Under the pieces are notes generated by a model. The model saw only the letters and a program-made list of their open reading frames with translations, made no database searches and was not told where the DNA came from. From contig NZ_AYYP01000060.1 in the NCBI RefSeq assembly GCF_001436215.1, positions 1,014-65,013 on the forward strand: a stretch of DNA of 64,000 nt. The letters run 5' to 3'. Shown here in pieces: positions 1 through 64,000 of this stretch; position 1 is the first letter of the stretch, and each line of letters opens with the position of its first letter. Made by a program: the position numbers and the translations under genes. The stretch is from Ligilactobacillus agilis DSM 20509 (GTDB lineage Bacteria > Bacillota > Bacilli > Lactobacillales > Lactobacillaceae).

Positions 1-6
1 TTCATA

Positions 7-77
7 TTTGGTATAGCCAACTGGTAAGGCAATGGACTTTGACTCCATATATGTTGGTTCGAATCCAACTACCTAAT
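7..77 (+). tRNA. tRNA-Gln (TTG), degenerate-looking copy
   Basis: A cloverleaf can be folded. The anticodon stem is ATGGA/TCCAT around loop CTTTGAC, which gives anticodon TTG, and the T arm is GTTGG/CCAAC around TTCGAAT. The acceptor stem TTTGGTA/TACCTAA has a U-U mismatch at the third pair, the discriminator base reads T where the next tRNA-Gln has G, and the variable loop has only four bases. The gene sits 17 bases before a well-formed tRNA-Gln with the same anticodon. It may be a decaying duplicate or a weakly functional gene. Confidence 0.75.
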
Positions 78-94
78 ATGAATTATAGTATGTT

Positions 95-166
95 TGGGGT
101 ATAGCCAAGCGGTAAGGCAACGGTTTTTGGTACCGTCATGCGCTGGTTCGAATCCAGCTACCCCAG
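95..166 (+). tRNA. tRNA-Gln (TTG)
   Basis: Full cloverleaf. The acceptor TGGGGTA/TACCCCA is perfectly paired, with discriminator G. The anticodon stem is ACGGT/ACCGT around loop TTTTGGT (anticodon TTG), and the T arm is GCTGG/CCAGC. The U1-A72 pair and G73 are typical of tRNA-Gln. It lies in a four-gene tRNA cluster. Confidence 0.95.
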
Positions 167-185
167 TATTTTATTGGTTATTTAT

Positions 186-256
<71 letters not shown>

Positions 257-261
257 TTTAT

Positions 262-345
262 GCCGGTGTGGCGGAATTGGCAGACGCGCTAGACTCAAAA
301 TCTAGTGTCCCTTGGGACGTATCGGTTCGACCCCGATCACCGGTA
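262..345 (+). tRNA. tRNA-Leu (CAA)
   Basis: Class II tRNA with a long variable arm (TGTCCCTTGGGACGT). The anticodon stem CTAGA/TCTAG encloses CTCAAAA, which gives anticodon CAA, and the T arm is ATCGG/CCGAT. The acceptor GCCGGTG/CACCGGT has a terminal G-U pair and discriminator A. It is the last gene of the cluster and is followed by a terminator. Its 3' end is a common kind of target for phage integration. Confidence 0.93.
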
Positions 346-590
346 TTTTTAGAAACCGTTAGAAACAGTAAAGTCCGAGAAATCGGGCTTTTTTCTTTGC
401 AGTTACAGTTAAAAACAGTTAGAAATCGTGAAGTATTTGCAATTTATTTGCAATCTGCTTATTTTGACTGGCTTCGTATTCTTGAAAAAATAGTTGTCCA
501 AAAAGTTGTCCACAGATAATTGCTAGTAGTAACTGGTGACATTTTTAATAACGGACGGAGTAGAGAAAGATGCTAAAGGAACAGCAAACT
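346..590. other. Repeat-rich tract after tRNA-Leu, possible integration scar
   Basis: No convincing gene is seen. The tract carries a terminator, several variants of GTTAGAAAC (358-366, about 400-434), a tandem ATTTGCAAT pair near 436-456, and the pair TTGTCC-AAAAAG-TTGTCC near 495-512. Short direct repeats beside a tRNA 3' end resemble integrase arm sites and the end of an integrase gene. No recognisable recombinase remains, so this is an inference only. Confidence 0.25.
371..395 (+). terminator. Terminator of the tRNA cluster
   Basis: The stem AAGTCCGA/TCGGGCTT with a GAAA loop runs into a T tract, 25 bases after tRNA-Leu. Confidence 0.8.
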
Positions 591-631
591 AAATAGCATT
601 CAGTCAGTGAAATGGCTGAATGCTATTTTTA
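591..631. terminator. Hairpin downstream of the LysR-family gene
   Basis: A long stem, AAATAGCATTCAG with its complement CTGAATGCTATTT, surrounds a short loop. The better T tract is on the plus side. It sits directly beyond the stop codon of the minus-strand LysR gene. Confidence 0.75.
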
Positions 632-632
632 G

Positions 633-1505
633 CTATAGACCTAGGATATTTAAGTAATCTTTGGCAAAATAAGAGTTTTTACTATAAACGAGATAAATTG
701 GATGGGTAATATTCAGGTTTTCAATTTTAAGTGGGATTAACTGCTTAGTAGCTAATTCTTGTTTAGCAACAGTTTGATAGATAAAACTGATTCCTAATCC
801 CTTTAAGAGCAATGCCTTAATGGCGGTGGGACTTCCAACTTGGTAGTTAAATTTAAAGTCACTGGGAGTAATGTTGCGGGAAGCTAAAATGGTCTTGAAA
901 ATATTATATGAACCTGATCCTGCTTCGCGATAAATGATGGGATAGTCAAGTAAATCACTGAAGCGGTACGTTTGCTTAGCGTTAAGACCAAGCAGGGGTG
1001 AACAGACGGGGATAAATTTTTCTTCAGTAATAATGTGACTGGAAAATTTTTCCTTGGGAAAATTGCCTTCTATTAGGGCAAAATCAACTTTACCTGCTTG
1101 AACTGACTCAAGACAGAGTTTAGTATTAGCAATTTTACAGTTAAGCTTTGTAAAGGTATTATTTGCTTGAATCTTAGCGATAATATTAGGGGTAATTTCA
1201 TTTGCAAGTGACATAGTTGTGGCGATGGCTAAGCTAGTTTGCAAGCTGCTAGGATGGTGCAGGTTAGTGACGAATTTATCAGTCTGAACCTTTAATGACT
1301 GGACATAAGTGAGTAGTTTTTCCCCTTCGCAAGTTAATTTTAACTGGCGGTTGTGGTAAGTAAATAATTTAACACCTAATTCATTTTCCAAACTAGTAAG
1401 TTGTTGTGAAACGGCTGGTTGGCTGATAAAGAGTTGTTTAGCCGCCTTTGTATAAGAGCCTAGCTGTGCCACTTTAATAAAAGTAAGGTATTTTTGTTCT
1501 AACAT
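633..1505 (-). CDS. LysR-family transcriptional regulator
   Basis: A 290-residue LysR-type regulator. An N-terminal winged helix-turn-helix at about residues 1-60 (segment SYTKAAKQLFISQPAVSQQL) is followed by a periplasmic-binding-protein-like effector domain. I chose the ATG at 1505 because GGAAG lies 7 bases upstream; the GTG two codons earlier abuts that site. It is transcribed divergently from a YeiH-family membrane protein, the usual arrangement for a LysR regulator and its target, as in CysL- or YeiE-type pairs. It probably controls that transporter. The effector is unknown, and a sulfur compound is only a guess from the family context. Confidence 0.9.
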   Translation of the reverse strand: MLEQKYLTFIKVAQLGSYTKAAKQLFISQPAVSQQLTSLENELGVKLFTYHNRQLKLTCEGEKLLTYVQSLKVQTDKFVTNLHHPSSLQTSLAIATTMSLANEITPNIIAKIQANNTFTKLNCKIANTKLCLESVQAGKVDFALIEGNFPKEKFSSHIITEEKFIPVCSPLLGLNAKQTYRFSDLLDYPIIYREAGSGSYNIFKTILASRNITPSDFKFNYQVGSPTAIKALLLKGLGISFIYQTVAKQELATKQLIPLKIENLNITHPIYLVYSKNSYFAKDYLNILGL

Positions 1506-1520
1506 TTTCACACTTCCATA

Positions 1521-1563
1521 ATTTTTACTTATGTATATATCTTAATTCATTATTTTTACTTAT
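1521..1563. promoter_or_regulatory. Direct repeats in the LysR/YeiH intergenic region
   Basis: Two identical copies of ATTTTTACTTAT start at 1521 and 1552, 31 bases (about three helical turns) apart, between the divergent LysR and YeiH-family genes. The placement suits a LysR-type operator, although such operators are more often imperfect palindromes. Confidence 0.4.
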
Positions 1564-1613
1564 ACAATTTTTCTGTTAAGATTATTTTAGTAATTAAAAT
1601 GAGGAGGAAAATG

Positions 1614-2639
1614 ATGGCGCAATTAGTTAAAACTAAGAGTTTTTGGTTGGCAATTTTAACCACCTTGATTTGTTCATTAGGGGGCTTGTTTTTATCCAAA
1701 TTACCTTACCTCAGTCTAATAGGTGCTCTGGTAATTTCGTTATTGTTAGGAATGTTCTTACAAGTTAGCCCTAAGGTGGTGGCAGAGACTAAAGGCGGGA
1801 TAGGCTTTATCTCAAATAAATTTTTGCGATTAGGGATTATCTTGTTGGGATTTAAGTTAAACTTGATGACCTTAATTAACGCTGGGGTTAAGACAATCAC
1901 CTTAGCAATAGTGATAGTAACTTTTACAATCTGTTTAACCTATTATCTCTGTCATAAATTTGGGGCTGAAAAGGAACTAGCTTTACTGACAGCCTGTGGA
2001 TGCGGAATTTGTGGTGCTGCAGCCGTTATGGGGGTTTCACCACAGTTAGAGGACTCGGATTTATCTGCTGAACGGAAACGAGAAAACGAAGTTTTAGCAG
2101 TGGCTGTGGTCTGCGTAATGGGAACCTTTTTCACCCTAGTTGAAATTTTCTTAAAGCCACTACTGGGCTTGGATGCAACTCAGTTTGGGACGGTAGCGGG
2201 AGGCTCTTTACATGAAATTGCTCACGCGGTTGCTACTGGTGGTGCAGGTGGTTCTGTAAGTTTGCAGGCTGCCTTACTGATGAAATTATCACGGGTCTTA
2301 TTATTGGCGCCTGTGGCTTTAATTGTTGGAATTTGGTATCAAAAGACAAGTAAGGTTACTAATCAGAGCCAAGCCAAAAAGAAACTCCCAATTCCATGGT
2401 TCATGGGAGGCTTCATTTTAGCGAGTGTGGCAGGAACATTTTTGCCATTTAACCAAGCTATGCTTGATTTCTTAGTTCAAGCTGCGTACCTATTTTTGGG
2501 AATGGCAATGGCAGCTTTAGGGATGAGCGTTAACTTTAGAGTTATTGCTCAAAGAGGGCGCAGTGTTTTTGCGGCAGCTTTTATTAGTTCGACTGCACTT
2601 TTAGTGTTAGTAACGATTGTAAGTAAACTGTTTTTTTAA
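1614..2639 (+). CDS. YeiH-family (UPF0324) putative sulfate exporter
   Basis: An integral membrane protein of about 341 residues with roughly ten hydrophobic segments. The segment LLTACGCGICGAAAVMG, near residues 120-140, is the family signature (GxGICGAAAV). AGGAGG at 1602-1607 lies inside the longest open frame, so the ATG at 1614 is the best start; the ATG at 1611 is only 3 bases from the site. Family members are annotated as putative sulfate or sulfonate-derived anion exporters, but the substrate is not settled. The divergent LysR gene probably regulates it, and a terminator follows. Confidence 0.88.
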   Translation: MAQLVKTKSFWLAILTTLICSLGGLFLSKLPYLSLIGALVISLLLGMFLQVSPKVVAETKGGIGFISNKFLRLGIILLGFKLNLMTLINAGVKTITLAIVIVTFTICLTYYLCHKFGAEKELALLTACGCGICGAAAVMGVSPQLEDSDLSAERKRENEVLAVAVVCVMGTFFTLVEIFLKPLLGLDATQFGTVAGGSLHEIAHAVATGGAGGSVSLQAALLMKLSRVLLLAPVALIVGIWYQKTSKVTNQSQAKKKLPIPWFMGGFILASVAGTFLPFNQAMLDFLVQAAYLFLGMAMAALGMSVNFRVIAQRGRSVFAAAFISSTALLVLVTIVSKLFF

Positions 2640-2653
2640 GCTAATCTAGTATA

Positions 2654-2693
2654 AATAGTCGGTTTTTTCTCCGTGAAAGGACCGGCTATTTTT
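2654..2693 (+). terminator. Terminator after the YeiH-family gene
   Basis: The stem AATAGTCGGT/ACCGGCTATT has a 17-base loop and is followed by TTT. Confidence 0.8.
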
Positions 2694-2733
2694 AAGCTTC
2701 TGTAAAAAAATTACAAAAAGTATGAAAAATATA

Positions 2734-2761
2734 TTTACTTACTAAAAATAAGTGTTATAAT
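2734..2761 (+). promoter_or_regulatory. Promoter of the nitroreductase gene
   Basis: The -10 element TATAAT at 2756-2761 has TTTACT at 2734-2739 as a -35 with 16-base spacing. It lies 43 bases ahead of the ATG. Confidence 0.6.
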
Positions 2762-2803
2762 AAAAACATAGTTAAGAAAAGACAGATACAGAGGAGAGAT
2801 AAA

Positions 2804-3406
2804 ATGTCAAATTCAGTTATTAATGATTTAAAGAAGCGTCGTTCAATTTATGCTTTAGGTGAAGATGTTAAGCAAAGTCCAGCCGAATTAGCAACAGTAA
2901 TCAAGGATGCAATTAAGCACTCACCAACAGCCTTTAATAGCCAAACTGTTCGGGCCGTAATTTTATTTGGTGATAAGTCAAACAAGGTTTGGGATATCGT
3001 TGAAAAACGGCTTGAATCTGAAGTACCTAACGAAGAAGCTTTCAAGAAGACTCAAGAAAAGATTGCTACTTTCAGAGCAGGTTTTGGAACTATTCTTTAC
3101 TTCACAGATACAGATGTTGTTAAGAATTTAGAAGAAAACTTCCCATTGTACGCTGCTAACTTCCAAGATTGGTCAGAACAAGCTATTGGTGGGGCTCAAC
3201 AAGCAGTTTGGGTTGCCTTGGCTAACGAAGGCGTTGGTGCGTCATTACAACACTACAACCCATTAATCGATGAAATGATCGCTAAGGAATTTAATATTCC
3301 TGCTAACTGGAAGTTACGCGCCCAAATGCCATTTGGTTCTATTGAAGCCCCTGCTGGTGAAAAAGAATTCATGGCAGATGAAGACCGCTTCCGCGTTGAA
3401 GAATAA
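2804..3406 (+). CDS. Nitroreductase family protein (Frm2-like)
   Basis: A 200-residue single-domain FMN-dependent nitroreductase fold. The N-terminal KKRRSIYALG near residues 10-20 and SPTAFNSQT near residues 45-53 are the FMN-phosphate and ribityl contact motifs of the family. The central QQAVWVALANEGVGASLQHY segment is typical of the Frm2/YdgN-like branch. GAGGAGAG precedes the ATG. It is a stand-alone gene with its own promoter and terminator. Family members reduce nitro compounds or quinones with NAD(P)H, and the physiological substrate cannot be told. Codon use looks optimised, which suggests good expression. Confidence 0.9.
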   Translation: MSNSVINDLKKRRSIYALGEDVKQSPAELATVIKDAIKHSPTAFNSQTVRAVILFGDKSNKVWDIVEKRLESEVPNEEAFKKTQEKIATFRAGFGTILYFTDTDVVKNLEENFPLYAANFQDWSEQAIGGAQQAVWVALANEGVGASLQHYNPLIDEMIAKEFNIPANWKLRAQMPFGSIEAPAGEKEFMADEDRFRVEE

Positions 3407-3460
3407 TAGTGCGGCTTTAATTAAATAAGTTTTTTACCGGTATTTGACCGGAAATAAGAA

Positions 3461-3492
3461 GGTCCTAAGAAATATTCTTAGGATCTTTTTTA
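3461..3492 (+). terminator. Terminator after the nitroreductase gene
   Basis: The stem GGTCCTAAGA/TCTTAGGATC is followed by a run of T. Confidence 0.85.
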
Positions 3493-3535
3493 GTTTAAAT
3501 ATAAAAATTTCGATAAAATGTGGTAAAATAATAAT

Positions 3536-3549
3536 TGAAAACGTTTTAT
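3536..3549 (+). promoter_or_regulatory. Candidate catabolite-response (cre) site ahead of pckA
   Basis: TGAAAACGTTTTAT fits the CcpA cre consensus TGWNANCGNTNWCA except at the last two bases. It lies just downstream of a possible -10 (TAAAAT, 3524-3529) and 32 bases before the pckA start, a position where CcpA would block transcription. A gluconeogenic gene is a sensible CcpA target. Confidence 0.5.
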
Positions 3550-3580
3550 ATTAAGACTGTAAAAGTTAGGAGTGGTTGTG

Positions 3581-5230
3581 ATGAGTACGCAAGGATGTTT
3601 TGCTGAAACGGAAATTAGAAAAGCTAACCCGATTTTTTCACAAGTTAGAACGACTGTTGAGACAGCCTTTTATGCTAATAATATGGTTGCTGTCAATGAT
3701 GTGACGACTGCTTATAAATTAGCCGCTGCTAATCCAACGACAATTGTAACAGATTTGCCAATTATACATACAACTGAATTAGGTTTGCCGGCAGACGCTA
3801 AAATGCTGGTAGATAATCATGGGGCCGTCGTAGGGAGAACCGCAGCTGCACGTCATTTAATAGGTGACCCTAAGGAAGACTCTGAAGAGCTAATTAAGGT
3901 TTTGCGGGATGCACTCTACGAGGGTTCCAAGCGTAAATTCTATAAAACCCAAGTGGTGGTGGGACTAGATAAGGACTTTATGCTTAAAGCTCATTTAGCA
4001 GTTCCAGTTGGCTTTGAGATGAACCTCTTGTCGTATCTACTTAATTTCCAAGCAATTAACGAAGAGTATCAAGAACTATATGCTAATTCAAAACAGTATC
4101 CAGAAGGGGATATCTATCTGTATGCAGACCCAGAATGGCAAGATGACAAGTATCCTAATGGCTTGGTAATTATTGATGCTAAGCACAATGTGGCTGCTGT
4201 TTTAGGGTTACGTTACTTTGGAGAATTTAAGAAGGGAACGCTAACCTTAGCATGGGCAACCGCCCACCGTAATGGTTATACAGCCTGTCACGGTGGGGCT
4301 AAGGCCTTTCACTTCAAGGACAAGCCTGATAAAGTTTTTGCTTTTTATGGCTTATCCGGTTCAGGTAAATCAACGCTAACTCATGCCAAGCATGGCGGTA
4401 AGTATGATATTACCGTCTTGCATGATGATGCATTTGTAATTTCACGTCAAGACGGTTCGTCAGTAGCACTAGAACCAGCATACTTTGACAAAACTAATGA
4501 TTACCTACCTGGTACCAGGGAAACGACTTACTTCACGACGTTAATGAATGTCGGGGTAACGCTTAACAAGGAAGGCAAAAAGGTATTAGTCACAGAAGAT
4601 TTGCGGAATGGTAATGGGCGGACCATTAAGTCGCGCTACTCATCTCTAAATCGGGTTGATAAAGAGGCTAGTCCGATGGACGCTATCTTTTGGATTATGA
4701 AGGATGATAGTTTACCACCGATTGTAAGGCTAGAAAATCCAACTGCAGCGGCGACTTTTGGGGTTACGCTGGCTACTAAACGTTCTAACGCCGAAAATGT
4801 AGTTGGTGCTGCGGATAAAAATGCCTTAGTAATTGAACCATTCGCGGATCCGTTTAGGGCTTATTCACTTTCAGAAGACTATCATGATTTTAAAGAGCTA
4901 TTTGCTAAACGTAACGTGGCTTGTTACATTGTTAATACCGCTGCCTTTAATGGAATTGATATTAATAAAGAAGTAACGCTAGGCGTTTTAGAAGCGGTTG
5001 TTAACGAACAAGAAGGTTGGCAACAGTTTGGTAAGTTAGAAGATTTATCCTACCTGCCAATCGAAGGTTATCCAGTTGATTTTACTGACCAAGATTACTT
5101 GTTGAAGTTGAAGACTCGCTTAGAAATTAGACGTGATTGGGTCAAGGCTTATAACGAAGCACATCCTACTGATACCTTACCAGCAGAGATTTTAACTGAA
5201 TTAGAGCGTTTGTTACAAGCGTTAGCTTAA
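3581..5230 (+). CDS. pckA: Phosphoenolpyruvate carboxykinase (ATP)
   Basis: About 549 residues, the usual size of ATP-dependent PEPCK, which interconverts oxaloacetate plus ATP with PEP, CO2 and ADP in the cytosol. The kinase-1a P-loop GLSGSGKST is near residue 260 and the metal-binding HDDAFVI follows near residue 287. The preceding segment with AWATAHRNGYTACHGG carries substrate-site residues. The ATG at 3581 is placed 8 bases after TAGGAG (3567-3572); upstream in-frame GTG codons overlap this site. The gene is monocistronic, with a cre-like element ahead and a strong terminator behind. In lactic acid bacteria it may work in gluconeogenesis or in the carboxylating direction. Confidence 0.96.
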   Translation: MSTQGCFAETEIRKANPIFSQVRTTVETAFYANNMVAVNDVTTAYKLAAANPTTIVTDLPIIHTTELGLPADAKMLVDNHGAVVGRTAAARHLIGDPKEDSEELIKVLRDALYEGSKRKFYKTQVVVGLDKDFMLKAHLAVPVGFEMNLLSYLLNFQAINEEYQELYANSKQYPEGDIYLYADPEWQDDKYPNGLVIIDAKHNVAAVLGLRYFGEFKKGTLTLAWATAHRNGYTACHGGAKAFHFKDKPDKVFAFYGLSGSGKSTLTHAKHGGKYDITVLHDDAFVISRQDGSSVALEPAYFDKTNDYLPGTRETTYFTTLMNVGVTLNKEGKKVLVTEDLRNGNGRTIKSRYSSLNRVDKEASPMDAIFWIMKDDSLPPIVRLENPTAAATFGVTLATKRSNAENVVGAADKNALVIEPFADPFRAYSLSEDYHDFKELFAKRNVACYIVNTAAFNGIDINKEVTLGVLEAVVNEQEGWQQFGKLEDLSYLPIEGYPVDFTDQDYLLKLKTRLEIRRDWVKAYNEAHPTDTLPAEILTELERLLQALA

Positions 5231-5246
5231 AGTAAAAGTTAGTAAG

Positions 5247-5286
5247 GGGTATCTCTATCTAAGTTGATTGATAGAGATACCCTTTT
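5247..5286 (+). terminator. Terminator after pckA
   Basis: The 13-base perfect stem GGGTATCTCTATC/GATAGAGATACCC is followed by TTTTT. Confidence 0.92.
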
Positions 5287-5440
5287 TGTGTAACTTTTAA
5301 TAACATAAAACCGAGATATAGCGACTTAAAACCCGAATATTAGCGACTTAAATATTAAAAAAGTATTAACAAACCTAATTTTTAGTAGTAAAAAATTAAA
5401 ACTAAGTTATAATTCCTGACATAAGAGAGGAGTGGTTGCG

Positions 5441-6742
5441 ATGTTAAACGAAGCCAATACGACATTTATTATTATTTCGACGATTTTAGTGTTCTTTATG
5501 ACTCCGGGTTTGGCCTTCTTTTATGGTGGTTTAGTTTCTAAGAAAAATGTTGTTAACACAATGTTATCTGTGTTTATTATTTGTGGGTTAGCGGTTATCA
5601 TTTACATAGCTTTTGGGTATGATTTAAGTTTTACTGGCAATCTGTTTGGAATTGTTGGTAAACTGCAACATCCATTTTTAAGTGGTTTGGATTTAAGTAA
5701 GGTAACTTTGCCTAAACAAGGTCTAGATACCGGTACCTACTTAAGTTTTCAAATGATGTTTGCTTTGATTACGCCCGCTTTATTTGTGGGGGCAATCGTA
5801 GGTCGGATGAGATTTAATTACCTACTGGCATTTATTGTTGGTTGGTCGATATTAATTTATTATCCCCTAGTTCACATGGTTTGGTCTCCAAAGGGAATTT
5901 TAGCTAACTTAGGGGTGCTAGATTTTGCTGGGGGGACTGTGGTCCACATTAACGCCGGCATTACCGCCTTATTATTATCTCTTTTTCTTGGCAAACGGCT
6001 AAAAAAAGAGACTAGCCACTATAATTTGCCGTGGGTTTTATGTGGAACCGCCATTCTTTGGATTGGCTGGTATGGTTTTAATGCCGGTTCTGCTTTAGGA
6101 ATCAATGGCCTAGCGGTTAACGCTTTTTTAGTCACGACGGTTGCAGCGGCATTTGCGATGCTTACTTGGATGGGATTGGATATCTATCTAAGTGGTAAGC
6201 CGAGTTTAGTTGGAGTTTGTACAGGGGCTTTGTGTGGTCTAGTTGGTATTACACCTGCAGCGGGGTATGTAACTAGCGTTGGTGCTGTTTTGATTGGCTT
6301 TTTATGTAGCCTAGTCAGCTTTGTATTTGTTACCTATGTGAAACCCAAACTTAGTTTTGATGATCCGCTAGATGCGTTTGGGTGTCACGGTGTGTCGGGA
6401 ATCGTTGGCTCCGTTTTAACGGGAGTATTTGCAACTAAGACCGTTAACCCGACCATTAGTGAGAATGGCTTATGTTATGGTGGAGGTTGGCACTTGTTAG
6501 GTGTGCAGCTTTTAGGGACGTTAGTAACCATTGGGTTTGTTAGCCTGATGTGCTTGCTGTTAATTCCAACTTTAAGGTTAATAATTAGGATGCGGGTAAG
6601 TCAAGAAGAAGAATTGGTTGGCTTAGATAGAAGCGAGCACGGGGAACGTGCAGACTACTTGGTAGATGAGCAGCATACGATTGAGCGTTACCCTCACGAG
6701 TTTAGGGGGCAACTTGAACGTTTGACTAACAAGTACAATTAA
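5441..6742 (+). CDS. amt: Ammonium transporter (Amt family)
   Basis: A 433-residue polytopic membrane protein with about eleven helices. It has the Amt/Rh signatures: PGLAFFYGGLV in the first helix, a His in the LVHMVW segment near residue 146, HINAGITALLLSLFLGKR, and DPLDAFGCHGVSGIVGS with the second pore His near residue 310. The start is the ATG at 5441, 8 bases after GAGAGGAG. It takes up ammonium across the cell membrane. No glnB or glnK regulator gene lies beside it, unlike in many bacteria. The charged cytoplasmic tail is about 50 residues. The translation-initiation stretch AGGAGTGGTTGCGATG almost matches that of pckA. Confidence 0.95.
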   Translation: MLNEANTTFIIISTILVFFMTPGLAFFYGGLVSKKNVVNTMLSVFIICGLAVIIYIAFGYDLSFTGNLFGIVGKLQHPFLSGLDLSKVTLPKQGLDTGTYLSFQMMFALITPALFVGAIVGRMRFNYLLAFIVGWSILIYYPLVHMVWSPKGILANLGVLDFAGGTVVHINAGITALLLSLFLGKRLKKETSHYNLPWVLCGTAILWIGWYGFNAGSALGINGLAVNAFLVTTVAAAFAMLTWMGLDIYLSGKPSLVGVCTGALCGLVGITPAAGYVTSVGAVLIGFLCSLVSFVFVTYVKPKLSFDDPLDAFGCHGVSGIVGSVLTGVFATKTVNPTISENGLCYGGGWHLLGVQLLGTLVTIGFVSLMCLLLIPTLRLIIRMRVSQEEELVGLDRSEHGERADYLVDEQHTIERYPHEFRGQLERLTNKYN

Positions 6743-6757
6743 ATTTAGGCTAATCGC

Positions 6758-6807
6758 AAAAAAGAAGTCTGTGGTTCTTGGTAGTAAGAATTACAGACTT
6801 CTTTTTG
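6758..6807. terminator. Bidirectional terminator between amt and the YwlG-family gene
   Basis: The stem AAGAAGTCTGT/ACAGACTTCTT is flanked by A and T tracts, between convergent genes. Outer bases AATCGCAA/TTGCGATT extend the pairing. Confidence 0.85.
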
Positions 6808-6813
6808 TTGCGA

Positions 6814-7377
6814 TTAATTAAACGGATTCCATTCGTACTTAGCTCGTTTGCCTCCAATTAATTTAGGCCGGGAGCGCAAGTAAGTGGTGTGGGCTGCCCC
6901 GACTTCTTTAACAGAGGTTCTAACCGGGATTTGCACGAATTTAACGTGCATGCCAATGGAAGTGTCGCCTATATCCATGCCAGCTTTGGCGGTAATATGT
7001 TCTACTTCAACTGGATCTGTAAATTGTTCAAAGGCAGCGATTTGACCGGCCCCACCTGCATGAAGTGATGGGTAGACGGTGACTATTTCAAGCTGGTTTT
7101 CTTTAGCAACCGCTTTTTCAACCACTAGAGCGCGGTTTAAGTGCTCACAGCCTTGAACTGCTAAGTTAATTTGTAAGGGACGCAAGATTTCAAGGAGGGC
7201 AGCAATTACGGTACGTCCAACTTCAATATTAGAGTCCTTACCGATATGTTCTCCTTGAATTTCACTAGTGCTGCAGCCTAGTACAAAAATGTCCCCGGCT
7301 TCAAGGTTAGCTTGAGCCAGCAATTCTTTTAAACCGGTCTGGACTTGGGTTTTGATTTTTTCTAAGTCAAGTGTCAT
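6814..7377 (-). CDS. TIGR01440/UPF0340 family protein (YwlG-like)
   Basis: A 187-residue soluble protein of the UPF0340 family (B. subtilis YwlG). Family-typical segments are [12 protein letters not shown] near residue 32, the IGKDSN region near residue 46 and [13 protein letters not shown] near residue 82. The ATG at 7377 is preferred to the TTG one codon upstream because of its spacing from GAAGG. It is convergent with amt and divergent from nrdD. The function of the family is not established, so I give none. Confidence 0.88.
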
Positions 7378-7460
7378 CAAAAGACCTTCTTTCCTACTTA
7401 CTTATTCCCCATTATAACCTTAATCAAGCAGAATGTATAAAATATTGCGGTAATAATTTT

Positions 7461-7540
7461 ATACAATATATTGTGCGATTTTTATTTTATTTACACAATA
7501 TATTGTGTTTGTTAGTCTGGTGGTATAGAATATACTGTGG
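7461..7540 (+). promoter_or_regulatory. Tandem NrdR boxes in the nrdDG promoter
   Basis: Box 1 is ATACAATATATTGTGC at 7461-7476. Box 2 is ACACAATATATTGTGT at 7493-7508, a perfect match to the NrdR consensus. A third, degenerate box (7525-7540, 12 of 16 bases matching box 2) starts exactly 32 bases further on and overlaps a likely -10 (TATACT, 7531-7536). NrdR is the ATP/dATP-sensing repressor of ribonucleotide reductase genes, which fits the downstream nrdDG. Confidence 0.9.
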
Positions 7541-7590
7541 TAATTATTTTTTGGAGAAATAAGTTTTGATTGATTGAAGGGATGATAATC

Positions 7591-9750
7591 ATGGAAGTAC
7601 AAACAAAGAAAGTGGTTACAGGTTTAATTTTGCCAACCAAATTTATTAAGTGTGATGGTGAAGAAATGCCCTTCATGTTGTATAAGTTGGAATATTTATT
7701 GGATGTTTTGGGATTAAAGGCAGACCAAAATTTCTTATTAAGTCAAATGTTCCAAGCCTTAGGGATTGAAGAGGTTGTAACTGCTAAGCAAATGAGGGCG
7801 ATTTTTAGGCAGGTCTTACTTGAAAATGGCTTTGACGATGAAGTAGCCAAGTACGATCAGGTCTACCAAGAACGGCAAGTGAAGTGGCAAGAGGCGACTG
7901 ACCCCAAGGTGCGGCTAGAGAAATTGCAAGCTAATGATCCCCGCTTAGTGCATGAAAATGCTAATAAGGACAGTCGGGTTTTTAATACACAAAGAGATTT
8001 GACTGCCGGAACGGTGGGAAAGACATTAGGCTTAAAGATGATGCCCGAACACGTAGCCAAGGCTCATTTGCGTGGTGATATTCATTACCATGACTTGGAC
8101 TATACGCCGTTAAGTCCAATGACTAACTGTTGTTTAATTGACTTTAAAGAAATGTTAACCAACGGTTTTAAGATTGGGAATGCGGAGGTTGAAAGCCCGC
8201 ATTCGATTCAAACTGCCACAGCGCAAATGGCACAAATTATCGCTAACGTTGCGTCTAGTCAGTATGGGGGTTGCTCTGCTGATAGAGTCGATGAGGTTTT
8301 AGAACCATTTGCTAAAAAGAATTATCAAAAACATTTAGCTGAAGCTAAGGAATATATCAGCACTGAAGCAAAGCAAATTGAATTTGCGAGAAAACGGACC
8401 AAAAAAGATATCTATGATGCGATGCAAGGGCTAGAGTACGAGATTAATACGCTCTTTTCCTCACAGGGACAAACTCCTTTTACGACCCTTGGCTTTGGTT
8501 TGGGGACCTCTTGGATAGCACGAGAAATTCAAAAATCTATTCTGAAGATTAGAATTGCTGGTTTGGGTCGGGAAAAACGGACCGCTATTTTTCCTAAATT
8601 AGTTTTTACAATTAAGGCGGGACTTAATTTAAAGTCCGGGGAACCTAATTATGATATTAAGGAACTAGCCGTTAAATGTGCTACGAAGCGGATGTATCCA
8701 GACGTTTTAATGTATGACAAAATTAAGGAAATTACTGGCAGTTTTAAGGCGCCAATGGGATGTCGGTCGTTTCTACAAGGCTGGCACGATGAAAATGGAA
8801 AAGAGGTCAACTCAGGGCGGATGAACTTAGGAGTGGTAACCATTAACCTTCCGCGGATTGCCTTGTTTGCTAAAGGAGACCAAGAATTTTTTTGGCAGAT
8901 TTTCGCAGAAAAGGTCGCACTTGCTAAGGAGGCATTAGCCTTTAAGGTAAAACGGACCTTAGATGCTAAACCGGAAAATGCTCCGATTTTATATCAATAT
9001 GGGGCATTTGGAAAGCGGCTTAAACCTAATCAGTCAGTATCAGAGTTGTTTAAAAACGAACGGGCCACGGTTTCGCTAGGATATATTGGTTTGTATGAAG
9101 TTGCGACTACTTTTTATGGCCCTAACTGGGAGCATAACCAAGTAGCACATGATTTTACGGTTGAAATTGTAAGACGCTTAGCCCAGGCCTGCAAGCAATG
9201 GTCAAAGGAATCCGGTTATCATTATAGTGTTTATTCAACTCCAAGTGAGTCACTAACTGATCGTTTTTGTCGCCTAGACTTGCAAAAGTTTGGCAAGGTT
9301 AAGGATGTGACGGATAAGGAATACTACACTAATAGTTTCCACTATGACGTCAGAAAACATCCAAGCCCATTTGAAAAGTTAACCTTTGAAATGGACTATC
9401 CTCGCTATGCAGCCGGGGGCTTTATTCACTATTGTGAGTATCCTAACTTAAAACAAAATCCTAAGGCGTTGGAAGCTGTTTGGGACTTTGCTTATGACAA
9501 GGTCGGATACTTAGGGACCAACACGCCAATAGACCGTTGTTATAAGTGTGGCTTTGAAGGGGAATTTAAGGCAACCGCACGGGGGTTTGAGTGTCCAACT
9601 TGTGGCAACCATGACCCTAAAACTTGTGATTGTGTCAAGCGGACTTGTGGTTACCTAGGTAATCCTTTGCAACGGCCAATGGTTCACGGTCGCCATGTCG
9701 AAATTGCATCACGGGCTAAAAACTTAAGTCCTGAAATGAGGGAAGAATAG
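7591..9750 (+). CDS. nrdD: Anaerobic ribonucleoside-triphosphate reductase
   Basis: A class III ribonucleotide reductase of about 719 residues, which reduces NTPs to dNTPs without oxygen. An N-terminal ATP-cone occupies about residues 5-95. The ten-stranded barrel follows, with NCCLIDF near residue 173. The C-terminus has four zinc-binding cysteines (CYKCGFEGEF and CPTCGNHD) and the glycyl-radical motif RTCGYLG. I chose the ATG at 7591 from GAAGGG 9 bases upstream; in-frame TTG and ATG codons before it are worse spaced. It overlaps nrdG by one base and lies behind NrdR boxes. Confidence 0.97.
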   Translation: MEVQTKKVVTGLILPTKFIKCDGEEMPFMLYKLEYLLDVLGLKADQNFLLSQMFQALGIEEVVTAKQMRAIFRQVLLENGFDDEVAKYDQVYQERQVKWQEATDPKVRLEKLQANDPRLVHENANKDSRVFNTQRDLTAGTVGKTLGLKMMPEHVAKAHLRGDIHYHDLDYTPLSPMTNCCLIDFKEMLTNGFKIGNAEVESPHSIQTATAQMAQIIANVASSQYGGCSADRVDEVLEPFAKKNYQKHLAEAKEYISTEAKQIEFARKRTKKDIYDAMQGLEYEINTLFSSQGQTPFTTLGFGLGTSWIAREIQKSILKIRIAGLGREKRTAIFPKLVFTIKAGLNLKSGEPNYDIKELAVKCATKRMYPDVLMYDKIKEITGSFKAPMGCRSFLQGWHDENGKEVNSGRMNLGVVTINLPRIALFAKGDQEFFWQIFAEKVALAKEALAFKVKRTLDAKPENAPILYQYGAFGKRLKPNQSVSELFKNERATVSLGYIGLYEVATTFYGPNWEHNQVAHDFTVEIVRRLAQACKQWSKESGYHYSVYSTPSESLTDRFCRLDLQKFGKVKDVTDKEYYTNSFHYDVRKHPSPFEKLTFEMDYPRYAAGGFIHYCEYPNLKQNPKALEAVWDFAYDKVGYLGTNTPIDRCYKCGFEGEFKATARGFECPTCGNHDPKTCDCVKRTCGYLGNPLQRPMVHGRHVEIASRAKNLSPEMREE

Positions 9751-10367
9751 TGATTGAAGTGAAAATGAAGTGCAAAGACTTACAGGCTAGAGCTAAAGCC
9801 CCTAGATTGCCGCGCAATCCGGAGCCTAAAGAGTGGTTGGCAAGTAATTTAAGTCAGCAAAAAATTGCAGACTACAAGCCGTTTAACTTTGTTGATGGTG
9901 AAGGAGTAAGGTGTAGCTTGTATGTTAGTGGCTGCAAGTTTTCCTGTCCTGGTTGTTATAACAAGGTGGCCCAAAATTTTAACTACGGCTATGACTATAC
10001 CAAGGCCTTAGAAGACCAAATTATTGCCGACTTAGGCCAGTCTTATGTTCAAGGGCTTACTTTATTGGGAGGAGAGCCTTTCTTAAACACACAAGTTTGC
10101 CTTCAATTGGTGAAGAGGGTCCGGGCTGAATACGGACACCAAAAGGATATTTGGTCTTGGAGTGGTTACACCTGGGAAGAGTTGCAAAAAGAATCTGCCG
10201 ATAAACTAGAGCTTTTGAGTTACCTAGATGTTTTGGTTGACGGTCGTTTTTTGGAAGCGCAAAAAGATTTAACCCTACAGTTCCGGGGGTCTGCGAACCA
10301 ACGAATAATTGCTGTACCAGCCTCGCTTAAAGCCCGGCAGCCAATTTTATGGCAAGCGGAATTTTAA
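9750..10367 (+). CDS. nrdG: Anaerobic ribonucleotide reductase activating protein
   Basis: A 205-residue radical SAM activase that generates the glycyl radical on NrdD. The cluster motif is CKFSCPGC (CxxxCxxC) near residue 66, with GGEPF near residue 110 as the SAM-contact motif. The GTG start at 9750 shares its first base with the nrdD stop codon, so the two are translationally coupled; an ATG five codons further in is an alternative. The N-terminal extension of about 45 residues before the radical SAM core is typical of the Gram-positive type. Confidence 0.95.
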   Translation: MIEVKMKCKDLQARAKAPRLPRNPEPKEWLASNLSQQKIADYKPFNFVDGEGVRCSLYVSGCKFSCPGCYNKVAQNFNYGYDYTKALEDQIIADLGQSYVQGLTLLGGEPFLNTQVCLQLVKRVRAEYGHQKDIWSWSGYTWEELQKESADKLELLSYLDVLVDGRFLEAQKDLTLQFRGSANQRIIAVPASLKARQPILWQAEF

Positions 10368-10370
10368 TCC

Positions 10371-10396
10371 ACTTATATTTAGGCTAAAATATAAGT
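10371..10396. promoter_or_regulatory. Inverted repeat ahead of cls
   Basis: Perfect 10-base arms ACTTATATTT and AAATATAAGT are separated by 6 bases between nrdG and cls, ending 14 bases before the cls start. It could be an operator or a weak hairpin. It has no T tract of its own. Confidence 0.4.
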
Positions 10397-10409
10397 AGAG
10401 GTGAGTGTA

Positions 10410-11978
10410 GTGAAGGAACATGAAATTCAGTTGCTGACTAAGCAAAAAAACGGGCTTGGTCGCATTTTATTTAGTCGCTTAGGGCTAGTAGTTTTGTTGT
10501 TACTGTTACAGTTGGTATGGATTTTTAGTTTATTCAAGTGGTTTAGTCAAGAATTTCCCCACTATACGGTGGCAGTAGTAGTTTTTGATTTTATAATGAT
10601 GCTATATTTAGTCAACAGCAAGATTGATCCCAGTGCTAAAACAACGTGGCTATTACTAATAGCGGTAGTCCCTTTATTTGGCTCGGTATTACTTATGTAT
10701 ACGCAAAGTGATATCGGGCACCGGGCATTACGTAAACGAATTAGGCAGCTGGTTGCCGAAAGTAAGCACAGTCTAACCGAGGACAATTTAGCGTTGAAAA
10801 AACTGAAGTTAGAAGACGCTGATACTTACGGTTTAGCCAAGTATTTGCAAAGAACTAATGATAATTTTCCTGTTTATCAAGATACGAAGGTGACTTATTT
10901 TCCAATCGGAGAAGCGAAGTTTAAGGAAATGCTTCACCAGTTACGGCAAGCCAAGCGGTTTATCTTTTTGGAATATTTCATTATTGCTGAAGGAAAGATG
11001 TGGGGTGAAATTCTAGCAATTCTAGCCCAAAAGGTTAAAGAGGGGGTAGAAGTTCGGGTAATGTATGACGGGATGTGTGAGTTTACCACCTTGAGTGTTG
11101 ATTACCCGCAACGGTTAGCTAAATTGGGTATAAAAGCCAAGATGTTTTCACCTATTCACCCCTTTGTTTCTACTTACTATAATTACCGGGATCACCGTAA
11201 AATTTTAGTAATCGATGGACAGGTTGCCTTTACGGGTGGAGTTAACCTGGCTGATGAATATATCAACGAACTAGAACGTTTTGGTCATTGGAAAGATACC
11301 GCAATTATGCTTGAAGGAAAGGCGGTTAAGACCTTCACCCAGTTATTCTTGCAGATGTGGAATATTACCGAAAAAGAAGTGGATTTTTCTAAGTACCTAG
11401 AAGTTGAAAGTAAAGTGCCAGCCAAAACGAGTGGCTACGTGATTCCGTATGCAGATTTTCCCCTAGAGGAAGAAAAGGTTGCTGAAAATGTCTACATGGA
11501 CATTTTAAATCGGGCGCATAACTACGTTCACATTATGACCCCTTACTTAATTCTAGATGGTAAAATGGAGCGGGCCTTGACCTTTGCGGCTGAACGCGGG
11601 GTGGATGTTGAGTTGATTTTGCCGGGAATTCCAGATAAACCTATCCCATATGCTTTAGCCAAAACGCACTTCAAGCAGCTGTTACAAGCGGGGGTTAAGA
11701 TATATCTTTACACCCCCGGCTTTGTTCACGCTAAGGTTTTTGTGGCCGATGATAAAAAAGCGGTGGTGGGAACAATTAACCTCGATTATCGTAGTTTATA
11801 CCACCACTTTGAATGTGCAGCCTTTATGTATAAGACGGATTGCATTCCAGCGATTGCCGCTGATTTTGAGGAAACTAAGGCCAAGTCAACCCCAGTTACA
11901 TTGGCAAGCCTCCAACAAGAGCCGGTGACAACCAAGGTGGTTGGTGCGTTGACTAAAACGATTGCGCCTTTATTGTAA
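10410..11978 (+). CDS. cls: Cardiolipin synthase (phospholipase D family)
   Basis: A 522-residue membrane enzyme that condenses two phosphatidylglycerols into cardiolipin. Two N-terminal membrane helices (about residues 20-85) are followed by two phospholipase-D domains. The HKD motifs are HRKILVIDG near residue 258 and HAKVFVADD near residue 440. AGAGGTGA at 10397-10404 supports the GTG at 10410; the GTG at 10401 overlaps that site. The gene is monocistronic and followed by a terminator shared with the convergent VanX-like gene. Confidence 0.94.
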   Translation: MKEHEIQLLTKQKNGLGRILFSRLGLVVLLLLLQLVWIFSLFKWFSQEFPHYTVAVVVFDFIMMLYLVNSKIDPSAKTTWLLLIAVVPLFGSVLLMYTQSDIGHRALRKRIRQLVAESKHSLTEDNLALKKLKLEDADTYGLAKYLQRTNDNFPVYQDTKVTYFPIGEAKFKEMLHQLRQAKRFIFLEYFIIAEGKMWGEILAILAQKVKEGVEVRVMYDGMCEFTTLSVDYPQRLAKLGIKAKMFSPIHPFVSTYYNYRDHRKILVIDGQVAFTGGVNLADEYINELERFGHWKDTAIMLEGKAVKTFTQLFLQMWNITEKEVDFSKYLEVESKVPAKTSGYVIPYADFPLEEEKVAENVYMDILNRAHNYVHIMTPYLILDGKMERALTFAAERGVDVELILPGIPDKPIPYALAKTHFKQLLQAGVKIYLYTPGFVHAKVFVADDKKAVVGTINLDYRSLYHHFECAAFMYKTDCIPAIAADFEETKAKSTPVTLASLQQEPVTTKVVGALTKTIAPLL

Positions 11979-12052
11979 TTAGTCAGTAGTGCTGCTTTAA
12001 TAATGGCAGATTAATAGAAATCAGGATTCAGAATAGAACTATAGGAAAGAGC

Positions 12053-12097
12053 AAAAAATGCTAGAAATCAAGTGCTTGGTTTCTAGCGTTTTTAAGT
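12053..12097. terminator. Bidirectional terminator between cls and the VanX-like gene
   Basis: The stem AAAAATGCTAGAAA/TTTCTAGCGTTTTT has a 10-base loop between convergent genes. Confidence 0.85.
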
Positions 12098-12123
12098 TGG
12101 GGTTATTTTAATCTTTATACGGA

Positions 12124-12676
12124 TTAGTAATCGTTAGGGTTAGCGCTTAAGGGGCCGTATTCATCCATTTGGCTATCACGGAAATCCCACCACTCGTTAG
12201 GATAACCAATGAAGCCTGCTTGGGTCATGGCATCATTGAGGAGGTTGTAATTAGCTAATGCTTCAGGACTCCAGAGGTGCTTAGAAGATCGTTTATCTTT
12301 AGTCGTCAAAAGCTGTTGGCATTACTAGTTCTTTACCTGCTAAGTCAGTTAAAGTAACGTCAAAGGTAACACCTTTTTGGTGGCTGAAGTTGGGGTTGGG
12401 CTTAGCAACAAAGGTGGGATCTGGATAAATCTCGAAGAGCTTTAATTGGGCGGAGACTGGACGGTAAGCATCCCAGACCTTGATGCGATAACCCTGCTTT
12501 TTCAAAATTTTGCTAGCTTCAGCTAATTTTTGGACAGAACCCCTCCGGGCGATGGCGGTAGTAAAATCATATACCACTTGGCCGGTGAAATTATTAGGGG
12601 TAGCATAGGCTAATTCGATGATTAGGTCTTCAGTGAGTGTTTGTAAGTTAACAAAGTCAGATAACTGTGTCTGCAT
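12124..12676 (-). pseudogene. D-Ala-D-Ala dipeptidase (VanX/DdpX family), frameshifted
   Basis: The first reading frame (12676 to 12299) holds the N-terminal part of a VanX-type zinc dipeptidase: KVWDAYRPVSAQ and SHQKGVTFDVTL, with the zinc ligands His and Asp. It stops at PTAFDD. The rest of the family pattern (DKRSSKHLW, then EWWDF) continues in another frame to 12124. The frame changes at about 12299-12303. The motif normally read as EWWH, whose His is the third zinc ligand, is EWWD here. The start ATG at 12676 follows AAGGAAAA. The gene is probably inactive, unless the frameshift is a sequencing error. Confidence 0.8.
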
Positions 12677-13024
12677 ATATTTTCCTTCTAAAACGTTTTC
12701 TTTATTATATAAATATTTTACAAGGTAGCCAGCAAACTTAACAAGTGTAACTTTAACCAATTAGTTAAAATTGTGTAAAATATACACTTTTGCTATTGAT
12801 TAAATAAGTTTTTGTGAAAAACCCCGCAAGGAAACATTAGCCGGTCAATTAGTTTAAGACTTGATATAATAATGATTTACAGATTTATAGTCAAAAAAAC
12901 ATTCAACAAGCCATAAATTTTTTTAGGGAGAAGGTATTAATTTTTTGAAATTTGATGTATAATAAGACGTGTAGAAAAGATTGTCGATAAAAGGTTAGGT
13001 TTTAACTGTAAAGGAGCGATTTTT
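12677..13024. other. Intergenic region between the VanX-like gene and spxA
   Basis: A 348-base AT-rich region with divergent promoters and no credible gene. It holds a cre-like palindrome near the VanX-like gene, the inverted repeat GTGTA-AAATA-TACAC (12773-12787), and two TATAAT boxes toward spxA (12865-12870 and 12958-12963). No convincing -35 matches either box. Confidence 0.5.
12689..12702 (-). promoter_or_regulatory. Cre-like palindrome ahead of the VanX-like gene
   Basis: On the minus strand the sequence reads AAGAAAACGTTTTA. It shares the 12-mer GAAAACGTTTTA with the site ahead of pckA. It lies between a TATAAT-like -10 and the ribosome binding site. The match to the full cre consensus is weaker than at pckA. 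Confidence 0.35.
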
Positions 13025-13426
13025 ATGGTTACACTATACACATCACCAAGTTGTACATCGTGCCGTAAAGCACGCGCTTGGTTAAAAGAACACGATATTC
13101 CTTTTACTGAGAGAAATATCTTTTCCAAACCGCTAACGGTTAACGAAATTAAACAAATTTTGCAAATGACCGAAGATGGAACGGAAGAAATTATTTCTAA
13201 ACGGTCTAAAATTTATCAAGATTTACACGTTGAAATTGATGAACTCCCATTAAAAGATTTGTTTGAGTTGATTCAGAATAACCCTGGCATTTTAAAGCGG
13301 CCTATCATCATGGATGATAAACGCCTACAAGTGGGTTACAATGAAGATGAAATTCGGCGTTTCTTACCACGAGAAGTGCGGGCGCTGGAATTACGAAAAG
13401 CACAGGAATTGGCAGGATTCTATTAA
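13025..13426 (+). CDS. spxA: Redox-responsive transcriptional regulator Spx
   Basis: A 133-residue ArsC-fold protein that binds the RNA polymerase alpha C-terminal domain and redirects transcription under thiol stress. The redox switch CTSC is at residues 10-13 of the [10 protein letters not shown] start. [20 protein letters not shown] near residues 97-116 is the Spx-type core. AAAGGAGCG precedes the ATG. Its neighbours mecA and spxH, both linked to ClpP-dependent proteolysis, and the same order in Bacillus support the assignment. It is monocistronic, with a terminator behind. Confidence 0.95.
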
Positions 13427-13431
13427 AGAGC

Positions 13432-13460
13432 AACCACCCATATCAATGGGTGGTTTTTTT
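13432..13460 (+). terminator. Terminator after spxA
   Basis: The stem AACCACCCA/TGGGTGGTT is followed by a T tract. Confidence 0.92.
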
Positions 13461-13542
13461 TACGCTTTTCTGCTATGATAAAGGGGAGTATCAGTATTTA
13501 ACTTTTTTTACTGATTAGTTTTGAGAGAAGGGGTGACCACTA

Positions 13543-14301
13543 ATGGAAATGGAGAAAATCAACGAGAATACGATTAAAGTATCGCTTGAAAACGATGATT
13601 TAACCGAACGTGGGATAACCGTCCTTGACTTACTTGGAAACCAAAAGGAAATAGAAAGCTTTTTTTATAGTATCTTAGATGAGGTAGATACGGAGCATGA
13701 ATTTCGTGAAACTGACGCGGTGACTTTTCAGCTAATGCCTAACCTTAATGGCTTGGAATTATTTATCACCAAAATGGATCCAGATAGTGATGAAGAACCA
13801 TTTTCTCCACTTAAAGAATTGGAAAAAAAAGGCAAACGGGTTCAACAGGTAGATATTAATGACTTAGGCGATGCGGATGATATCACGGATTTTATCCGAA
13901 AGCAGTTAGGTGCTGCCTTAGAAAAGAGTGAGAGTAAGATGTTGACTGCCAATGATAGTGAAACTAAACGCTTGCAAGCTAAGTCGGATTACTTAGATGA
14001 TCAAAGTAACATGCAAAAGCGTTACTTAGTATCGTTTGCCAATTTTGAAGACTTCATCCAACTAGTCAAGGAACTAGATGTAGATGGGGTTGCATCTAAC
14101 TTGTATAAGTATGACGATAAATATTATTTAGAGTTAATCTTTTTTGTTGATCAAGTCAATGAAAATGAAATCAAAGATATTTTAGCGATTGCCTATGAGT
14201 ACGGAGAAGTTGTTTCTTTTTCTGCTGCTGTAATCCAGGAGCGGGCACGATTAATTATGAAAAGAAATGCTTTAGAAATTGCGCGCGGTTACTTTGGTTA
14301 A
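13543..14301 (+). CDS. mecA: Adaptor protein MecA
   Basis: A 252-residue adaptor that delivers substrates to ClpC-ClpP and in Bacillus targets ComK. The N-terminal substrate-binding domain starts MEMEKINENTIKV, which is close to the Bacillus protein. A charged linker lies around residues 75-150, and the ClpC-binding domain starts near residue 160 (KRYLVSFANFEDFI). AGAAGGGGTGA precedes the ATG at 13543. It sits between spxA and coiA, as in Bacillus, and is followed by a terminator. Confidence 0.94.
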   Translation: MEMEKINENTIKVSLENDDLTERGITVLDLLGNQKEIESFFYSILDEVDTEHEFRETDAVTFQLMPNLNGLELFITKMDPDSDEEPFSPLKELEKKGKRVQQVDINDLGDADDITDFIRKQLGAALEKSESKMLTANDSETKRLQAKSDYLDDQSNMQKRYLVSFANFEDFIQLVKELDVDGVASNLYKYDDKYYLELIFFVDQVNENEIKDILAIAYEYGEVVSFSAAVIQERARLIMKRNALEIARGYFG

Positions 14302-14315
14302 AGTCTACTAAGTTC

Positions 14316-14350
14316 AAAGCAGGTCTGCTAGGGTTAGCAGGCCTGCTTTT
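14316..14350 (+). terminator. Terminator after mecA
   Basis: The 14-base stem AAAGCAGGTCTGCT/AGCAGGCCTGCTTT has a 6-base loop and a short T tract. Confidence 0.9.
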
Positions 14351-14400
14351 AGTATGTTTAAGATTATCTTAAGAATAACGAAAAAAAGATTAATTCCTAC

Positions 14401-14414
14401 TTTTTTTGCGAACT
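14401..14414 (+). promoter_or_regulatory. Candidate competence box ahead of coiA
   Basis: TTTTTTTGCGAACT resembles the T-tract plus CGAATA element read by ComX-type sigma factors. A similar element precedes cinA at 36390. Here it lies only about 9 bases before the ribosome binding site, so the case is weak. Confidence 0.25.
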
Positions 14415-14436
14415 ATAAAAGTAGGAGGTGTTTTTT

Positions 14437-15391
14437 ATGTTGTATGCGCAAACCGAGGCAAAACTTTTAGTAAGTGCCAATCAAGCTCAAAAGAACCATA
14501 GCTATTATTGTCCCAGGCTGTCATGAAAAGTTAATTTTAAAGCGAGGGTTAAAAAAGGTTGCCCACTTTGCTCACCCTAGGCATGGTTGCCAGCTATTTA
14601 GTGAAGGAGAAAGCGACGAACATTTGGAAGGTAAGAAATTTATTTATCACGAGCTAAAGCAGGCCGGCTGGCAGGTTCAATACGAGGCTTACCAGAGTGA
14701 GTTGCATCAACGACCTGATATTTTGGGACAAAAAGCTGGTTGCGGTCTAGTTGCATTTGAATATCAATGTGCCCCTATCTCATTTCAAAAGTTGGTCTAC
14801 CGCTCCAGGGGCTATAAGCAAGGGAGGTTAGCTTATATTTGGATTTTAGGTAAGCGCTATTTTTTAAAGGGGCGCTTAACTCAACAAAATGCAATGTTTA
14901 TGCACTGGGCGCCTAACTTGGGCTTTTATCTGCTTTTTTTAGACATTGCACGCAAGCGCTTTGAAATTGACTATGCTATTCAGCAAGCCGATTTTTTGCC
15001 ACTAAAATATTTGCGCCACTATGCTTACTCATTTCAAGAACTAATAGCATTTTTGCATGCACGGCACGAAATTTGTTATTATCCGTTAACAGCTAAACAG
15101 ATTATGACCCAAGAATACAAGTTTCAACAACAAATATATTATGGCAGTAAATCCCTAGCGAGTCTGCGGGCTTACTGTTATACCAAGGGGTTAACACTAG
15201 CTGATTTGCCTAAACAAATTTTTATAGATAGCTACCACCCGCCCCTTTATCGTAAGCTCTTATTGGTACTTAGGAGCTTTCAGCTATTAGATTACCAGGA
15301 TACCCAAGCAGTGTTAAAAGATAGTTTATATTTGCTTCCTTTCGTTAGAATAAACCCCCACCTTGCTAGCGGCGGCTTGCAATTAACCTAG
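14437..15391 (+). pseudogene. coiA: Competence protein CoiA, frameshifted
   Basis: CoiA is a nuclease-like protein needed for transformation. AGGAGGTG and the ATG at 14437 open a frame that reads MLYAQTEAK and reaches YYCP, then stops at 14524-14526. The remaining roughly 290 residues are in the +1 frame and begin GCHEKLILKRG. Joined at CCC-A (14512-14515) they restore CPGCHEKLILKRG and HFAH, the CoiA zinc-finger-like start. RPDILG and the AFEYQ nuclease motif follow. The repaired length is about 317 residues. It is either a lesion or a +1 recoding site. pepF follows, as in related genomes. Confidence 0.8.
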
Positions 15392-15434
15392 CTTTTGCTA
15401 AAATGAAGCTAATTATTACTAAGGAAGTGATTGG

Positions 15435-17243
15435 ATGACTGAGGTAAAAAAATTACCCCAAAGAAAAGAAGTTCCCGTAGAATTAACTTGGGATTTAGAG
15501 TTGATTTTTGCAAATAGTGGTGAATTTGATGCCGCTGTTACGGAGTTAGAGCAACAAGTAATAACTTTCTTAACCTATCAAGGCCAAGTAGGACAAAGTG
15601 CCCAAACGTTATTGACAGCTTTAGAAGCGTGGTTAGACTTAGACCGTGCCTTGGAGAAAATCTATGTCTATGCTAGCATGAAAAATGATCAAGATACTAA
15701 AAACGCTGAATATCAAGCGTTATTCACACGGGTTCAAAAGTTAGTGGCGGAAGTCTCCGCTAAGATAGCTTGGTTTGAACCAGAATTGCTGGCCTTATCC
15801 GAAGAAACGGTTGCAACTTACTTACAGGCTGAGCCTAAGTTACAGCAGTATCAACATTTATTGGAGGTGCTATTAGCTAAAAAAGCCCATATTTTAAGTG
15901 ACAAGGAAGAAGCCTTGTTAGCGGGAGCTAGTGATATTTTAGGAGCGCCCGAAAATATTTTTGGGGTACTAAACAATGCCGACTTTAAGTTTGCGCAAGT
16001 TAGTGATGAAGCGGGGAATAAAGTTCAACTATCACAGGGACTTTATGGAAAATTATTAGAATCCGTAAACCGGGAAGTAAGAAAAGAGGCCTTTGAAAAG
16101 CTTTACCTAGTCTATCATCAATTTAGACACACCCTGGCCACTACATTAGCTACCCACGTGCGGATGCATAATTTTGAAGCTAAATTACGTGGTTATAATT
16201 CAGCCCAAGAACGGGCCTTGGCAAGTAATTCCATTCCGGTTAAAGTATACACCACTTTACTGGAACAGGTTGAACAACACCTACCATTGTTACACCGATA
16301 TGTTGAATTGAGAAAAAAGGTCTTAGGCCTAACCGAATTGCATATGTATGATTTGTATACTCCCCTTACAGGTAAAGCCAACTTAGCTTATACCTACGAG
16401 GAAGCTAAGCAAGAAAGTTTAAAGGCGCTAGCGGTACTTGGTGACGACTATTTAGAACACGTGAAAGAAGCCTATGCTAGTCGGTGGATTGATGTGGTTG
16501 AAAATGAGGGTAAGCGAAGTGGAGCTTACTCTTCCGGGGTATATGATACTGCACCGTATATTTTATTAAACTGGCAAGATAATTTAGATAATTTATTTAC
16601 ACTTGTACATGAAATGGGTCACAGTATGCACACTTACCTTACAACGCATAACCAACCTTATCAGTACGGAGATTATCCCATCTTTTTAGCAGAAATTGCC
16701 TCAACTACTAACGAGAACTTGCTAACCCAATATTTGTTGGAGACGCAAAAAGATCCGCAAGTACAGGCTTACGTTTTAAATCATTATTTAGATGGGTTTA
16801 AGGGAACCGTGTTTAGACAAGCTCAGTTTGCCCAATTTGAGTTATGGCTACATGAACAAGAGGCTAGTGGCCAGGCATTAACAGCCGAAAAGTTAGCCGA
16901 TTATTATGGTAAATTAAACCAACATTATTATGGTTCGGCCGTGGTTAATGACCAGCAAATTGCCTATGAATGGGCCCGGATTCCTCATTTTTACTATAAT
17001 TTCTATGTTTATCAATATGCGACGGGATTTGCGGCGGCAACAACCCTTTCCCAAAATATTTTAAGCAAAGACCCAGCTAAGTTAACTGCTTACCTAGACT
17101 ATCTTCAAGCGGGTAGTTCTAACTACCCACTTGAAGTTATGAAACAAGCTGGGGTAAATATGGAAGAAAGTGCCTACCTGCAAGAGGCGTTTAAAGTATT
17201 TGAAAAGCGGTTGAATCAATTAGAGGGTTTATTACTCAAATAG
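15435..17243 (+). CDS. pepF: Oligoendopeptidase F
   Basis: A 602-residue cytosolic M3 zinc metallopeptidase that cleaves medium-length peptides. The zinc motif is HEMGHSMH near residue 391, and the downstream Glu is in the FLAEIASTTNENL segment. Length and the N-terminal LPQRKEVPVELTWDLE match the family. AAGGAAGTGATTGG precedes the ATG. It lies 43 bases after coiA and was probably once cotranscribed with it. A terminator separates it from the convergent spxH. Confidence 0.96.
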   Translation: MTEVKKLPQRKEVPVELTWDLELIFANSGEFDAAVTELEQQVITFLTYQGQVGQSAQTLLTALEAWLDLDRALEKIYVYASMKNDQDTKNAEYQALFTRVQKLVAEVSAKIAWFEPELLALSEETVATYLQAEPKLQQYQHLLEVLLAKKAHILSDKEEALLAGASDILGAPENIFGVLNNADFKFAQVSDEAGNKVQLSQGLYGKLLESVNREVRKEAFEKLYLVYHQFRHTLATTLATHVRMHNFEAKLRGYNSAQERALASNSIPVKVYTTLLEQVEQHLPLLHRYVELRKKVLGLTELHMYDLYTPLTGKANLAYTYEEAKQESLKALAVLGDDYLEHVKEAYASRWIDVVENEGKRSGAYSSGVYDTAPYILLNWQDNLDNLFTLVHEMGHSMHTYLTTHNQPYQYGDYPIFLAEIASTTNENLLTQYLLETQKDPQVQAYVLNHYLDGFKGTVFRQAQFAQFELWLHEQEASGQALTAEKLADYYGKLNQHYYGSAVVNDQQIAYEWARIPHFYYNFYVYQYATGFAAATTLSQNILSKDPAKLTAYLDYLQAGSSNYPLEVMKQAGVNMEESAYLQEAFKVFEKRLNQLEGLLLK

Positions 17244-17249
17244 CATAAT

Positions 17250-17290
17250 AAATAGCGAGCTCTTACTAGTAAAGTAAGGGCTCGCTATTT
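17250..17290. terminator. Bidirectional terminator between pepF and spxH
   Basis: The long stem AAATAGCGAGCTCTTACT with its complement and a short loop lies between convergent genes. Confidence 0.92.
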
Positions 17291-17292
17291 AG

Positions 17293-17940
17293 TTAACAAG
17301 GAGGTAGGTTAGATTTTTTTTGATTCTTAAGAGGGTGCAGTCTTTGGCGAGTTTGATGTTCTAAGATTAACTCCCGGGGGATGTTGCCATGGATAATACT
17401 TTCAAGGACATCAAAGGAATCGCAGCCTGTGACTGCTACCCCACAATCAAAGCCTTCCAAGTTATATAAAACCAAGGTAGGGTGATCTGTGACGTTCATT
17501 TTAGCAGCTAGCTGTTGGTCTTGTTGAAATTGGTGTTCCGTAAACTCTGATTGACGGTCCTCGAGAAACATATCGACATCTAGTTTACAGGCCTTAGCAG
17601 CACTAAGGGCTAAGGCTTCGTTATAGCTAGTTGGTGAATTTAAGAAGGCTTGTTGGATGTACAGTAAAAAAGCTCGGCCTTTCTTCTTGCCCTGGAACAG
17701 CGCAGCTTTACAGTCGAGCGCAGCTTGATACAATTCCTTGGCAAGCTTATTTCTTTGTTCTAAATCGCCTAGGGGAATGTGGTGAGTCTTCATAACACTA
17801 GTAACCGTTTTGAGGGTTAGGAGTGGGATGAACCTAAAGTTAATTTGTTTATCTGATCGTGCCACCAGGGTTAAAATATCTTGTTCTGCTTGGTAGCACA
17901 CTGCCCCAAGCGGGTTAATAAACAGATACATTTCTAACAC
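17293..17940 (-). CDS. spxH: DsbA-fold ClpXP adaptor SpxH (YjbH family)
   Basis: About 215 residues with a thioredoxin/DsbA-like fold. The start MYLFINPLGAVCYQAEQDI keeps only one Cys of the motif seen in Bacillus YjbH. The segment NVTDHPTLVLYN near residue 170 is the cis-Pro side of the fold. GGAGG lies 8 bases before the GTG at 17940, and the upstream TTG overlaps it. In Bacillus the protein presents Spx to ClpXP. Location in the spxA-mecA-relQ neighbourhood supports the same role, although the reduced Cys motif makes redox sensing by the same residues doubtful. Confidence 0.8.
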   Translation of the reverse strand: MLEMYLFINPLGAVCYQAEQDILTLVARSDKQINFRFIPLLTLKTVTSVMKTHHIPLGDLEQRNKLAKELYQAALDCKAALFQGKKKGRAFLLYIQQAFLNSPTSYNEALALSAAKACKLDVDMFLEDRQSEFTEHQFQQDQQLAAKMNVTDHPTLVLYNLEGFDCGVAVTGCDSFDVLESIIHGNIPRELILEHQTRQRLHPLKNQKKSNLPPC

Positions 17941-18095
17941 AATCAATACCTCCAAACTAATACCGTTAGTTTAATTCTACTTATACTTTAACAAAATAAA
18001 TGATTTTTGCAATTTTTTTGCCCTTAAAAAGCTAAGTAATCAATTATGCTAGGAATTGTGTTAAACTAGATAGGTACAGAAAGGTGGGATGTCCT

Positions 18096-18737
18096 ATGAT
18101 TGAAGATTGGCAACAATTTTTAGAACCATATGAACAGACCGTCGCTGAATTGAAATTAAAGCTACGTCAATTACGAAATCAATATCGACAACGAGGACAA
18201 CATTCACCGATTGAATTTGTAACTGGACGAGTTAAGCCCATTGCTAGTATCGTTGAAAAAATGCAACGGCGCAATATTCGCCTTGACCGCTTGGAAGAGG
18301 ATATGGAAGATATTGCTGGTGTCAGGGTGATGTGCCAATTTGTTGAAGATATTTACCTAGTAGTAGAGCTTTTGAAACAGCGTTATGATATGCAAGTGCT
18401 CGAGGAAAGAGATTATATCGCTAATCAAAAGGCAAGTGGCTACCGTTCGTACCATATTGTAATCTCCTATCCTATTCAGAGATTGGACGGACAAAGGGTT
18501 GTTAAAGCGGAAATCCAAATTAGAACTTTAGCGATGAATTTTTGGGCAACGATTGAACATTACCTAAATTACAAATATCAAGGGGCATTTCCGCCAGAGC
18601 TAGCAGAGCGCTTGCGACGTTCTGCAGAAGCTGCCTTCATGTTAGACAAGGAAATGTCTGATATTAGAGAAGAAATTAAAGAGGCCCAAGTTTTATTTCA
18701 GACGAAACAAAAACCAAAAGTAGAAGACGATAAATAA
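18096..18737 (+). CDS. relQ: Small alarmone synthetase RelQ (GTP pyrophosphokinase)
   Basis: A 213-residue protein with only the RelA/SpoT synthetase domain. It makes (p)ppGpp from ATP and GTP or GDP and has no hydrolase domain. Motifs include GRVKPIASIVEKM near residue 43, DIAGVRVMCQF near residue 75, GYRSYHI near residue 113, and EIQIRTLAMNFWATIEH near residue 135. The ATG at 18096 is spaced correctly from AAAGGTGG; the in-frame GTG at 18084 overlaps that site. It is the first gene of an apparent relQ-nadK-rluD-mgtE operon, as in other Firmicutes. Confidence 0.95.
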   Translation: MIEDWQQFLEPYEQTVAELKLKLRQLRNQYRQRGQHSPIEFVTGRVKPIASIVEKMQRRNIRLDRLEEDMEDIAGVRVMCQFVEDIYLVVELLKQRYDMQVLEERDYIANQKASGYRSYHIVISYPIQRLDGQRVVKAEIQIRTLAMNFWATIEHYLNYKYQGAFPPELAERLRRSAEAAFMLDKEMSDIREEIKEAQVLFQTKQKPKVEDDK

Positions 18738-18750
18738 TAGGGGTTGAAAA

Positions 18751-19569
18751 ATGAGAGTCGCAATTTTTGCCAATATGGGGCGGAAAACCCAAGCTGTGAA
18801 ACAAAAGTTAACTAGAAAATTTCAAGAACGGCATTTTATAATTGATGAGGTTACTCCAGAAGTAGTGGTAACTATTGGTGGAGATGGGACCTTGCTATCT
18901 GCCTTTTATCATTATCGCCAGCAATTGGAAACAATCCGGTTTGTAGGGGTCCATACGGGGCATTTAGGTTTTTATACTGATTGGCGCGATGATGAAATTG
19001 ATGACTTAGTTATCAGTTTACAGTCCGATAATCGGCAATCGGTATCTTACCCGTTATTGGACGTGTTGGTTCACTATAATAATCAAGATAGACCGCAACG
19101 TTTTTTAGCCTTAAATGAATCAACCTTAAAGCGTGCTAGTTCGACGATGGTCACCGACGTCTATATTGGGGGCGAATTATTTGAACGGTTCCGAGGAGAC
19201 GGTCTATGTATTTCTACACCGACTGGGTCGACGGGGTATAATAAATCTGTCGGGGGAGCGGTAGTTCATCCTGATATGGAAGTAATGCAAATTGCAGAAA
19301 TTAGTTCCATCAATAATAAGGTCTTTCGTACCTTAAGCTCGCCGATGATTATTGCGTCGAATGATTGGATTACTTTAAAACCAATGGCTAGTCGAGAAAA
19401 TAAGCAGGATTTATTGTTGACCGTCGATTCTAACAGCTACCATGATCATAATATCCGCCAAATAAGGTATAAGATTGCCAAGGAACGAATTAAGTTTGCG
19501 AAGTACCGCCACACTCATTTTTGGCACCGAGTCCAAGAGGCATTTATAGGTGACGAGTATGGAGATTAA
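18751..19569 (+). CDS. nadK: NAD kinase
   Basis: A 272-residue NAD kinase that phosphorylates NAD to NADP. GGDGTLL near residue 46 is the ATP-binding signature. NESTLKRAS near residue 125 and [14 protein letters not shown] near residue 152 are the other conserved blocks. It starts 13 bases after relQ and its end overlaps the rluD start by 11 bases, so the operon is tight. Confidence 0.96.
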
Positions 19570-20452
19570 GTGGACTTACCAAGAACAAGCCCCGATAAAG
19601 CTAAAGACGTTTTTAAAACAAAAAGGATTATCGCGTCGCTTGCTAGCAACCATCCGTAATGATAATGGGCAAGTGGAAGTTAATGGCAAATCCGGCCGAA
19701 TTGTGGATAAACTTTACCCGAACGATCAAGTTTGGCTACGGTTACCGGTCGAAAAAAATCGCAAGCAAAGTCTAGCTAAATCCTATGTCCCCTTAAAGAT
19801 TATCTATGAGGATCGAGATTTTTTGGTAATAGATAAACCTGCCCGGGTGGCGACTATTCCTTCGCGGTTGCATCCGGTAGATTCATTGGTCAATCGAGTT
19901 GCTGGTTATTATGACTTGCGAGGATATCAAGGGATTATTCCCCACGTGGCTACTAGGTTAGATCGGGATACATCTGGTTTGGTCTTATTTGCCAAGCACC
20001 GCTTAGCACATGCTTTATTAGACCAACAGCTACGTCAGCATGAAATTGATAAACGTTACTGGGCGCTTTTGACAGGATCAGTTACTTGGACTAAGTTAGA
20101 GGTTAACCAGCCAATTGCACGCTTGGCAACCAGTACAATGAAACGGGGAGTAGCCGCCGATGGTAAGGCGGCGTTAACGGACTTTGAAGTTATACACCGC
20201 TTAGGAAAAGCCACCTTGTGCCAGGTTAAGTTACATACTGGTAGAACACACCAGATTAGGGTGCATAGTCAGTATTTGGGGCACCCATTGGTTGGTGATG
20301 AATTGTATGGTGGGAATATAGAGCTGCCGCTTCAGCGCCAAGCCTTGCATTGTCAGCAGTTAAGTTTTTATCACCCTTTCTTGGAAAAACAGCTACGATT
20401 TGTTAGCGAATTGCCGGCAGATATGCAAGGTTATATTGAAAAAAACAGATAA
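19559..20452 (+). CDS. RluA/RluD-family pseudouridine synthase
   Basis: About 297 residues. An N-terminal S4-like RNA-binding segment ([14 protein letters not shown]) is followed by the RluA catalytic domain. [14 protein letters not shown] near residue 140 contains the catalytic Asp, and [11 protein letters not shown] near residue 225 is the second family block. AGGTGA inside nadK directs the ATG at 19559. The target uridine, in rRNA or tRNA, cannot be told from sequence. Confidence 0.93.
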
Positions 20453-20467
20453 AAGAGGGATAACATC

Positions 20468-21832
20468 ATGGTTGAAACAAATATGACAACACATGATAGA
20501 GAAACAGAGATTAAGGCACTATTAACCAAGCAAAAAGCGACAGCCTTTCGGGAGGCTTATTTAGATTTACACGTTTATGAGCAAGCACAAATTTTTGTAG
20601 ACCTAGATAAGACTCAACGTGCGAGGCTGTATCGCTATTTAACCCCTGAAGAAGTTGGGGACATGTTTAATGCGATTGAAGAAGAGCCCCAAGATGTGGT
20701 TGGTTATTTCAAAGAGATGCCCTTGAAGTATGCAGGGGAAGTTATTTATGAAATGTATACGGATAACGCCGTAGATATTTTAGCTTATGCGGACCCACAG
20801 GATTTAAATGAATACCTACATCATGTGCCTCAAGAAGCTGCTAATGAGATTCGCGAGATGTTACATTATGAAGATAAGACGGCTGGGGCCATTATGTCTA
20901 CTGAATACGTAGCTATCACCGCCAACCAAACGGTCCGTTCGGCTTTGCAGGTTGTAAAAAAAGAAGCTTTAGATGCTGAAACCATCTACTATATTTATGT
21001 GATTGAAGACGAAAATAAACTCCAAGGGGTCTTGACCTTACGTGATTTGTTGACTAATGATGACGACGTTTTAATCAGTGACCTCATGAATACTCCCGTT
21101 ATGTCCGTTAGGGTTAATGAAGACCAAGCTGAAGTTGCCCAAACTATTCGGGATTATAATTTCTTAGCCTTGCCCGTAACCGATTTTGACGACACCTTGA
21201 TTGGGATTATTAACGTCGATGATATCATTGATGTCATTGATGAGGAATCGGCAGAAGATTACTCTGGCTTTGCGGGAGTCGATGTTGAAAATACACCGGC
21301 TAATCCCTTTAGGGCGGCTTGGAGTAGGTTGCCTTGGTCTTTGGGGCTTTTGATTTTAGGCTTGGCTACGGCTGTCGTGATTGAACATTATCAAGCTCTG
21401 ATTCAAGATGACAGTACCTTGATTATTTTCATCGCCATGATTATGGGGGCAGCTGGTAATGCTGGGACCCAGAGTTTAGCTGTGGCCGCTAGAAGGTTAA
21501 CCAATAAGGAAGACGAGTCAGAAAGCTTTGGAAAGCTAATTTTGGCCGAGGTTTGGGCAGGACTCCTAGTGGGGCTAGCTTCCGGTTTAGTTTTTGCTCT
21601 AATTGCTGGTTGGTGGCAACATAACTACCTTTTAGGCTTAGTGCTAGGCCTAGCCTTGATGTTGTCGATTGCTACTGCTAATTTGTTGGGCTGTCTAGTT
21701 CCGTGGGGCTTGGATCGGATTGGGATTGATTCTTCCGTGGTTCCTGGGGCTTTGATTGCCACCGTCAGTGACGTTTCGTCCGTGATATTATACTTTGGCT
21801 TAGTCCAGGTATTTTTGAAATGGATGGTTTAA
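20468..21832 (+). CDS. mgtE: Magnesium transporter MgtE
   Basis: A 454-residue divalent-cation channel/transporter of the MgtE family. The N-terminal superhelical domain (about residues 20-140) contains PEEVGDMFNAIEEE. Two CBS domains span about residues 140-265 (TAGAIMSTEYVAI opens the first). The pore of five helices covers residues 290-450 and includes GNAGTQSLAV near residue 331. The acidic N domain and CBS pair sense cytosolic Mg2+ in characterised homologues. It is the last gene of the relQ operon, with a strong terminator behind. Confidence 0.95.
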   Translation: MVETNMTTHDRETEIKALLTKQKATAFREAYLDLHVYEQAQIFVDLDKTQRARLYRYLTPEEVGDMFNAIEEEPQDVVGYFKEMPLKYAGEVIYEMYTDNAVDILAYADPQDLNEYLHHVPQEAANEIREMLHYEDKTAGAIMSTEYVAITANQTVRSALQVVKKEALDAETIYYIYVIEDENKLQGVLTLRDLLTNDDDVLISDLMNTPVMSVRVNEDQAEVAQTIRDYNFLALPVTDFDDTLIGIINVDDIIDVIDEESAEDYSGFAGVDVENTPANPFRAAWSRLPWSLGLLILGLATAVVIEHYQALIQDDSTLIIFIAMIMGAAGNAGTQSLAVAARRLTNKEDESESFGKLILAEVWAGLLVGLASGLVFALIAGWWQHNYLLGLVLGLALMLSIATANLLGCLVPWGLDRIGIDSSVVPGALIATVSDVSSVILYFGLVQVFLKWMV

Positions 21833-21848
21833 ACTAAAAATAGGCAAA

Positions 21849-21896
21849 AATAATGCCCGCAAACTTACGAGTAAATGTGAGTTTGCGGGCGTTATT
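21849..21896. terminator. Bidirectional terminator between mgtE and the SDR gene
   Basis: The long stem AATAATGCCCGCAAACT with its complement AGTTTGCGGGCGTTATT lies between convergent genes. Confidence 0.93.
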
Positions 21897-21900
21897 GTGG

Positions 21901-22665
21901 TTATTTCACTAACCAACCACCATCGATTGGAAGTACGCTGCCGTGAATATAGTCGGCAGACTGGCTAGCTAAAAAGAGGCTAAGGTTGGCGACTTCTTCA
22001 GGGTTAGCCCAACGCTTGGCAGGGGTTGAGGCGGCAACTTCTTTAGCCATAGCCCCATCACCTGCGAAGTCAGCGGCATTCATCGGGGTGTTAATTGCTC
22101 CGGGAGCGATGCAGTTTGCGCGAATCCCGACTGAAGCATAGTCATAGGTTAATTGTTTAGTGTAGCCAATAATCCCGTGTTTAACGGTGGTATAAGCTGC
22201 CCCACCACCGCCAGCTACTAAACCAGCAATTGAAGCCATATTAATAATTACCCCGTGTTTTTGGCTTAACATTTGGGGTAAGACTAGGTTAGTTAAGATG
22301 AAGACAGACCGGAGGTTGGTTGCAATCACTTCATCAAAAAAAGCTAGCGGGGTTTCTAAGCTAGGGCAGTAGCCATCTAAAATTCCGGCGGTATTTAACA
22401 AGATATCAATCCGTGAGCACTTAGCTTGGGCTAACTTAACGAACTTTTCTAGCTGGTCTTCTTCTTTGACGTCAACTTGACTAAAAGAAAAATTATTGCC
22501 AAAAGTTGCCGTTAACTCAGTAATCTTGGCAGTGGTCTGTTTATCCAGCCCGAAAACTTGGCAGCCGTTAGTAAGAAAGGCTTTGGCCTGGGCATAACCG
22601 ATGCCAGAGGCCACTCCAGTAATGATTACCACCTTTTTAGTCAGGTCGGGATAAGAGTTAATCAT
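21901..22665 (-). CDS. SDR family oxidoreductase (FabG-like)
   Basis: A 254-residue classical short-chain dehydrogenase. GVASGIGYAQA near residue 17 is the glycine-rich NAD(P) motif, NTAG near residue 90 replaces the usual NNAG, and Ser plus YTTVK (about residues 144-162) form the active site. The C-terminal DGGWLVK is typical of 3-oxoacyl-ACP-reductase-like members. The substrate is unknown. Its start overlaps the end of the DUF2829 gene by 8 bases, which makes it the third gene of a queT-DUF2829-SDR operon. Confidence 0.9.
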   Translation of the reverse strand: MINSYPDLTKKVVIITGVASGIGYAQAKAFLTNGCQVFGLDKQTTAKITELTATFGNNFSFSQVDVKEEDQLEKFVKLAQAKCSRIDILLNTAGILDGYCPSLETPLAFFDEVIATNLRSVFILTNLVLPQMLSQKHGVIINMASIAGLVAGGGGAAYTTVKHGIIGYTKQLTYDYASVGIRANCIAPGAINTPMNAADFAGDGAMAKEVAASTPAKRWANPEEVANLSLFLASQSADYIHGSVLPIDGGWLVK

Positions 22666-22888
22666 TGACTAGCTCCCAATCATCAGCCAAGACGTCACAC
22701 GAAGTAGGCATGTACTGGGAGAGACTAGGTTCTTCCTTAGTCTTAATCATAAGATAAGGATTAACTGCTTGGCCTTGATAAGTATCAGCGCTAACTACAA
22801 AAATATATTCTTCAAAGCCGGACCAGCCTTTGGTCCTAACGGCTTTTTTACCCGCCTTTAGTTGGGGTAAAACTTCTTCAAATGTCAT
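22658..22888 (-). CDS. DUF2829 domain protein (Tad2-like)
   Basis: A 76-residue protein consisting of one DUF2829 domain. It has the family pattern FEEVLPQLKAGKKAVR with a Trp after it, then PYLMIKT, and a C-terminal SCDVLADDWELV. DUF2829 is the family of phage Tad2, which sequesters the Thoeris signal molecule. Chromosomal copies are common and mostly unstudied. GGAGG precedes the ATG at 22888. It lies between queT and an SDR under a preQ1 riboswitch, so a role in binding a nucleoside-like ligand is possible but unproven. Confidence 0.85.
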   Translation of the reverse strand: MTFEEVLPQLKAGKKAVRTKGWSGFEEYIFVVSADTYQGQAVNPYLMIKTKEEPSLSQYMPTSCDVLADDWELVND

Positions 22889-22900
22889 AAAAGCCTCCGT

Positions 22901-23383
22901 TTACTTACTTAAATCAATTCTAGTATTTAAAATCCAAACGATAACTGCTCCTAGTAAACAAGCTCCAAATTCACCTAAAGCAACGGTGAGATAAGTAAAC
23001 CAGAAGGGAGCATCGGTTAACAGGTAAAGTTCTAAAGCCACACTCCAACTCATGAGGGTAGAGATGATGACGGTAATAGCTAATTTAGCAGGAACTGACT
23101 TGACTTTTTTAGCTAAGAAGTAGCTAAGCCCAGTCATAACTAATGTTCCAAGTGAACCGAAGATAACGTCATAAACGCCCAATGGTGAGTTGAGGTTGGC
23201 GATGATACAGCCGATGGTTAAGGCCCAAACATAACGCTTGTTGAAGGGGGCAAGGTTATTTAGAAATTCGGAAATTCTAAATTGTACAGCCCCGTAGCTT
23301 AAAGGGTTAACCAAGGTGAGGGCTACGTAAATAGCCGCCACTACACCGGCTTTTACTAAATCAGATAATGTAAGTTTTTTCAT
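22901..23383 (-). CDS. queT: QueT family queuosine-precursor transporter
   Basis: A 160-residue membrane protein with about five helices, the substrate-binding S component of an ECF-type importer for preQ1 or related 7-deazaguanines. The segment GAVQFRISEFLNNLAPFNKRYVWALTIGC near residues 30-58 is the QueT signature (only part is quoted in the family models: RISE and LNxLAPFN). A preQ1-I riboswitch overlaps its ribosome binding site, which strongly supports the substrate. It is the first gene of a three-gene operon. The ECF energising genes are not in this window. Confidence 0.93.
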   Translation of the reverse strand: MKKLTLSDLVKAGVVAAIYVALTLVNPLSYGAVQFRISEFLNNLAPFNKRYVWALTIGCIIANLNSPLGVYDVIFGSLGTLVMTGLSYFLAKKVKSVPAKLAITVIISTLMSWSVALELYLLTDAPFWFTYLTVALGEFGACLLGAVIVWILNTRIDLSK

Positions 23384-23390
23384 GAAAAAC

Positions 23391-23430
23391 GCTCCTTAGT
23401 TTTTTTTAGTGGGATAATTGCGAACCACTG
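23391..23430 (-). promoter_or_regulatory. PreQ1-I riboswitch of queT
   Basis: Read on the minus strand, the P1 stem AGTGG/CCACT encloses a loop beginning TTCGCAATTAT and is followed by an A-rich tail ending AACTAAGGAG. This is the preQ1 class I layout, in which the tail pairs with the loop in a pseudoknot. The tail includes the Shine-Dalgarno sequence of queT, so binding of preQ1 should block translation. Confidence 0.9.
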
Positions 23431-23486
23431 TGTTAGTAAATAACGGCTATTATCATAGCAAATAAATATTCTCTAAGCAAGTAGAA

Positions 23487-23520
23487 AAAAGCCCTAACTT
23501 TTGAAGCTAGGACTTTTTGG
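23487..23520 (-). terminator. Terminator after the lactonase gene
   Basis: On the minus strand AAAGTCCTAGC and a complementary arm with GTTAGGGC form an imperfect stem followed by a T tract, just beyond the lactonase stop. Confidence 0.7.
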
Positions 23521-23529
23521 AAGTTACTT

Positions 23530-24543
23530 TTATTCGAAGCAAACACAGACGCCTTCTGGTAAAGCGATATCTGCTTGAAGTAAGGTTAGTTGCCCAGTGG
23601 TAGTATCACGTTCGTATAGGCTAGCATTATCGGTGTTTTGGTTAGCGACTACGACAAAGTGTTCACTAGGGTCGAGGGCAAAATCCCGCGGAAATTCACC
23701 GGCAGTTGAAATTAACTGACTTAGGGTTAGGCTGTGGTCTGCTTGAACTGTGAAAACTGCCAGGGAGTTGTGACCCCGGTTAGAAACGTAAACAAACTTA
23801 CCGTCTTGTGAGCACCGGATAGCGGCAGCGCCGTTATGTTCTGTCCAGTCCGCGGGGATGGTCTTAAGTGCACCTAGATAGTCAAAGTGGCCATCATCAT
23901 GGTAACGAAGAGTAGCTACCTGGCTGCTAAGTTCACCAACTAAGTAGGCATATTGTTTATTAGGGGCGAAGACTAGGTGGCGTGGTCCAAAGCCGGCAGG
24001 GACTTTAAGGGCAGCCACTTCCGTTAATTTTCCAGTAGAATCAACGTCGAAGGTATAAACAGTGTCTGCCCCTAGATCAATGGCAACTAAGCGTTTATCA
24101 GGAGTTAAATCACTGTAATGCATGTGGGCGGCAGTCTGTTCGGGTAAGGGACCACTGCCGGTTTTGACAACCCTGTCCGCTAAGGTTAGCGTTTGGTCGG
24201 CAGCTAGTTGGTAACTAAGAATTTCCCCCTTATGGTAGTTGGCGCTGTACACTAATTGGCGGTCTTCGTCTAGGGAAACGTAACATGGGTTAGGGCCGTC
24301 AAATAAGACTTCATTATACAAGGCTTGGTTAGTAGCATTGTAGCTAGAGATTCCACCCAAAGTTTCCTGGCTTGAAATGGTAAGTAAGGTCTTTTGGGGA
24401 CTTAAGGTGAGGTAGGTAGGGTTTTGAACCTCTAAAAAAAGTTCGGGTTTGGATAGTGTCTTGGTTTCAGTATCTAGGAAAGCCCGGTAGATACCGTGAC
24501 TACTTTTTTTGGTATAAGTTCCGAATAAAACAGGTTCTTGCAT
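23530..24543 (-). CDS. Lactonase family beta-propeller protein (6-phosphogluconolactonase-like)
   Basis: A protein of about 337 residues made of repeated beta-propeller blades (for example GPRHLVFAPNKQYAYLVGE and CSQDGKFVYVSNRGHNSLAVF). The fold is that of the YkgB/Pgl-type lactonases that hydrolyse 6-phosphogluconolactone. The ATG at 24543 follows AAAGGTGTG. The open frame extends 28 codons upstream, but that part is promoter-like and hydrophobic without a ribosome binding site. It has its own terminator. Activity on another sugar lactone cannot be excluded. Confidence 0.85.
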   Translation of the reverse strand: MQEPVLFGTYTKKSSHGIYRAFLDTETKTLSKPELFLEVQNPTYLTLSPQKTLLTISSQETLGGISSYNATNQALYNEVLFDGPNPCYVSLDEDRQLVYSANYHKGEILSYQLAADQTLTLADRVVKTGSGPLPEQTAAHMHYSDLTPDKRLVAIDLGADTVYTFDVDSTGKLTEVAALKVPAGFGPRHLVFAPNKQYAYLVGELSSQVATLRYHDDGHFDYLGALKTIPADWTEHNGAAAIRCSQDGKFVYVSNRGHNSLAVFTVQADHSLTLSQLISTAGEFPRDFALDPSEHFVVVANQNTDNASLYERDTTTGQLTLLQADIALPEGVCVCFE

Positions 24544-24697
24544 AGAAATAACACACCTTTCGAATTGAATTGTCAACACTAATAGTATAGCATAAATGAC
24601 AGCGGTTTTTAATATTTGTTGGTACAAGTCTTAAAGGTGTAAGGAAGATGAATTTTATTGTAAAATAGAAGGGAAATAAAAAGTTGAGGTGGATAAG

Positions 24698-25048
24698 ATG
24701 ATTAAGAGTAAGATAACCTACATTGGTCCTAAAGCCGTCGATGAAAAAGATCAGATGTTGATTTTATTTGACGCCAGCGCTAGTAAGGAATTACGGGCGG
24801 TCTCGGTCATTCAAGAATTTGAGGGCCCAAAGGACTACGATTTGGCGGTAGGTAAGCAAGTGGTAATCGGTTCTAAAGCCTATAAGATTACTTATTTAGG
24901 TGATATGGTAGCAAGTAATCTATTGGAAATTGGCCATACGGTCTTACAATTCAAGGCTGTTCCTGACAGTCCCCAACATAACGCGGTTTACCTAGAACCC
25001 CAAGAATTACCTGATTTGGAATTGGGAATGGAAATTACTTTTGGCTAA
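24698..25048 (+). CDS. PTS glucitol/sorbitol-type IIA component (orphan)
   Basis: A 116-residue protein of the GutA (PTS IIA-Gut) family. The pattern DQMLILFDASASKELR near residues 18-33 and LLEIGHTVLQF near residue 75, which contains the phosphorylated His, match the family. GTTGAGGTGG precedes the ATG at 24698. No gutB, gutE or sorbitol dehydrogenase lies nearby, so the partner enzyme II is elsewhere or the protein has a regulatory role. It is monocistronic, with a strong terminator behind. Confidence 0.88.
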   Translation: MIKSKITYIGPKAVDEKDQMLILFDASASKELRAVSVIQEFEGPKDYDLAVGKQVVIGSKAYKITYLGDMVASNLLEIGHTVLQFKAVPDSPQHNAVYLEPQELPDLELGMEITFG

Positions 25049-25056
25049 GAGCAAGA

Positions 25057-25092
25057 AAAAAGCTTGAAATCATTGATTTCAAGCTTTTTTAA
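25057..25092. terminator. Bidirectional terminator
   Basis: The perfect stem AAAAAAGCTTGAAATCA with its complement lies between the convergent IIA and symporter genes. Confidence 0.94.
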
Positions 25093-25101
25093 TACCAATG
25101 G

Positions 25102-26373
25102 TTATTTTTTAAAACTAGCGACGTAGCGGTCATGAGTTTCTTGGTTAAATTCATTTTCTGATTTACCGATTACCAAGGTAGCAGTCATATTACCGATAAC
25201 GTTAACGACAGTCCGGCCCATGTCTACAAGTCGGTCAATTCCAGCAATTAAGGCGATTCCTGAAGTAGGGATACCGACTGTTCCGACCGTAGCTAAAAGG
25301 ACGACAAAAGATGCCCCTGGTGTTCCGGCCATCCCCTTAGAAGTCAACATTAGCACAAATAACAAGGTTAATTGTTGACTTAAGCTAAGGTTGATATGAT
25401 AGGCTTGGGCAACGAAAATCACGGCTAACCCTTGGTAGATTGCCGAACCATCTAGGTTAAAGGTGTAACCAGTCGGGATAACGAAGGCCCCGATTGACTG
25501 ATCGACTCCAAGTTTAACTGACTTATCCATTAGTCTAGGTAAAGTAACCTCAGAACTAGCAGTGGTAAAGGCCAGGATTAATTCGTCTTTAACCACTAAT
25601 AATTGCTCGGTAATTTTAAAGCCAAACAAGCGGGAAGTAATTCCTAAAATAACTAAAATGAAGAAAATCATGGTTGCATAGGCCATTAAGATGAAGAGGC
25701 TTAGTGGCTTAAGGGAAGCTAAGCCTAATTTCGCTACAGTTGCCCCAATCAAGCCGGCTACCCCAAAAGGAGCAACGTGCATAACCCAACCAGTAATTTT
25801 AAACATTGTTGCTGAAACTGCGTTTAGAAAATCAATGACGACCTGACCTTTTTCGCCAATGGAAGCAAGGCCTAATCCAAAAATTGATGAGAAGAAAACT
25901 ACGGGAAGCATGTCGTTATTGCCCAGGGAAGCAAAAATATTAGTGGGAATAATTGACATCAAGACGGACCCAAGGTTAGCGTGGGTGGTCTTAGCAGTTT
26001 TTAAATAGGTTGAAATATCTGTTTTAGTTAGTTGATTTAAATCGACCATAGACCCCAAGTGAGCTAAGTTAGAAATTACCATCCCAATAATAAAAGCAAT
26101 GGTTGAGAGGATTTCAAAATAAATTAGGGTTTTAACCCCAATTCGTCCTAGTTTGCGTAAGTCACCCATGTTAGCAATTCCAACAATTAAGCTAGACATC
26201 ACGATGGGGAGCACCACCATCGAAATTAGGTTGATAAATGCATCACCTAAATTAGTGGCGAAGGTAATAAATTTAATGTTTTCATAAAAGCAGGCGCCTA
26301 AAATAATCCCAATAACAAGCCCTAATAGGATTTGCCATCCTAATGAAAGACGCCAAGATTTAATGCGTTTCAT
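25102..26373 (-). CDS. Dicarboxylate/amino acid:cation symporter (DAACS family)
   Basis: A 423-residue membrane protein of the GltP/DctA family, which takes up glutamate, aspartate or C4-dicarboxylates with H+ or Na+. Conserved parts include TTASSEVTLPRLMD near residue 271 (the serine-rich hairpin), YTFNLDGSAIYQGLAVIF near residue 303, and SKGMAGTPGASFVVLLAT near residue 345. GGAGGGA upstream selects the ATG at 26373. The substrate is not decided by these motifs. It is monocistronic. Confidence 0.92.
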   Translation of the reverse strand: MKRIKSWRLSLGWQILLGLVIGIILGACFYENIKFITFATNLGDAFINLISMVVLPIVMSSLIVGIANMGDLRKLGRIGVKTLIYFEILSTIAFIIGMVISNLAHLGSMVDLNQLTKTDISTYLKTAKTTHANLGSVLMSIIPTNIFASLGNNDMLPVVFFSSIFGLGLASIGEKGQVVIDFLNAVSATMFKITGWVMHVAPFGVAGLIGATVAKLGLASLKPLSLFILMAYATMIFFILVILGITSRLFGFKITEQLLVVKDELILAFTTASSEVTLPRLMDKSVKLGVDQSIGAFVIPTGYTFNLDGSAIYQGLAVIFVAQAYHINLSLSQQLTLLFVLMLTSKGMAGTPGASFVVLLATVGTVGIPTSGIALIAGIDRLVDMGRTVVNVIGNMTATLVIGKSENEFNQETHDRYVASFKK

Positions 26374-26540
26374 TCTCTTTCCCTCCAATTAATAAATACC
26401 AACTTATAATTTACCACAAAATAAAGCACATTTCACTAAATGTTGCTTTTTTAAAGGTTAATAGTTAAATTTTAGAAAAAAAGTTAGGGTTTAAGGCGTA
26501 TTTAAGAAGGATGGAAGTTTGAAGTTCGCTAATAATAACA

Positions 26541-26574
26541 AGCCCCCATTCAGCTATGATAGCAAATGGGGGCT
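26541..26574 (-). terminator. Hairpin after guaC
   Basis: The stem AGCCCCCATT/AATGGGGGCT has a 14-base loop, immediately downstream of the guaC stop. The T tract is weak. Confidence 0.7.
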
Positions 26575-26585
26575 GAGATTAGTTT

Positions 26586-27566
26586 TTAGTAACGGTCGCC
26601 ATTAAAAATTGAGTTTTTAACAATGACGTAATCAACTTTACGGAGGGCGGCTAGGGTTTTGCCACCAGCGTAGGAAATGGATGATTGTAAATCTTCATGC
26701 ATTTCACGGAGGGTATCGACAATGTGACCTTTATAAGGAAGTAAGAGCTTTTTACCTTCAACGTTTTTATATTCTCCCTTTTGGTATTGGGAAGCAGATC
26801 CAAAGTAGACCTTATATTTCTTGCCATCTTCTTCGATAATTTCTCCAGGAGTTTCATCGTGGCCGGCAAATAAAGAGCCAATCATGCACATGGAAGCTCC
26901 AAACCTAACTGACTTGGCAATGTCACCGTTAGTTCTGATACCACCGTCAGCGATAATCGGTTTACTTGCAGCTTTAGCGCAGAGGCGGACGGCTGCAAGT
27001 TGCCAACCACCAGTCCCAAAGCCGGTTTTAATCTTGGTAATGCATGCCTTACCAGGTCCAATTCCGACTTTAGTTGCATCGGCACCAGCGTTTTCGAGTT
27101 CACGCACCCCTTCAGGAGTACCAACATTACCGGCGATTAGAAAGACGCCAGAAAGTTTCTGCTTGATATATTTAAGCATGTCGATGACAGTTTGGGCATG
27201 ACCGTGTGCAATATCAATTGTGATATACTCAGGCACTAGGTTTTGGGCAGCTAAGTCATCAATTAGTTGATATTCTTTTGGTTTAACTCCGACGGAAATA
27301 GAAGCAAATAGGCCAAGGCTATGCATCCGTTTCACAAAGTCAAGGCGGTCGTCTTCATCAAAACGGTGCATAATATAGAAGTAACCATTTTGGGCTAACC
27401 AAATCGCTAATTTTTCATCAATGATAGTCTGCATGTTAGCGGGAACTACCGGGATGTTAAAGGTCATAGGGCCAAATTTGACTCTAGTGTCTACTTCGGA
27501 CCGACTCTTAACAATACATTTATTAGGGATTAATTGAATATCTTCGTAATCAAATACTGGTGGCAT
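26586..27566 (-). CDS. guaC: GMP reductase
   Basis: A 326-residue barrel enzyme that deaminates GMP to IMP with [16 protein letters not shown] near residue 168 carries the catalytic Cys, and [12 protein letters not shown] follows. The start [17 protein letters not shown] and the length fit the Gram-positive GuaC2 type. The promoter region has two PurR-type boxes and a near-consensus promoter on the minus strand. It is monocistronic. Confidence 0.96.
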
Positions 27567-27594
27567 AAAAGATCGCGCCTTTCTGTTATGAACT

Positions 27595-27608
27595 AAATGT
27601 TCGTTATT
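27595..27608 (-). promoter_or_regulatory. PurR-type box 2 ahead of guaC
   Basis: On the minus strand the sequence reads AATAACGAACATTT. It shares AATAACGAACATT with the box at 27690 and lies downstream of the guaC promoter, in the leader. Confidence 0.7.
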
Positions 27609-27637
27609 GGAAGTGATGAATTCTCACAAACAATGTA

Positions 27638-27666
27638 ATAATACTGAAATGATAGAGCTAAGTCAA
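27638..27666 (-). promoter_or_regulatory. guaC: guaC promoter
   Basis: On the minus strand the -35 element is TTGACT (27661-27666) and the -10 is TATTAT (27638-27643), with an ideal 17-base spacer. It lies 72 bases before the start codon. Confidence 0.85.
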
Positions 27667-27689
27667 GTGATAAAACTTACTATCTCAGA

Positions 27690-27704
27690 TAATGTTCGTT
27701 ATTT
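27690..27704 (-). promoter_or_regulatory. PurR-type box 1 ahead of guaC
   Basis: On the minus strand the sequence reads AAATAACGAACATTA, a good match to the CGAA-centred PurBox of Firmicutes. It lies 23 bases upstream of the -35 element, in the same orientation as box 2. Confidence 0.75.
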
Positions 27705-27756
27705 GACGTTAGAATAATAAAAACTTACAATTGGTAAAGAACTTAAAGTAAGTGAG

Positions 27757-28266
27757 ATGAAGAAGATGGCAAAGAAAGCTAAGTTAAAGAAAACCAACGA
27801 TGAGCGCATTTTAGACCAACATCACATCGAGTATGTTGAAACACATTTTGACTGGATTAATAAAGGAAAAGATGCCCTCGCAGAGGCCGCCACAATGGGG
27901 GTGGACCCTAAAAGTATTCTAAAGACGATAGTTTTACAGGCTAATAAAGATCCTAAAGATTACCTGGTAGTCTGTTTGCCATTGGAATATGAACTAGATT
28001 TAAAGTTGGTTGCCCAGCAGTTAAATAAAAAGCAGGTACATTTAGCGGATAATAAAAATCTTATCAATATTACAGGCTATGTTCACGGGGAAAATACCCC
28101 CATCGGAATTAAGATTAGAAAAGGCTTTCCAATTTATTTTGACGAACGGATTAAAGTTTTTGAAAAGATTGCTGTTTCCGCCGGTAAGATTGGACGGTCC
28201 GTCCTCTTAAAGCAAACTGACCTAGTAAAGTTAGTTGCAGGTGAATATATTCGGGTTGCAGAGTAA
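27757..28266 (+). CDS. YbaK/EbsC-family aminoacyl-tRNA deacylase
   Basis: A 169-residue YbaK-fold protein that probably hydrolyses mischarged tRNA such as Cys-tRNA(Pro). Family features are KSILKTIVLQANKD near residue 51, the Lys of which is catalytic in homologues, and the C-terminal SAGKIGRSVLLK near residue 143 (GxxxRS). The start is uncertain between the ATGs at 27757 and 27766. It is divergent from guaC and followed by a promoter and leader for trmL. Confidence 0.9.
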   Translation: MKKMAKKAKLKKTNDERILDQHHIEYVETHFDWINKGKDALAEAATMGVDPKSILKTIVLQANKDPKDYLVVCLPLEYELDLKLVAQQLNKKQVHLADNKNLINITGYVHGENTPIGIKIRKGFPIYFDERIKVFEKIAVSAGKIGRSVLLKQTDLVKLVAGEYIRVAE

Positions 28267-28285
28267 GTAATTTTTTGAAAAAACC

Positions 28286-28314
28286 TTGCCAAATGTAAAA
28301 GATAGTGTTAAGAT
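28286..28314 (+). promoter_or_regulatory. Promoter of the trmL leader
   Basis: TTGCCA (28286-28291), a 17-base spacer and TAAGAT (28309-28314). It would start an RNA about 134 bases ahead of the trmL ATG. Confidence 0.65.
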
Positions 28315-28383
28315 ATTTTCAAGAAATCGGTTGTTAGTAATTATCGGGAAACCGTTAGTTGCTAAGTAATTGTACTTCATTAA

Positions 28384-28428
28384 CGTAGCTGTTCGCCGTG
28401 CCCACACCGAATGGTTACGCTTTTTTTT
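28384..28428 (+). terminator. Intrinsic terminator or attenuator in the trmL leader
   Basis: The stem CGTAGCTGTTCG/CGAATGGTTACG, with two G-U pairs, encloses 12 bases and is followed by C and eight T. It lies 27 bases before the trmL ATG, where it would stop leader transcription unless relieved. Confidence 0.7.
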
Positions 28429-28454
28429 ATGCTTTTAGGAAGGAATTAGGATTA

Positions 28455-28967
28455 ATGACTAATCACATTGCATTATTTGAACCACTAATGCCGGCTAATA
28501 CTGGTAATATTGCGCGGACGTGTGCCGGCACCAACACGCACCTGCATTTAATTGAGCCCTTGGGTTTTTCAACGGATGATAAACACCTTAAGCGCGCAGG
28601 ACTAGATTACTGGGATAAGGTGGAAGTAACCTACCATAAAAACTTACCTGCTTTTTTGGAAACTATTCCAGATTTAAGTAAGTTGTACATTGTATCTAAG
28701 TTTGCCAATAAAGATTATACGGATGTAGATTATCAAGATACCGAAGCTGATCATTACTTCTTGTTTGGTAAGGAGACCACAGGCTTGCCAGAACCTTTTA
28801 TGCGGCAAAATCCCGAGAAGTGTATCAGAATCCCACAAAATGACGCTAACATTCGGGCCCTAAATTTGTCTAATACCGCAGCAATCGTTATCTATGAAGT
28901 TTTAAGACAGCAGGGCTTTCCTAAGTTGGAGCGCACACACACTTACGAAAACGATAAGTTAAAATAG
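28455..28967 (+). CDS. trmL: tRNA (cytidine(34)-2'-O)-methyltransferase
   Basis: A 170-residue SPOUT methyltransferase that 2'-O-methylates the wobble base of tRNA-Leu isoacceptors. PANTGNIARTC near residue 12, LFGKETTGLPE near residue 103 and IRIPQNDANIRALNLSNTAAIV near residues 124-145 form the SAM knot. The start at ATG 28455 follows GGAAGGAATTAGGA. The open frame extends upstream through the leader terminator, so that part is not coding. It has its own leader and terminator. Confidence 0.95.
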   Translation: MTNHIALFEPLMPANTGNIARTCAGTNTHLHLIEPLGFSTDDKHLKRAGLDYWDKVEVTYHKNLPAFLETIPDLSKLYIVSKFANKDYTDVDYQDTEADHYFLFGKETTGLPEPFMRQNPEKCIRIPQNDANIRALNLSNTAAIVIYEVLRQQGFPKLERTHTYENDKLK

Positions 28968-28971
28968 ACTT

Positions 28972-29023
28972 AAAGGCGAGCTGACCTAAGAAGAATCTTT
29001 CAGAGGTTGCGCTCGCCTTTTTA
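28972..29023 (+). terminator. Terminator after trmL
   Basis: The stem AAAGGCGAGC/GCTCGCCTTT has a long internal loop and a T tract. Confidence 0.8.
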
Positions 29024-29085
29024 TTAGCAAAACTCACTTTTAATAAGGTATGGTATAATTTTTTAAGAAGAAAGGAGCGTTAGTA

Positions 29086-31389
29086 ATGGCTAAAGCACGT
29101 AGAAAGCCACACCCTAGGCGTAAAAAGAGCAAGAAAACAAAGCTAAAAATAGAACTATCACTTCAAGTCAGTGGTTTATGTTTTATCTTTTTAGGAATTA
29201 TCGGTCTGTTTAATTTGGGGTACGTTGGCACTTTGATGGGCAATTTTATCCGGATTTTTGTTGGGGATAGCTATCAATTGGGCTTGGGTTTGTTGATAAT
29301 TTTGGGGGCTTACCTCGTTATTTTTAATAAACAGCCTAAGTTAAAGTATAATTTGTGGTTAGGCGCTAGCTTGGTGTATGGGGCCGCTTTATTGGCTCTA
29401 ACTGCCTATTTTTTTGGAAAACTTGATATCCATGCCCATTTTATTAGTGTTACTTGGCAATACTTACAAGCAGACATTATTGACGCTAGTTTAGGAAGTT
29501 CCGTTGGTGGTGGAATTTTAGGGGCAAGTTTATATAGTTTAACCTACTTTTTAATTGCCCAGTTGGGGACCTATATTCTCAGTGGCTTAGTAGGGGTTTG
29601 GGGCTTGTGCCTACTTTTTAAAGTTTCATTTACACAGGTTGTGGCTACGGTAGGTAAGTTGGGTTACCTAATTTTACAAGGGTTAGGAATAGTAGGAAAT
29701 TTTGGCAAGGAACTGGTGCTTAAAGCTAAGCCTAGCTTGGAAAAAGCAACCCTGCCTACTTTAAAAGCAAAGCAACCTGACCAAGAACAATTAAAAGAAT
29801 CAAAGATAGTTGCAGCAGAATTAGAAAAGCCGGTGGCAACTAAGCCTAAGCCGGTAGTGACAGATGAAGTCGAAGAGGTGTCAGTTTGGGATGAAGCCCC
29901 TACGCCAAGCGTTAAAGAAGAGAGTCCAAGTGAATTTACGGTGGAAAATCGAATCAATCCTAACTACAAATTACCTGATTATTCACTATTGAGTGAAGTT
30001 GGTGCAACTGACCAGTCCAGTGAACGTAAAGCCATGCAAAAGAATAAGAAAATCTTAGAAGAAACCTTGGCCAGCTTTGGGGTGGATGCTAAGGTGGTAA
30101 ATGCCATCCTAGGACCAGCCGTTACCAAGTATGAGTTACACCCAGCCATTGGGGTCAAGGTATCTAAGATTGTTAACTTAAGTGATGACTTAGCCTTAGC
30201 CTTAGCTGCTAAAGATTTACGGATTGAAGCACCGATTCCAGGAAAATCGCTCGTGGGAATTGAAGTCCCTAATCAAAACGTAGCAACGGTTTCCTTTAAG
30301 AGTATCATTTCTGCTCAAAAGCGGAACCCCAAAAAGCCATTGGAAGTTCCGTTGGGGCGGGACATTTCTGGCAATCTAGTTACAGCCGATTTAGCCAAGA
30401 TGCCCCATTTGCTGATTGCTGGTTCAACTGGGAGTGGGAAGTCAGTGGCTATCAACGGCATTATTACCAGTTTATTAATGAACTGTACTCCTGACCAAGT
30501 TAGGTTAGTATTGGTAGACCCTAAGAAAGTAGAGTTGGGAGTATATAACGATATTGCCCACCTCTTGATTCCGGTGGTGACTAACCCTAAAAAAGCAGCC
30601 GGAGCTTTACAAAAATTGGTTAGTGAAATGGAAAGACGTTATGAATGCTTTGCCGATACTGGCCAAAGAAATATCACTGGTTACAATGAGATGATTCAAC
30701 GGCAAAAGGCCGATGGAGTTGAAAGTGATAGTCAACCGATGCCTTACATTGTAATTATTGTTGATGAGTTATCCGATTTGATGATGACAGCCTCAAATGA
30801 GGTTGAAGATGCGATTGTCCGACTAGCTCAGATGGCGCGGGCAGCAGGAATCCATATGATTTTAGCAACCCAACGGCCTTCGGTAGACGTTATTACCGGC
30901 TTAATTAAGGCAAACGTGCCGTCAAGAATGGCCTTTGCAGTTTCATCGGGGACGGATTCGCGGACGATTATCGACCAGTATGGTGCAGAAAAGTTACTTG
31001 GTCGTGGGGACATGTTATTTGCTCCAATGGGGAGCAATAAACCAACTCGAGTTCAAGGGGCTTATATTTCGGATCAAGATGTTGAACGAGTAGTCGAATT
31101 TGTCAAACAACAGCAAGAAGTTAGTTATGATACTAGTCTAGAAGTTAGCGATGATGAGCTGGCTGAAGGAGTAAATGGTAAGGACGAACAAGATGAGCTC
31201 TTTCAACAGGTGCTAGAATTTATTAGCCAAGAACAAAAATGTAGTATTTCATTATTGCAACGGCGCTTCAAGATTGGTTATAATCGCGCAGCTAGAATTG
31301 TTGATCAGTTAGCGGCTGCGGGAATGATTGGCCCACAAGAAGGAAGTAAGCCGCGGAAAGTATTTTTACCAAAACAAGAAGATAATTAG
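29086..31389 (+). CDS. ftsK: DNA translocase FtsK/SpoIIIE
   Basis: A 767-residue septal DNA pump that moves chromosome ends into daughter cells. After a basic N-terminus there are about four or five membrane helices (residues 22-200), an acidic/proline linker (residues 205-310), and the motor with P-loop GSTGSGKSVAIN near residue 445 and Walker B IVIIVDELSDLMM near residue 550. The C-terminal gamma domain (CSISLLQRRFKIGYNRAARIVDQL) binds KOPS-like sequences. GAAAGGAG precedes the ATG. It heads a long block in the same order as B. subtilis ymfFHI-ymfM-pgsA-cinA-recA-rny. Confidence 0.96.
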   Translation: MAKARRKPHPRRKKSKKTKLKIELSLQVSGLCFIFLGIIGLFNLGYVGTLMGNFIRIFVGDSYQLGLGLLIILGAYLVIFNKQPKLKYNLWLGASLVYGAALLALTAYFFGKLDIHAHFISVTWQYLQADIIDASLGSSVGGGILGASLYSLTYFLIAQLGTYILSGLVGVWGLCLLFKVSFTQVVATVGKLGYLILQGLGIVGNFGKELVLKAKPSLEKATLPTLKAKQPDQEQLKESKIVAAELEKPVATKPKPVVTDEVEEVSVWDEAPTPSVKEESPSEFTVENRINPNYKLPDYSLLSEVGATDQSSERKAMQKNKKILEETLASFGVDAKVVNAILGPAVTKYELHPAIGVKVSKIVNLSDDLALALAAKDLRIEAPIPGKSLVGIEVPNQNVATVSFKSIISAQKRNPKKPLEVPLGRDISGNLVTADLAKMPHLLIAGSTGSGKSVAINGIITSLLMNCTPDQVRLVLVDPKKVELGVYNDIAHLLIPVVTNPKKAAGALQKLVSEMERRYECFADTGQRNITGYNEMIQRQKADGVESDSQPMPYIVIIVDELSDLMMTASNEVEDAIVRLAQMARAAGIHMILATQRPSVDVITGLIKANVPSRMAFAVSSGTDSRTIIDQYGAEKLLGRGDMLFAPMGSNKPTRVQGAYISDQDVERVVEFVKQQQEVSYDTSLEVSDDELAEGVNGKDEQDELFQQVLEFISQEQKCSISLLQRRFKIGYNRAARIVDQLAAAGMIGPQEGSKPRKVFLPKQEDN

Positions 31390-31402
31390 GGGGAAAAGAG
31401 CT

Positions 31403-32665
31403 TTGCAAGTACAAATAGTACCGGGGGTAACCCTAGATTTTATTGCTAGCAAACAGTTTAAAACTAGTAGAATTAACCTAACATTTGCAACAGCTGCTGT
31501 TTCTAAAAAGACGGTGGCTTTACGGACCTTGATTGCCAATATGTTAGAGGTAAGTAGTCAAAAGTATCCTAACCAAAAGGCAATTTCTGATCAATTAGCC
31601 TTTCTTTACGGGGCGACATTTGGAACTAGTGTTAACCGCCGGGGCAACCTACACCTAGTGAATTTTGAAATGCGGGTGGTTAATGATCATTATCTTAAAG
31701 AAAAGCAACAGTTGCTAACTGAAGCGATTAATTTTTTGCAAGAATTAATCTTCAACCCGTTGGTAACTAACCAAGCTTTTGACCAGACGATGTTTACTTT
31801 GCAACAGAAAAATCTAATTGCCTACCTAGAGTCAATAAAAGACGATAAGCAAGCTTATGCACTTCAAAAATTGCAGCAGGCTTACTTTGAAGATCCGGTC
31901 CACCAGGTTCCGCCTTATGGTGATAAGGAGAATTTGGCGGCTTTAACGGCGGCAGAGTGTTATGCTTACTACCAAGAAATGTTAGCTCATGATGAAGTCA
32001 TTATTACCTTATCTGGTGATTTTGCTAGCGATGAGGTGCTAGCTGCAATAGCACAGTTAAAGTTTACTCCCCGAACGGTAGGGAAGTATCAACTGACCTA
32101 CAAGCAGACAGCTAGGAATAAACTAGTGGCTTACGAAGAACAACAGGATTTGAATCAATCCAAGTTAGACTTAGCGTACCATTTTCCGGTGGAATATCGG
32201 GGCAAGTATCATTATGCGGCCTTGGTATTTAACGCATTATTTGGTGGTTCGGCCTTATCAAAATTATTTACAAATGTAAGAGAAAAGGCTAGCTTGGCTT
32301 ATTATGCTAATAGTAGTTTTGATAGCTTAAGGCAGGTGTTATTTGTTCAAACCGGGATTCAGGCGGACAAAAAACAGCAAGTGCTGGATCTAATTGAACA
32401 ACAGTTAGCTGTGTTAGTGGCCGGGGATGTTGAAGCTCAGCTACTAGCTAATATTAAGCAGGAATTGATAACTGACTATGAAATTAGACAAGATTCCCAA
32501 GCAACGGCCTTGATTCAAGCTACAATGGATCAGCTTAGCCAAAGTAAGGTAACAGCTAGTGAGTGGAAAGCGGCAATTATGGCCGTGAGTGTGGCAGATG
32601 TTCAAGCGGTAGCAGCCTTGGCTAAGCTTGAGGTTAGTTATTTTTTAAAGGGGCAGATTAATTAA
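31403..32665 (+). CDS. M16-like protein YmfF/YfmF (EF-P modification-associated)
   Basis: About 420 residues with an M16 peptidase fold but no HxxEH zinc motif, so it is likely a non-catalytic partner of the next gene. TTAGGGGGAAAAG, 13 bases after ftsK, directs a TTG start at 31403; the longer open frame would run back into ftsK. In Bacillus the equivalent three-gene set is needed for 5-aminopentanol modification of elongation factor P. The gene pair and the following SDR match that set. Confidence 0.88.
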   Translation: MQVQIVPGVTLDFIASKQFKTSRINLTFATAAVSKKTVALRTLIANMLEVSSQKYPNQKAISDQLAFLYGATFGTSVNRRGNLHLVNFEMRVVNDHYLKEKQQLLTEAINFLQELIFNPLVTNQAFDQTMFTLQQKNLIAYLESIKDDKQAYALQKLQQAYFEDPVHQVPPYGDKENLAALTAAECYAYYQEMLAHDEVIITLSGDFASDEVLAAIAQLKFTPRTVGKYQLTYKQTARNKLVAYEEQQDLNQSKLDLAYHFPVEYRGKYHYAALVFNALFGGSALSKLFTNVREKASLAYYANSSFDSLRQVLFVQTGIQADKKQQVLDLIEQQLAVLVAGDVEAQLLANIKQELITDYEIRQDSQATALIQATMDQLSQSKVTASEWKAAIMAVSVADVQAVAALAKLEVSYFLKGQIN

Positions 32666-33960
32666 TGGAAAAGATAGAATACCAACAATTTGGGGAAACC
32701 TTATACCGGGTAACTTTACAAAATGGATTACAAGTAAATCTTTTGCCTAAAAATGACTTCCACAAAACATATGGGGTGATGACGGCTAATTATGGTTCAC
32801 TTGATAATACCTTTGTTCCAGCAAAAGGTACTGAGTTTGTCAAGGTTCCCGATGGAATTGCACATTTTTTAGAGCATAAATTATTTGAAAAAGAAGACTA
32901 CGATGCCTTTGAATTATTTGGTAAATATGGAGCGGAGGCTAATGCCTTTACCAGCTTTACTAAGACAAGTTATTTGTTTTCGGCAACAAATAATGTTAAA
33001 AAATGCGTCGAAATTTTACTAGATTTTGTGCAACAGCCATATTTTTCAGAGCAAACGGTGGCCAAGGAAAAAGGCATCATTGCTGAAGAAATTAAGATGT
33101 ACGATGATGACCCTAGTTGGCGTTTATATTTTGGGATGATAGGGAATCTGTATCCTAACACAGCCTTAAGCATAGATATTGCTGGGAGCGTTGAATCGAT
33201 TGGTCAAATAACAACTGAGGATTTATATACTTGTTATCAAACTTTTTATCAGCCCCAAAATATGTCCTTATTCTTAGTGGGAAATTTTGATATCTATGAA
33301 ATCTTAGCGACAATCGAGGCTAACCAGGCTCAAAAACAATTCCCCGCCCCCCAAGAAATTAAGCGCCCTAAACTAGAAGTTGATTCAAGTGGAAGTGACA
33401 TTATTCCGTATAGGATGTTGGAATTAAATGTAAATCGACCTAAAACGATGGTCGGAATAAAAGGTTTGGACGAAGTTAGCACCACTAAAGCTGGGCTTAA
33501 GTACAAGCTAGCTGTAGAATTATTGTTATACCTTTTGTACAGTGAGTCAGCGCCAGAGTATTTAAAACTATATCAAGAGGGAATCCTGGATGATAGCTTT
33601 GGCTATGAATTTACATTTGAACGCGGCTTTCATTTTGCGGTGATTAGTGGCGATAGTGACCAACCCCAAGCTTTAAGCAATGCCATTATCGAAATTGCCG
33701 AGAATGCAGTCGGTTCTTTAAGTAACCGCCAAGCTGAATTTGAATTAGCTCAACGGGAATTTATCGGGCGTTACATTCAAGCGATGAATTCGCTGGAAGC
33801 AATTGCTAATCGTTATTCAGCGAACCTCTTTGAAGGGGCAACCGTTTTTGAACTTGTGCCAGTGATTGAGGAACTGACTTTAGAGGATATAATTGCGGTG
33901 GCTAAGTCATTCATAAAACCGGAGGCAATTAGTGTTTTCCAAATTTTACCGAAAGGATGA
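32665..33960 (+). CDS. M16 zinc protease YmfH (EF-P modification-associated)
   Basis: A 431-residue M16 peptidase-like protein. HFLEH near residue 68 is the inverted zinc motif HxxEH, and a downstream Glu-rich AKEKGIIAEEI near residue 133 supplies the third ligand. Its ATG overlaps the stop codon of the preceding gene by one base. With that gene it forms a catalytic/non-catalytic pair. The physiological substrate is not known from sequence. Confidence 0.9.
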   Translation: MEKIEYQQFGETLYRVTLQNGLQVNLLPKNDFHKTYGVMTANYGSLDNTFVPAKGTEFVKVPDGIAHFLEHKLFEKEDYDAFELFGKYGAEANAFTSFTKTSYLFSATNNVKKCVEILLDFVQQPYFSEQTVAKEKGIIAEEIKMYDDDPSWRLYFGMIGNLYPNTALSIDIAGSVESIGQITTEDLYTCYQTFYQPQNMSLFLVGNFDIYEILATIEANQAQKQFPAPQEIKRPKLEVDSSGSDIIPYRMLELNVNRPKTMVGIKGLDEVSTTKAGLKYKLAVELLLYLLYSESAPEYLKLYQEGILDDSFGYEFTFERGFHFAVISGDSDQPQALSNAIIEIAENAVGSLSNRQAEFELAQREFIGRYIQAMNSLEAIANRYSANLFEGATVFELVPVIEELTLEDIIAVAKSFIKPEAISVFQILPKG

Positions 33961-33967
33961 TTATTAA

Positions 33968-34693
33968 GTGAAGTGGGCGTTGATTTTAGGGGCTTCTGGC
34001 GGTATTGGCCAAAATATCGCTTATGATTTGGCTAAGAAGGGTTGGTCCTTGTACCTCCATTATTATCAAAATGAAACTAAGTTGATGAACCTCCAAGGAA
34101 GATTACAGGCCGAATATCCCAAGCAGGATTTTTTGAGTATCCATTATGATTTATGTGATAGTCACCACTTGGAACAAATTACCACTAATATTTTTTCTTT
34201 GGATGCAGTAATTTTTACCCAGGGGACAACCTATTATGGCTTGTTTCATGACTTGAAGGCCGAACAACTGGCGACTTTATGGCAGATGCAAGTTCAAACC
34301 CCGCTACTGTTATTGCAAAAACTTGAAGAAAAACTTGCTCGTAGTGGGCAGGGGCGGATTGTTTTTATCGGTTCTGTTTATGGAGGAGCAGGAAGCGCGA
34401 TGGAAGTTGCGTACAGTACGGTTAAAGGGGCGCTTTCTGCTTTTGCCTTAGCGTATAGCAAAGAGGTTGCGTCTTTGGGAATTACAGTCAATGTAGTAGC
34501 CCCCGGAGCGGTTGATACGCAAATGAACCAAGTCTTTTCAAAAGCTGATAAGGACAGTGTCAGTGCAGAAATTCCTACTGGTCGTTTTGCTGCCCCAACA
34601 GAAATCAGCTATTGGGTGTCAGCGTTATTGGCTCAAAAGGCAGGTTATCTTACAGGACAAACTATTTATGTTAGTGGTGGCTGGCTAAAGTAA
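33968..34693 (+). CDS. ymfI: SDR YmfI (EF-P 5-aminopentanone reductase-like)
   Basis: A 241-residue short-chain dehydrogenase. GASGGIGQNIA near residue 8 binds NAD(P)H. The Ser and the YSTVK motif near residues 136-153 are catalytic. The GTG start lies 7 bases after the M16 gene, with GAAAGGA inside that gene. In B. subtilis YmfI carries out the last reduction of the aminopentanone group on EF-P Lys32; the shared gene order suggests the same here, though the efp gene is not in the window. Confidence 0.88.
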   Translation: MKWALILGASGGIGQNIAYDLAKKGWSLYLHYYQNETKLMNLQGRLQAEYPKQDFLSIHYDLCDSHHLEQITTNIFSLDAVIFTQGTTYYGLFHDLKAEQLATLWQMQVQTPLLLLQKLEEKLARSGQGRIVFIGSVYGGAGSAMEVAYSTVKGALSAFALAYSKEVASLGITVNVVAPGAVDTQMNQVFSKADKDSVSAEIPTGRFAAPTEISYWVSALLAQKAGYLTGQTIYVSGGWLK

Positions 34694-34804
34694 GGAAAAG
34701 TTTAAAATTCTTTGGTAGTTGCTAAAAAAATAATTCAAGCTATGCTATACTAGCTTGTGGAACTTATTTTATATTTTTAATAGAAAGCAATGAGGCGTGG
34801 TTAA

Positions 34805-35728
34805 ATGAGTATTGGACAAACTTTAAAAGATGCTCGTTCAGATAAGGGCTTAACCTTAGATGACTTACAACAAAATACAAAAATTCAAAAACGGTATTTG
34901 ATTGCCATTGAAGAGGATAATTTTGCTGCTCTTCCAGGGGAGTTTTATGTCCGTGCGTTTGTTAAGCAGTACGCTGAGGCAGTTGATTTGGATTCTAAGG
35001 AATTATTGTTACAACTGGCTGAGCAAACTGGTAAAGATAAAGAAGCAACTCCTGAAGAAGTTGTGGATTCAAGGACTAAAAAGCGTAAATTAACGGAAAG
35101 TAATAAAGCCCCAAGCAAATTTGAAACACTCTATACTTATTTGCCAACAATTATTATTGTGGTCGTTGTAGTTGCTATTGTCGGGTCAATTTACTTTGTT
35201 ACCCTTAATAATAAAAAGGCTGATGCACAGATTGATAGTAGCAGTTCTAAGGTGTCTGTTTCTTCAGATGTTAGTTCAACTACTAAAAAAGCAAGCAGTA
35301 CCAAAAAGGCAAGTAGTGAAAAGAGTGTAAATAGCGAAAAGAAGACTGAGGTTGCTACTAAGAAGGCTAAGTCAACTAAAAAGACTAGCAAAAAAACTAG
35401 CTCTAAGCAAAAAATCACTAGCACTCAAGTTGATGCGTCAACCTTTACTTATGAGTTAACAGGTTCAAAGGCTAAGACAACCATTAAACTTGGAGCAGAT
35501 GCAACTGCTTGGATGGCGGTTAGTGCTAATGGAAGCCAACAATGGCAAGGAACCCTGTCTTCAGGTGCTTCGCACACTGTGACTTTGCCAACTGGAACTG
35601 AGTCAATAACATTTAATTTAGGTAATTCCAAAGCAACCACTATCACGATTAACGGACAGAAGTTCAATTTCCTAAAGGAAGATGCAACCACTACCGTTCG
35701 GACAATTGTAATTAACGTCAAGGACTAG
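34805..35728 (+). CDS. RodZ-like cytoskeletal/HTH membrane protein
   Basis: A 307-residue bitopic protein. An N-terminal Xre-type HTH covers about residues 1-70 (SIGQTLKDARSDKGLTLDDL), a basic stretch follows, and a membrane helix rich in Ile and Val spans residues 117-138. A Ser/Lys/Thr-rich low-complexity linker (about 145-205) leads to a C-terminal DUF4115-like domain. RodZ links MreB to cell-wall elongation. Location between ymfI and pgsA matches Bacillus YmfM. Confidence 0.9.
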   Translation: MSIGQTLKDARSDKGLTLDDLQQNTKIQKRYLIAIEEDNFAALPGEFYVRAFVKQYAEAVDLDSKELLLQLAEQTGKDKEATPEEVVDSRTKKRKLTESNKAPSKFETLYTYLPTIIIVVVVVAIVGSIYFVTLNNKKADAQIDSSSSKVSVSSDVSSTTKKASSTKKASSEKSVNSEKKTEVATKKAKSTKKTSKKTSSKQKITSTQVDASTFTYELTGSKAKTTIKLGADATAWMAVSANGSQQWQGTLSSGASHTVTLPTGTESITFNLGNSKATTITINGQKFNFLKEDATTTVRTIVINVKD

Positions 35729-35743
35729 TAAGGGGAGAAAAAA

Positions 35744-36337
35744 ATGAACTTACCAAATAAGTTAACGATTATGCGTATTATCTTGATTCCAATTTTTATG
35801 TTGGTGCTATTGTTACCGCTAAATTGGGGGCAGGTTAACGCTTTGGGAACGCCAATCCCGGTTACCCAATTATTGGGGGCAATCATTTTTGCGGTGGCGT
35901 CAATTACAGACTTTGCAGATGGACAAATTGCTAGAAGACACCACCTTGTCTCTAATTTTGGTAAATTTGCCGATCCTTTGGCCGATAAAATGTTAGTAAT
36001 GACAGCATTTATTATTTTGGTAGAAATGGGTAAAGTTCCTTCATGGGTGGCAGCTATCATTGTTTGCCGGGAATTAGCAGTTACTGGTTTGCGCTTAATT
36101 GTGGTAGAAAACGATGGGCAGGTAATGGCGGCTGCGATGCCAGGAAAGATTAAAACCTTTACCCAAATGTTTGCAATCATCTTTTTATTCTTAAATAACG
36201 TCTTGTTTGCAAATATTGGCTTCCCAATCGGACAGGTACTTTTATATATCTGCTTATTCTTTACGGTTTACTCAGGGTGTGATTATTTTTACAATGCCCG
36301 GTTTGTCTTTGCCGATTCATTTAAGAGTGGCAAGTAA
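35744..36337 (+). CDS. pgsA: CDP-diacylglycerol-glycerol-3-phosphate 3-phosphatidyltransferase
   Basis: A 197-residue membrane enzyme that makes phosphatidylglycerophosphate, the precursor of phosphatidylglycerol. The CDP-alcohol phosphotransferase motif, DFADG then AR, G, D and D, spans residues 65-87. It has about six helices. It lies 15 bases after the rodZ-like gene and is closed by a terminator. Confidence 0.96.
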   Translation: MNLPNKLTIMRIILIPIFMLVLLLPLNWGQVNALGTPIPVTQLLGAIIFAVASITDFADGQIARRHHLVSNFGKFADPLADKMLVMTAFIILVEMGKVPSWVAAIIVCRELAVTGLRLIVVENDGQVMAAAMPGKIKTFTQMFAIIFLFLNNVLFANIGFPIGQVLLYICLFFTVYSGCDYFYNARFVFADSFKSGK

Positions 36338-36345
36338 TAATTATG

Positions 36346-36375
36346 GTCGAGAAATTAATTTTTCTCGACTTTTTT
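36346..36375 (+). terminator. Terminator after pgsA
   Basis: The stem GTCGAGAAA/TTTCTCGAC is followed by six T. It separates cinA from the upstream operon. Confidence 0.88.
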
Positions 36376-36389
36376 AAATTAATTAGCTC

Positions 36390-36402
36390 TTTTTTGCGTA
36401 TA
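36390..36402 (+). promoter_or_regulatory. Candidate competence box ahead of cinA
   Basis: TTTTTTGCGTATA, 70 bases before the cinA ATG, resembles the element ahead of coiA (TTTTTTGCGAAC). In streptococci both genes belong to the late competence regulon. The match to a ComX box is only partial. Confidence 0.3.
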
Positions 36403-36471
36403 TTAAATATAGAGAAGAAAATAGACTTATGTGTTATAGTAATGTTAATTAATAGTAAGTGAAGTGATAAA

Positions 36472-37722
36472 ATGCATGCAGAAATAATTGCAGTAGGAAC
36501 AGAAATATTATTAGGCCAAATTGTCGATACTAATACAAGGTTAGTCGGTCAGGTTTTAGCTGACTTGGGGATAGATGTTTATTACCAAACGGTAGTCGGT
36601 GATAATGAAGTCAGGATGAGAGCTGCGATTGATTTGGCGGCTAAACGAAGTGACCTGGTGATCCTTACTGGGGGCTTGGGACCAACTAAAGACGATTTGA
36701 CTAAGCAAGTTGTTGCAGCTTATTTAGGTAAGCAGTTAGTTGAAGATGAAGCGGCCATGCTTAAGATTAAACGTCACTTTGAAATTAGTCAGCGCAAGAT
36801 GACGGCTAACAATCGCTTGCAGGCCCTTTATATCGAAGGTTCAAAGCCACTTGCAAATGAGACGGGGCTAGCCGTGGGTGACTTTTATCAAGCTGAGCAG
36901 GGACCTGATTTTATGTTGCTACCGGGACCGCCAAGTGAGTTAAGACCAATGCTGTTTAAGGTTGCCTTACCCTTGCTAAAACAAGCTTACCGGCAAGACC
37001 AAATTTTAAGTTCAAGGGTGTTGCGCTTCTTTGGTATTGGGGAGTCACAATTAGCTAGCCAGTTGGATGATTTAATTGAAAATCAAACTAACCCAACGAT
37101 AGCACCCTATGCTAAGGATAATGAGGTTACCTTGCGGTTAACGGCCAGTGCTAAAAACGAACAAGAAGCGCAGGCCTTACTTGATGGGCTAGAAAGTAAA
37201 ATTGCTAAGCGCTGTGGTCAATATTTATATGGCTATGGCGACGATAATAGCTTAGCTCAAGTTGTAATGACTAAGTTAAGGGAAAAACACCTAACCATAA
37301 CAGCGGCAGAAAGTCTAACAGGTGGTCAACTTCAAGCGGCGCTAACAAGTATTCCCGGTGCTTCGCAAGCCTTTATGGGAGGCTTTGTCACCTATGCAAA
37401 CTATGCTAAGGAAAAATTATTAGCTATTCCAGCGGAGGTCATTGATAAGCATGGGAGCGTTAGTGAACAGACTGCGATTTTAATGGCTGAGCAAGCTAAA
37501 CAAAAGCTAGGAGCCGATGTGGGGGTTAGTTTGACTGGGGTAGCTGGTCCTGATAGCTTAGAGGGGCAACCAGTGGGGACCGTTTGGATTGGAATTGCTT
37601 ACCGAAATAAAGACGGTTATGCCCAAAAATTCCATTTCCCAAGGCAGAGAAAGTATGTACAAGCAAGAGCTGTGCTGACTGCCTTAGATTTAGTCAGAAA
37701 AGAATTGCTAAGCGAAAATTAG
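36472..37722 (+). CDS. cinA: Competence/damage-inducible protein CinA
   Basis: 416 residues. An N-terminal molybdopterin-binding-like domain occupies about residues 1-170 (GTEILLGQIVDTNTR, TGGLGPTKDDLT). A C-terminal CinA deamidase domain begins near residue 255 (LTITAAESLTGGQL) and has the GVAGPDS motif near residue 365. Family members act on NMN or ADP-ribose-like nucleotides, and the gene is competence-induced in streptococci. It is upstream of recA, as in related genomes, and each has its own promoter. Confidence 0.95.
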   Translation: MHAEIIAVGTEILLGQIVDTNTRLVGQVLADLGIDVYYQTVVGDNEVRMRAAIDLAAKRSDLVILTGGLGPTKDDLTKQVVAAYLGKQLVEDEAAMLKIKRHFEISQRKMTANNRLQALYIEGSKPLANETGLAVGDFYQAEQGPDFMLLPGPPSELRPMLFKVALPLLKQAYRQDQILSSRVLRFFGIGESQLASQLDDLIENQTNPTIAPYAKDNEVTLRLTASAKNEQEAQALLDGLESKIAKRCGQYLYGYGDDNSLAQVVMTKLREKHLTITAAESLTGGQLQAALTSIPGASQAFMGGFVTYANYAKEKLLAIPAEVIDKHGSVSEQTAILMAEQAKQKLGADVGVSLTGVAGPDSLEGQPVGTVWIGIAYRNKDGYAQKFHFPRQRKYVQARAVLTALDLVRKELLSEN

Positions 37723-37733
37723 TTCTTTTATAC

Positions 37734-37763
37734 TTGCAATTTGTTACCAAACTAATGTATGAT
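37734..37763 (+). promoter_or_regulatory. recA: recA promoter
   Basis: TTGCAA (37734-37739), an 18-base spacer and TATGAT (37758-37763). I see no LexA box of the GAAC-N4-GTTC kind within 80 bases of the start. Confidence 0.6.
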
Positions 37764-37795
37764 TAAAGAAAAGATTGAGCTAAGGAGGTATCTTT

Positions 37796-38878
37796 GTGGT
37801 AGCTGATGAAAGAAAAGCTGCGTTAGATGTAGCTTTAAAGAAAATAGAGAAGAATTTCGGTAAGGGTTCAATTATGCGAATGGGTGAAAAAGCTGATACG
37901 CAAATTTCAACTGTATCTAGTGGTTCTTTAGCCTTGGATGAAGCCTTAGGAGTCGGTGGTTATCCTCGAGGAAGAATTGTTGAAATTTATGGGCCTGAAA
38001 GTTCTGGTAAAACAACGGTAGCCTTGCACGCGGTGGCTGAAGTTCAAAAAAATGGTGGGACTGCCGCTTATATTGATGCTGAAAACGCACTTGACCCAGC
38101 TTATGCAACTGCTCTAGGGGTAGATATTGATCAACTCTTGTTATCACAACCAGATACGGGGGAACAAGGGCTAGAAATTGCCGATGCCTTGGTTTCTTCC
38201 GGTGCAATTGACATTGTGGTAGTTGACTCAGTAGCTGCCTTGGTACCTCGGGCCGAAATTGAGGGTGAAATGGGTGATTCCCACGTAGGGCTGCAAGCAC
38301 GATTAATGTCGCAAGCATTGCGCAAGCTATCCGGGACTATCAATAAAACTAAGACCATCGCCTTGTTTATTAACCAAATTCGTGAGAAAGTGGGGATTAT
38401 GTTTGGTAACCCTGAAACAACTCCAGGGGGAAGGGCTTTAAAATTTTATTCCACTATTCGTCTAGAGGTAAGACGGGCTGAACAAATTAAGGATGGTTCT
38501 GAAATTATTGGGAACCGGGTTAAGATAAAGGTTGTCAAAAATAAGGTTGCGCCTCCATTCAGAATTGCCGAAGTTGACATTATGTATGGGGAAGGCATCT
38601 CCAAGACTGGTGAATTAATTGACATGGCCGTCGAAAAAGACATCATCAATAAGAGTGGGTCTTGGTTCTCTTATGGCGAGGAACGAATTGGTCAAGGTCG
38701 TGAAAATGCTAAGAAGTACCTCTTAGAACATGCAGAAATGATGAATGAGATTTATCTCAAAGTTAGAAAGGCATATGGGATTGCTGATGCCGATGAAAAG
38801 GCACAATTAGAATTGAAACTTGGCGATAAGCAAGACAAGCCGGATGCTAAGGAAAAGACGGCCAAAGATAAGAAATAA
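37796..38878 (+). CDS. recA: Recombinase RecA
   Basis: A 360-residue RecA, which forms filaments on single-stranded DNA for homologous recombination and stimulates LexA cleavage. The P-loop GPESSGKT is near residue 67. The other ATPase blocks and the L2 loop ([21 protein letters not shown], about residues 195-215) are intact. The C-terminus is rich in Lys and Asp. AAGGAGGT precedes the GTG start. Confidence 0.98.
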
Positions 38879-38886
38879 ATGAAGGA

Positions 38887-38922
38887 TATAGTAGGAACCT
38901 AGCTGTTTCTACTATATTTTTT
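38887..38922 (+). terminator. Terminator after recA
   Basis: The stem TATAGTAG/CTACTATA is followed by seven T. Confidence 0.85.
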
Positions 38923-39052
38923 TGCGACAAAAACAAGGTATGAACTTATTTATGTTGACATTGGCCCGTTAAAAACATTAAAATATTCTTGTGTGTATAA
39001 TCAAACAAATATAATTAGTTGTAAACATTAATTGACGTCGGAGGTGCAAATT

Positions 39053-40618
39053 TTGAGTTCTATTATTGTAATCCCCGCCGTCGCTATTATAACGTTGTTA
39101 CTTGGTTTTGCTGGCGGAATTTGGTATCGAAAGCGGCACTATGAGGAAAAACTTGATCAAGCTACTCAAACCGCAGCTGGAATTTTAGCACAAGCACGTA
39201 AAGAGGCGGATGCTGAAAAGAAGGAAGTGATATTGGAGGCTAAAGAAGAAAGTCACCGGTATCGCAGTGAAGTAGAGAGTGAATTAAAAGAACGTCGTTC
39301 AGAGATTCAAAGACAAGAAAATCGTTTATTACAAAGAGAAGAATTATTGGATCGTAAGGATAATGGCCTTGAGAAACGTGAAAATGTAATTAGTAAACGA
39401 GAAAAGCAATTAGATGTTGAACAACAAAAAATAGTTGCCAAGCGCAATAAAGTAGATTTGTTAGTAGAGCAACAGCAAACTAAACTCGAAGAAGTGGCTG
39501 AACTGACCCAAGACCAGGCAAAGGAACTTATAATTAAGGATACACGTGAAAAGCTTAGTCATGACCTAGCAGTAATGGTTAAGGACAGTGAAGCAGAAGC
39601 ACAAGCTAAGGCTGATAGAATTGCTAAGGATTTAATTTCCCAGGCAATTCAACGTTCGGCCGCAGATATGGTTTCTGAAACGACGGTTTCTGTGGTTAAC
39701 TTACCTAATGAGGAAATGAAGGGCCGGATTATCGGGCGTGAAGGTCGAAATATTCGGACTTTAGAAACCTTAACGGGAATTGACCTAATCATTGATGATA
39801 CACCGGAAGCAGTTGTTTTAAGTGGGTTTGACCCTGTCAGACGTGAAATAGCTAAGATGACCTTGGAGAAATTAATTCAAGACGGACGTATTCATCCTGC
39901 CCGTATCGAAGAGATGGTAGAGAAATCCACTAAAGAAATGGATGCCAAGATTCGGGAGAAGGGTGAAACAGCTATTTTTGACTTAGGCTTGCATTCAATG
40001 CACCCTGATTTGATTAAGACTGTTGGGCGCTTGAATTATAGGACTAGTTATGGGCAAAATGTTTTAGACCACTCTGTTGAAGTGGCTAAGATTGCTGGTG
40101 TGTTAGCAGCCGAACTAGGCGAAGATGTTACAATGGCGAAAAGAGCGGGATTATTACACGATATTGGTAAAGCGGTGGATCATGAAGTTGATGGCTCACA
40201 CGTGGAAATTGGGGTTGAATTAACCAAGAAGTACCAGGAAAGTAAGACAGTAATTAATACGATTGCTTCGCATCACGGAGATGTTGAACCAGAGTCAGTA
40301 ATTGCTGTGCTAGTAGCAGCTGCAGATGCAATTTCAGCTGCACGTCCTGGTGCACGGAGTGAATCTTTGGAAAATTATATTCACCGTTTAGAAAAATTGG
40401 AAAATATTTCTAATGAATTTAACGGAGTCCAAAAGAGTTATGCTATTCAAGCAGGGCGTGAAGTCCGCGTAATTGTTAAACCTAATGAAATCAGTGATTT
40501 ACAGGCTACATTGTTAGCTCGGGAAATCAAGGAAAAGATTGAAAATGAGCTTGAATATCCAGGCCACATTAAAGTGACTGTTATTCGCGAAACAAGGGCG
40601 ATTGAATATGCGAAATAA
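39053..40618 (+). CDS. rny: Ribonuclease Y
   Basis: A 521-residue membrane-anchored endoribonuclease that starts mRNA decay. An N-terminal helix (residues 1-22) is followed by a long coiled coil (about 30-190), a KH domain with GREG near residue 228, and an HD domain with HDIGK near residue 362. GGAGGTG at 39040-39046 selects the TTG at 39053; the longer frame includes the ribosome binding site. The last gene of the recA neighbourhood, it has its own terminator. Confidence 0.96.
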
Positions 40619-40622
40619 AAAG

Positions 40623-40661
40623 AGCTGTAATTTTGCGCTTTGGCAAAATTACGGCTTTTTG
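40623..40661 (+). terminator. Terminator after rny
   Basis: The stem AGCTGTAATTTTGC/GCAAAATTACGGCT has a 6-base loop and a T tract. Confidence 0.92.
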
Positions 40662-40677
40662 ATTTATAGCTAAAGTT

Positions 40678-40691
40678 ATTTCCCGGGAAAT
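40678..40691. promoter_or_regulatory. 14-base palindrome ahead of the antiporter gene
   Basis: ATTTCCCGGGAAAT is a perfect palindrome in the rny-antiporter gap, about 80 bases before the start. The same 14-mer recurs inside dltA as part of an 18-base palindrome. A regulator site is possible but unproven. Confidence 0.35.
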
Positions 40692-40768
40692 AGGCTGAAA
40701 TATTTGCCCACTAACTCAAGCTAGTATAAAATGGACTTAATTTGAAACGAGAGAAAGGACTTTTAATT

Positions 40769-42631
40769 ATGGATTTTTCCTTGGTATTAGTGACCTTGGC
40801 GGCCTTTGCAACGCCAATGATTTTGTCACGATTTAAAATTGGCATTTTACCTACCTCGGTGGCAGAAATTATCGTCGGGATTATTTTAGGTAAAAGTGCA
40901 CTTGATATCGTCCATACGGGACCATTACTGTCATATGCCTCGACCTTTGGGGTATTATTATTGATGTTTCTTAGTGGGATGGAAATAGATTTTAGCTTAT
41001 TTAAGAAAAGTGCTGGTCCGCAAACACCACTGGCTAAGAAAAAGGCTAACCAAGAACCAACGGTTTCACCGCTAAAGGCAGCAGTGGGTGCATATATATT
41101 GGCTACGGTTACAGCCGTAATTTTGGCCTTGGTATTCCATGTTACCGGTTTATTTAGTGATATTGGGTTAGCTACAATCTTATTCATGACGGTTTCTTTA
41201 GGAATTGTTATTTCGTTATTGAAAGAAAATGAATTACTTAGTCGCCCCTTTGGCCAAGCAATCTTATTGTTTGCCGTTTTGGGAGAAGTCGTGCCTATGC
41301 TATTGCTAACCCTTTATTCGTCCTTGGTAGCGGGGGATGGCGCTAGTATTTGGTTGATTTCAATTCTCTTCATTGTGGCGGCCTTCTTATTTAGGAAATT
41401 TCGGTCATTCTTTACCTTTTTTGACACCATTAATAAATCGACCACCCAGTTAGACATTAGGTTGGCGATTTTTGTGATTATTATGTTAGTGTGGATGGCC
41501 GAAAAGGTGGGAGCTGAAAATATCCTCGGGGCCTTTGTGGCAGGAATTGTTTTTAAGTTGTTACAACCTGCTGAGGATACGGAACAAAGGTTAGATTCAA
41601 TCGGGTATGGTTTTTTAATTCCCTTCTTCTTTATTATGACGGGAGTGAAATTAGACATTCCGGCCCTACTAACCTCGCCAACTACCTTAGTACTGATTCC
41701 GCTCTTCTTTTTAGCTTATGTGTTGGCCAAACTACCAGCTTACCTAGCTTTAAGAAAATACTTTAGTTCTAAAAATGCACTGGCGGGCTCGTTTTTAGCT
41801 AGCACAACCATCACCTTGGTGTTAGCAACTTTAACCGTAGCTGAGGAATTGAAGGTAGTAACTGCGCAACAATCAGGCGCGTTCTTACTGGCTGGCTTAC
41901 TAACATGCATCATTAGTCCCTTACTATTCAACAAACTTTATCGTCCTGAGCCAACAGATAAGAAAAAGACCAAGGTGCACTTTATTGGGGCTAACTTAGT
42001 GACGATTTCTGCAGCCCAACAGTTAACCCAAAGTTGGTATGAGGTAGATTTATATACAGATAGTCAGAAGAATTATACTACTTACGATTCTGAGGCTAAT
42101 GTGCACTTATTGACTAGGATGGACAAAGCAACCGCGATTGCAAGTGGCGCTTTTGATACGGATATTTTAGTCTTAGGTCACGTTAATTTTGACATTAACT
42201 ACCAACTTGCTTTGGCGGCTAAGGAATATGGGGTAGAGCGAGTAATTGCACGCCTAGACAATCCAGATCCAGTAATTAACTCCCAGCAGGAAGCTGAATG
42301 TGAAAAACAAGGGATAGAATACTACAGTAGCTTTGATACCAGGGTTGGTATGATGAGATCAATGATAGAATCTCCATCCATTATGCAGATTTTGACTAGC
42401 GGGGATGCCCGTCTGTATGAATTAACGGTTAATAATGCTAAATTTGATGGATTAGAACTTTATAAGTTACCATTTATCGAAGAAATCACTATCAGTCGGA
42501 TTTTCCGCAATCATAAATCAATCGCGCCTCATGGTTCTACGCGCATTCAATTGGGAGATCACATTGTCTTTTCTGGTAGCCGGGAATTAGTGAGTCAGGT
42601 TAGAGCTACCTTAGAAAAACTAAACGAATAA
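40769..42631 (+). CDS. CPA2 family cation:proton antiporter (Kef-like) with RCK domains
   Basis: A 620-residue protein. About twelve membrane helices of the Na+/H+-exchanger fold (residues 1-385) include FLSGMEIDF near residue 72 and the ENILGAFVAGIV pair near residue 250. Cytoplasmic TrkA-N-like (from residue 400) and TrkA-C-like (from about 545) domains follow. The nucleotide-binding loop FIGANLVT lacks the usual GxGxxG, so NAD binding is doubtful. GAGAAAGGA places the start at 40769. It is probably a K+ or Na+ efflux system; the ion is not identified. Confidence 0.88.
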   Translation: MDFSLVLVTLAAFATPMILSRFKIGILPTSVAEIIVGIILGKSALDIVHTGPLLSYASTFGVLLLMFLSGMEIDFSLFKKSAGPQTPLAKKKANQEPTVSPLKAAVGAYILATVTAVILALVFHVTGLFSDIGLATILFMTVSLGIVISLLKENELLSRPFGQAILLFAVLGEVVPMLLLTLYSSLVAGDGASIWLISILFIVAAFLFRKFRSFFTFFDTINKSTTQLDIRLAIFVIIMLVWMAEKVGAENILGAFVAGIVFKLLQPAEDTEQRLDSIGYGFLIPFFFIMTGVKLDIPALLTSPTTLVLIPLFFLAYVLAKLPAYLALRKYFSSKNALAGSFLASTTITLVLATLTVAEELKVVTAQQSGAFLLAGLLTCIISPLLFNKLYRPEPTDKKKTKVHFIGANLVTISAAQQLTQSWYEVDLYTDSQKNYTTYDSEANVHLLTRMDKATAIASGAFDTDILVLGHVNFDINYQLALAAKEYGVERVIARLDNPDPVINSQQEAECEKQGIEYYSSFDTRVGMMRSMIESPSIMQILTSGDARLYELTVNNAKFDGLELYKLPFIEEITISRIFRNHKSIAPHGSTRIQLGDHIVFSGSRELVSQVRATLEKLNE

Positions 42632-42641
42632 GGTTTTGAGA

Positions 42642-42677
42642 AGTTCCCCGTAAACATTTTTTACGGGGAGCTTTTTT
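42642..42677 (+). terminator. Terminator after the antiporter gene
   Basis: The stem AGTTCCCCGTAA/TTACGGGGAGCT is followed by a T tract. Confidence 0.92.
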
Positions 42678-42799
42678 ATTAGTTACCGCAGAACGTAAAT
42701 ATTCGTTAAAAAGAGTTTAAAGTTTGTTTATTGTAATGCCTTTGTAATAGTTTTATCCTAAAAAGAGTAAATGAAGCTTTAATGCAAAGGAGCATTTTA

Positions 42800-42946
42800 A
42801 TGCAAGAATTAAAAAAACTATGGCATAATTCAGTCTTTAACTTTATTATGCGTACTATTTTTTATTTTGTTATTTTGTTAGGCTTAATTTATTTGTACAG
42901 TTACAGTGGAATTAATCAACCACACTTTATTTATAATGAATTTTAA
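42800..42946 (+). CDS. dltX: D-alanylation accessory protein DltX
   Basis: A 48-residue protein too short for most gene callers. It begins MQELKKLWHN, has one membrane helix at about residues 16-35 and ends HFIYNEF, which is the DltX pattern. CAAAGGAGC precedes the ATG, and dltA begins 14 bases after the stop. DltX is a conserved membrane microprotein of the dlt operon that helps transfer D-alanine to teichoic acids; its conserved C-terminus is thought to act with DltB and DltD. Confidence 0.9.
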   Translation: MQELKKLWHNSVFNFIMRTIFYFVILLGLIYLYSYSGINQPHFIYNEF

Positions 42947-42960
42947 AGAGGAGTCAGATT

Positions 42961-44472
42961 ATGAATTTAATTGAGCAAATAGATTTGTGGGCTCAAAATG
43001 AACCTACACGCTTAGCTTACGATTACTTAGGGCAAGAATATACTTACCAACAATTAAAACAAGCCTCTGATGCAGTGGCGCATAAGTTACTAACAATGAA
43101 CTTGAGCGCTGGTCCCATTATGGTTTATGGTGGGCAAGAATTTGCCACGTTAGCTACTTTCTTGGGATGTGTTAAGGCGGGCCATGCTTATATTCCGGTA
43201 GATTCACATTCACCTAAGGAACGACTAGAAATCATCAATCAAATTGCCCAACCTGTTGCTTGTGTGAAGGCGGAAGAAGTTGAATTGACAGTGGAGATTC
43301 CTGTAATTGAACCAACCGAACTAGCAGGAATCTTAGAGCAGATGGTAGCGCCGATTGCTAAGGACCATTACGTAAGTGGGGCAGAAAATTTCTACATTAT
43401 CTTCACTTCGGGGACGACTGGTTTACCTAAAGGGGTTCAAATAAGTCATGATAACTTGGCAAGTTTTGTGAAGTGGATGCAATTGGATTTTGGCTTGGAG
43501 TCAGGAGCAACTTTTCTTGCGCAGGCTCCATATTCCTTCGACTTATCGGTAATGAGTATCTATCCAAGCTTAAGCATGGGTGGTAAGTTAGCAGTCTTAC
43601 CTCGCCAAATAACCGATAATTTTAAGGAATTATTTGCGGCCTTGCCCAAATTATCATTGGACGCCTGGGTTTCAACTCCCTCCTTCATGGATATTTGCTT
43701 AATGCAACCAACCTTTGACCAAGAACATTTACCTGCACTGAAGACATTCCTATTTTGTGGAGAAGAGTTGACCCACAAGACAGCGGCAATGTTGAAGCAA
43801 CGCTTCCCTGCGGCTAAGATTTATAATACTTATGGTCCAACGGAAGCAACGGTGGCAATTAGTGCGGTTGAAATTTCCCGGGAAATTTTAGATAACTATG
43901 GGCGCCTACCTATCGGTTATGTTAAAAGAGAAAGCGAAATCGTGTTAGTGGATAACGATTTGCAGCCTGTTGAAGTTGGTCAACCAGGAGAAATCTTATT
44001 GCTTGGGCCAGGGATTTCTAAGGGGTATCTTAATAATCCAGAAAAGACAGCTCATGCCTTTGTTGAATACCAAGGAAAAGCAGCCTATCGGACGGGGGAT
44101 TTAGGACAGTTCGACGATCAAGGGCTTCTCTTTTATAAAGGGCGGTTAGACTTCCAGGTTAAAATGCATGGTTTTAGAATTGAGTTAGAAGAAGTTGACC
44201 ATCATTTAGACAAGGTATCTCTAATTAATCAAGCTACCACGGTGCCTAAATATGATAAAGACCATAAGGTAAATCAATTAATTGCCTACGTGGTTGCCGA
44301 AAAAAATGACTACCCAACTGAATTAGCCCTAACCCAAGCGATTAAAAAGGAATTAGCAGAGACAACTTTGAATTACATGATTCCGCAAAGGTTTAAGTAT
44401 GTAGATTCATTACCGTTAACCATGAATGGGAAGATTGACCGCAAATCATTGATGCAAGAGGTCAATAACTAA
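42961..44472 (+). CDS. dltA: D-alanine-D-alanyl carrier protein ligase DltA
   Basis: A 503-residue adenylate-forming enzyme that activates D-Ala with ATP and loads it on DltC. FTSGTTGLPKGV near residue 148 is the P-loop, YNTYGPTEATV near residue 288 is the A5 block, and the C-terminal NGKIDRKSL near residue 490 contains the catalytic Lys. GAGGAG precedes the ATG. The last base of its stop is the first of dltB. It contains an internal 18-base palindrome (43871-43888). Confidence 0.97.
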   Translation: MNLIEQIDLWAQNEPTRLAYDYLGQEYTYQQLKQASDAVAHKLLTMNLSAGPIMVYGGQEFATLATFLGCVKAGHAYIPVDSHSPKERLEIINQIAQPVACVKAEEVELTVEIPVIEPTELAGILEQMVAPIAKDHYVSGAENFYIIFTSGTTGLPKGVQISHDNLASFVKWMQLDFGLESGATFLAQAPYSFDLSVMSIYPSLSMGGKLAVLPRQITDNFKELFAALPKLSLDAWVSTPSFMDICLMQPTFDQEHLPALKTFLFCGEELTHKTAAMLKQRFPAAKIYNTYGPTEATVAISAVEISREILDNYGRLPIGYVKRESEIVLVDNDLQPVEVGQPGEILLLGPGISKGYLNNPEKTAHAFVEYQGKAAYRTGDLGQFDDQGLLFYKGRLDFQVKMHGFRIELEEVDHHLDKVSLINQATTVPKYDKDHKVNQLIAYVVAEKNDYPTELALTQAIKKELAETTLNYMIPQRFKYVDSLPLTMNGKIDRKSLMQEVNN

Positions 44473-45668
44473 TGCCAAACTTACAACCATATGCTAATCC
44501 AGTTTATTTTGTTTACTTACTCTTGGGGCTTGCTCCCATTGTAGTCGGTCTGCTGTTGGGCAAAAGGTGGCGCCTATATGAAACGGCAATTTCGCTAATA
44601 TTCTTATTTTTAATCTTTGATGCCGATAAATGGCAGCAGGGAGTGGCACTGATAATTTATGTACTCTTTGAAGTCGGATTAATTTTTGCCTACCTAAAGT
44701 ACCGCCGCAAACACAATCAGACGTGGGTCTTTGTTTTGACTGTTTGCTTGGCAATTCTCCCCTTGGTAATTGTTAAAGTAACGCCTGCGATAATGGCGGG
44801 GAGAAATTCGCTTTTGGGCTTTTTAGGAATCAGTTACCTAACCTTTAAGGTAGTTGGAATGATTATGGAAACTAGGGATGGAATAATTAAGGAATTAAAG
44901 TTATTAGAAGTGTTACACTTTATTTTGTTCTTCCCAACTATTTCTTCCGGTCCAATCGATCGTTACCGGCGCTTCATCAAAGATTATCGCCAAATTCCAA
45001 GCCAAAGTAAGTACCTGCAGTTGCTTGAAAAGGCAGTGTGGTATTTGTTTTTAGGCTTTCTCTATAAGTTTTTACTAGCCTACTATTTTGGGAGTGTGTT
45101 GGAACCTCGAGTAGCACACTTGGCTTTAATTCACGGGGGCTTTTCTAAATACCTAATCGCTTATACCTACGTATACTCAATGGATTTATTCTTTGATTTT
45201 GCGGGTTACAGCTTCTTTGCGGTTGCGACTAGCTACCTAATGGGGATTGAAACTCCGATGAACTTTAACCGGCCGTTTATTTCCAAAAATATCAAAGAAT
45301 TTTGGAATAGGTGGCACATGACCTTGTCATTTTGGTTTAGGGATTATATCTACATGCGCTTAGTCTTTTTCTTGATGAAAAAGAAGTTAGTTAAAAGCAA
45401 GATTGCGTTGACCAATTTAGGTTACCTAACCCTATTTTTAATAATGGGTTTTTGGCATGGGTTAACTTGGTATTATATCGTTTACGGGTTATTTCATGCT
45501 AGCGCCATTATCATCTGTGATATGTGGTTACGGTTTAAAAAGAAGCACCAAGCACATATTCCAAGTAATTGGCTAACTAAGTATATCGGAATATTTGTAA
45601 CCTTTAACGTTGTTTGTTTTAGTTTTTTGATTTTCTCAGGTTTTCTAGATAAACTATTTTTTAAATAA
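44472..45668 (+). CDS. dltB: D-alanyl transfer protein DltB (MBOAT)
   Basis: A 398-residue polytopic membrane O-acyltransferase with about eleven helices. FWNRWHMTLSFWFRDYIY near residue 278 and the invariant His in FWHGLTWYYI near residue 327 are the MBOAT features. It moves D-Ala from DltC across the membrane toward lipoteichoic acid. It overlaps dltA by one base. Confidence 0.97.
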   Translation: MPNLQPYANPVYFVYLLLGLAPIVVGLLLGKRWRLYETAISLIFLFLIFDADKWQQGVALIIYVLFEVGLIFAYLKYRRKHNQTWVFVLTVCLAILPLVIVKVTPAIMAGRNSLLGFLGISYLTFKVVGMIMETRDGIIKELKLLEVLHFILFFPTISSGPIDRYRRFIKDYRQIPSQSKYLQLLEKAVWYLFLGFLYKFLLAYYFGSVLEPRVAHLALIHGGFSKYLIAYTYVYSMDLFFDFAGYSFFAVATSYLMGIETPMNFNRPFISKNIKEFWNRWHMTLSFWFRDYIYMRLVFFLMKKKLVKSKIALTNLGYLTLFLIMGFWHGLTWYYIVYGLFHASAIIICDMWLRFKKKHQAHIPSNWLTKYIGIFVTFNVVCFSFLIFSGFLDKLFFK

Positions 45669-45698
45669 TTAATTTTTGAACAAAGGAAGTAATTTAAG

Positions 45699-45929
45699 AT
45701 GAAAGATACAGTTTTAGATATTTTGGTAGATTTAACAGGTAGCGAAGAAGTAAAACAAGATTTAGACATTAATTTGTTTGACAACGGCTTGTTGGATTCA
45801 ATGGGGACAGTTCAAATGTTACTCGAATTGGATAATCAATGTGGTATTCAAGTGCCAGTTTCTGAATTTGAACGTAGTGAATGGGACACTCCTAACAAAA
45901 TTATTGCGAAAGTAGAAGCTATGAAATAA
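45699..45929 (+). CDS. dltC: D-alanyl carrier protein DltC
   Basis: A 76-residue acyl-carrier-like protein. LLDSMGTVQ near residue 33 carries the Ser that receives 4'-phosphopantetheine. It carries activated D-Ala between DltA and DltB. AAAGGAAGT precedes the ATG, and its stop overlaps the dltD start. Confidence 0.97.
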
Positions 45930-47179
45930 TGAGTTTGAAAAAGAGACTATGGCTAATCTTAGGACCAGCAGTAATTGCTATCGTAGCGTTATTGCTTTTC
46001 TTGGTAACTCCCTATAAGTTAAAAGTGAATCAAGAAGTCTTGCCTGGAGCAGCAATTTCTCAAAGTGCTAATATTTTCAAGGGGAACGCAATTAAACAGG
46101 CGGCTTTGTCTGAGAATTACGTTGCCTTTATGGGCTCATCTGAATTGTCACGGATGGATCCCTTCCATCCCGCAGTTCTAGCGGCTAAATATAAGCGCCC
46201 TTACCGGCCATTCTTGTTAGGAGCGGCAGGTTCTCAGTCCCTATCTCATTTTTTTGCAATGCAAGGAATTAACTCAGAAATTAGCCATAAAAAAGTTGTC
46301 TTTATCATTTCCCCCCAATGGTTTACAAAACAGGGAATTGATAAGAATGCCTTTTCTTATTACTATTCAAACTTGCAAGCAGTTACCTGGTTGAAAACAG
46401 CTAAGCCAACTGTGATGAATAGGCACGCAGCTAAACGCTTATTGATGATGCCATCTGTTCACTCGGATGAAAGAATCGCACATGCCGTGGATACAATTGC
46501 TCAAGGGCAAGCTTTGAGTAAAGGTCAGCTGACATATGTTAAGCTAAAGTATAATGAGTTAAGTAGGGAAGACGAATTGTTCTCCAGTTTGCATATGAAT
46601 TTGCGGACCCAAAAACTAGCCAAGGCTGCTAAACAATTACCGGCTGAGTATTCTGTTGAACACTTAGATAAACTGGCGATGGAAATTGGTGAAAAGAAGA
46701 CAGGCAACAATCCTTTCCGCATCAGTGATAGATTTTGGAATAAGCGGCTCAAGGATAATTATCGGCAGCTAAAGGGTAGACAAGCTAAGTTTAACTACTT
46801 AGCCTCCCCTGAGTATAGTGATTTTGAATTAGTTTTAAATCAGTTTGCCTTAGATAAAACGGACGTATTGTTTGTCATTCCCCCTGTCAATAGACAATGG
46901 TCTCAGTATACGGGCTTATCTTTAAAGATGTTAGCCCAATTTGATAATAAAATTAAGTACCAACTTCAAAGTCAAGGTTTTAACAATATTGTTGACTTAT
47001 CTAAAGATGGGGGCGAAAAATACTTTATGCAAGATACGATTCACTTGGGGTGGCGTGGTTGGTTGAAATTAGATCAAGCTGTTAAGCCCTTCTTGACTAA
47101 AAAGCAACCTGCACCAAGTTATCGGATTAATGATTATTTCTATAGCCAAAAATGGCAAAACCTGCAAGGGGATTATTAA
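45929..47179 (+). CDS. dltD: D-alanyl-lipoteichoic acid biosynthesis protein DltD
   Basis: A 416-residue membrane-anchored protein with one N-terminal helix (residues 7-27) and an extracellular SGNH-like domain. MGSSELSR near residue 70 has the catalytic Ser, and the C-terminal DTIHLGWRGW near residue 369 has the Asp-His pair. It completes D-alanylation of teichoic acids outside the cell. It is the last dlt gene before a terminator. Confidence 0.96.
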   Translation: MSLKKRLWLILGPAVIAIVALLLFLVTPYKLKVNQEVLPGAAISQSANIFKGNAIKQAALSENYVAFMGSSELSRMDPFHPAVLAAKYKRPYRPFLLGAAGSQSLSHFFAMQGINSEISHKKVVFIISPQWFTKQGIDKNAFSYYYSNLQAVTWLKTAKPTVMNRHAAKRLLMMPSVHSDERIAHAVDTIAQGQALSKGQLTYVKLKYNELSREDELFSSLHMNLRTQKLAKAAKQLPAEYSVEHLDKLAMEIGEKKTGNNPFRISDRFWNKRLKDNYRQLKGRQAKFNYLASPEYSDFELVLNQFALDKTDVLFVIPPVNRQWSQYTGLSLKMLAQFDNKIKYQLQSQGFNNIVDLSKDGGEKYFMQDTIHLGWRGWLKLDQAVKPFLTKKQPAPSYRINDYFYSQKWQNLQGDY

Positions 47180-47186
47180 ATTAATG

Positions 47187-47219
47187 AAGCTAGCCAAGGT
47201 TTCTTGGTTGGCTTTTTTA
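47187..47219 (+). terminator. Terminator after dltD
   Basis: The stem AAGCTAGCCAA/TTGGTTGGCTT has a 5-base loop and a T tract. Confidence 0.85.
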
Positions 47220-47309
47220 GCAATTAAATTGAGAAAGGAAAGACTATGTTGTTACGAGTTAGGACATAATTTATTCAGTAGCTTGTATTTGATGTAGTAG
47301 GGTGTAGCT

Positions 47310-48587
47310 ATGGTAACAAAATTGGTAGCTTGGATGGCGCAAAAAAAGGAACAACCAACAATAAAAGCTGTCCGTCGTACGTTAGTAATGATTTTTCCAT
47401 TCGTTCTTTTGGGAAGTTTTATGCAAATTTTAGCGCAGAGTGTGTTTTCCCAAACAGGTTTTTTGAATAGTATTTTTCAGTTGAGTGATAAGGTGCCGGC
47501 GTTTGAGAAAATTTATTATTTTTTTACGAATTTAAGTTTTTTTACGCTAGGAATTAGTGCCTTGTTAGCGGCCTACCAAGTTGCTAATTATCAGGCCAAA
47601 TACCTGCATAAGGATGGAGCAATGGCAGGGTTGACCGGCCTGGTTTGCTTTTTGATTTTGGTAATAAGGCCCCTTGATGGAACTGGGCGCTTGAATTTTA
47701 ACTGGGCACTCTTGGGGACGCCGGGATTATTATTGGGCTTACTAGTAGGTTGTTTAGTTGGCAACTTATTTAACTTATTAGGTAAAAAAACTGCTAGACA
47801 AGTTGAGCGGACTGATGACGTCTTGGCTCGTGCATTTGCAGCCTTACCAGTAATTACGCTGGCCTTATTATTATGCCTATTATTTAATTTGGCGGTGGCC
47901 TTTTTTAGCGGCCAAGATGCAGTTACCAATTTTTTTGCAGGTATGGAAGCGTTTGCTGATAATCAAGACCGGGTGGGGACGGTAGTTGGGTTAGGAATCA
48001 TTAGTAACCTTTTAAACTGGTTAGGTTTAAGTGGGCCCTATAATACCATCGGGACTGTTTATGGTGATCAGAAGTATTTGGATAATTTAAACTATGCTTT
48101 AAGTCATGGTTCAGCAGTCAATGTTCCCTATAAATACACGGTGACAACCTTATATCAGTCCTTTGGAATGTTTGGAGGAGTTGGGGCCACCTTAGCACTC
48201 CTAATTGCAATTAGTCTTGTTAGCAATAGTCACCGGGCTTTGCGGGTAAGTCGCTGGTCATTTTTGCCAGTCTTCTTTAACGTTAATAGCCCGTTAATGA
48301 TTGGCCTGCCCCTGCTATTTAATCCCCTGTACCTGCTTCCTTTTGTGCTAGCTCCTTGTTTTAACATGCTGATTGCTAGTTTAGCCATCAAATGGCAGCT
48401 GATTACAGTTTTAACCTACCCTGTTCCTGTGGGGACTCCTGGGGTGCTGGTGGCTTATATTGGGACTAATGCCAGCATCAGTAGTCTAGTTTTAGGAATA
48501 GTACTTTTGGGGATAGATGTGTTACTTTACATCCCGTTTGTAAAAGTAGCAGATGCCGTTAGTTGTAAATTGACTGGGGGGATTTAA
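47310..48587 (+). CDS. EIIC-like membrane protein with altered substrate motifs
   Basis: A 425-residue polytopic protein related to the lactose/cellobiose PTS EIIC family. The start KEQPTIKAVRRTLVMIFPFVLLGS and GGVGATLALL near residue 289 match that fold. Two family motifs are changed: FNxNEP reads FNVNSP near residue 329 and PHIVT reads PYKYT near residue 270. In the structurally known EIIC, the Glu and His of these motifs contact the sugar. No EIIA or EIIB gene is near. AGGGTG precedes the ATG. It lies after dltD and is followed within two bases by a DUF915 hydrolase, so an envelope role is possible. Confidence 0.8.
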   Translation: MVTKLVAWMAQKKEQPTIKAVRRTLVMIFPFVLLGSFMQILAQSVFSQTGFLNSIFQLSDKVPAFEKIYYFFTNLSFFTLGISALLAAYQVANYQAKYLHKDGAMAGLTGLVCFLILVIRPLDGTGRLNFNWALLGTPGLLLGLLVGCLVGNLFNLLGKKTARQVERTDDVLARAFAALPVITLALLLCLLFNLAVAFFSGQDAVTNFFAGMEAFADNQDRVGTVVGLGIISNLLNWLGLSGPYNTIGTVYGDQKYLDNLNYALSHGSAVNVPYKYTVTTLYQSFGMFGGVGATLALLIAISLVSNSHRALRVSRWSFLPVFFNVNSPLMIGLPLLFNPLYLLPFVLAPCFNMLIASLAIKWQLITVLTYPVPVGTPGVLVAYIGTNASISSLVLGIVLLGIDVLLYIPFVKVADAVSCKLTGGI

Positions 48588-48588
48588 C

Positions 48589-49467
48589 GTGCGGAGACGT
48601 AAGAATATTGCCAGTTTACTATTTTCACTTTTATTAATTCTAGCCTTAGCCTGGCCTGCCTATTTTTGGACTAAGGATAATGTCGCTAATTTGACCAAGT
48701 GGCATAATTCAAAATTGTCGCCGATTATCATGATTCCAGGCAGTTCGGCTACTGAAAATCGCTTTGATAGTTTAGTTTCACTGATAAATAAGCAAAGTTT
48801 TAAGAAGCACAGTCTACTTAAGGTCAAGGTTTGGAATAGCGGTAAAATTACCTATCAAGGTAAGATTAACCCTAAAGATAACGAGCCGTTCATTGTGGTC
48901 GGCTTTGAAAATAACCATGATGGCTATGACAACATTTTAAAACAAGCTAAGATGTTTAATAAGGCGTTTACGGCTTTGACTAACAGGTATGATTTCAATA
49001 ATTTTAAGGGAATCGGTCATTCTAATGGTGGCTTAGTTTACACGGCCTTTTTAGAAAAGTATTTTAATGAAGATGATGCTCAAATAAAAAAGTTGATGAC
49101 GATTGGGTCACCGTTTAACTTCGCTGAAAAATCAACGGCCAACAAAACACAAATGTTAGCTAGTTTTATCAAAAATAAAGTGAATCTACCTAGTAATTTA
49201 ATTGTTTATTCAGTCGCCGGAACTCAGAATTATGAATCTGATGGCTTGGTTCCACTAGATAGTGTGGAGGCTGGTAAATATGTTTACCAAAACCAAGTCA
49301 AGTCTTTTACGGAGATAACTGTAACTGGAGTGGATGCGCAACATTCTAGTTTGCCACAAAATAAGCAGATTGTTAGCTTGATTACAGAGTATATCTTGGA
49401 TAAACACACTTTAGATGGAAAAGGAAAACTTAACCCTGGCCCTAATCAAAGCGACAACCGTAATTAG
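48589..49467 (+). CDS. DUF915 family alpha/beta hydrolase, membrane-anchored or secreted
   Basis: A 292-residue protein with an N-terminal basic stretch and hydrophobic helix (residues 9-28) that acts as signal or anchor. The hydrolase domain has GHSNGG near residue 143 (nucleophile Ser) and a late His in AQHSSLP near residue 261. It is the DUF915 type, common in lactobacilli and without a settled substrate. A GTG start follows a run of six G and lies one base after the EIIC-like gene, so they are surely cotranscribed. Confidence 0.88.
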   Translation: MRRRKNIASLLFSLLLILALAWPAYFWTKDNVANLTKWHNSKLSPIIMIPGSSATENRFDSLVSLINKQSFKKHSLLKVKVWNSGKITYQGKINPKDNEPFIVVGFENNHDGYDNILKQAKMFNKAFTALTNRYDFNNFKGIGHSNGGLVYTAFLEKYFNEDDAQIKKLMTIGSPFNFAEKSTANKTQMLASFIKNKVNLPSNLIVYSVAGTQNYESDGLVPLDSVEAGKYVYQNQVKSFTEITVTGVDAQHSSLPQNKQIVSLITEYILDKHTLDGKGKLNPGPNQSDNRN

Positions 49468-49757
49468 CGAATGATTAGTTGGTTATTTTGGAGATGGTAA
49501 CCGTAAAAATGCAGCTTGGGCTTAGTCGCGGTTCTTAAAAGTATAGGTAGAGATTGGGAGATTTGGACTAAGTCATTATGAACCGACAGTAGTGTTAAGG
49601 CAGGAAGCTGGAGGGTGGCATCTGCTATAAGTAAGACGCTATCAGAGTTAACAATAATTTCTGCCAACGGAATCAGTTGCTTGGTCGGAGCTTGCCAAAA
49701 CAATTCCCGTGAGTAATCGATGCCTTTAGTGGCAGTTAAAAAATCTTTGACTAACAA
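49464..49757 (-). CDS. Unrecognised 97-residue protein
   Basis: I do not recognise this protein. It starts MLVKDFLTATKG, has mixed hydrophobic and polar composition without an obvious membrane helix, and ends NNQLIIR. The TTG at 49757 is 9 bases after AAAGGAG, while the TTG at 49763 is too close. A TATAAT lies upstream on the minus strand. It is divergent from the OatA-like gene and its stop overlaps the 3' end of the DUF915 gene by 4 bases. The ribosome binding site and promoter make a real gene more likely than not. Confidence 0.6.
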   Translation of the reverse strand: MLVKDFLTATKGIDYSRELFWQAPTKQLIPLAEIIVNSDSVLLIADATLQLPALTLLSVHNDLVQISQSLPILLRTATKPKLHFYGYHLQNNQLIIR

Positions 49758-49804
49758 ATGCAACAGCTCCTTTCCTTTGGAAATAATTATAGAATAAAAG
49801 TGGC

Positions 49805-49853
49805 CCTAACTCTAGTTAGGCTATTGAACCAAGTTGAAGTTTATGAGTATAAT
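49805..49853. promoter_or_regulatory. Palindrome and promoter ahead of the OatA-like gene
   Basis: CCTAACT-CT-AGTTAGG (49805-49820) is a perfect palindrome. TTGAAC (49824-49829), an 18-base spacer and TATAAT (49848-49853) follow it on the plus strand. The palindrome is also just upstream of the likely minus-strand promoter of the divergent 97-residue gene, so one regulator could control both. Confidence 0.55.
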
Positions 49854-49910
49854 GAATGGGAGTCATTCCTGATAAGAGGGGGGAAGGTGTTTTACACAAA
49901 CACGTAAAGT

Positions 49911-51779
49911 ATGAATAGAAGGTTAAAGCACAGCCGTTACATCACAGGTTTCGATGGAATTAGAACTTTAGCGGTAATCGGAGTCATTTGTTATCATATC
50001 TTGCCAGCTACGATGCCAGGTGGCTTCTTAGGGGTGCCTATCTTTTTTGTAGTGTCAGGTTACCTAATAACTGACCTACTTTTACAAGAGTGGGATGAAT
50101 ACGGCAAAATTGATGTTAAGGCGTTTTATCTCCGCAGAATAAGGCGCTTATATCCTGCTTTAGTAACGATGGTGCTAACGACTGCGGCTTACATCACGGT
50201 TTTTCAACGAAATTTATTGACTAACCTTAAGGGGATAGTGATTAGTAACTTTCTTTATGTTTATAATTGGTTTCAAATTGCTCACCACGAGTCATACTTT
50301 GACAAGTTTGGGGGCGAATCACCATTTACGCACCTGTGGTCCTTATCGATTGAAGGTCAGTTTTACTTTTTGTGGCCGCTATTAATTATTCTAGCCTTAA
50401 CCTTTATTAAAAAGAGGGTTAAGATTTTTGATATCCTATTTGTTTTAGCTGGGGTATCTGCCTTGGCTATGGCGTTTATCTACCATGATGGAATTGACCC
50501 ATCACGGCTTTACTACGGAACCGATACCCGGACTTTTTCTATTTTATTAGGGGCTAGTTTAGCCTTTATCTGGCCAAGCACCGCCTTAAAACGGCAGCTT
50601 GATCGCCGCTTAAGTTTGATGGTTGACGTGGTAGGCTTGATTAGTTTAGCAATTATTTTAACTTGTTTTTTCAAGATGGATTCACAAAGCGCTACGATTT
50701 ATAGGGGCGGAATGTTTTTATTTTCTTTAGTTGCGATGATTTTTATTGCAACCGTAGCTCATCCAGGGGCGGATATGAACCGCTTGTTTACTAATAAGGT
50801 CTTTACTTGGTTGGGAAAACGTTCTTACGGAATTTACCTCTACCAATATCCGGTAATGATTTTTTACGAAAGTAAGATTGCAGTCGGTAACCATCCCCTT
50901 ATCCATGCGCTGATTGAAATTTTGTTGATTGTAGTGATTAGTGCTTTATCTTATCGCTATATAGAAAGGCCGCTACAGCGTTATAATTACCGGCGCTTGG
51001 GGGTTGATTTAAAAGGTTTGCTTCGCAAACAGTCTCAAGAAAAATGGCTGTTGGTAGTGCCAGTTATCGTAATCGTGACGGCAGTGGTGGGAATGTTTTT
51101 ACCGGCTAGAGATCCTGGCTCTGAGCAGAGTAAACAACTCCAAGAAACCATTGCTAAAAACACTAAGCAGGCAGCCCAAAAAAATAAGCAGATAGGAACT
51201 ACTAAAAAAGCTACTAAAGACTCTAAAAATATTAATGAGGCTGCTACTTCTCAGTCTCCTAAGGACTTCCAGCTGACCACGGGCTTAACCAAGCAACAGT
51301 TGGCTAAAGCGCAAACGTTACAAATTACTGCGGTTGGTGATTCTGTTTTGGCCGATACTTCGGCTAAGCTAACGGAAATCTTCCCCCAAATGTATGTGGA
51401 TGGTAAGGTGGGGCGGCAAGTCTACGATACAATTCCTGTTTTGAAATCATTAGCCGCTAATGGTAAGTTAGCCAACGTAGTCCTATTAGTGGAAGGGACA
51501 AATGGTTCTTTTAACGATAACCAGTTAGCAGAGATTATGGCTATTTTAGGTGACCGGCAGGTTTACTGGGTTAACGTCTACGTTCCAACTAAGAGTTGGC
51601 AAAATACGGTAAACAATGCTTTGACTAAGGCTACTAAAAAATACCATAACTTAACAATCATAGATTGGTATAATTACAGTCGTAATCACTCTGAATGGTT
51701 CTATAATGATCAGGTTCACCCTAATGTTAAGGGGCAGCCATATTACGCTAACTATGTGGCGCGAAAGATTTTAAAGTAA
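49911..51779 (+). CDS. oatA: OatA-like peptidoglycan O-acetyltransferase
   Basis: A 622-residue two-domain protein. Acyltransferase-3 membrane domain with about eleven helices (residues 1-395), including GFDGIRTLAVIGVICYH and THLWSLSIEGQFYFLWP. A Lys/Thr-rich linker (about 400-445) leads to an extracellular SGNH domain with GDSVLADTS near residue 475 and DQVHPN near residue 601. Homologues O-acetylate MurNAc and give lysozyme resistance. The exact glycan target (peptidoglycan or other) is inferred from family. Confidence 0.9.
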   Translation: MNRRLKHSRYITGFDGIRTLAVIGVICYHILPATMPGGFLGVPIFFVVSGYLITDLLLQEWDEYGKIDVKAFYLRRIRRLYPALVTMVLTTAAYITVFQRNLLTNLKGIVISNFLYVYNWFQIAHHESYFDKFGGESPFTHLWSLSIEGQFYFLWPLLIILALTFIKKRVKIFDILFVLAGVSALAMAFIYHDGIDPSRLYYGTDTRTFSILLGASLAFIWPSTALKRQLDRRLSLMVDVVGLISLAIILTCFFKMDSQSATIYRGGMFLFSLVAMIFIATVAHPGADMNRLFTNKVFTWLGKRSYGIYLYQYPVMIFYESKIAVGNHPLIHALIEILLIVVISALSYRYIERPLQRYNYRRLGVDLKGLLRKQSQEKWLLVVPVIVIVTAVVGMFLPARDPGSEQSKQLQETIAKNTKQAAQKNKQIGTTKKATKDSKNINEAATSQSPKDFQLTTGLTKQQLAKAQTLQITAVGDSVLADTSAKLTEIFPQMYVDGKVGRQVYDTIPVLKSLAANGKLANVVLLVEGTNGSFNDNQLAEIMAILGDRQVYWVNVYVPTKSWQNTVNNALTKATKKYHNLTIIDWYNYSRNHSEWFYNDQVHPNVKGQPYYANYVARKILK

Positions 51780-51782
51780 TAA

Positions 51783-51839
51783 ATTAATAACGACCGCTTG
51801 AAAGCATATCGCTAGATGTGTTTTCAGGCGGTCGTTATT
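51783..51839. terminator. Bidirectional terminator between the OatA-like and lipid kinase genes
   Basis: The stem AATAACGACCGC/GCGGTCGTTATT with a second inner pairing region lies between convergent genes. Confidence 0.92.
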
Positions 51840-51843
51840 TACA

Positions 51844-52779
51844 TTAGTATAAGAAAGCTTGCTGGTTGATGGAAAAGCTAATTTCAAATGGCTTAGTCCC
51901 CATCTCTTCCCCATCGGCTTGACCGTGCTCGGCTGAAGAGACGGCTAACTTAAGCTTGGGAGCCTGGAGGTGGTGGACTCGGCGTGAAAAGATGTGAAAA
52001 TGGCCGGGTAAAATCATTAATAAAAATAATCTTAAAAAAGGCCAAGTTCGCTTTTTTTCGATAACAACCAAGTCTAATTTACCGTCATTTATTTTGGCCG
52101 TGGGCATTAAATTAACCCCGCCACCAAAATAAGGATGGTTAGTGGTGGTACATAAAAAGGCTTGTTCAAAAACTTGGTGACCTTTAGGGCTGGTTACCTC
52201 TAATTTGAAGGTGGGCTGCTTTTTTAAGGCCTTAAAAAAGAGGGCGGCATAGGAAAGAAAGCCGAGGTGGTATTTGTTTAACCATTTCTTAAGGGGAGAA
52301 TGGTTGGTCAAGTATACAATTTGGGCGTCAAAGCCAATGCCAATGTTATTGGTAAAAAAGGCTGATTCATTGCGGAATTTTTCTGTGTAATGGCCGATAT
52401 CGACCAGGCGCGGAGCTTTAGCCGCCAAGATTCTATCCAAAGCTTTAACTGGGTCGGCTGGAATGGAAAGTCCCCTAGCAAAGTCGTTACCAGAGCCACA
52501 GGGAATATAGGCTAAGGTTGCACTAACCTTGGTTTCTTTATGTAATCCGTTGACAGCTTCATGTAAAGTTCCGTCTCCACCTAAAAGAACAATTACAGCT
52601 TGGGGATGGTTAAGGGCGTATTGGCGACAAAGTTTTTCGGTGTGGCCGGGATAACGACTTTCATCAAAGCTGTAAGAAATATTACGTGTCTGTAAAATCT
52701 GTCTAAGTTTTGGCCAAACTATTTTAGCATGTTCACTTCCCGCAACAGGGTTAATGATAAAGTGATAGTGCGGCGACAT
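51844..52779 (-). CDS. Diacylglycerol/lipid kinase (YegS/DagK family)
   Basis: A 311-residue soluble lipid kinase. LGGDGTLHEAVNGL near residue 63 is the nucleotide-binding motif, PCGSGNDFARGL near residue 92 is the second block, and DGxEMGTKP near residue 288 closes the fold. DagK-type members recycle diacylglycerol released in lipoteichoic acid synthesis, which fits the surrounding envelope genes, but sphingosine- or other lipid-kinase activity cannot be excluded. It is monocistronic. Confidence 0.93.
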   Translation of the reverse strand: MSPHYHFIINPVAGSEHAKIVWPKLRQILQTRNISYSFDESRYPGHTEKLCRQYALNHPQAVIVLLGGDGTLHEAVNGLHKETKVSATLAYIPCGSGNDFARGLSIPADPVKALDRILAAKAPRLVDIGHYTEKFRNESAFFTNNIGIGFDAQIVYLTNHSPLKKWLNKYHLGFLSYAALFFKALKKQPTFKLEVTSPKGHQVFEQAFLCTTTNHPYFGGGVNLMPTAKINDGKLDLVVIEKKRTWPFLRLFLLMILPGHFHIFSRRVHHLQAPKLKLAVSSAEHGQADGEEMGTKPFEISFSINQQAFLY

Positions 52780-52920
52780 GTCATCACTTCTTTCTAAATA
52801 CTCAAGTTAATTTCAATTAAAATACCTATTATTAAAAAATACCATAAAAATTAGGAAAAAATAAAGTCTAAAGTTTAGCTATTTTTGTTTAAATTAATTG
52901 AAGGATTGTCGAAAAAAGGA

Positions 52921-52949
52921 TTTACTTTATTAAGGATAAGAGTTAAAAT
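52921..52949 (+). promoter_or_regulatory. Promoter of the secreted coiled-coil gene
   Basis: TTTACT (52921-52926), a 17-base spacer and TAAAAT (52944-52949). It lies about 70 bases before the start codon. The rest of the 238-base gap from the lipid kinase gene shows nothing else I can name. Confidence 0.55.
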
Positions 52950-53017
52950 GATTCTTGACGATTCTAATCGCTAATGTGAAATAGATACAAATTAAGAAAA
53001 GGACATCGTACATAATT

Positions 53018-53458
53018 ATGAAAATAACAAAGACTATTATCTGTTGTTTTTTAGGATTTGGATTAATAACATTCGGTACTCTAGGCAAGAAGGCTGTAGC
53101 TGCTGACTTTTTGCAAACAACTACAACCAATAATAATAGTGAAAATGTGGCTATTTTACAAAAACGTTTACAAGCTAAAGTGAAAGAATTAACTAATAAG
53201 ACTGAAGCTTTAAAGGCGATGACAGCTAAGGCAACTAATGAAGTAGATGCTAAGTCAAAGGCTGATGCTAAGTCAAAGCTTGCTGAATTACAAGCTGAAG
53301 TAACTGATTTGAACCAAGAAGTAACAAGCTATCAAGATCAAATCAGTCAGTTGAATAAGAAAGAGCAACTTAGCTTAAAGGCCACTAGTGAACAATTGGG
53401 GTTAGTTTCACAAAAAGCAGCTATAGCGCTTGACCAAAGCAAGGTGGCTGTAAACTAA
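53018..53458 (+). CDS. Small secreted coiled-coil protein
   Basis: A 146-residue protein with a signal peptide at about residues 1-28 (TIICCFLGFGLITFGT, then AVAAD as the likely cleavage site). The mature part is Lys-, Ala- and Gln-rich with heptad-like patterning (residues 45-125), which predicts a coiled coil. An in-frame 18-base repeat (53246-53278) duplicates DAKSKA. The nearest ribosome binding site, AAAAGGAC, is about 14 bases from the ATG, an unusually long spacing. I do not recognise a family. It has its own promoter and a very strong terminator. Confidence 0.75.
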   Translation: MKITKTIICCFLGFGLITFGTLGKKAVAADFLQTTTTNNNSENVAILQKRLQAKVKELTNKTEALKAMTAKATNEVDAKSKADAKSKLAELQAEVTDLNQEVTSYQDQISQLNKKEQLSLKATSEQLGLVSQKAAIALDQSKVAVN

Positions 53459-53485
53459 TTAAAGCTTACTAGCACGATTATTGTT

Positions 53486-53535
53486 AAGTCGTAGTTATAA
53501 AGAAGGACAACTTTCTTTATAACTACGACTTTTTA
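53486..53535 (+). terminator. Very strong terminator after the secreted protein gene
   Basis: The 19-base stem AAGTCGTAGTTATAAAGAA with its complement is followed by a T tract. Confidence 0.95.
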
Positions 53536-53660
53536 CTTGGAAAAGTAAAAAGCCCTTTATCTTAATTGAGAAAAAATGTTAGAATAAAATTGATATAGTT
53601 TGCGCTCTTGAGCGTATAAAGAATTATTTACTTTGCGTAAATTAGAATAGGAATTAGACA

Positions 53661-54599
53661 ATGGAACTTGAATTTTTAGGAACAGGGGCAGGATCGCCTG
53701 CTAAATTTCGTAATGTTACAGGCATTGCGCTAAAATTATTAGAAGAACGGAACTCAATTTGGTTATTTGACTGTGGTGAAGGAACCCAGCACCAAATCTT
53801 ACGGACTAACATCCGGCCTCGGAAGATTGATAAGATTTTCATAACCCACTTACATGGAGATCATGTTTTTGGGTTGCCAGGCTTTTTGAGTAGTCGGTCT
53901 TTTCAAGGTGGAGACCAAATGGGGCCATTGACAATCTATGGTCCGCGTGGCATTAAGGAATTTGTTAATTGTGCTTTGAAAATCTCACAATCTAAATTAT
54001 CTTATAAAATCAACTTTGTTGAACTTGACAAAGAAGGGGTATTATACGAAGACGATAGGTTTGTCGTTTCCTTTAAGTACCTGGAACATCGGATTACTAG
54101 CGTGGGTTACCGGATTGTAGAAAAGGATTACCCGGGTGAATTACTGGTTGCTAAGTTACAAGCAGCAAATATTCCGGCTGGCCCACTTTACGGTCAGTTG
54201 AAGGCTGGCCAGGTTGTCACCCTTGATGATGGACGAATCGTGGATGGGAAAGATTACCTTGGTCCTGATAAAAAAGGCCGCATTGTGACCATTTTAGGTG
54301 ATACCAGACAAACGGCAAGTATCAGTGAGTTAGCCCAGGATGCAGACGTATTAGTACATGAGAGTACTTTTGGCAAGGGTGAAGGAAAGTTAGCCCGCAG
54401 TTATTATCATTCAACCTCTTTGCAGGCAGCCAAGGTGGCCAAAAATGCAGGGGTAAAACAGTTGCTATTAACCCATATTTCTGCCCGGTATGTTGGCCCA
54501 CTTGTTAAGCAATTAGAACAAGAAGCAAAGAGCGTCTTTGCTAACAGTAGAGTTGTCAAGGATTTCGATGTGATTGAGGTACCGTTTCCCAAAAGTTAA
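53661..54599 (+). CDS. rnz: Ribonuclease Z
   Basis: A 312-residue metallo-beta-lactamase-fold tRNA 3' endonuclease that trims tRNA precursors lacking an encoded CCA. Several tRNAs in this window lack encoded CCA. HLHGDH near residue 63 is the zinc motif, GDT near residue 213 and HIS near residue 270 supply the other ligands. AGGAATTAGACA precedes the ATG. It heads an rnz-SDR-recJ-apt series. Confidence 0.96.
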
Positions 54600-54616
54600 G
54601 TAAAGAAGGTGGAATT

Positions 54617-55426
54617 ATGGCTGGATATAAAGAGTTAAAAAATCTCCGCAATAGGGTAGTAGTAATTACTGGGGCTTCCGGGGGCTTAGGTGAACAGTTA
54701 GCCTATCAAGCAGCTAGCAAGGGCGCAATTGTGGTGGCCTGTGCCCGGAGACTAGATAAGTTGCAAGAGGTGGTAGCTAATTGTCGGCAGATTTCGGGGA
54801 GATTGGCATTTGCATATACCTTAGATGTTTCAGACCCAAATCAAATTGAGAGAGTTTTAGCAGAGGTTGAGACCAATGTTGGTCCGATTGATGTTTTGAT
54901 TAACAATGCTGGCTTTGGTTTAATGGAAAACTTACTGCAAATTGATGAACAGACGATTGAATCAATGTTTCGGATTAATGTTTTAGGTTTAATTTATTTG
55001 AGTAAATATACTGCGCTTAGGATGGCTAAGAGACACCGGGGGGCGATTATTAACATCGCATCCATGGCTGGCAAGATAGCAACTCCTAAATCAACTATTT
55101 ATTCAGCTACTAAATTTGCCGTCTTAGGTTTTTCCAATGCGCTTCGCCTGGAGTTAAAACCACTGGGAATTATGGTAACGACAGTTAACCCGGGGCCAAT
55201 TGCAACGGCATTTTTTGAGAAAGCCGATAAAACCGGTAACTATCTTAAGAGTATAGATAAAATTGTATTGCAACCGGAAATGGTGGCTAAGAAGGTTATT
55301 AGGACAATCGGTACCAATAAGCGTGAAGTGAATCTACCGTATAGTATGGAAATAGCTAGTCACCTATATAATGCCTTTCCTACTTTAGGTGACTATTTAG
55401 CTGGTGGAATTTTTAATAAGAAATAG
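54617..55426 (+). CDS. SDR family NAD(P)-dependent oxidoreductase (YqjQ-like)
   Basis: A 269-residue short-chain dehydrogenase. GASGGLGEQLA near residue 20, NNAGFG near residue 94 and YSATKFAV near residue 160 are the cofactor and catalytic motifs. Residue pattern and location beside rnz match Bacillus YqjQ. The substrate is unknown. GAAGGTGG precedes the ATG, 17 bases after rnz. Confidence 0.9.
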   Translation: MAGYKELKNLRNRVVVITGASGGLGEQLAYQAASKGAIVVACARRLDKLQEVVANCRQISGRLAFAYTLDVSDPNQIERVLAEVETNVGPIDVLINNAGFGLMENLLQIDEQTIESMFRINVLGLIYLSKYTALRMAKRHRGAIINIASMAGKIATPKSTIYSATKFAVLGFSNALRLELKPLGIMVTTVNPGPIATAFFEKADKTGNYLKSIDKIVLQPEMVAKKVIRTIGTNKREVNLPYSMEIASHLYNAFPTLGDYLAGGIFNKK

Positions 55427-55439
55427 GTTGGGTGATAGG

Positions 55440-57767
55440 TTGTTAACTTCCAAATATGAATGGCAAATAGAAGCAGAGCTTGATAAAAATGTGATAGCTA
55501 AGTTGGCCGCTGAAACAAAACTAGATGCAACTTTAGTTCAGATTTTATATCGTCGCGGCTATCAAACGGCTACCGCGATTGAAAATTTTATCCATCCTAG
55601 TGATTCTGAGCTAAATGATGCGTTTTTGCTTTATGATATTGATAAGGCAGTCGAACGAATCCAAACGGCGGCGTTTGCTGGAGAAAAGATAGTCGTTTAT
55701 GGAGATTACGATGTTGATGGAATAACCGCTACGGCTGTAATGTACTCTACTTTAGAACAATTAGGTGCAGATGTAAGTTACTATGTGCCTGATAGATTTA
55801 AGGATGGATACGGTCCTAATAAAGCTGCCTATCAGCGTTTAATAGAAGCGGGGGCCCAGCTCATTGTGACCGTTGATAATGGGGTCGCTGGTCATGAGGC
55901 GATTGATTATGCCAATAGCCAGGGCGTTGATGTGGTAGTAACTGATCACCATGAATTGCCACCAACTTTACCTGCAGCCTATGCGCTTGTCCACCCAAGG
56001 CACCCTAAAGGTAATTACCCGTTTGGTGGGTTAGCTGGAGTGGGAGTAGCTTTTAAGGTTGCAACTGCTCTGTTAGACGAGGTTCCTAGTGATATGCTTG
56101 ACTTGGTTGCGCTAGGAACAGTGGCTGATTTAGTTCCTTTGGTTAAGGAAAATCGCTTATTAGTTAGGTATGGCTTAGAAGTTTTAAGAACTAATCCACG
56201 TCTAGGTTTAAAGTCGCTTTATGAGTTGGCACAATTAAATCCAGAAGAGCTAACCGAACAAACAATAGCTTTTCAGTTGGCGCCCCGTTTGAATTCATTA
56301 GGACGGATTGCGCAGGCTAAATTAGGAGTGGAACTTCTGACAACTGAAGAGCTAACTGCCGCTAACCAACTGGCAGCTAGTTGCCAAGCTTATAACCAGC
56401 AACGCCAAGAGCTAGTGGAACAGATTACCGCGCAAGCACTGGCTAAGGTAGCAGCTAACGACACTAATGCCATAAACCTAGTTTATGAGCGCGGGTGGCA
56501 CGAAGGTGTGTTGGGAATCGTTGCGAGTCGGTTGGTAGAAGAGACGGGTAAACCAAGTTTAGTCTTAAGTGTTAATGAAGCTGGACTGGCTAAAGGTTCT
56601 GGCCGTTCAGTGGCTGGCTTCGATTTATTTGCGGCTTTAGACCACCAACGTGATTTGTTAGATAAATTTGGTGGGCATGAGATGGCCTGTGGTCTAACGA
56701 TAGCTGAAGCTAGTTTACCTAAATTGCAAGTTCAGTTAAATGCTGAGGCTAAGACTCAAGGATTGACGGCCCAAACCAAGCAGCCCTTGCATATTGATGC
56801 TGAACTAAAGTTGGAACAAATTACCCCGACATTTTACCAACAGTTGCAATCCCTGGCTCCGTTTGGAACTGAAAATGAGGAACCACTCTTTTTAATTACA
56901 GGTTATGATTCGCTTGCAGCTAAGGCGATTGGTAAGGAAAATAATCATTTGCGCTTAGAATTAAGCGGGAGTGGAGCAGGCCCAAGCATTAGCGGGGTGG
57001 CTTTTAGTTTGGGTAACCAAGCTGTAACTACAATCGTGGCGCATAGTGAGGCTTTGCGCTTCGTTGGTACGCTAAGCGAAAATAAGTGGCGCAACCAAGT
57101 CTCACTTCAAATCATGATTAAGGATTTAGAACTTGACCAAGACAAGAGTCAGGGGGTAATTATTGATCAAAGAACTAACAAGCTACGCAAGTCTTTATTT
57201 ACTAAGGTTGCTAGTTACATCTTCTTTGATGCTAAGTTAAAAGAAAAGGTGACGCCACTCTTACCTAGTGGGGCTAACGCGCTACTGGCTGCTGAAATTG
57301 ATGATGCCTACCAAGCCCAGGAGCTATATTTAGTAGATTGTCCGCAGTCGTTAACCCAGTTAGAAGCCTTGTTGCCTAGACTAGAGTTTGCTAAGCTTTA
57401 CTTGCTATTTTATCAACAAGATAATGCTTATCTACTAGGACTACCAACGCGAGAGCAGTTTGCCCTTGTTTACCGCTTTAGTGCTAGTCATAAAAACGTA
57501 GCAATTTATCAACGGTTAGATGAGTTAGCCAACTACCTAAAAATTCGCAGGGAGCTGTTGATTTTCATCTTACAGGTGTTTTTTGAATTAGGATTTGTTA
57601 AAATAGAAAATGGATTGATGAATTACGTGCCGAATGTTAAAGCACAAGCGTTAGAAAATGCTGAGTGTTACCAAGCACGCAAGTTGAGAATGCAGGCGGA
57701 ATCGACCCTGCTTTTCAGTAATTCTACGAGTTTAACGCAATATTTGACTAAATTTTTGAAGCATTAA
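55440..57767 (+). CDS. recJ: Single-stranded-DNA-specific exonuclease RecJ
   Basis: A protein of about 775 residues, the long Gram-positive form. The DHH phosphoesterase motifs YGDYDVDGITA near residue 85 and VTDHHELP near residue 166 bind the metal. A DHHA1 part with GGHEMACGL near residue 412 and a C-terminal extension follow. GGTGA supports a TTG start at 55440, 13 bases after the SDR gene; the longer open frame would overlap that gene. The enzyme digests DNA 5'-3' in repair and recombination. Confidence 0.94.
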   Translation: MLTSKYEWQIEAELDKNVIAKLAAETKLDATLVQILYRRGYQTATAIENFIHPSDSELNDAFLLYDIDKAVERIQTAAFAGEKIVVYGDYDVDGITATAVMYSTLEQLGADVSYYVPDRFKDGYGPNKAAYQRLIEAGAQLIVTVDNGVAGHEAIDYANSQGVDVVVTDHHELPPTLPAAYALVHPRHPKGNYPFGGLAGVGVAFKVATALLDEVPSDMLDLVALGTVADLVPLVKENRLLVRYGLEVLRTNPRLGLKSLYELAQLNPEELTEQTIAFQLAPRLNSLGRIAQAKLGVELLTTEELTAANQLAASCQAYNQQRQELVEQITAQALAKVAANDTNAINLVYERGWHEGVLGIVASRLVEETGKPSLVLSVNEAGLAKGSGRSVAGFDLFAALDHQRDLLDKFGGHEMACGLTIAEASLPKLQVQLNAEAKTQGLTAQTKQPLHIDAELKLEQITPTFYQQLQSLAPFGTENEEPLFLITGYDSLAAKAIGKENNHLRLELSGSGAGPSISGVAFSLGNQAVTTIVAHSEALRFVGTLSENKWRNQVSLQIMIKDLELDQDKSQGVIIDQRTNKLRKSLFTKVASYIFFDAKLKEKVTPLLPSGANALLAAEIDDAYQAQELYLVDCPQSLTQLEALLPRLEFAKLYLLFYQQDNAYLLGLPTREQFALVYRFSASHKNVAIYQRLDELANYLKIRRELLIFILQVFFELGFVKIENGLMNYVPNVKAQALENAECYQARKLRMQAESTLLFSNSTSLTQYLTKFLKH

Positions 57768-57796
57768 GCTTGGATATTTAAAGGAGAAAAAAGTTA

Positions 57797-58315
57797 ATGG
57801 CAGTAGACTTAAATAATTATGTTGCAAGTATTCCAGATTACCCTGAAAAGGGCATTATTTTTCGGGATTTATCTCCATTAATGGCAGATGGTGAAGCTTA
57901 TCGCCAAGCAACTGATCGCATTGTTCAATTTGCAAAGGATAAAAATGTTGACATGATTGTTGGGCCGGAAGCACGAGGCTTTATTGTTGGTTGTCCGGTT
58001 GCTTATGAGCTCGGGGTAGGTTTTGCCCCTGCGCGTAAGAAGGGAAAACTTCCTCGGGAAACGGTTAAAGCCGAATATACTTTAGAATACGGAACTTCTG
58101 CTTTATATTTGCACAAAGATGCTGTTAAACCTGGTCAAAGGGTATTAATTACAGATGATCTATTGGCAACTGGGGGAACAATTGGAGCAACGATTGATTT
58201 AGTTGAACAATTAGGCGGGACAGTCGTTGGGTGTGCATTCTTGATTGAATTAAAGCAACTAAATGGCCGCGATAGGTTGAAGGGTTATGACGTGTTAACC
58301 TTGATGGAATATTAA
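57797..58315 (+). CDS. apt: Adenine phosphoribosyltransferase
   Basis: A 172-residue purine salvage enzyme that makes AMP from adenine and [18 protein letters not shown] near residue 117 is the PRPP-binding motif, and GPEARGFI near residue 55 is also characteristic. AAGGAGAAAA precedes the ATG. It lies 29 bases after recJ and is closed by a terminator. Confidence 0.97.
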
Positions 58316-58316
58316 T

Positions 58317-58364
58317 AAAGAAGCTCTCCTCAAGCTAGTTCTACTAGCGAGGAGAGCTTCTTTA
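58317..58364. terminator. Bidirectional terminator between apt and the YfhO gene
   Basis: The 15-base stem AAAGAAGCTCTCCTC with its complement lies between convergent genes; the YfhO stop codon is inside its edge. Confidence 0.94.
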
Positions 58365-61001
58365 GTTTTGTTTGAGGAACCTTTTTAGTAAGGTAGGGAT
58401 AAATATTAGAATTAGACTTAAGATACTTAATGCTAGCCCGAGGTTAAAGTAAGGGGGCCAGTAACTTAAGCTAACGGTATGTTTACCTTTAGGAAGATTG
58501 AGGGCAAGGAAGATGCCTTGCACCTTAAAAGTTTTAACAGCTTTTCCATCTACTTTTGCTTGCCAACCTTGGCTGTAAGGAATAGTAGTGGTGAAGAGTT
58601 GATTTTTGTTAGGCACGGTGATAGTTCCGCTTAACTTCCTGTTGTTAAATTGTTTCAGCTGCCAGGAATGGGCTTGAACCTGCTTTAATTTAGAGATAAC
58701 CAATGGATTGTTTAGCTCGTAAAGAACAAAGTTGTTTAGGCTTAGGGTTTGCTTTTTAAAGCGAGCAGTAATAACAATCTCTTGACCCTTAGCGTGGTTG
58801 GCAATATTGACAATCGTAGTGTGGCGGAAGGTGCTGTAATAGCTAAGGGGCCGATTACCGATGAACAATGAAACGTTGTCACTGTTGAGACCAGTTCCTA
58901 AAGTTAGGTAATATGAATTATTAGTTTGAGGTACAAACTTAAAAATAACCTGGGCATCCGCATTGGCTTTTTTTCGCTTTAAAGTTGCCCCGGTTAGGTT
59001 GATGGTTTGGCTAGTATTTTGGAAGACAACTTCATTAAAGTTTTTAGCGGTGAAGTACTTAGTAGTAGGCCAAGTGTTAGTAACAGCATTAAGCCAGTTT
59101 GTTTGGTAGGTAACCGGATCATCATACAGACTAGGTAGGCTTTTAAGACTAGGACCGGCTAAATAGCCAATCCCACTAGCATAAGGATTTTGATAAATCC
59201 GACTATAAACATTGTCTTTTACCAACCGATAGAGATTTAAGTCCTGCTTTTCTGTTAGGGCAGCCAAGTTCAAATCGGCACTTTTATGCTCAAGTTCGGA
59301 ACTGTCCTTTTGATTGAAGAAGTACTTCATATCCAAGAGACTATCTGAAATTAAGGTTCCATTTGAGTAACTGACGTAGTTATCACCATCAGGATTACCA
59401 ATTTGGCCATAAAAGTCAGGAATCGCTTTTTCCAGAGCAGAACTAAAGTAACTACCGCTGTTGAAGTTAAGGGCTAGACCATCATTTCGAGTCCGACTAT
59501 AAGTCTGACCCGTGCGGTAAAAACTGTTGTCAAGTTTATGCACGGATTGGGCGTCTTGGGTCAGGGCTTGGCTAGGGTTACTATACTCTTTAGCGGTAAG
59601 GTAACTGATATTATTTAAGGAAAAACAAACGTTAGCAACTAATTCTCCTAAAACAAGGAGGTATAAACAAAGGTTGCGTAAGTTTTTCGTTTTAGTCGGT
59701 TTAATAGACAACAAGAGTAGGGTTGCCACTGCAAATAGGGCGGAAAAAATTAAGACAGTTCGATTAAGGTAAGAGACCTTTTTCATAACGGTATAACTGT
59801 AACCTAAAATGCCAGCCTCTATGAAAAAGCAGCCCCAAATTTGCCACCACTTTGGACTGGATGTTGGACTATTAAAGGCTTGAGCTGCTAAAAATACCAT
59901 CCAAAACGATAGTAAAAAGGAGAAGCGGTAGGGGTACCAAACTGGAAATTGAAAACCATGCCACATTAAATCTAGTGGTTCAAAGCACATAGAAACAAGT
60001 AAAAAGCCAGTGAGAGCCAGGGCGGCTAGACGACTGCTAAGTTTAAACCGGCGGTTAAAGAAAAAGAGCAAAAAAGCAAATAAGACCAAACTACCTACGA
60101 AAATATTAGGATAACCAGATGGCATTTGCTTAAAGTCAAAGGCACCCAAGACTAACTTGGTTAACATTTTTGGTGGGAAATACTCCCATTTAAAATGAAT
60201 CGTTTGAGTCGTATATTGGCCCTTACTTGCCTTTAACGAAATAAAAGTTGGGATGAGCAAGAAGGCGGCCAGGCCGGCGGCTAAGAGTGAGCGGTGCACA
60301 AACAGTCCAACTTGTTTGCCAAGTTTTTTAACGTCGGTAAATGAAGTAAGTGCATACCAAGCAAAAAAGAGGATTAAAAACAAGCAGACCATGTAAGCCA
60401 TGTAATAGTTAATAAATAATAAGGCGGCTAACCAAAAAGTGTAAGCATAACCCCGGTTGGTGTCCATTAAATCTAAGAGTCCTAATATGATTAAGGGTAA
60501 GAAGACAAGGACGTCGAGCCATAGGAGGTTGAGTTGGTTAGCGACTGCCCAGCCCATAAAAGCATAAGCGGTGGAAAAAGTTGGTACTAAAATTCCGGTT
60601 TGAATCTTTCTTTTGAGTAACAAGCGGCCAAAGCAATAACCGGCACAGGCGTACTTGCACAGTGTGATAACGATAATCCCGGCCATGATACTTTTGCCAG
60701 GAAAAAGTAAGATTAGCAGGTTGAACGGACTGCAAAGGTAGTAAGCCCATTCGCCTAGCATCTCGCCGCCGATGGCTTTAGAGAAGCTATAAAAGAAATT
60801 GCTAGGGTCAGTTAGGAGGGTCCTCCTAAAGAATTGAAAGAAATCAACGTATTGCTGGCCCATATCGACTGTTAAAATGCTACTAGTTCCGAAAGGATAC
60901 ATCTTACGGAAGATGAAGTAGCCTAACATTAATAAAAGCGGTCCCCAAAAACTAAGTAAGAGGGGGTAGTGTTCCTTGAAATAAGAACGAACCTTTTGCA
61001 T
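58362..61001 (-). CDS. YfhO family membrane protein
   Basis: An 879-residue protein with about twelve helices in the first 450 residues, an extracellular domain and a last helix near residue 860. The start resembles GT-C glycosyltransferases: a periplasmic DMGQQYVDFF loop follows the first helix. YfhO-type proteins transfer sugars from undecaprenyl-phosphate to lipoteichoic acid in Bacillus and Listeria. No csbB-like partner is in the window. TTGAGGTG selects the ATG at 61001. Divergent from a penicillin-binding protein. Confidence 0.88.
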   Translation of the reverse strand: MQKVRSYFKEHYPLLLSFWGPLLLMLGYFIFRKMYPFGTSSILTVDMGQQYVDFFQFFRRTLLTDPSNFFYSFSKAIGGEMLGEWAYYLCSPFNLLILLFPGKSIMAGIIVITLCKYACAGYCFGRLLLKRKIQTGILVPTFSTAYAFMGWAVANQLNLLWLDVLVFLPLIILGLLDLMDTNRGYAYTFWLAALLFINYYMAYMVCLFLILFFAWYALTSFTDVKKLGKQVGLFVHRSLLAAGLAAFLLIPTFISLKASKGQYTTQTIHFKWEYFPPKMLTKLVLGAFDFKQMPSGYPNIFVGSLVLFAFLLFFFNRRFKLSSRLAALALTGFLLVSMCFEPLDLMWHGFQFPVWYPYRFSFLLSFWMVFLAAQAFNSPTSSPKWWQIWGCFFIEAGILGYSYTVMKKVSYLNRTVLIFSALFAVATLLLLSIKPTKTKNLRNLCLYLLVLGELVANVCFSLNNISYLTAKEYSNPSQALTQDAQSVHKLDNSFYRTGQTYSRTRNDGLALNFNSGSYFSSALEKAIPDFYGQIGNPDGDNYVSYSNGTLISDSLLDMKYFFNQKDSSELEHKSADLNLAALTEKQDLNLYRLVKDNVYSRIYQNPYASGIGYLAGPSLKSLPSLYDDPVTYQTNWLNAVTNTWPTTKYFTAKNFNEVVFQNTSQTINLTGATLKRKKANADAQVIFKFVPQTNNSYYLTLGTGLNSDNVSLFIGNRPLSYYSTFRHTTIVNIANHAKGQEIVITARFKKQTLSLNNFVLYELNNPLVISKLKQVQAHSWQLKQFNNRKLSGTITVPNKNQLFTTTIPYSQGWQAKVDGKAVKTFKVQGIFLALNLPKGKHTVSLSYWPPYFNLGLALSILSLILIFIPTLLKRFLKQN

Positions 61002-61226
61002 AATCAACACCTCAAAATAATAAGTCCTTAGTTACTAACTATAGCATATGTGTTAGCTAGTTTACATAGATTGAAATAGCAGGAAGGGCTAAATTAATTT
61101 AAATATAAGCTTTTTTAGAATAATCTTTACCCCCGTACAAGCCATTTTTGTGGTACGATAATTGTTAGTTAAAATCGAATTGAGAGAAGCATGACAGTCT
61201 CTTAGCAAAGGATAGGAGCAATTATT

Positions 61227-63314
61227 TTGGAATTTTTTAGAAAGGTTAGAAAAACCAATAATAAACGCAAGCAAAAAAAGTCGGTAATTCCGTTTAGGTT
61301 AAACTTCCTATTTTTAATTGTGTTTCTTTTATTTGCGGCTTTAATTGGCCGGTTAGCTTATTTGCAAATTTTACATGGAACAATGTTTGAATCCGAGGTA
61401 TCGAGCAGTGAAACGGAAACTGAGACTCAAAATGTTCAGCGAGGGCAAATTTATGATTCAACCGGTAAAGTTTTAGTAAGTAATAAGTCTGCGCGCGCAA
61501 TCACCTACACCAAGCCACTAAATGTTACTAATAAAGAAATGTATGCAGTCGCTAAGGATTTAGCCGCTTTTATTAGCGTCCCAACTAAAAATTTAACGGC
61601 AACCAATAAGGCTGATTTTTATCTAGCCCAACATGAAAAAAGTGTCAATAAACATATTCCTGGGGCGGCTAAGATGACACCGTCAGCACTATATAAGGCC
61701 CAGTTGGATTACGTTAAGAAAAACAAGTTGTATGGTAGTTTAAGTCCAACCCAAAAGGAAATTGCCCTTTTATATAGTAAGATGAGTGGGGCTTATGCCT
61801 TGTCAACTGTTTATTTAAAAACAGAGGGTGTTACTGACAAAGAAATGGCTAAAGTTGGCGAACATCTGTCGGAAATGGCCGGAGTCAAAATCGGTACTAG
61901 CTGGCGCCGGGATTATCCTAATGGGACTTCCGTTAAAAGTATTATCGGGACGGTAACTAATGAAAAAACCGGTTTACCGGATGATTCAATCAACCAGTTA
62001 CTAGCCAAGGGTTATTCACGAAATGATAGTGTCGGCTCTAGTTACCTTGAATCTCGCTATGAAGACATTTTAAAGGGAACGAGAAAGACAATTGACGTGG
62101 AAACCCAAAATGGAAAGATTTTGAAGGAAACTACCAAATATGGTGGTAAAAAGGGCGATAACGTTGTTTTAACCATTAACGAGAAGTTTCAAAATGAGGT
62201 ACAAAAGTTTCTAGAGGATGGCTTCAATGGGATTAAGGGCAGCAATCCGTATGCACCTGGTGCCTATGTAGTTGTTATTAATCCTAATACAGGTGGAATT
62301 TATGCCCTAGCGGGAGTTAGTCGTAACTTATCTACCGGGAAGGTAACCTCCAATGCCTTGGGGACGATTAACCAAAGCTTTGTTATGGGGTCCGTTGTCA
62401 AGGGGGCCCAAGTAATGGGCGGGTTGACTTCAGGAGTAATTACCCCTACTAATAATAGTCTCTACGATGAACCAATTAAGTTAAAGGGGACTGCGCCTAA
62501 AACATCTTGGTTTAATAAAACGGGTGGTTCCGGGATGTCGCTAACCGCTACTCAAGCCTTAGAAGTTTCGTCTAACTCGTATATGATGAAACTGACAATG
62601 ATGGAAGCTGGCTATAAGTATGTACCAGGTGGGGCTTTGTCAATGCCCTCGTCAATTTTTGATAAGCTCCGGCAAAACTTTAATCAGTTTGGTCTTGGGG
62701 TTAAAACGGGAATCGATATCCCAGGTGAAGGATTAGGGTATGCAGGTGCTTCTAACCAGGCCAATATAGGTAAGGCGTTAGACTTGTCCTTTGGGAACTA
62801 CGATTCTTATACGACCATTCAATTAGCTCAGTATGTTTCGATGATAGCCAACGGTGGCTACCGCTTACAACCCCACGTCTTAGAGGCGATTCGTGAGAGT
62901 AACGCGGACGGGTCATTAGGGCGGACGGTTTACCAGGCCCAGCCTAACGTGTTGAATGTTTATTCCGCCTCTGGGGCAGAGTGGAACGTTGTTCAAAATG
63001 GTTTCTACCAAGTGGTACACGGATCAATGTCACTTAGAACAGGGAGTGCCTACGCTGGTTTGAAACCTGAAGTTTCCGCTAAGTCTGGGACGGCCCAAAC
63101 TTTCCACGGAACAGCAGAAACCATTACTAATAGCTTGATTATGTATGGTCCATCTAAAGATGCTAAAGTAGCGATGGCAGTTGTTTTCCCAGGAATGGGG
63201 ACTTCAAGTAGCAGTTCGGTTGTTGCGTCTGTTGCTAAGCAAACCTACGAAGCATTTTGGAAGGATGTAATTACAACGGAAGGTTTTACGGACAGTAGTA
63301 ATGAAGGTAACTAG
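61227..63314 (+). CDS. Class B penicillin-binding protein (transpeptidase)
   Basis: A 695-residue monofunctional transpeptidase. After a basic tail, one membrane anchor (about residues 25-47) is followed by a dimerisation domain (RGQIYDSTGKVL near residue 72) and the catalytic domain with SVVK near residue 388 (active Ser), SSN near residue 450 and KSGT near residue 615. It crosslinks peptidoglycan at the septum or side wall; the family resembles PBP2b. AGGATAGGAG precedes the TTG start. No divisome genes flank it. Confidence 0.93.
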   Translation: MEFFRKVRKTNNKRKQKKSVIPFRLNFLFLIVFLLFAALIGRLAYLQILHGTMFESEVSSSETETETQNVQRGQIYDSTGKVLVSNKSARAITYTKPLNVTNKEMYAVAKDLAAFISVPTKNLTATNKADFYLAQHEKSVNKHIPGAAKMTPSALYKAQLDYVKKNKLYGSLSPTQKEIALLYSKMSGAYALSTVYLKTEGVTDKEMAKVGEHLSEMAGVKIGTSWRRDYPNGTSVKSIIGTVTNEKTGLPDDSINQLLAKGYSRNDSVGSSYLESRYEDILKGTRKTIDVETQNGKILKETTKYGGKKGDNVVLTINEKFQNEVQKFLEDGFNGIKGSNPYAPGAYVVVINPNTGGIYALAGVSRNLSTGKVTSNALGTINQSFVMGSVVKGAQVMGGLTSGVITPTNNSLYDEPIKLKGTAPKTSWFNKTGGSGMSLTATQALEVSSNSYMMKLTMMEAGYKYVPGGALSMPSSIFDKLRQNFNQFGLGVKTGIDIPGEGLGYAGASNQANIGKALDLSFGNYDSYTTIQLAQYVSMIANGGYRLQPHVLEAIRESNADGSLGRTVYQAQPNVLNVYSASGAEWNVVQNGFYQVVHGSMSLRTGSAYAGLKPEVSAKSGTAQTFHGTAETITNSLIMYGPSKDAKVAMAVVFPGMGTSSSSSVVASVAKQTYEAFWKDVITTEGFTDSSNEGN

Positions 63315-63360
63315 AAAATCTAATGGTAGTTACTAATAAAGCAAAATAAGTATAAAAAAT

Positions 63361-63393
63361 GCACGGCTCATTGATTTGGAGCCGTGCGTTTTT
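63361..63393. terminator. Terminator between the PBP and dehydrogenase genes
   Basis: The stem GCACGGCTC/GAGCCGTGC has a 9-base loop; T and A tracts flank it between convergent genes. Confidence 0.9.
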
Positions 63394-63402
63394 AGCTAAA
63401 AA

Positions 63403-64000
63403 TTAATTAACTTGTGTGGTGGGCTTTTGGCCTTCAAGGACAGCTAGGGCAGAATCAAGGCTAATGTCAACCATATTTTGAACTGCAATGTTTGTGTAAA
63501 AACCAACGTGGGGGGTGATGACAACATTAGGCATTGCTCGTAGTTTGACCAATTGTTGGCTAGGAAGAGCTTGGCCTTCAAGGTTGAAGTTGAAGAAGTT
63601 TTCTTCGCCGGTTAGTGTGTCTAAGGCGGCCCCGGCTAATTGTTTATTTTCAAGGGCGTTAATTAAAGCGTCGGTGTCAACCACCGGGCCACGACATTCA
63701 TTTACTAAAAAGGCGGTAGGTTTCATTAAACTAAGAGCGTGTTCATCAATTAGGTTATGAGTGGTTTCGTTTAAGTCAACGTGCAAGCTAACAACGTCAG
63801 CTTGTTTTAAGACTTCCTCAAACGGGAGGTAAGTCAGCACGTCTTTTAATTCAGGGTTTTCTACCAAGTCATTAGCGATAACTTTAGCGCCTAAGGCATG
63901 GAAGAGACGGGCAGCTGTGCCCCCAATACGACCTGCCCCGATAATTCCGATGGTTAGTGAATGAATTTCTTTAGCTTGAAGACCAGCCCAACGGAAATCT
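63403..64000 (-). CDS. D-2-hydroxyacid dehydrogenase (D-lactate dehydrogenase type), 5' truncated by window
   Basis: The last 199 codons are present; the frame runs off the window at 64000. GAGRIGG is the NAD-binding motif. The catalytic Arg is in ECRGPVVDTDAL, Glu in DTLTGEENFFN and His in TPHVGFYT. The family reduces pyruvate to D-lactate or branched 2-oxo acids; FNFNLEG resembles D-hydroxyisocaproate dehydrogenase as well as D-LDH. An apparent ATG-like start near 63867 is inside the true gene. Confidence 0.93.
   Translation of the reverse strand, partial: DFRWAGLQAKEIHSLTIGIIGAGRIGGTAARLFHALGAKVIANDLVENPELKDVLTYLPFEEVLKQADVVSLHVDLNETTHNLIDEHALSLMKPTAFLVNECRGPVVDTDALINALENKQLAGAALDTLTGEENFFNFNLEGQALPSQQLVKLRAMPNVVITPHVGFYTNIAVQNMVDISLDSALAVLEGQKPTTQVN

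Follow-up and report, generated by a model that had tools for sequence, protein, structure and literature searches.

An EIIC-like membrane protein is encoded in Ligilactobacillus agilis DSM 20509 directly ahead of a DUF915 hydrolase, and the two genes lie between dltD and an OatA-like gene, which raises the question of what a protein of the PTS type does at such a place. The locus was analysed within a window of 64,000 nucleotides, whose positions are counted from its first letter, and the coordinates of all features are collected in Table 1.

The product of 47310-48587 is a real EIIC-fold protein of the lactose/cellobiose/chitobiose kind. It belongs to the Pfam family PTS_EIIC (PF02378; 78.7 bits against a cut-off of 30.7) and falls outside the lacE subfamily of NCBIfam (TIGR00410), where it scored 151.3 bits, below the curated cut-off of 236. 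Its sole sequence match in the PDB was ChbC of B. cereus (3qnq; E 1.8e-23), which was also the best Foldseek match (E 1e-12) of its AlphaFold model (mean pLDDT 87.5). The TM-score of this match over the whole chain was low (0.43), perhaps due to a different conformational state. Structure alignment of the model by VIA gave PTS transporters with a Z of 22.8 over 310 aligned residues (rmsd 12.5); the other rows of the VIA alignment had low Z values and were set aside. The paired EIICs are like TIGR00410 and ChbC in fold, in overall sequence and in many glycines and prolines of the fold, and 40 of 45 paired EIICs retain ChbC Asn331. They are unlike them in lacking His250, Glu334 and Trp382, in having a DUF915 neighbour and no EIIA/EIIB partner, and in scoring under the TIGR00410 cut-off.

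Alignment of the window EIIC to 3qnq showed the loss of all three of these residues: Glu334 corresponds to Ser327, His250 to Ser241, and Trp382, which we take to stack on the sugar, to Val374. The original prediction had read the loss of Glu as a change from NEP to NSP, which is the right position, and the loss of His as a change from PHIVT to PYKYT. The histidine is indeed gone, but at another site: PYKYT aligns with ChbC PNTIT and is thereby ruled out as the position of the catalytic His, whose counterpart is the Ser241 of GLSG. The motif NVPYKYT is the majority motif in the 40-sequence EIIC alignment. Among the contacts of the chitobiose transporter that were compared with those of the glucose transporter, only E334 and H250 are conserved, according to the accessible part of PMC11393339, so the paired lineage has lost both contacts shared by glucose and chitobiose EIICs. 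The window EIIC has neither the His250 nor the Glu334 that a functional lactose, cellobiose or chitobiose PTS permease would carry at its sugar site.

To judge from the alignments, the loss of the sugar residues is a trait of the family and not chance. Counts were made on 72 DUF915-linked EIICs, 45 and 27 from two alignments, with only five of the ten loci of family f3 (probably the streptococci) included. His250 was lost in all 72, Trp382 in 71 and Glu334 in 70, and no linked EIIC retained two of the three; nominally, L122 and L139 still have Glu334 and L126 has Trp382. By comparison, the 27 other EIICs (26 without DUF915 in the fetched flank, and 3qnq) kept Glu and Trp in every case and His in 26. 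For the second alignment 14 loci without DUF915 were used, the remainder being pair loci, partial or not chosen. One EIIC outside the pair group, L167, has Ser at the position of His250 and yet EIIA and EIIB nearby, so that loss of His alone is not diagnostic. Where the sugar-site residues once stood, the paired family now shows great variety, with Q, S, A, Y, G, T and others at position 334.

The absence of a nearby EIIA or EIIB, claimed before, was borne out by a search of 40001-56000 of the window, where none was found; the window pair therefore lacks the cognate partner nearby that would mark a functional PTS permease. A test with six Pfam-verified queries, supplied by three of the 18 PTS controls, was applied to 152 pair stretches (151 loci and the window, repeats included). 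EIIA or EIIB was near only one of them (L077, with an EIIA some 6 kb away), as against 18 of 18 PTS controls. Other EIICs of lactobacilli with intact residues had EIIA/EIIB within 1.5 kb in five of 14 cases and none in nine, so the absence of EIIA/EIIB says little if taken alone. It is very improbable that the protein is an ordinary lactose/cellobiose-type PTS permease using EIIA/EIIB encoded elsewhere, even though a lac-type EIIA (C69:35531) and further EIICs are encoded in the genome and, as just described, EIICs without close partners are common in lactobacilli. Against such a permease stand the loss of the Glu and His common to the glucose and chitobiose IIC structures (PMC11393339), the position of the lac-type EIIA, which adjoins its own EIIC (L003), and the 151 of 152 pair loci without EIIA/EIIB. 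The view that this is not PTS sugar uptake is thus well supported by the residue loss, with which the missing EIIA/EIIB agrees without being decisive by itself.

The downstream ORF is a member of DUF915 (PF06028; 196.9 bits against a cut-off of 22) and matched 3lp5 from L. plantarum with 277 bits. Its N-terminus has a hydrophobic segment at residues 7-25 after VRRRKN. All 127 pair sequences, which comprise 104 distinct DUF915 cores, carry Ser145, Asp218 and His252, and we infer a catalytic role in DUF915 for this triad. The DUF915 structures from L. plantarum (3lp5), Listeria (3ds8) and Staphylococcus (3fle) have the family and the triad in common with the window protein, and a comparison by eye showed close similarity between 3lp5 and the DUF915 encoded at the paired locus L065. 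Unlike the paired DUF915, those of Listeria and staphylococci are reported in other gene contexts in the portion of PMC11878206 available to us, which places an EIIC, a IIA and a 6-phospho-beta-galactosidase near the staphylococcal DUF915 genes; this reads as a lactose operon, a context different from that of the pair. The DUF915 surface hydrolases of lactic acid bacteria were listed as function unknown in the accessible text of PMC3017865, and that of PMC11878206 still gives DUF915 no known function in 2024.

Table 1. Features of the EIIC-DUF915 locus and its neighbours in the window
Feature	Position	Strand	Basis
dltXABCD, neighbour outside the module	42782..47179	+	dltX, dltA, dltB and dltD by profile; dltC by position only
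Intrinsic-terminator-like hairpin with U run, 3' of dltD	47186..47218	+	folding against shuffles
EIIC-like membrane protein, 425 aa, without the sugar-phosphorylating residues	47310..48587	+	PTS_EIIC profile, 3qnq match, predicted fold
Ser241 codon, equivalent to ChbC His250 (GIHG to GLSG)	48030..48032	+	alignment; codon position calculated by hand
PYKYT motif, residues 273-277, not the catalytic His position	48126..48140	+	alignment
Ser327 codon, equivalent to ChbC Glu334 (FNINE to FNVNS)	48288..48290	+	alignment; codon position calculated by hand
Val374 codon, equivalent to ChbC Trp382	48429..48431	+	alignment; codon position calculated by hand
DUF915 alpha/beta hydrolase, 292 aa, membrane-anchored, presumably extracellular; GTG start	48589..49467	+	PF06028, 3lp5, hydrophobic segment
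Ser145 of GHSNGG, presumed nucleophile	49021..49023	+	invariant Ser; role inferred from fold
Asp218, presumed triad acid	49240..49242	+	invariant Asp
His252, presumed triad base	49342..49344	+	invariant His
OatA-like acyltransferase (Acyl_transf_3), neighbour downstream of the pair	49911..51779	+	profile match

The EIIC-like and DUF915 genes form one conserved two-gene unit in the Lactobacillaceae and some streptococci, and their coupling proved stronger than could be seen from the window alone. In the window the predicted adjacency is real, and the spacing, given earlier as within two bases, is a gap of one base between the EIIC stop and the DUF915 start. Of 397 genomes from the same family, 219 gave a match at E 1e-30 or better; at least four of these 219 (G186, G309, G350, G358) matched via a residue-intact EIIC and not via the pair. 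Forty regions from 37 genomes were chosen among the matches listed, and DUF915 was found directly downstream on the same strand in all 40. The distance between the two ORFs, as called, was -182 to +16 bases in 37 of these regions, and DUF915 was truncated or split in three (L073, L075, L083). L066 was left out of the EIIC alignment because of its truncated EIIC. A 40-row EIIC profile was searched against 398 genomes of the class. The matches listed fell into three groups: the paired family, scoring 405 bits or higher, then three EIICs near 354 bits, and the rest, none above 220.5 bits. The first group includes ten genomes of family f3, and DUF915 adjoins the EIIC at all ten of their loci, a pair ORF being split in two of them and DUF915 shortened in one. 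The three EIICs of the second group (L097-L099, from other Bacilli) were the best-scoring ones outside the paired family in this search and, unlike the pair, they keep His, Glu and Trp, lie beside EIIA and EIIB and branch on the PTS side in the tree described below.

Named genomes were scanned twice. With the EIIC sequence as the sole query no relatives turned up, and with the DUF915 alignment there were 394, of which the best 80 were kept, and an EIIC-like gene was directly upstream of DUF915 in every one of these best 80 of 394, split or cut by the contig end in four. Among the genera of the best 80 were Ligilactobacillus, Lactiplantibacillus, Lapidilactobacillus, Limosilactobacillus, Lactobacillus, Companilactobacillus, Lentilactobacillus, Latilactobacillus, Weissella, Streptococcus and candidate Levilactobacillus, together with one Mogibacterium timidum; the best-scoring named locus was that of L. 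ubinensis (L169). Possible DUF915 genes without a partner were looked at in 24 genomes chosen because they had DUF915 and at most a weak EIIC match. A diverged EIIC-like ORF (74-390 bits) was directly upstream in 22 of them, and in the two others (L136, L137) DUF915 was kept and no diverged or broken EIIC was found upstream. Among plasmids, a search with the DUF915 protein returned a single record, a large Limosilactobacillus fermentum plasmid with no gene annotated at that place. The search sets overlap, so that 120 loci reduce to 97 distinct DUF915 proteins, and the 127 pairs hold 106 distinct EIICs besides the 104 distinct DUF915 cores.

The paired EIICs also stand together in phylogeny. 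In a quick tree of 89 sequences, from which ten near-duplicates had been dropped and in which several long branches were flagged, one change separates 64 DUF915-linked from 25 other EIICs (SH-aLRT 99). The identity matrices of EIIC and DUF915 correlate at 0.84, but common descent is enough to produce such a value. Genomes with two pairs offer a better test. Their two copies are distant from each other (EIIC 35-37% alike, DUF915 48-58% alike), and the nearest relatives of EIIC and of DUF915 came from the same locus in six of eight copies; the partners are therefore mostly inherited as sets. For L071, one of the six, the nearest entry, L234, is a second copy of that very locus in the set, and the next nearest, L212, agrees too. 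The two exceptions are L154 and L047, in the latter of which both nearest sets come from one group of loci. Over the 127 pairs the mean identity is 0.55 for DUF915 versus 0.34 for EIIC, and DUF915 was the more conserved partner in every comparison with an EIIC identity below 0.9.

The pattern of conservation within the EIIC bears on whether the protein still moves anything. At a threshold of 90% or more of the 127 sequences, 34 columns are conserved, 29 of them within residues 239-410, and no charged residue is among the 34; with the 106 distinct EIICs the count is 27 of 30, again none charged. By comparison with the ChbC fold, residues 239-410, which make up the C-terminal half, were assigned to the transport domain. 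Since the conserved columns lie mostly in the transport domain and none is charged, a neutral ligand or lipid is suggested, and a scaffold built on the static half is argued against; the variability of the old sugar-site positions speaks against one specific small ligand. The protein could alternatively be a pseudo-transporter that, as a scaffold, chaperone or ligand sensor, places or regulates DUF915 and has no transport of its own. The lost ChbC sugar-site residues, the fast divergence relative to the hydrolase, the lack of any conserved charged EIIC residue and the paired inheritance in two-copy genomes would all fit, and PTS_EIIC domains do occur, if rarely, in c-di-GMP signalling proteins, as stated in the part of PMC8846402 at hand. 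We nevertheless regard this explanation as rather doubtful, because the best-conserved columns are concentrated in the presumed moving half and not in the scaffold half. Some of the conserved Gly and Pro in the EIIC could possibly result from fold stability alone.

The position between dltD and the OatA-like gene is real in the window, as had been noted, but it is mostly a local setting and the specific link to either neighbour is weak. Dlt genes were found within 4.5 kb of the pair at ten of the 97 distinct loci, or in four of 37 arrangements (one in Ligilactobacillus, one in another genus, g37, and two in Weissella), and the OatA-like gene was near the pair only in the window (one of 97 distinct loci). 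The proposed recurrence beside dlt or oatA in other genomes thus holds to this extent for dlt and fails for oatA. The expectation for dlt is about 0.3 of 37, a rough value with 0.75-1% each set by hand, and the post hoc binomial tail is 0.0002-0.0005 for four of 37 and 0.003-0.006 for three of 37; the proximity exceeds chance against this rough value, although a single event could account for both Weissella arrangements. A supposed dltB beside the Mogibacterium pair (L215), which would have made an eleventh locus, was rejected, being an MBOAT gene next to one for a DHHW/AlgX protein and not dlt. The hairpin between dltD and the EIIC gene has a predicted energy of -19.5 kcal/mol (z -5.2), and none of 200 shuffles was as stable. 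It is absent from the list of the pattern-based terminator scan, and the promoter/terminator pattern scan gave no convincing promoter before the EIIC gene. With so strong a hairpin 3' of dltD, the pair probably lies outside the dlt transcript. A hairpin with a U run after dltD is also present in L197 and L238, and none is obvious in L169. For membership of the dlt operon, then, consistent co-location across genomes was not seen, and a terminator-like element does intervene in the window.

These results make it improbable that the pair edits teichoic-acid esters together with dlt, in which case DUF915 would be an esterase for D-alanyl or acyl groups whose substrate the EIIC-like protein supplies or clears. 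No true dlt is nearby in 33 of the 37 arrangements, hairpins of the terminator type lie 3' of dltD in the window and in both L197 and L238, and dlt genes are far more widespread than the EIIC-DUF915 pair. In favour of such editing are the excess of dlt neighbours over expectation, assessed post hoc, and the precedent of DltE (PbpX2), a serine hydrolase of the L. plantarum dlt operon that is a D-Ala-LTA esterase (PMC10241514). DltE resembles the window DUF915 as a surface serine hydrolase tied to dlt, but it has another fold, that of penicillin-binding proteins and not the alpha/beta hydrolase fold, and the accessible portion of the paper (PMC10241514) mentions no EIIC partner. A role in glycolipid synthesis or LTA glycosylation, which the sizes of the neighbouring genes had suggested, was abandoned when Pfam assigned these genes to unrelated families. 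The Pfam neighbours of the pairs include recD2, ribonucleotide reductase, Clp ATPase, melibiase, an amino acid permease, a P-type ATPase and glyQS; the annotated families are mostly unrelated and give no hint of a substrate. A gene for diacylglycerol kinase (dagK) was within 4.5 kb of the pair at six of the 97 distinct loci.

We tentatively favour the explanation that a non-phosphorylating translocator of the EIIC type serves one conserved surface hydrolase in a PTS-independent module. The EIIC-like protein would phosphorylate nothing any more and would keep the architecture of the transport domain, acting as a dedicated elevator-type translocator for DUF915. It could move a neutral small or amphipathic molecule across the membrane or between its leaflets, and in doing so either present an ester substrate to DUF915 or remove the product that DUF915 releases. 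The hydrolase step would be constant across lineages, with the translocator diverging fast. A bolder form of this proposal, a PTS transporter turned into a hydrolase-coupled machine whose dead EIIC elevator flips a lipid- or glycan-linked ester out or takes the product in, is conceivable but on balance unlikely. A transport or flipping role in envelope modification, as had been predicted, would be compatible with the data.

We found no description of the EIIC-DUF915 pair in the open-access literature searched, nor in the accessible portions of PMC3511166, PMC7278804 and PMC12900739. A widespread two-gene module with a repurposed EIIC is well supported and apparently undescribed. From its best profile matches the EIIC gene would be expected to be named a cellobiose/lactose PTS permease, and many such genes of lactobacilli and streptococci would be misnamed. 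The pair joins two widespread families whose roles are unknown or have been misstated. DUF915, a family with three solved structures and no known function in the available text of PMC11878206, gains a constant partner and with it an experimental handle. If the favoured explanation is true, the pair would clearly exemplify an EIIC gone from the phosphotransferase system, and the role of the fold without phosphoryl transfer would become testable. The bolder form of the proposal, if true, would give lactobacilli and streptococci a translocation system outside the PTS that is coupled to a hydrolase, and would provide the first function for DUF915 in the literature searched. Two DUF915 proteins of L. 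plantarum are given as changed in the accessible part of a cadmium study (PMC5430759).

When the profile built from 40 paired EIIC-like sequences was run against 398 genomes of the class, three EIICs (loci L097-L099) far outscored the other PTS EIICs among the matches listed. All three are linked to EIIA/EIIB, with a GH1 gene near two of them and a ROK gene near one. These EIICs may indicate the origin of the paired family. Four further EIICs, from genomes of the same genus (L142-L145; G350, G186, G309 and G358), retain the His, Glu and Trp of the ChbC sugar site and scored 331-340 bits against the same profile; neither DUF915 nor EIIA/EIIB was found within 1.5 kb of them. A DUF915 gene of the paired type was present in two genomes of genus g19 (L136, L137), where no EIIC-like neighbour was detectable on search.

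The window also carries a diacylglycerol kinase gene, and a match to it lay no more than 4.5 kb from the pair in 6 of the 97 distinct loci.

In Streptococcus gordonii DD07, two tandem DUF915 genes follow the EIIC-like gene, and at L048 the EIIC-like gene is flanked on both sides, by DUF915 downstream and directly upstream by a distant DUF915-like gene (23% identity). A DUF915 homologue match elsewhere in the L. agilis genome consists of two adjoining pieces in separate ORFs, perhaps a frameshifted gene. The pair also turned up, perhaps through transfer or contamination, in the clostridial genome of Mogibacterium timidum, where the neighbouring genes, for an MBOAT and a DHHW/AlgX-like protein, are probably an O-acylation pair.

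Coordinates of the features described
Feature	Sequence	Position	Strand
Diacylglycerol kinase gene	window	51844-52779	-
DUF915 homologue in two pieces (L012, L013)	L. agilis contig C36	31295-32082	
EIIC-like gene with tandem DUF915 genes	L186	2707-5662	
EIIC-like gene flanked on both sides	L048	8258-11213	
Pair in M. timidum	L215	18-4825
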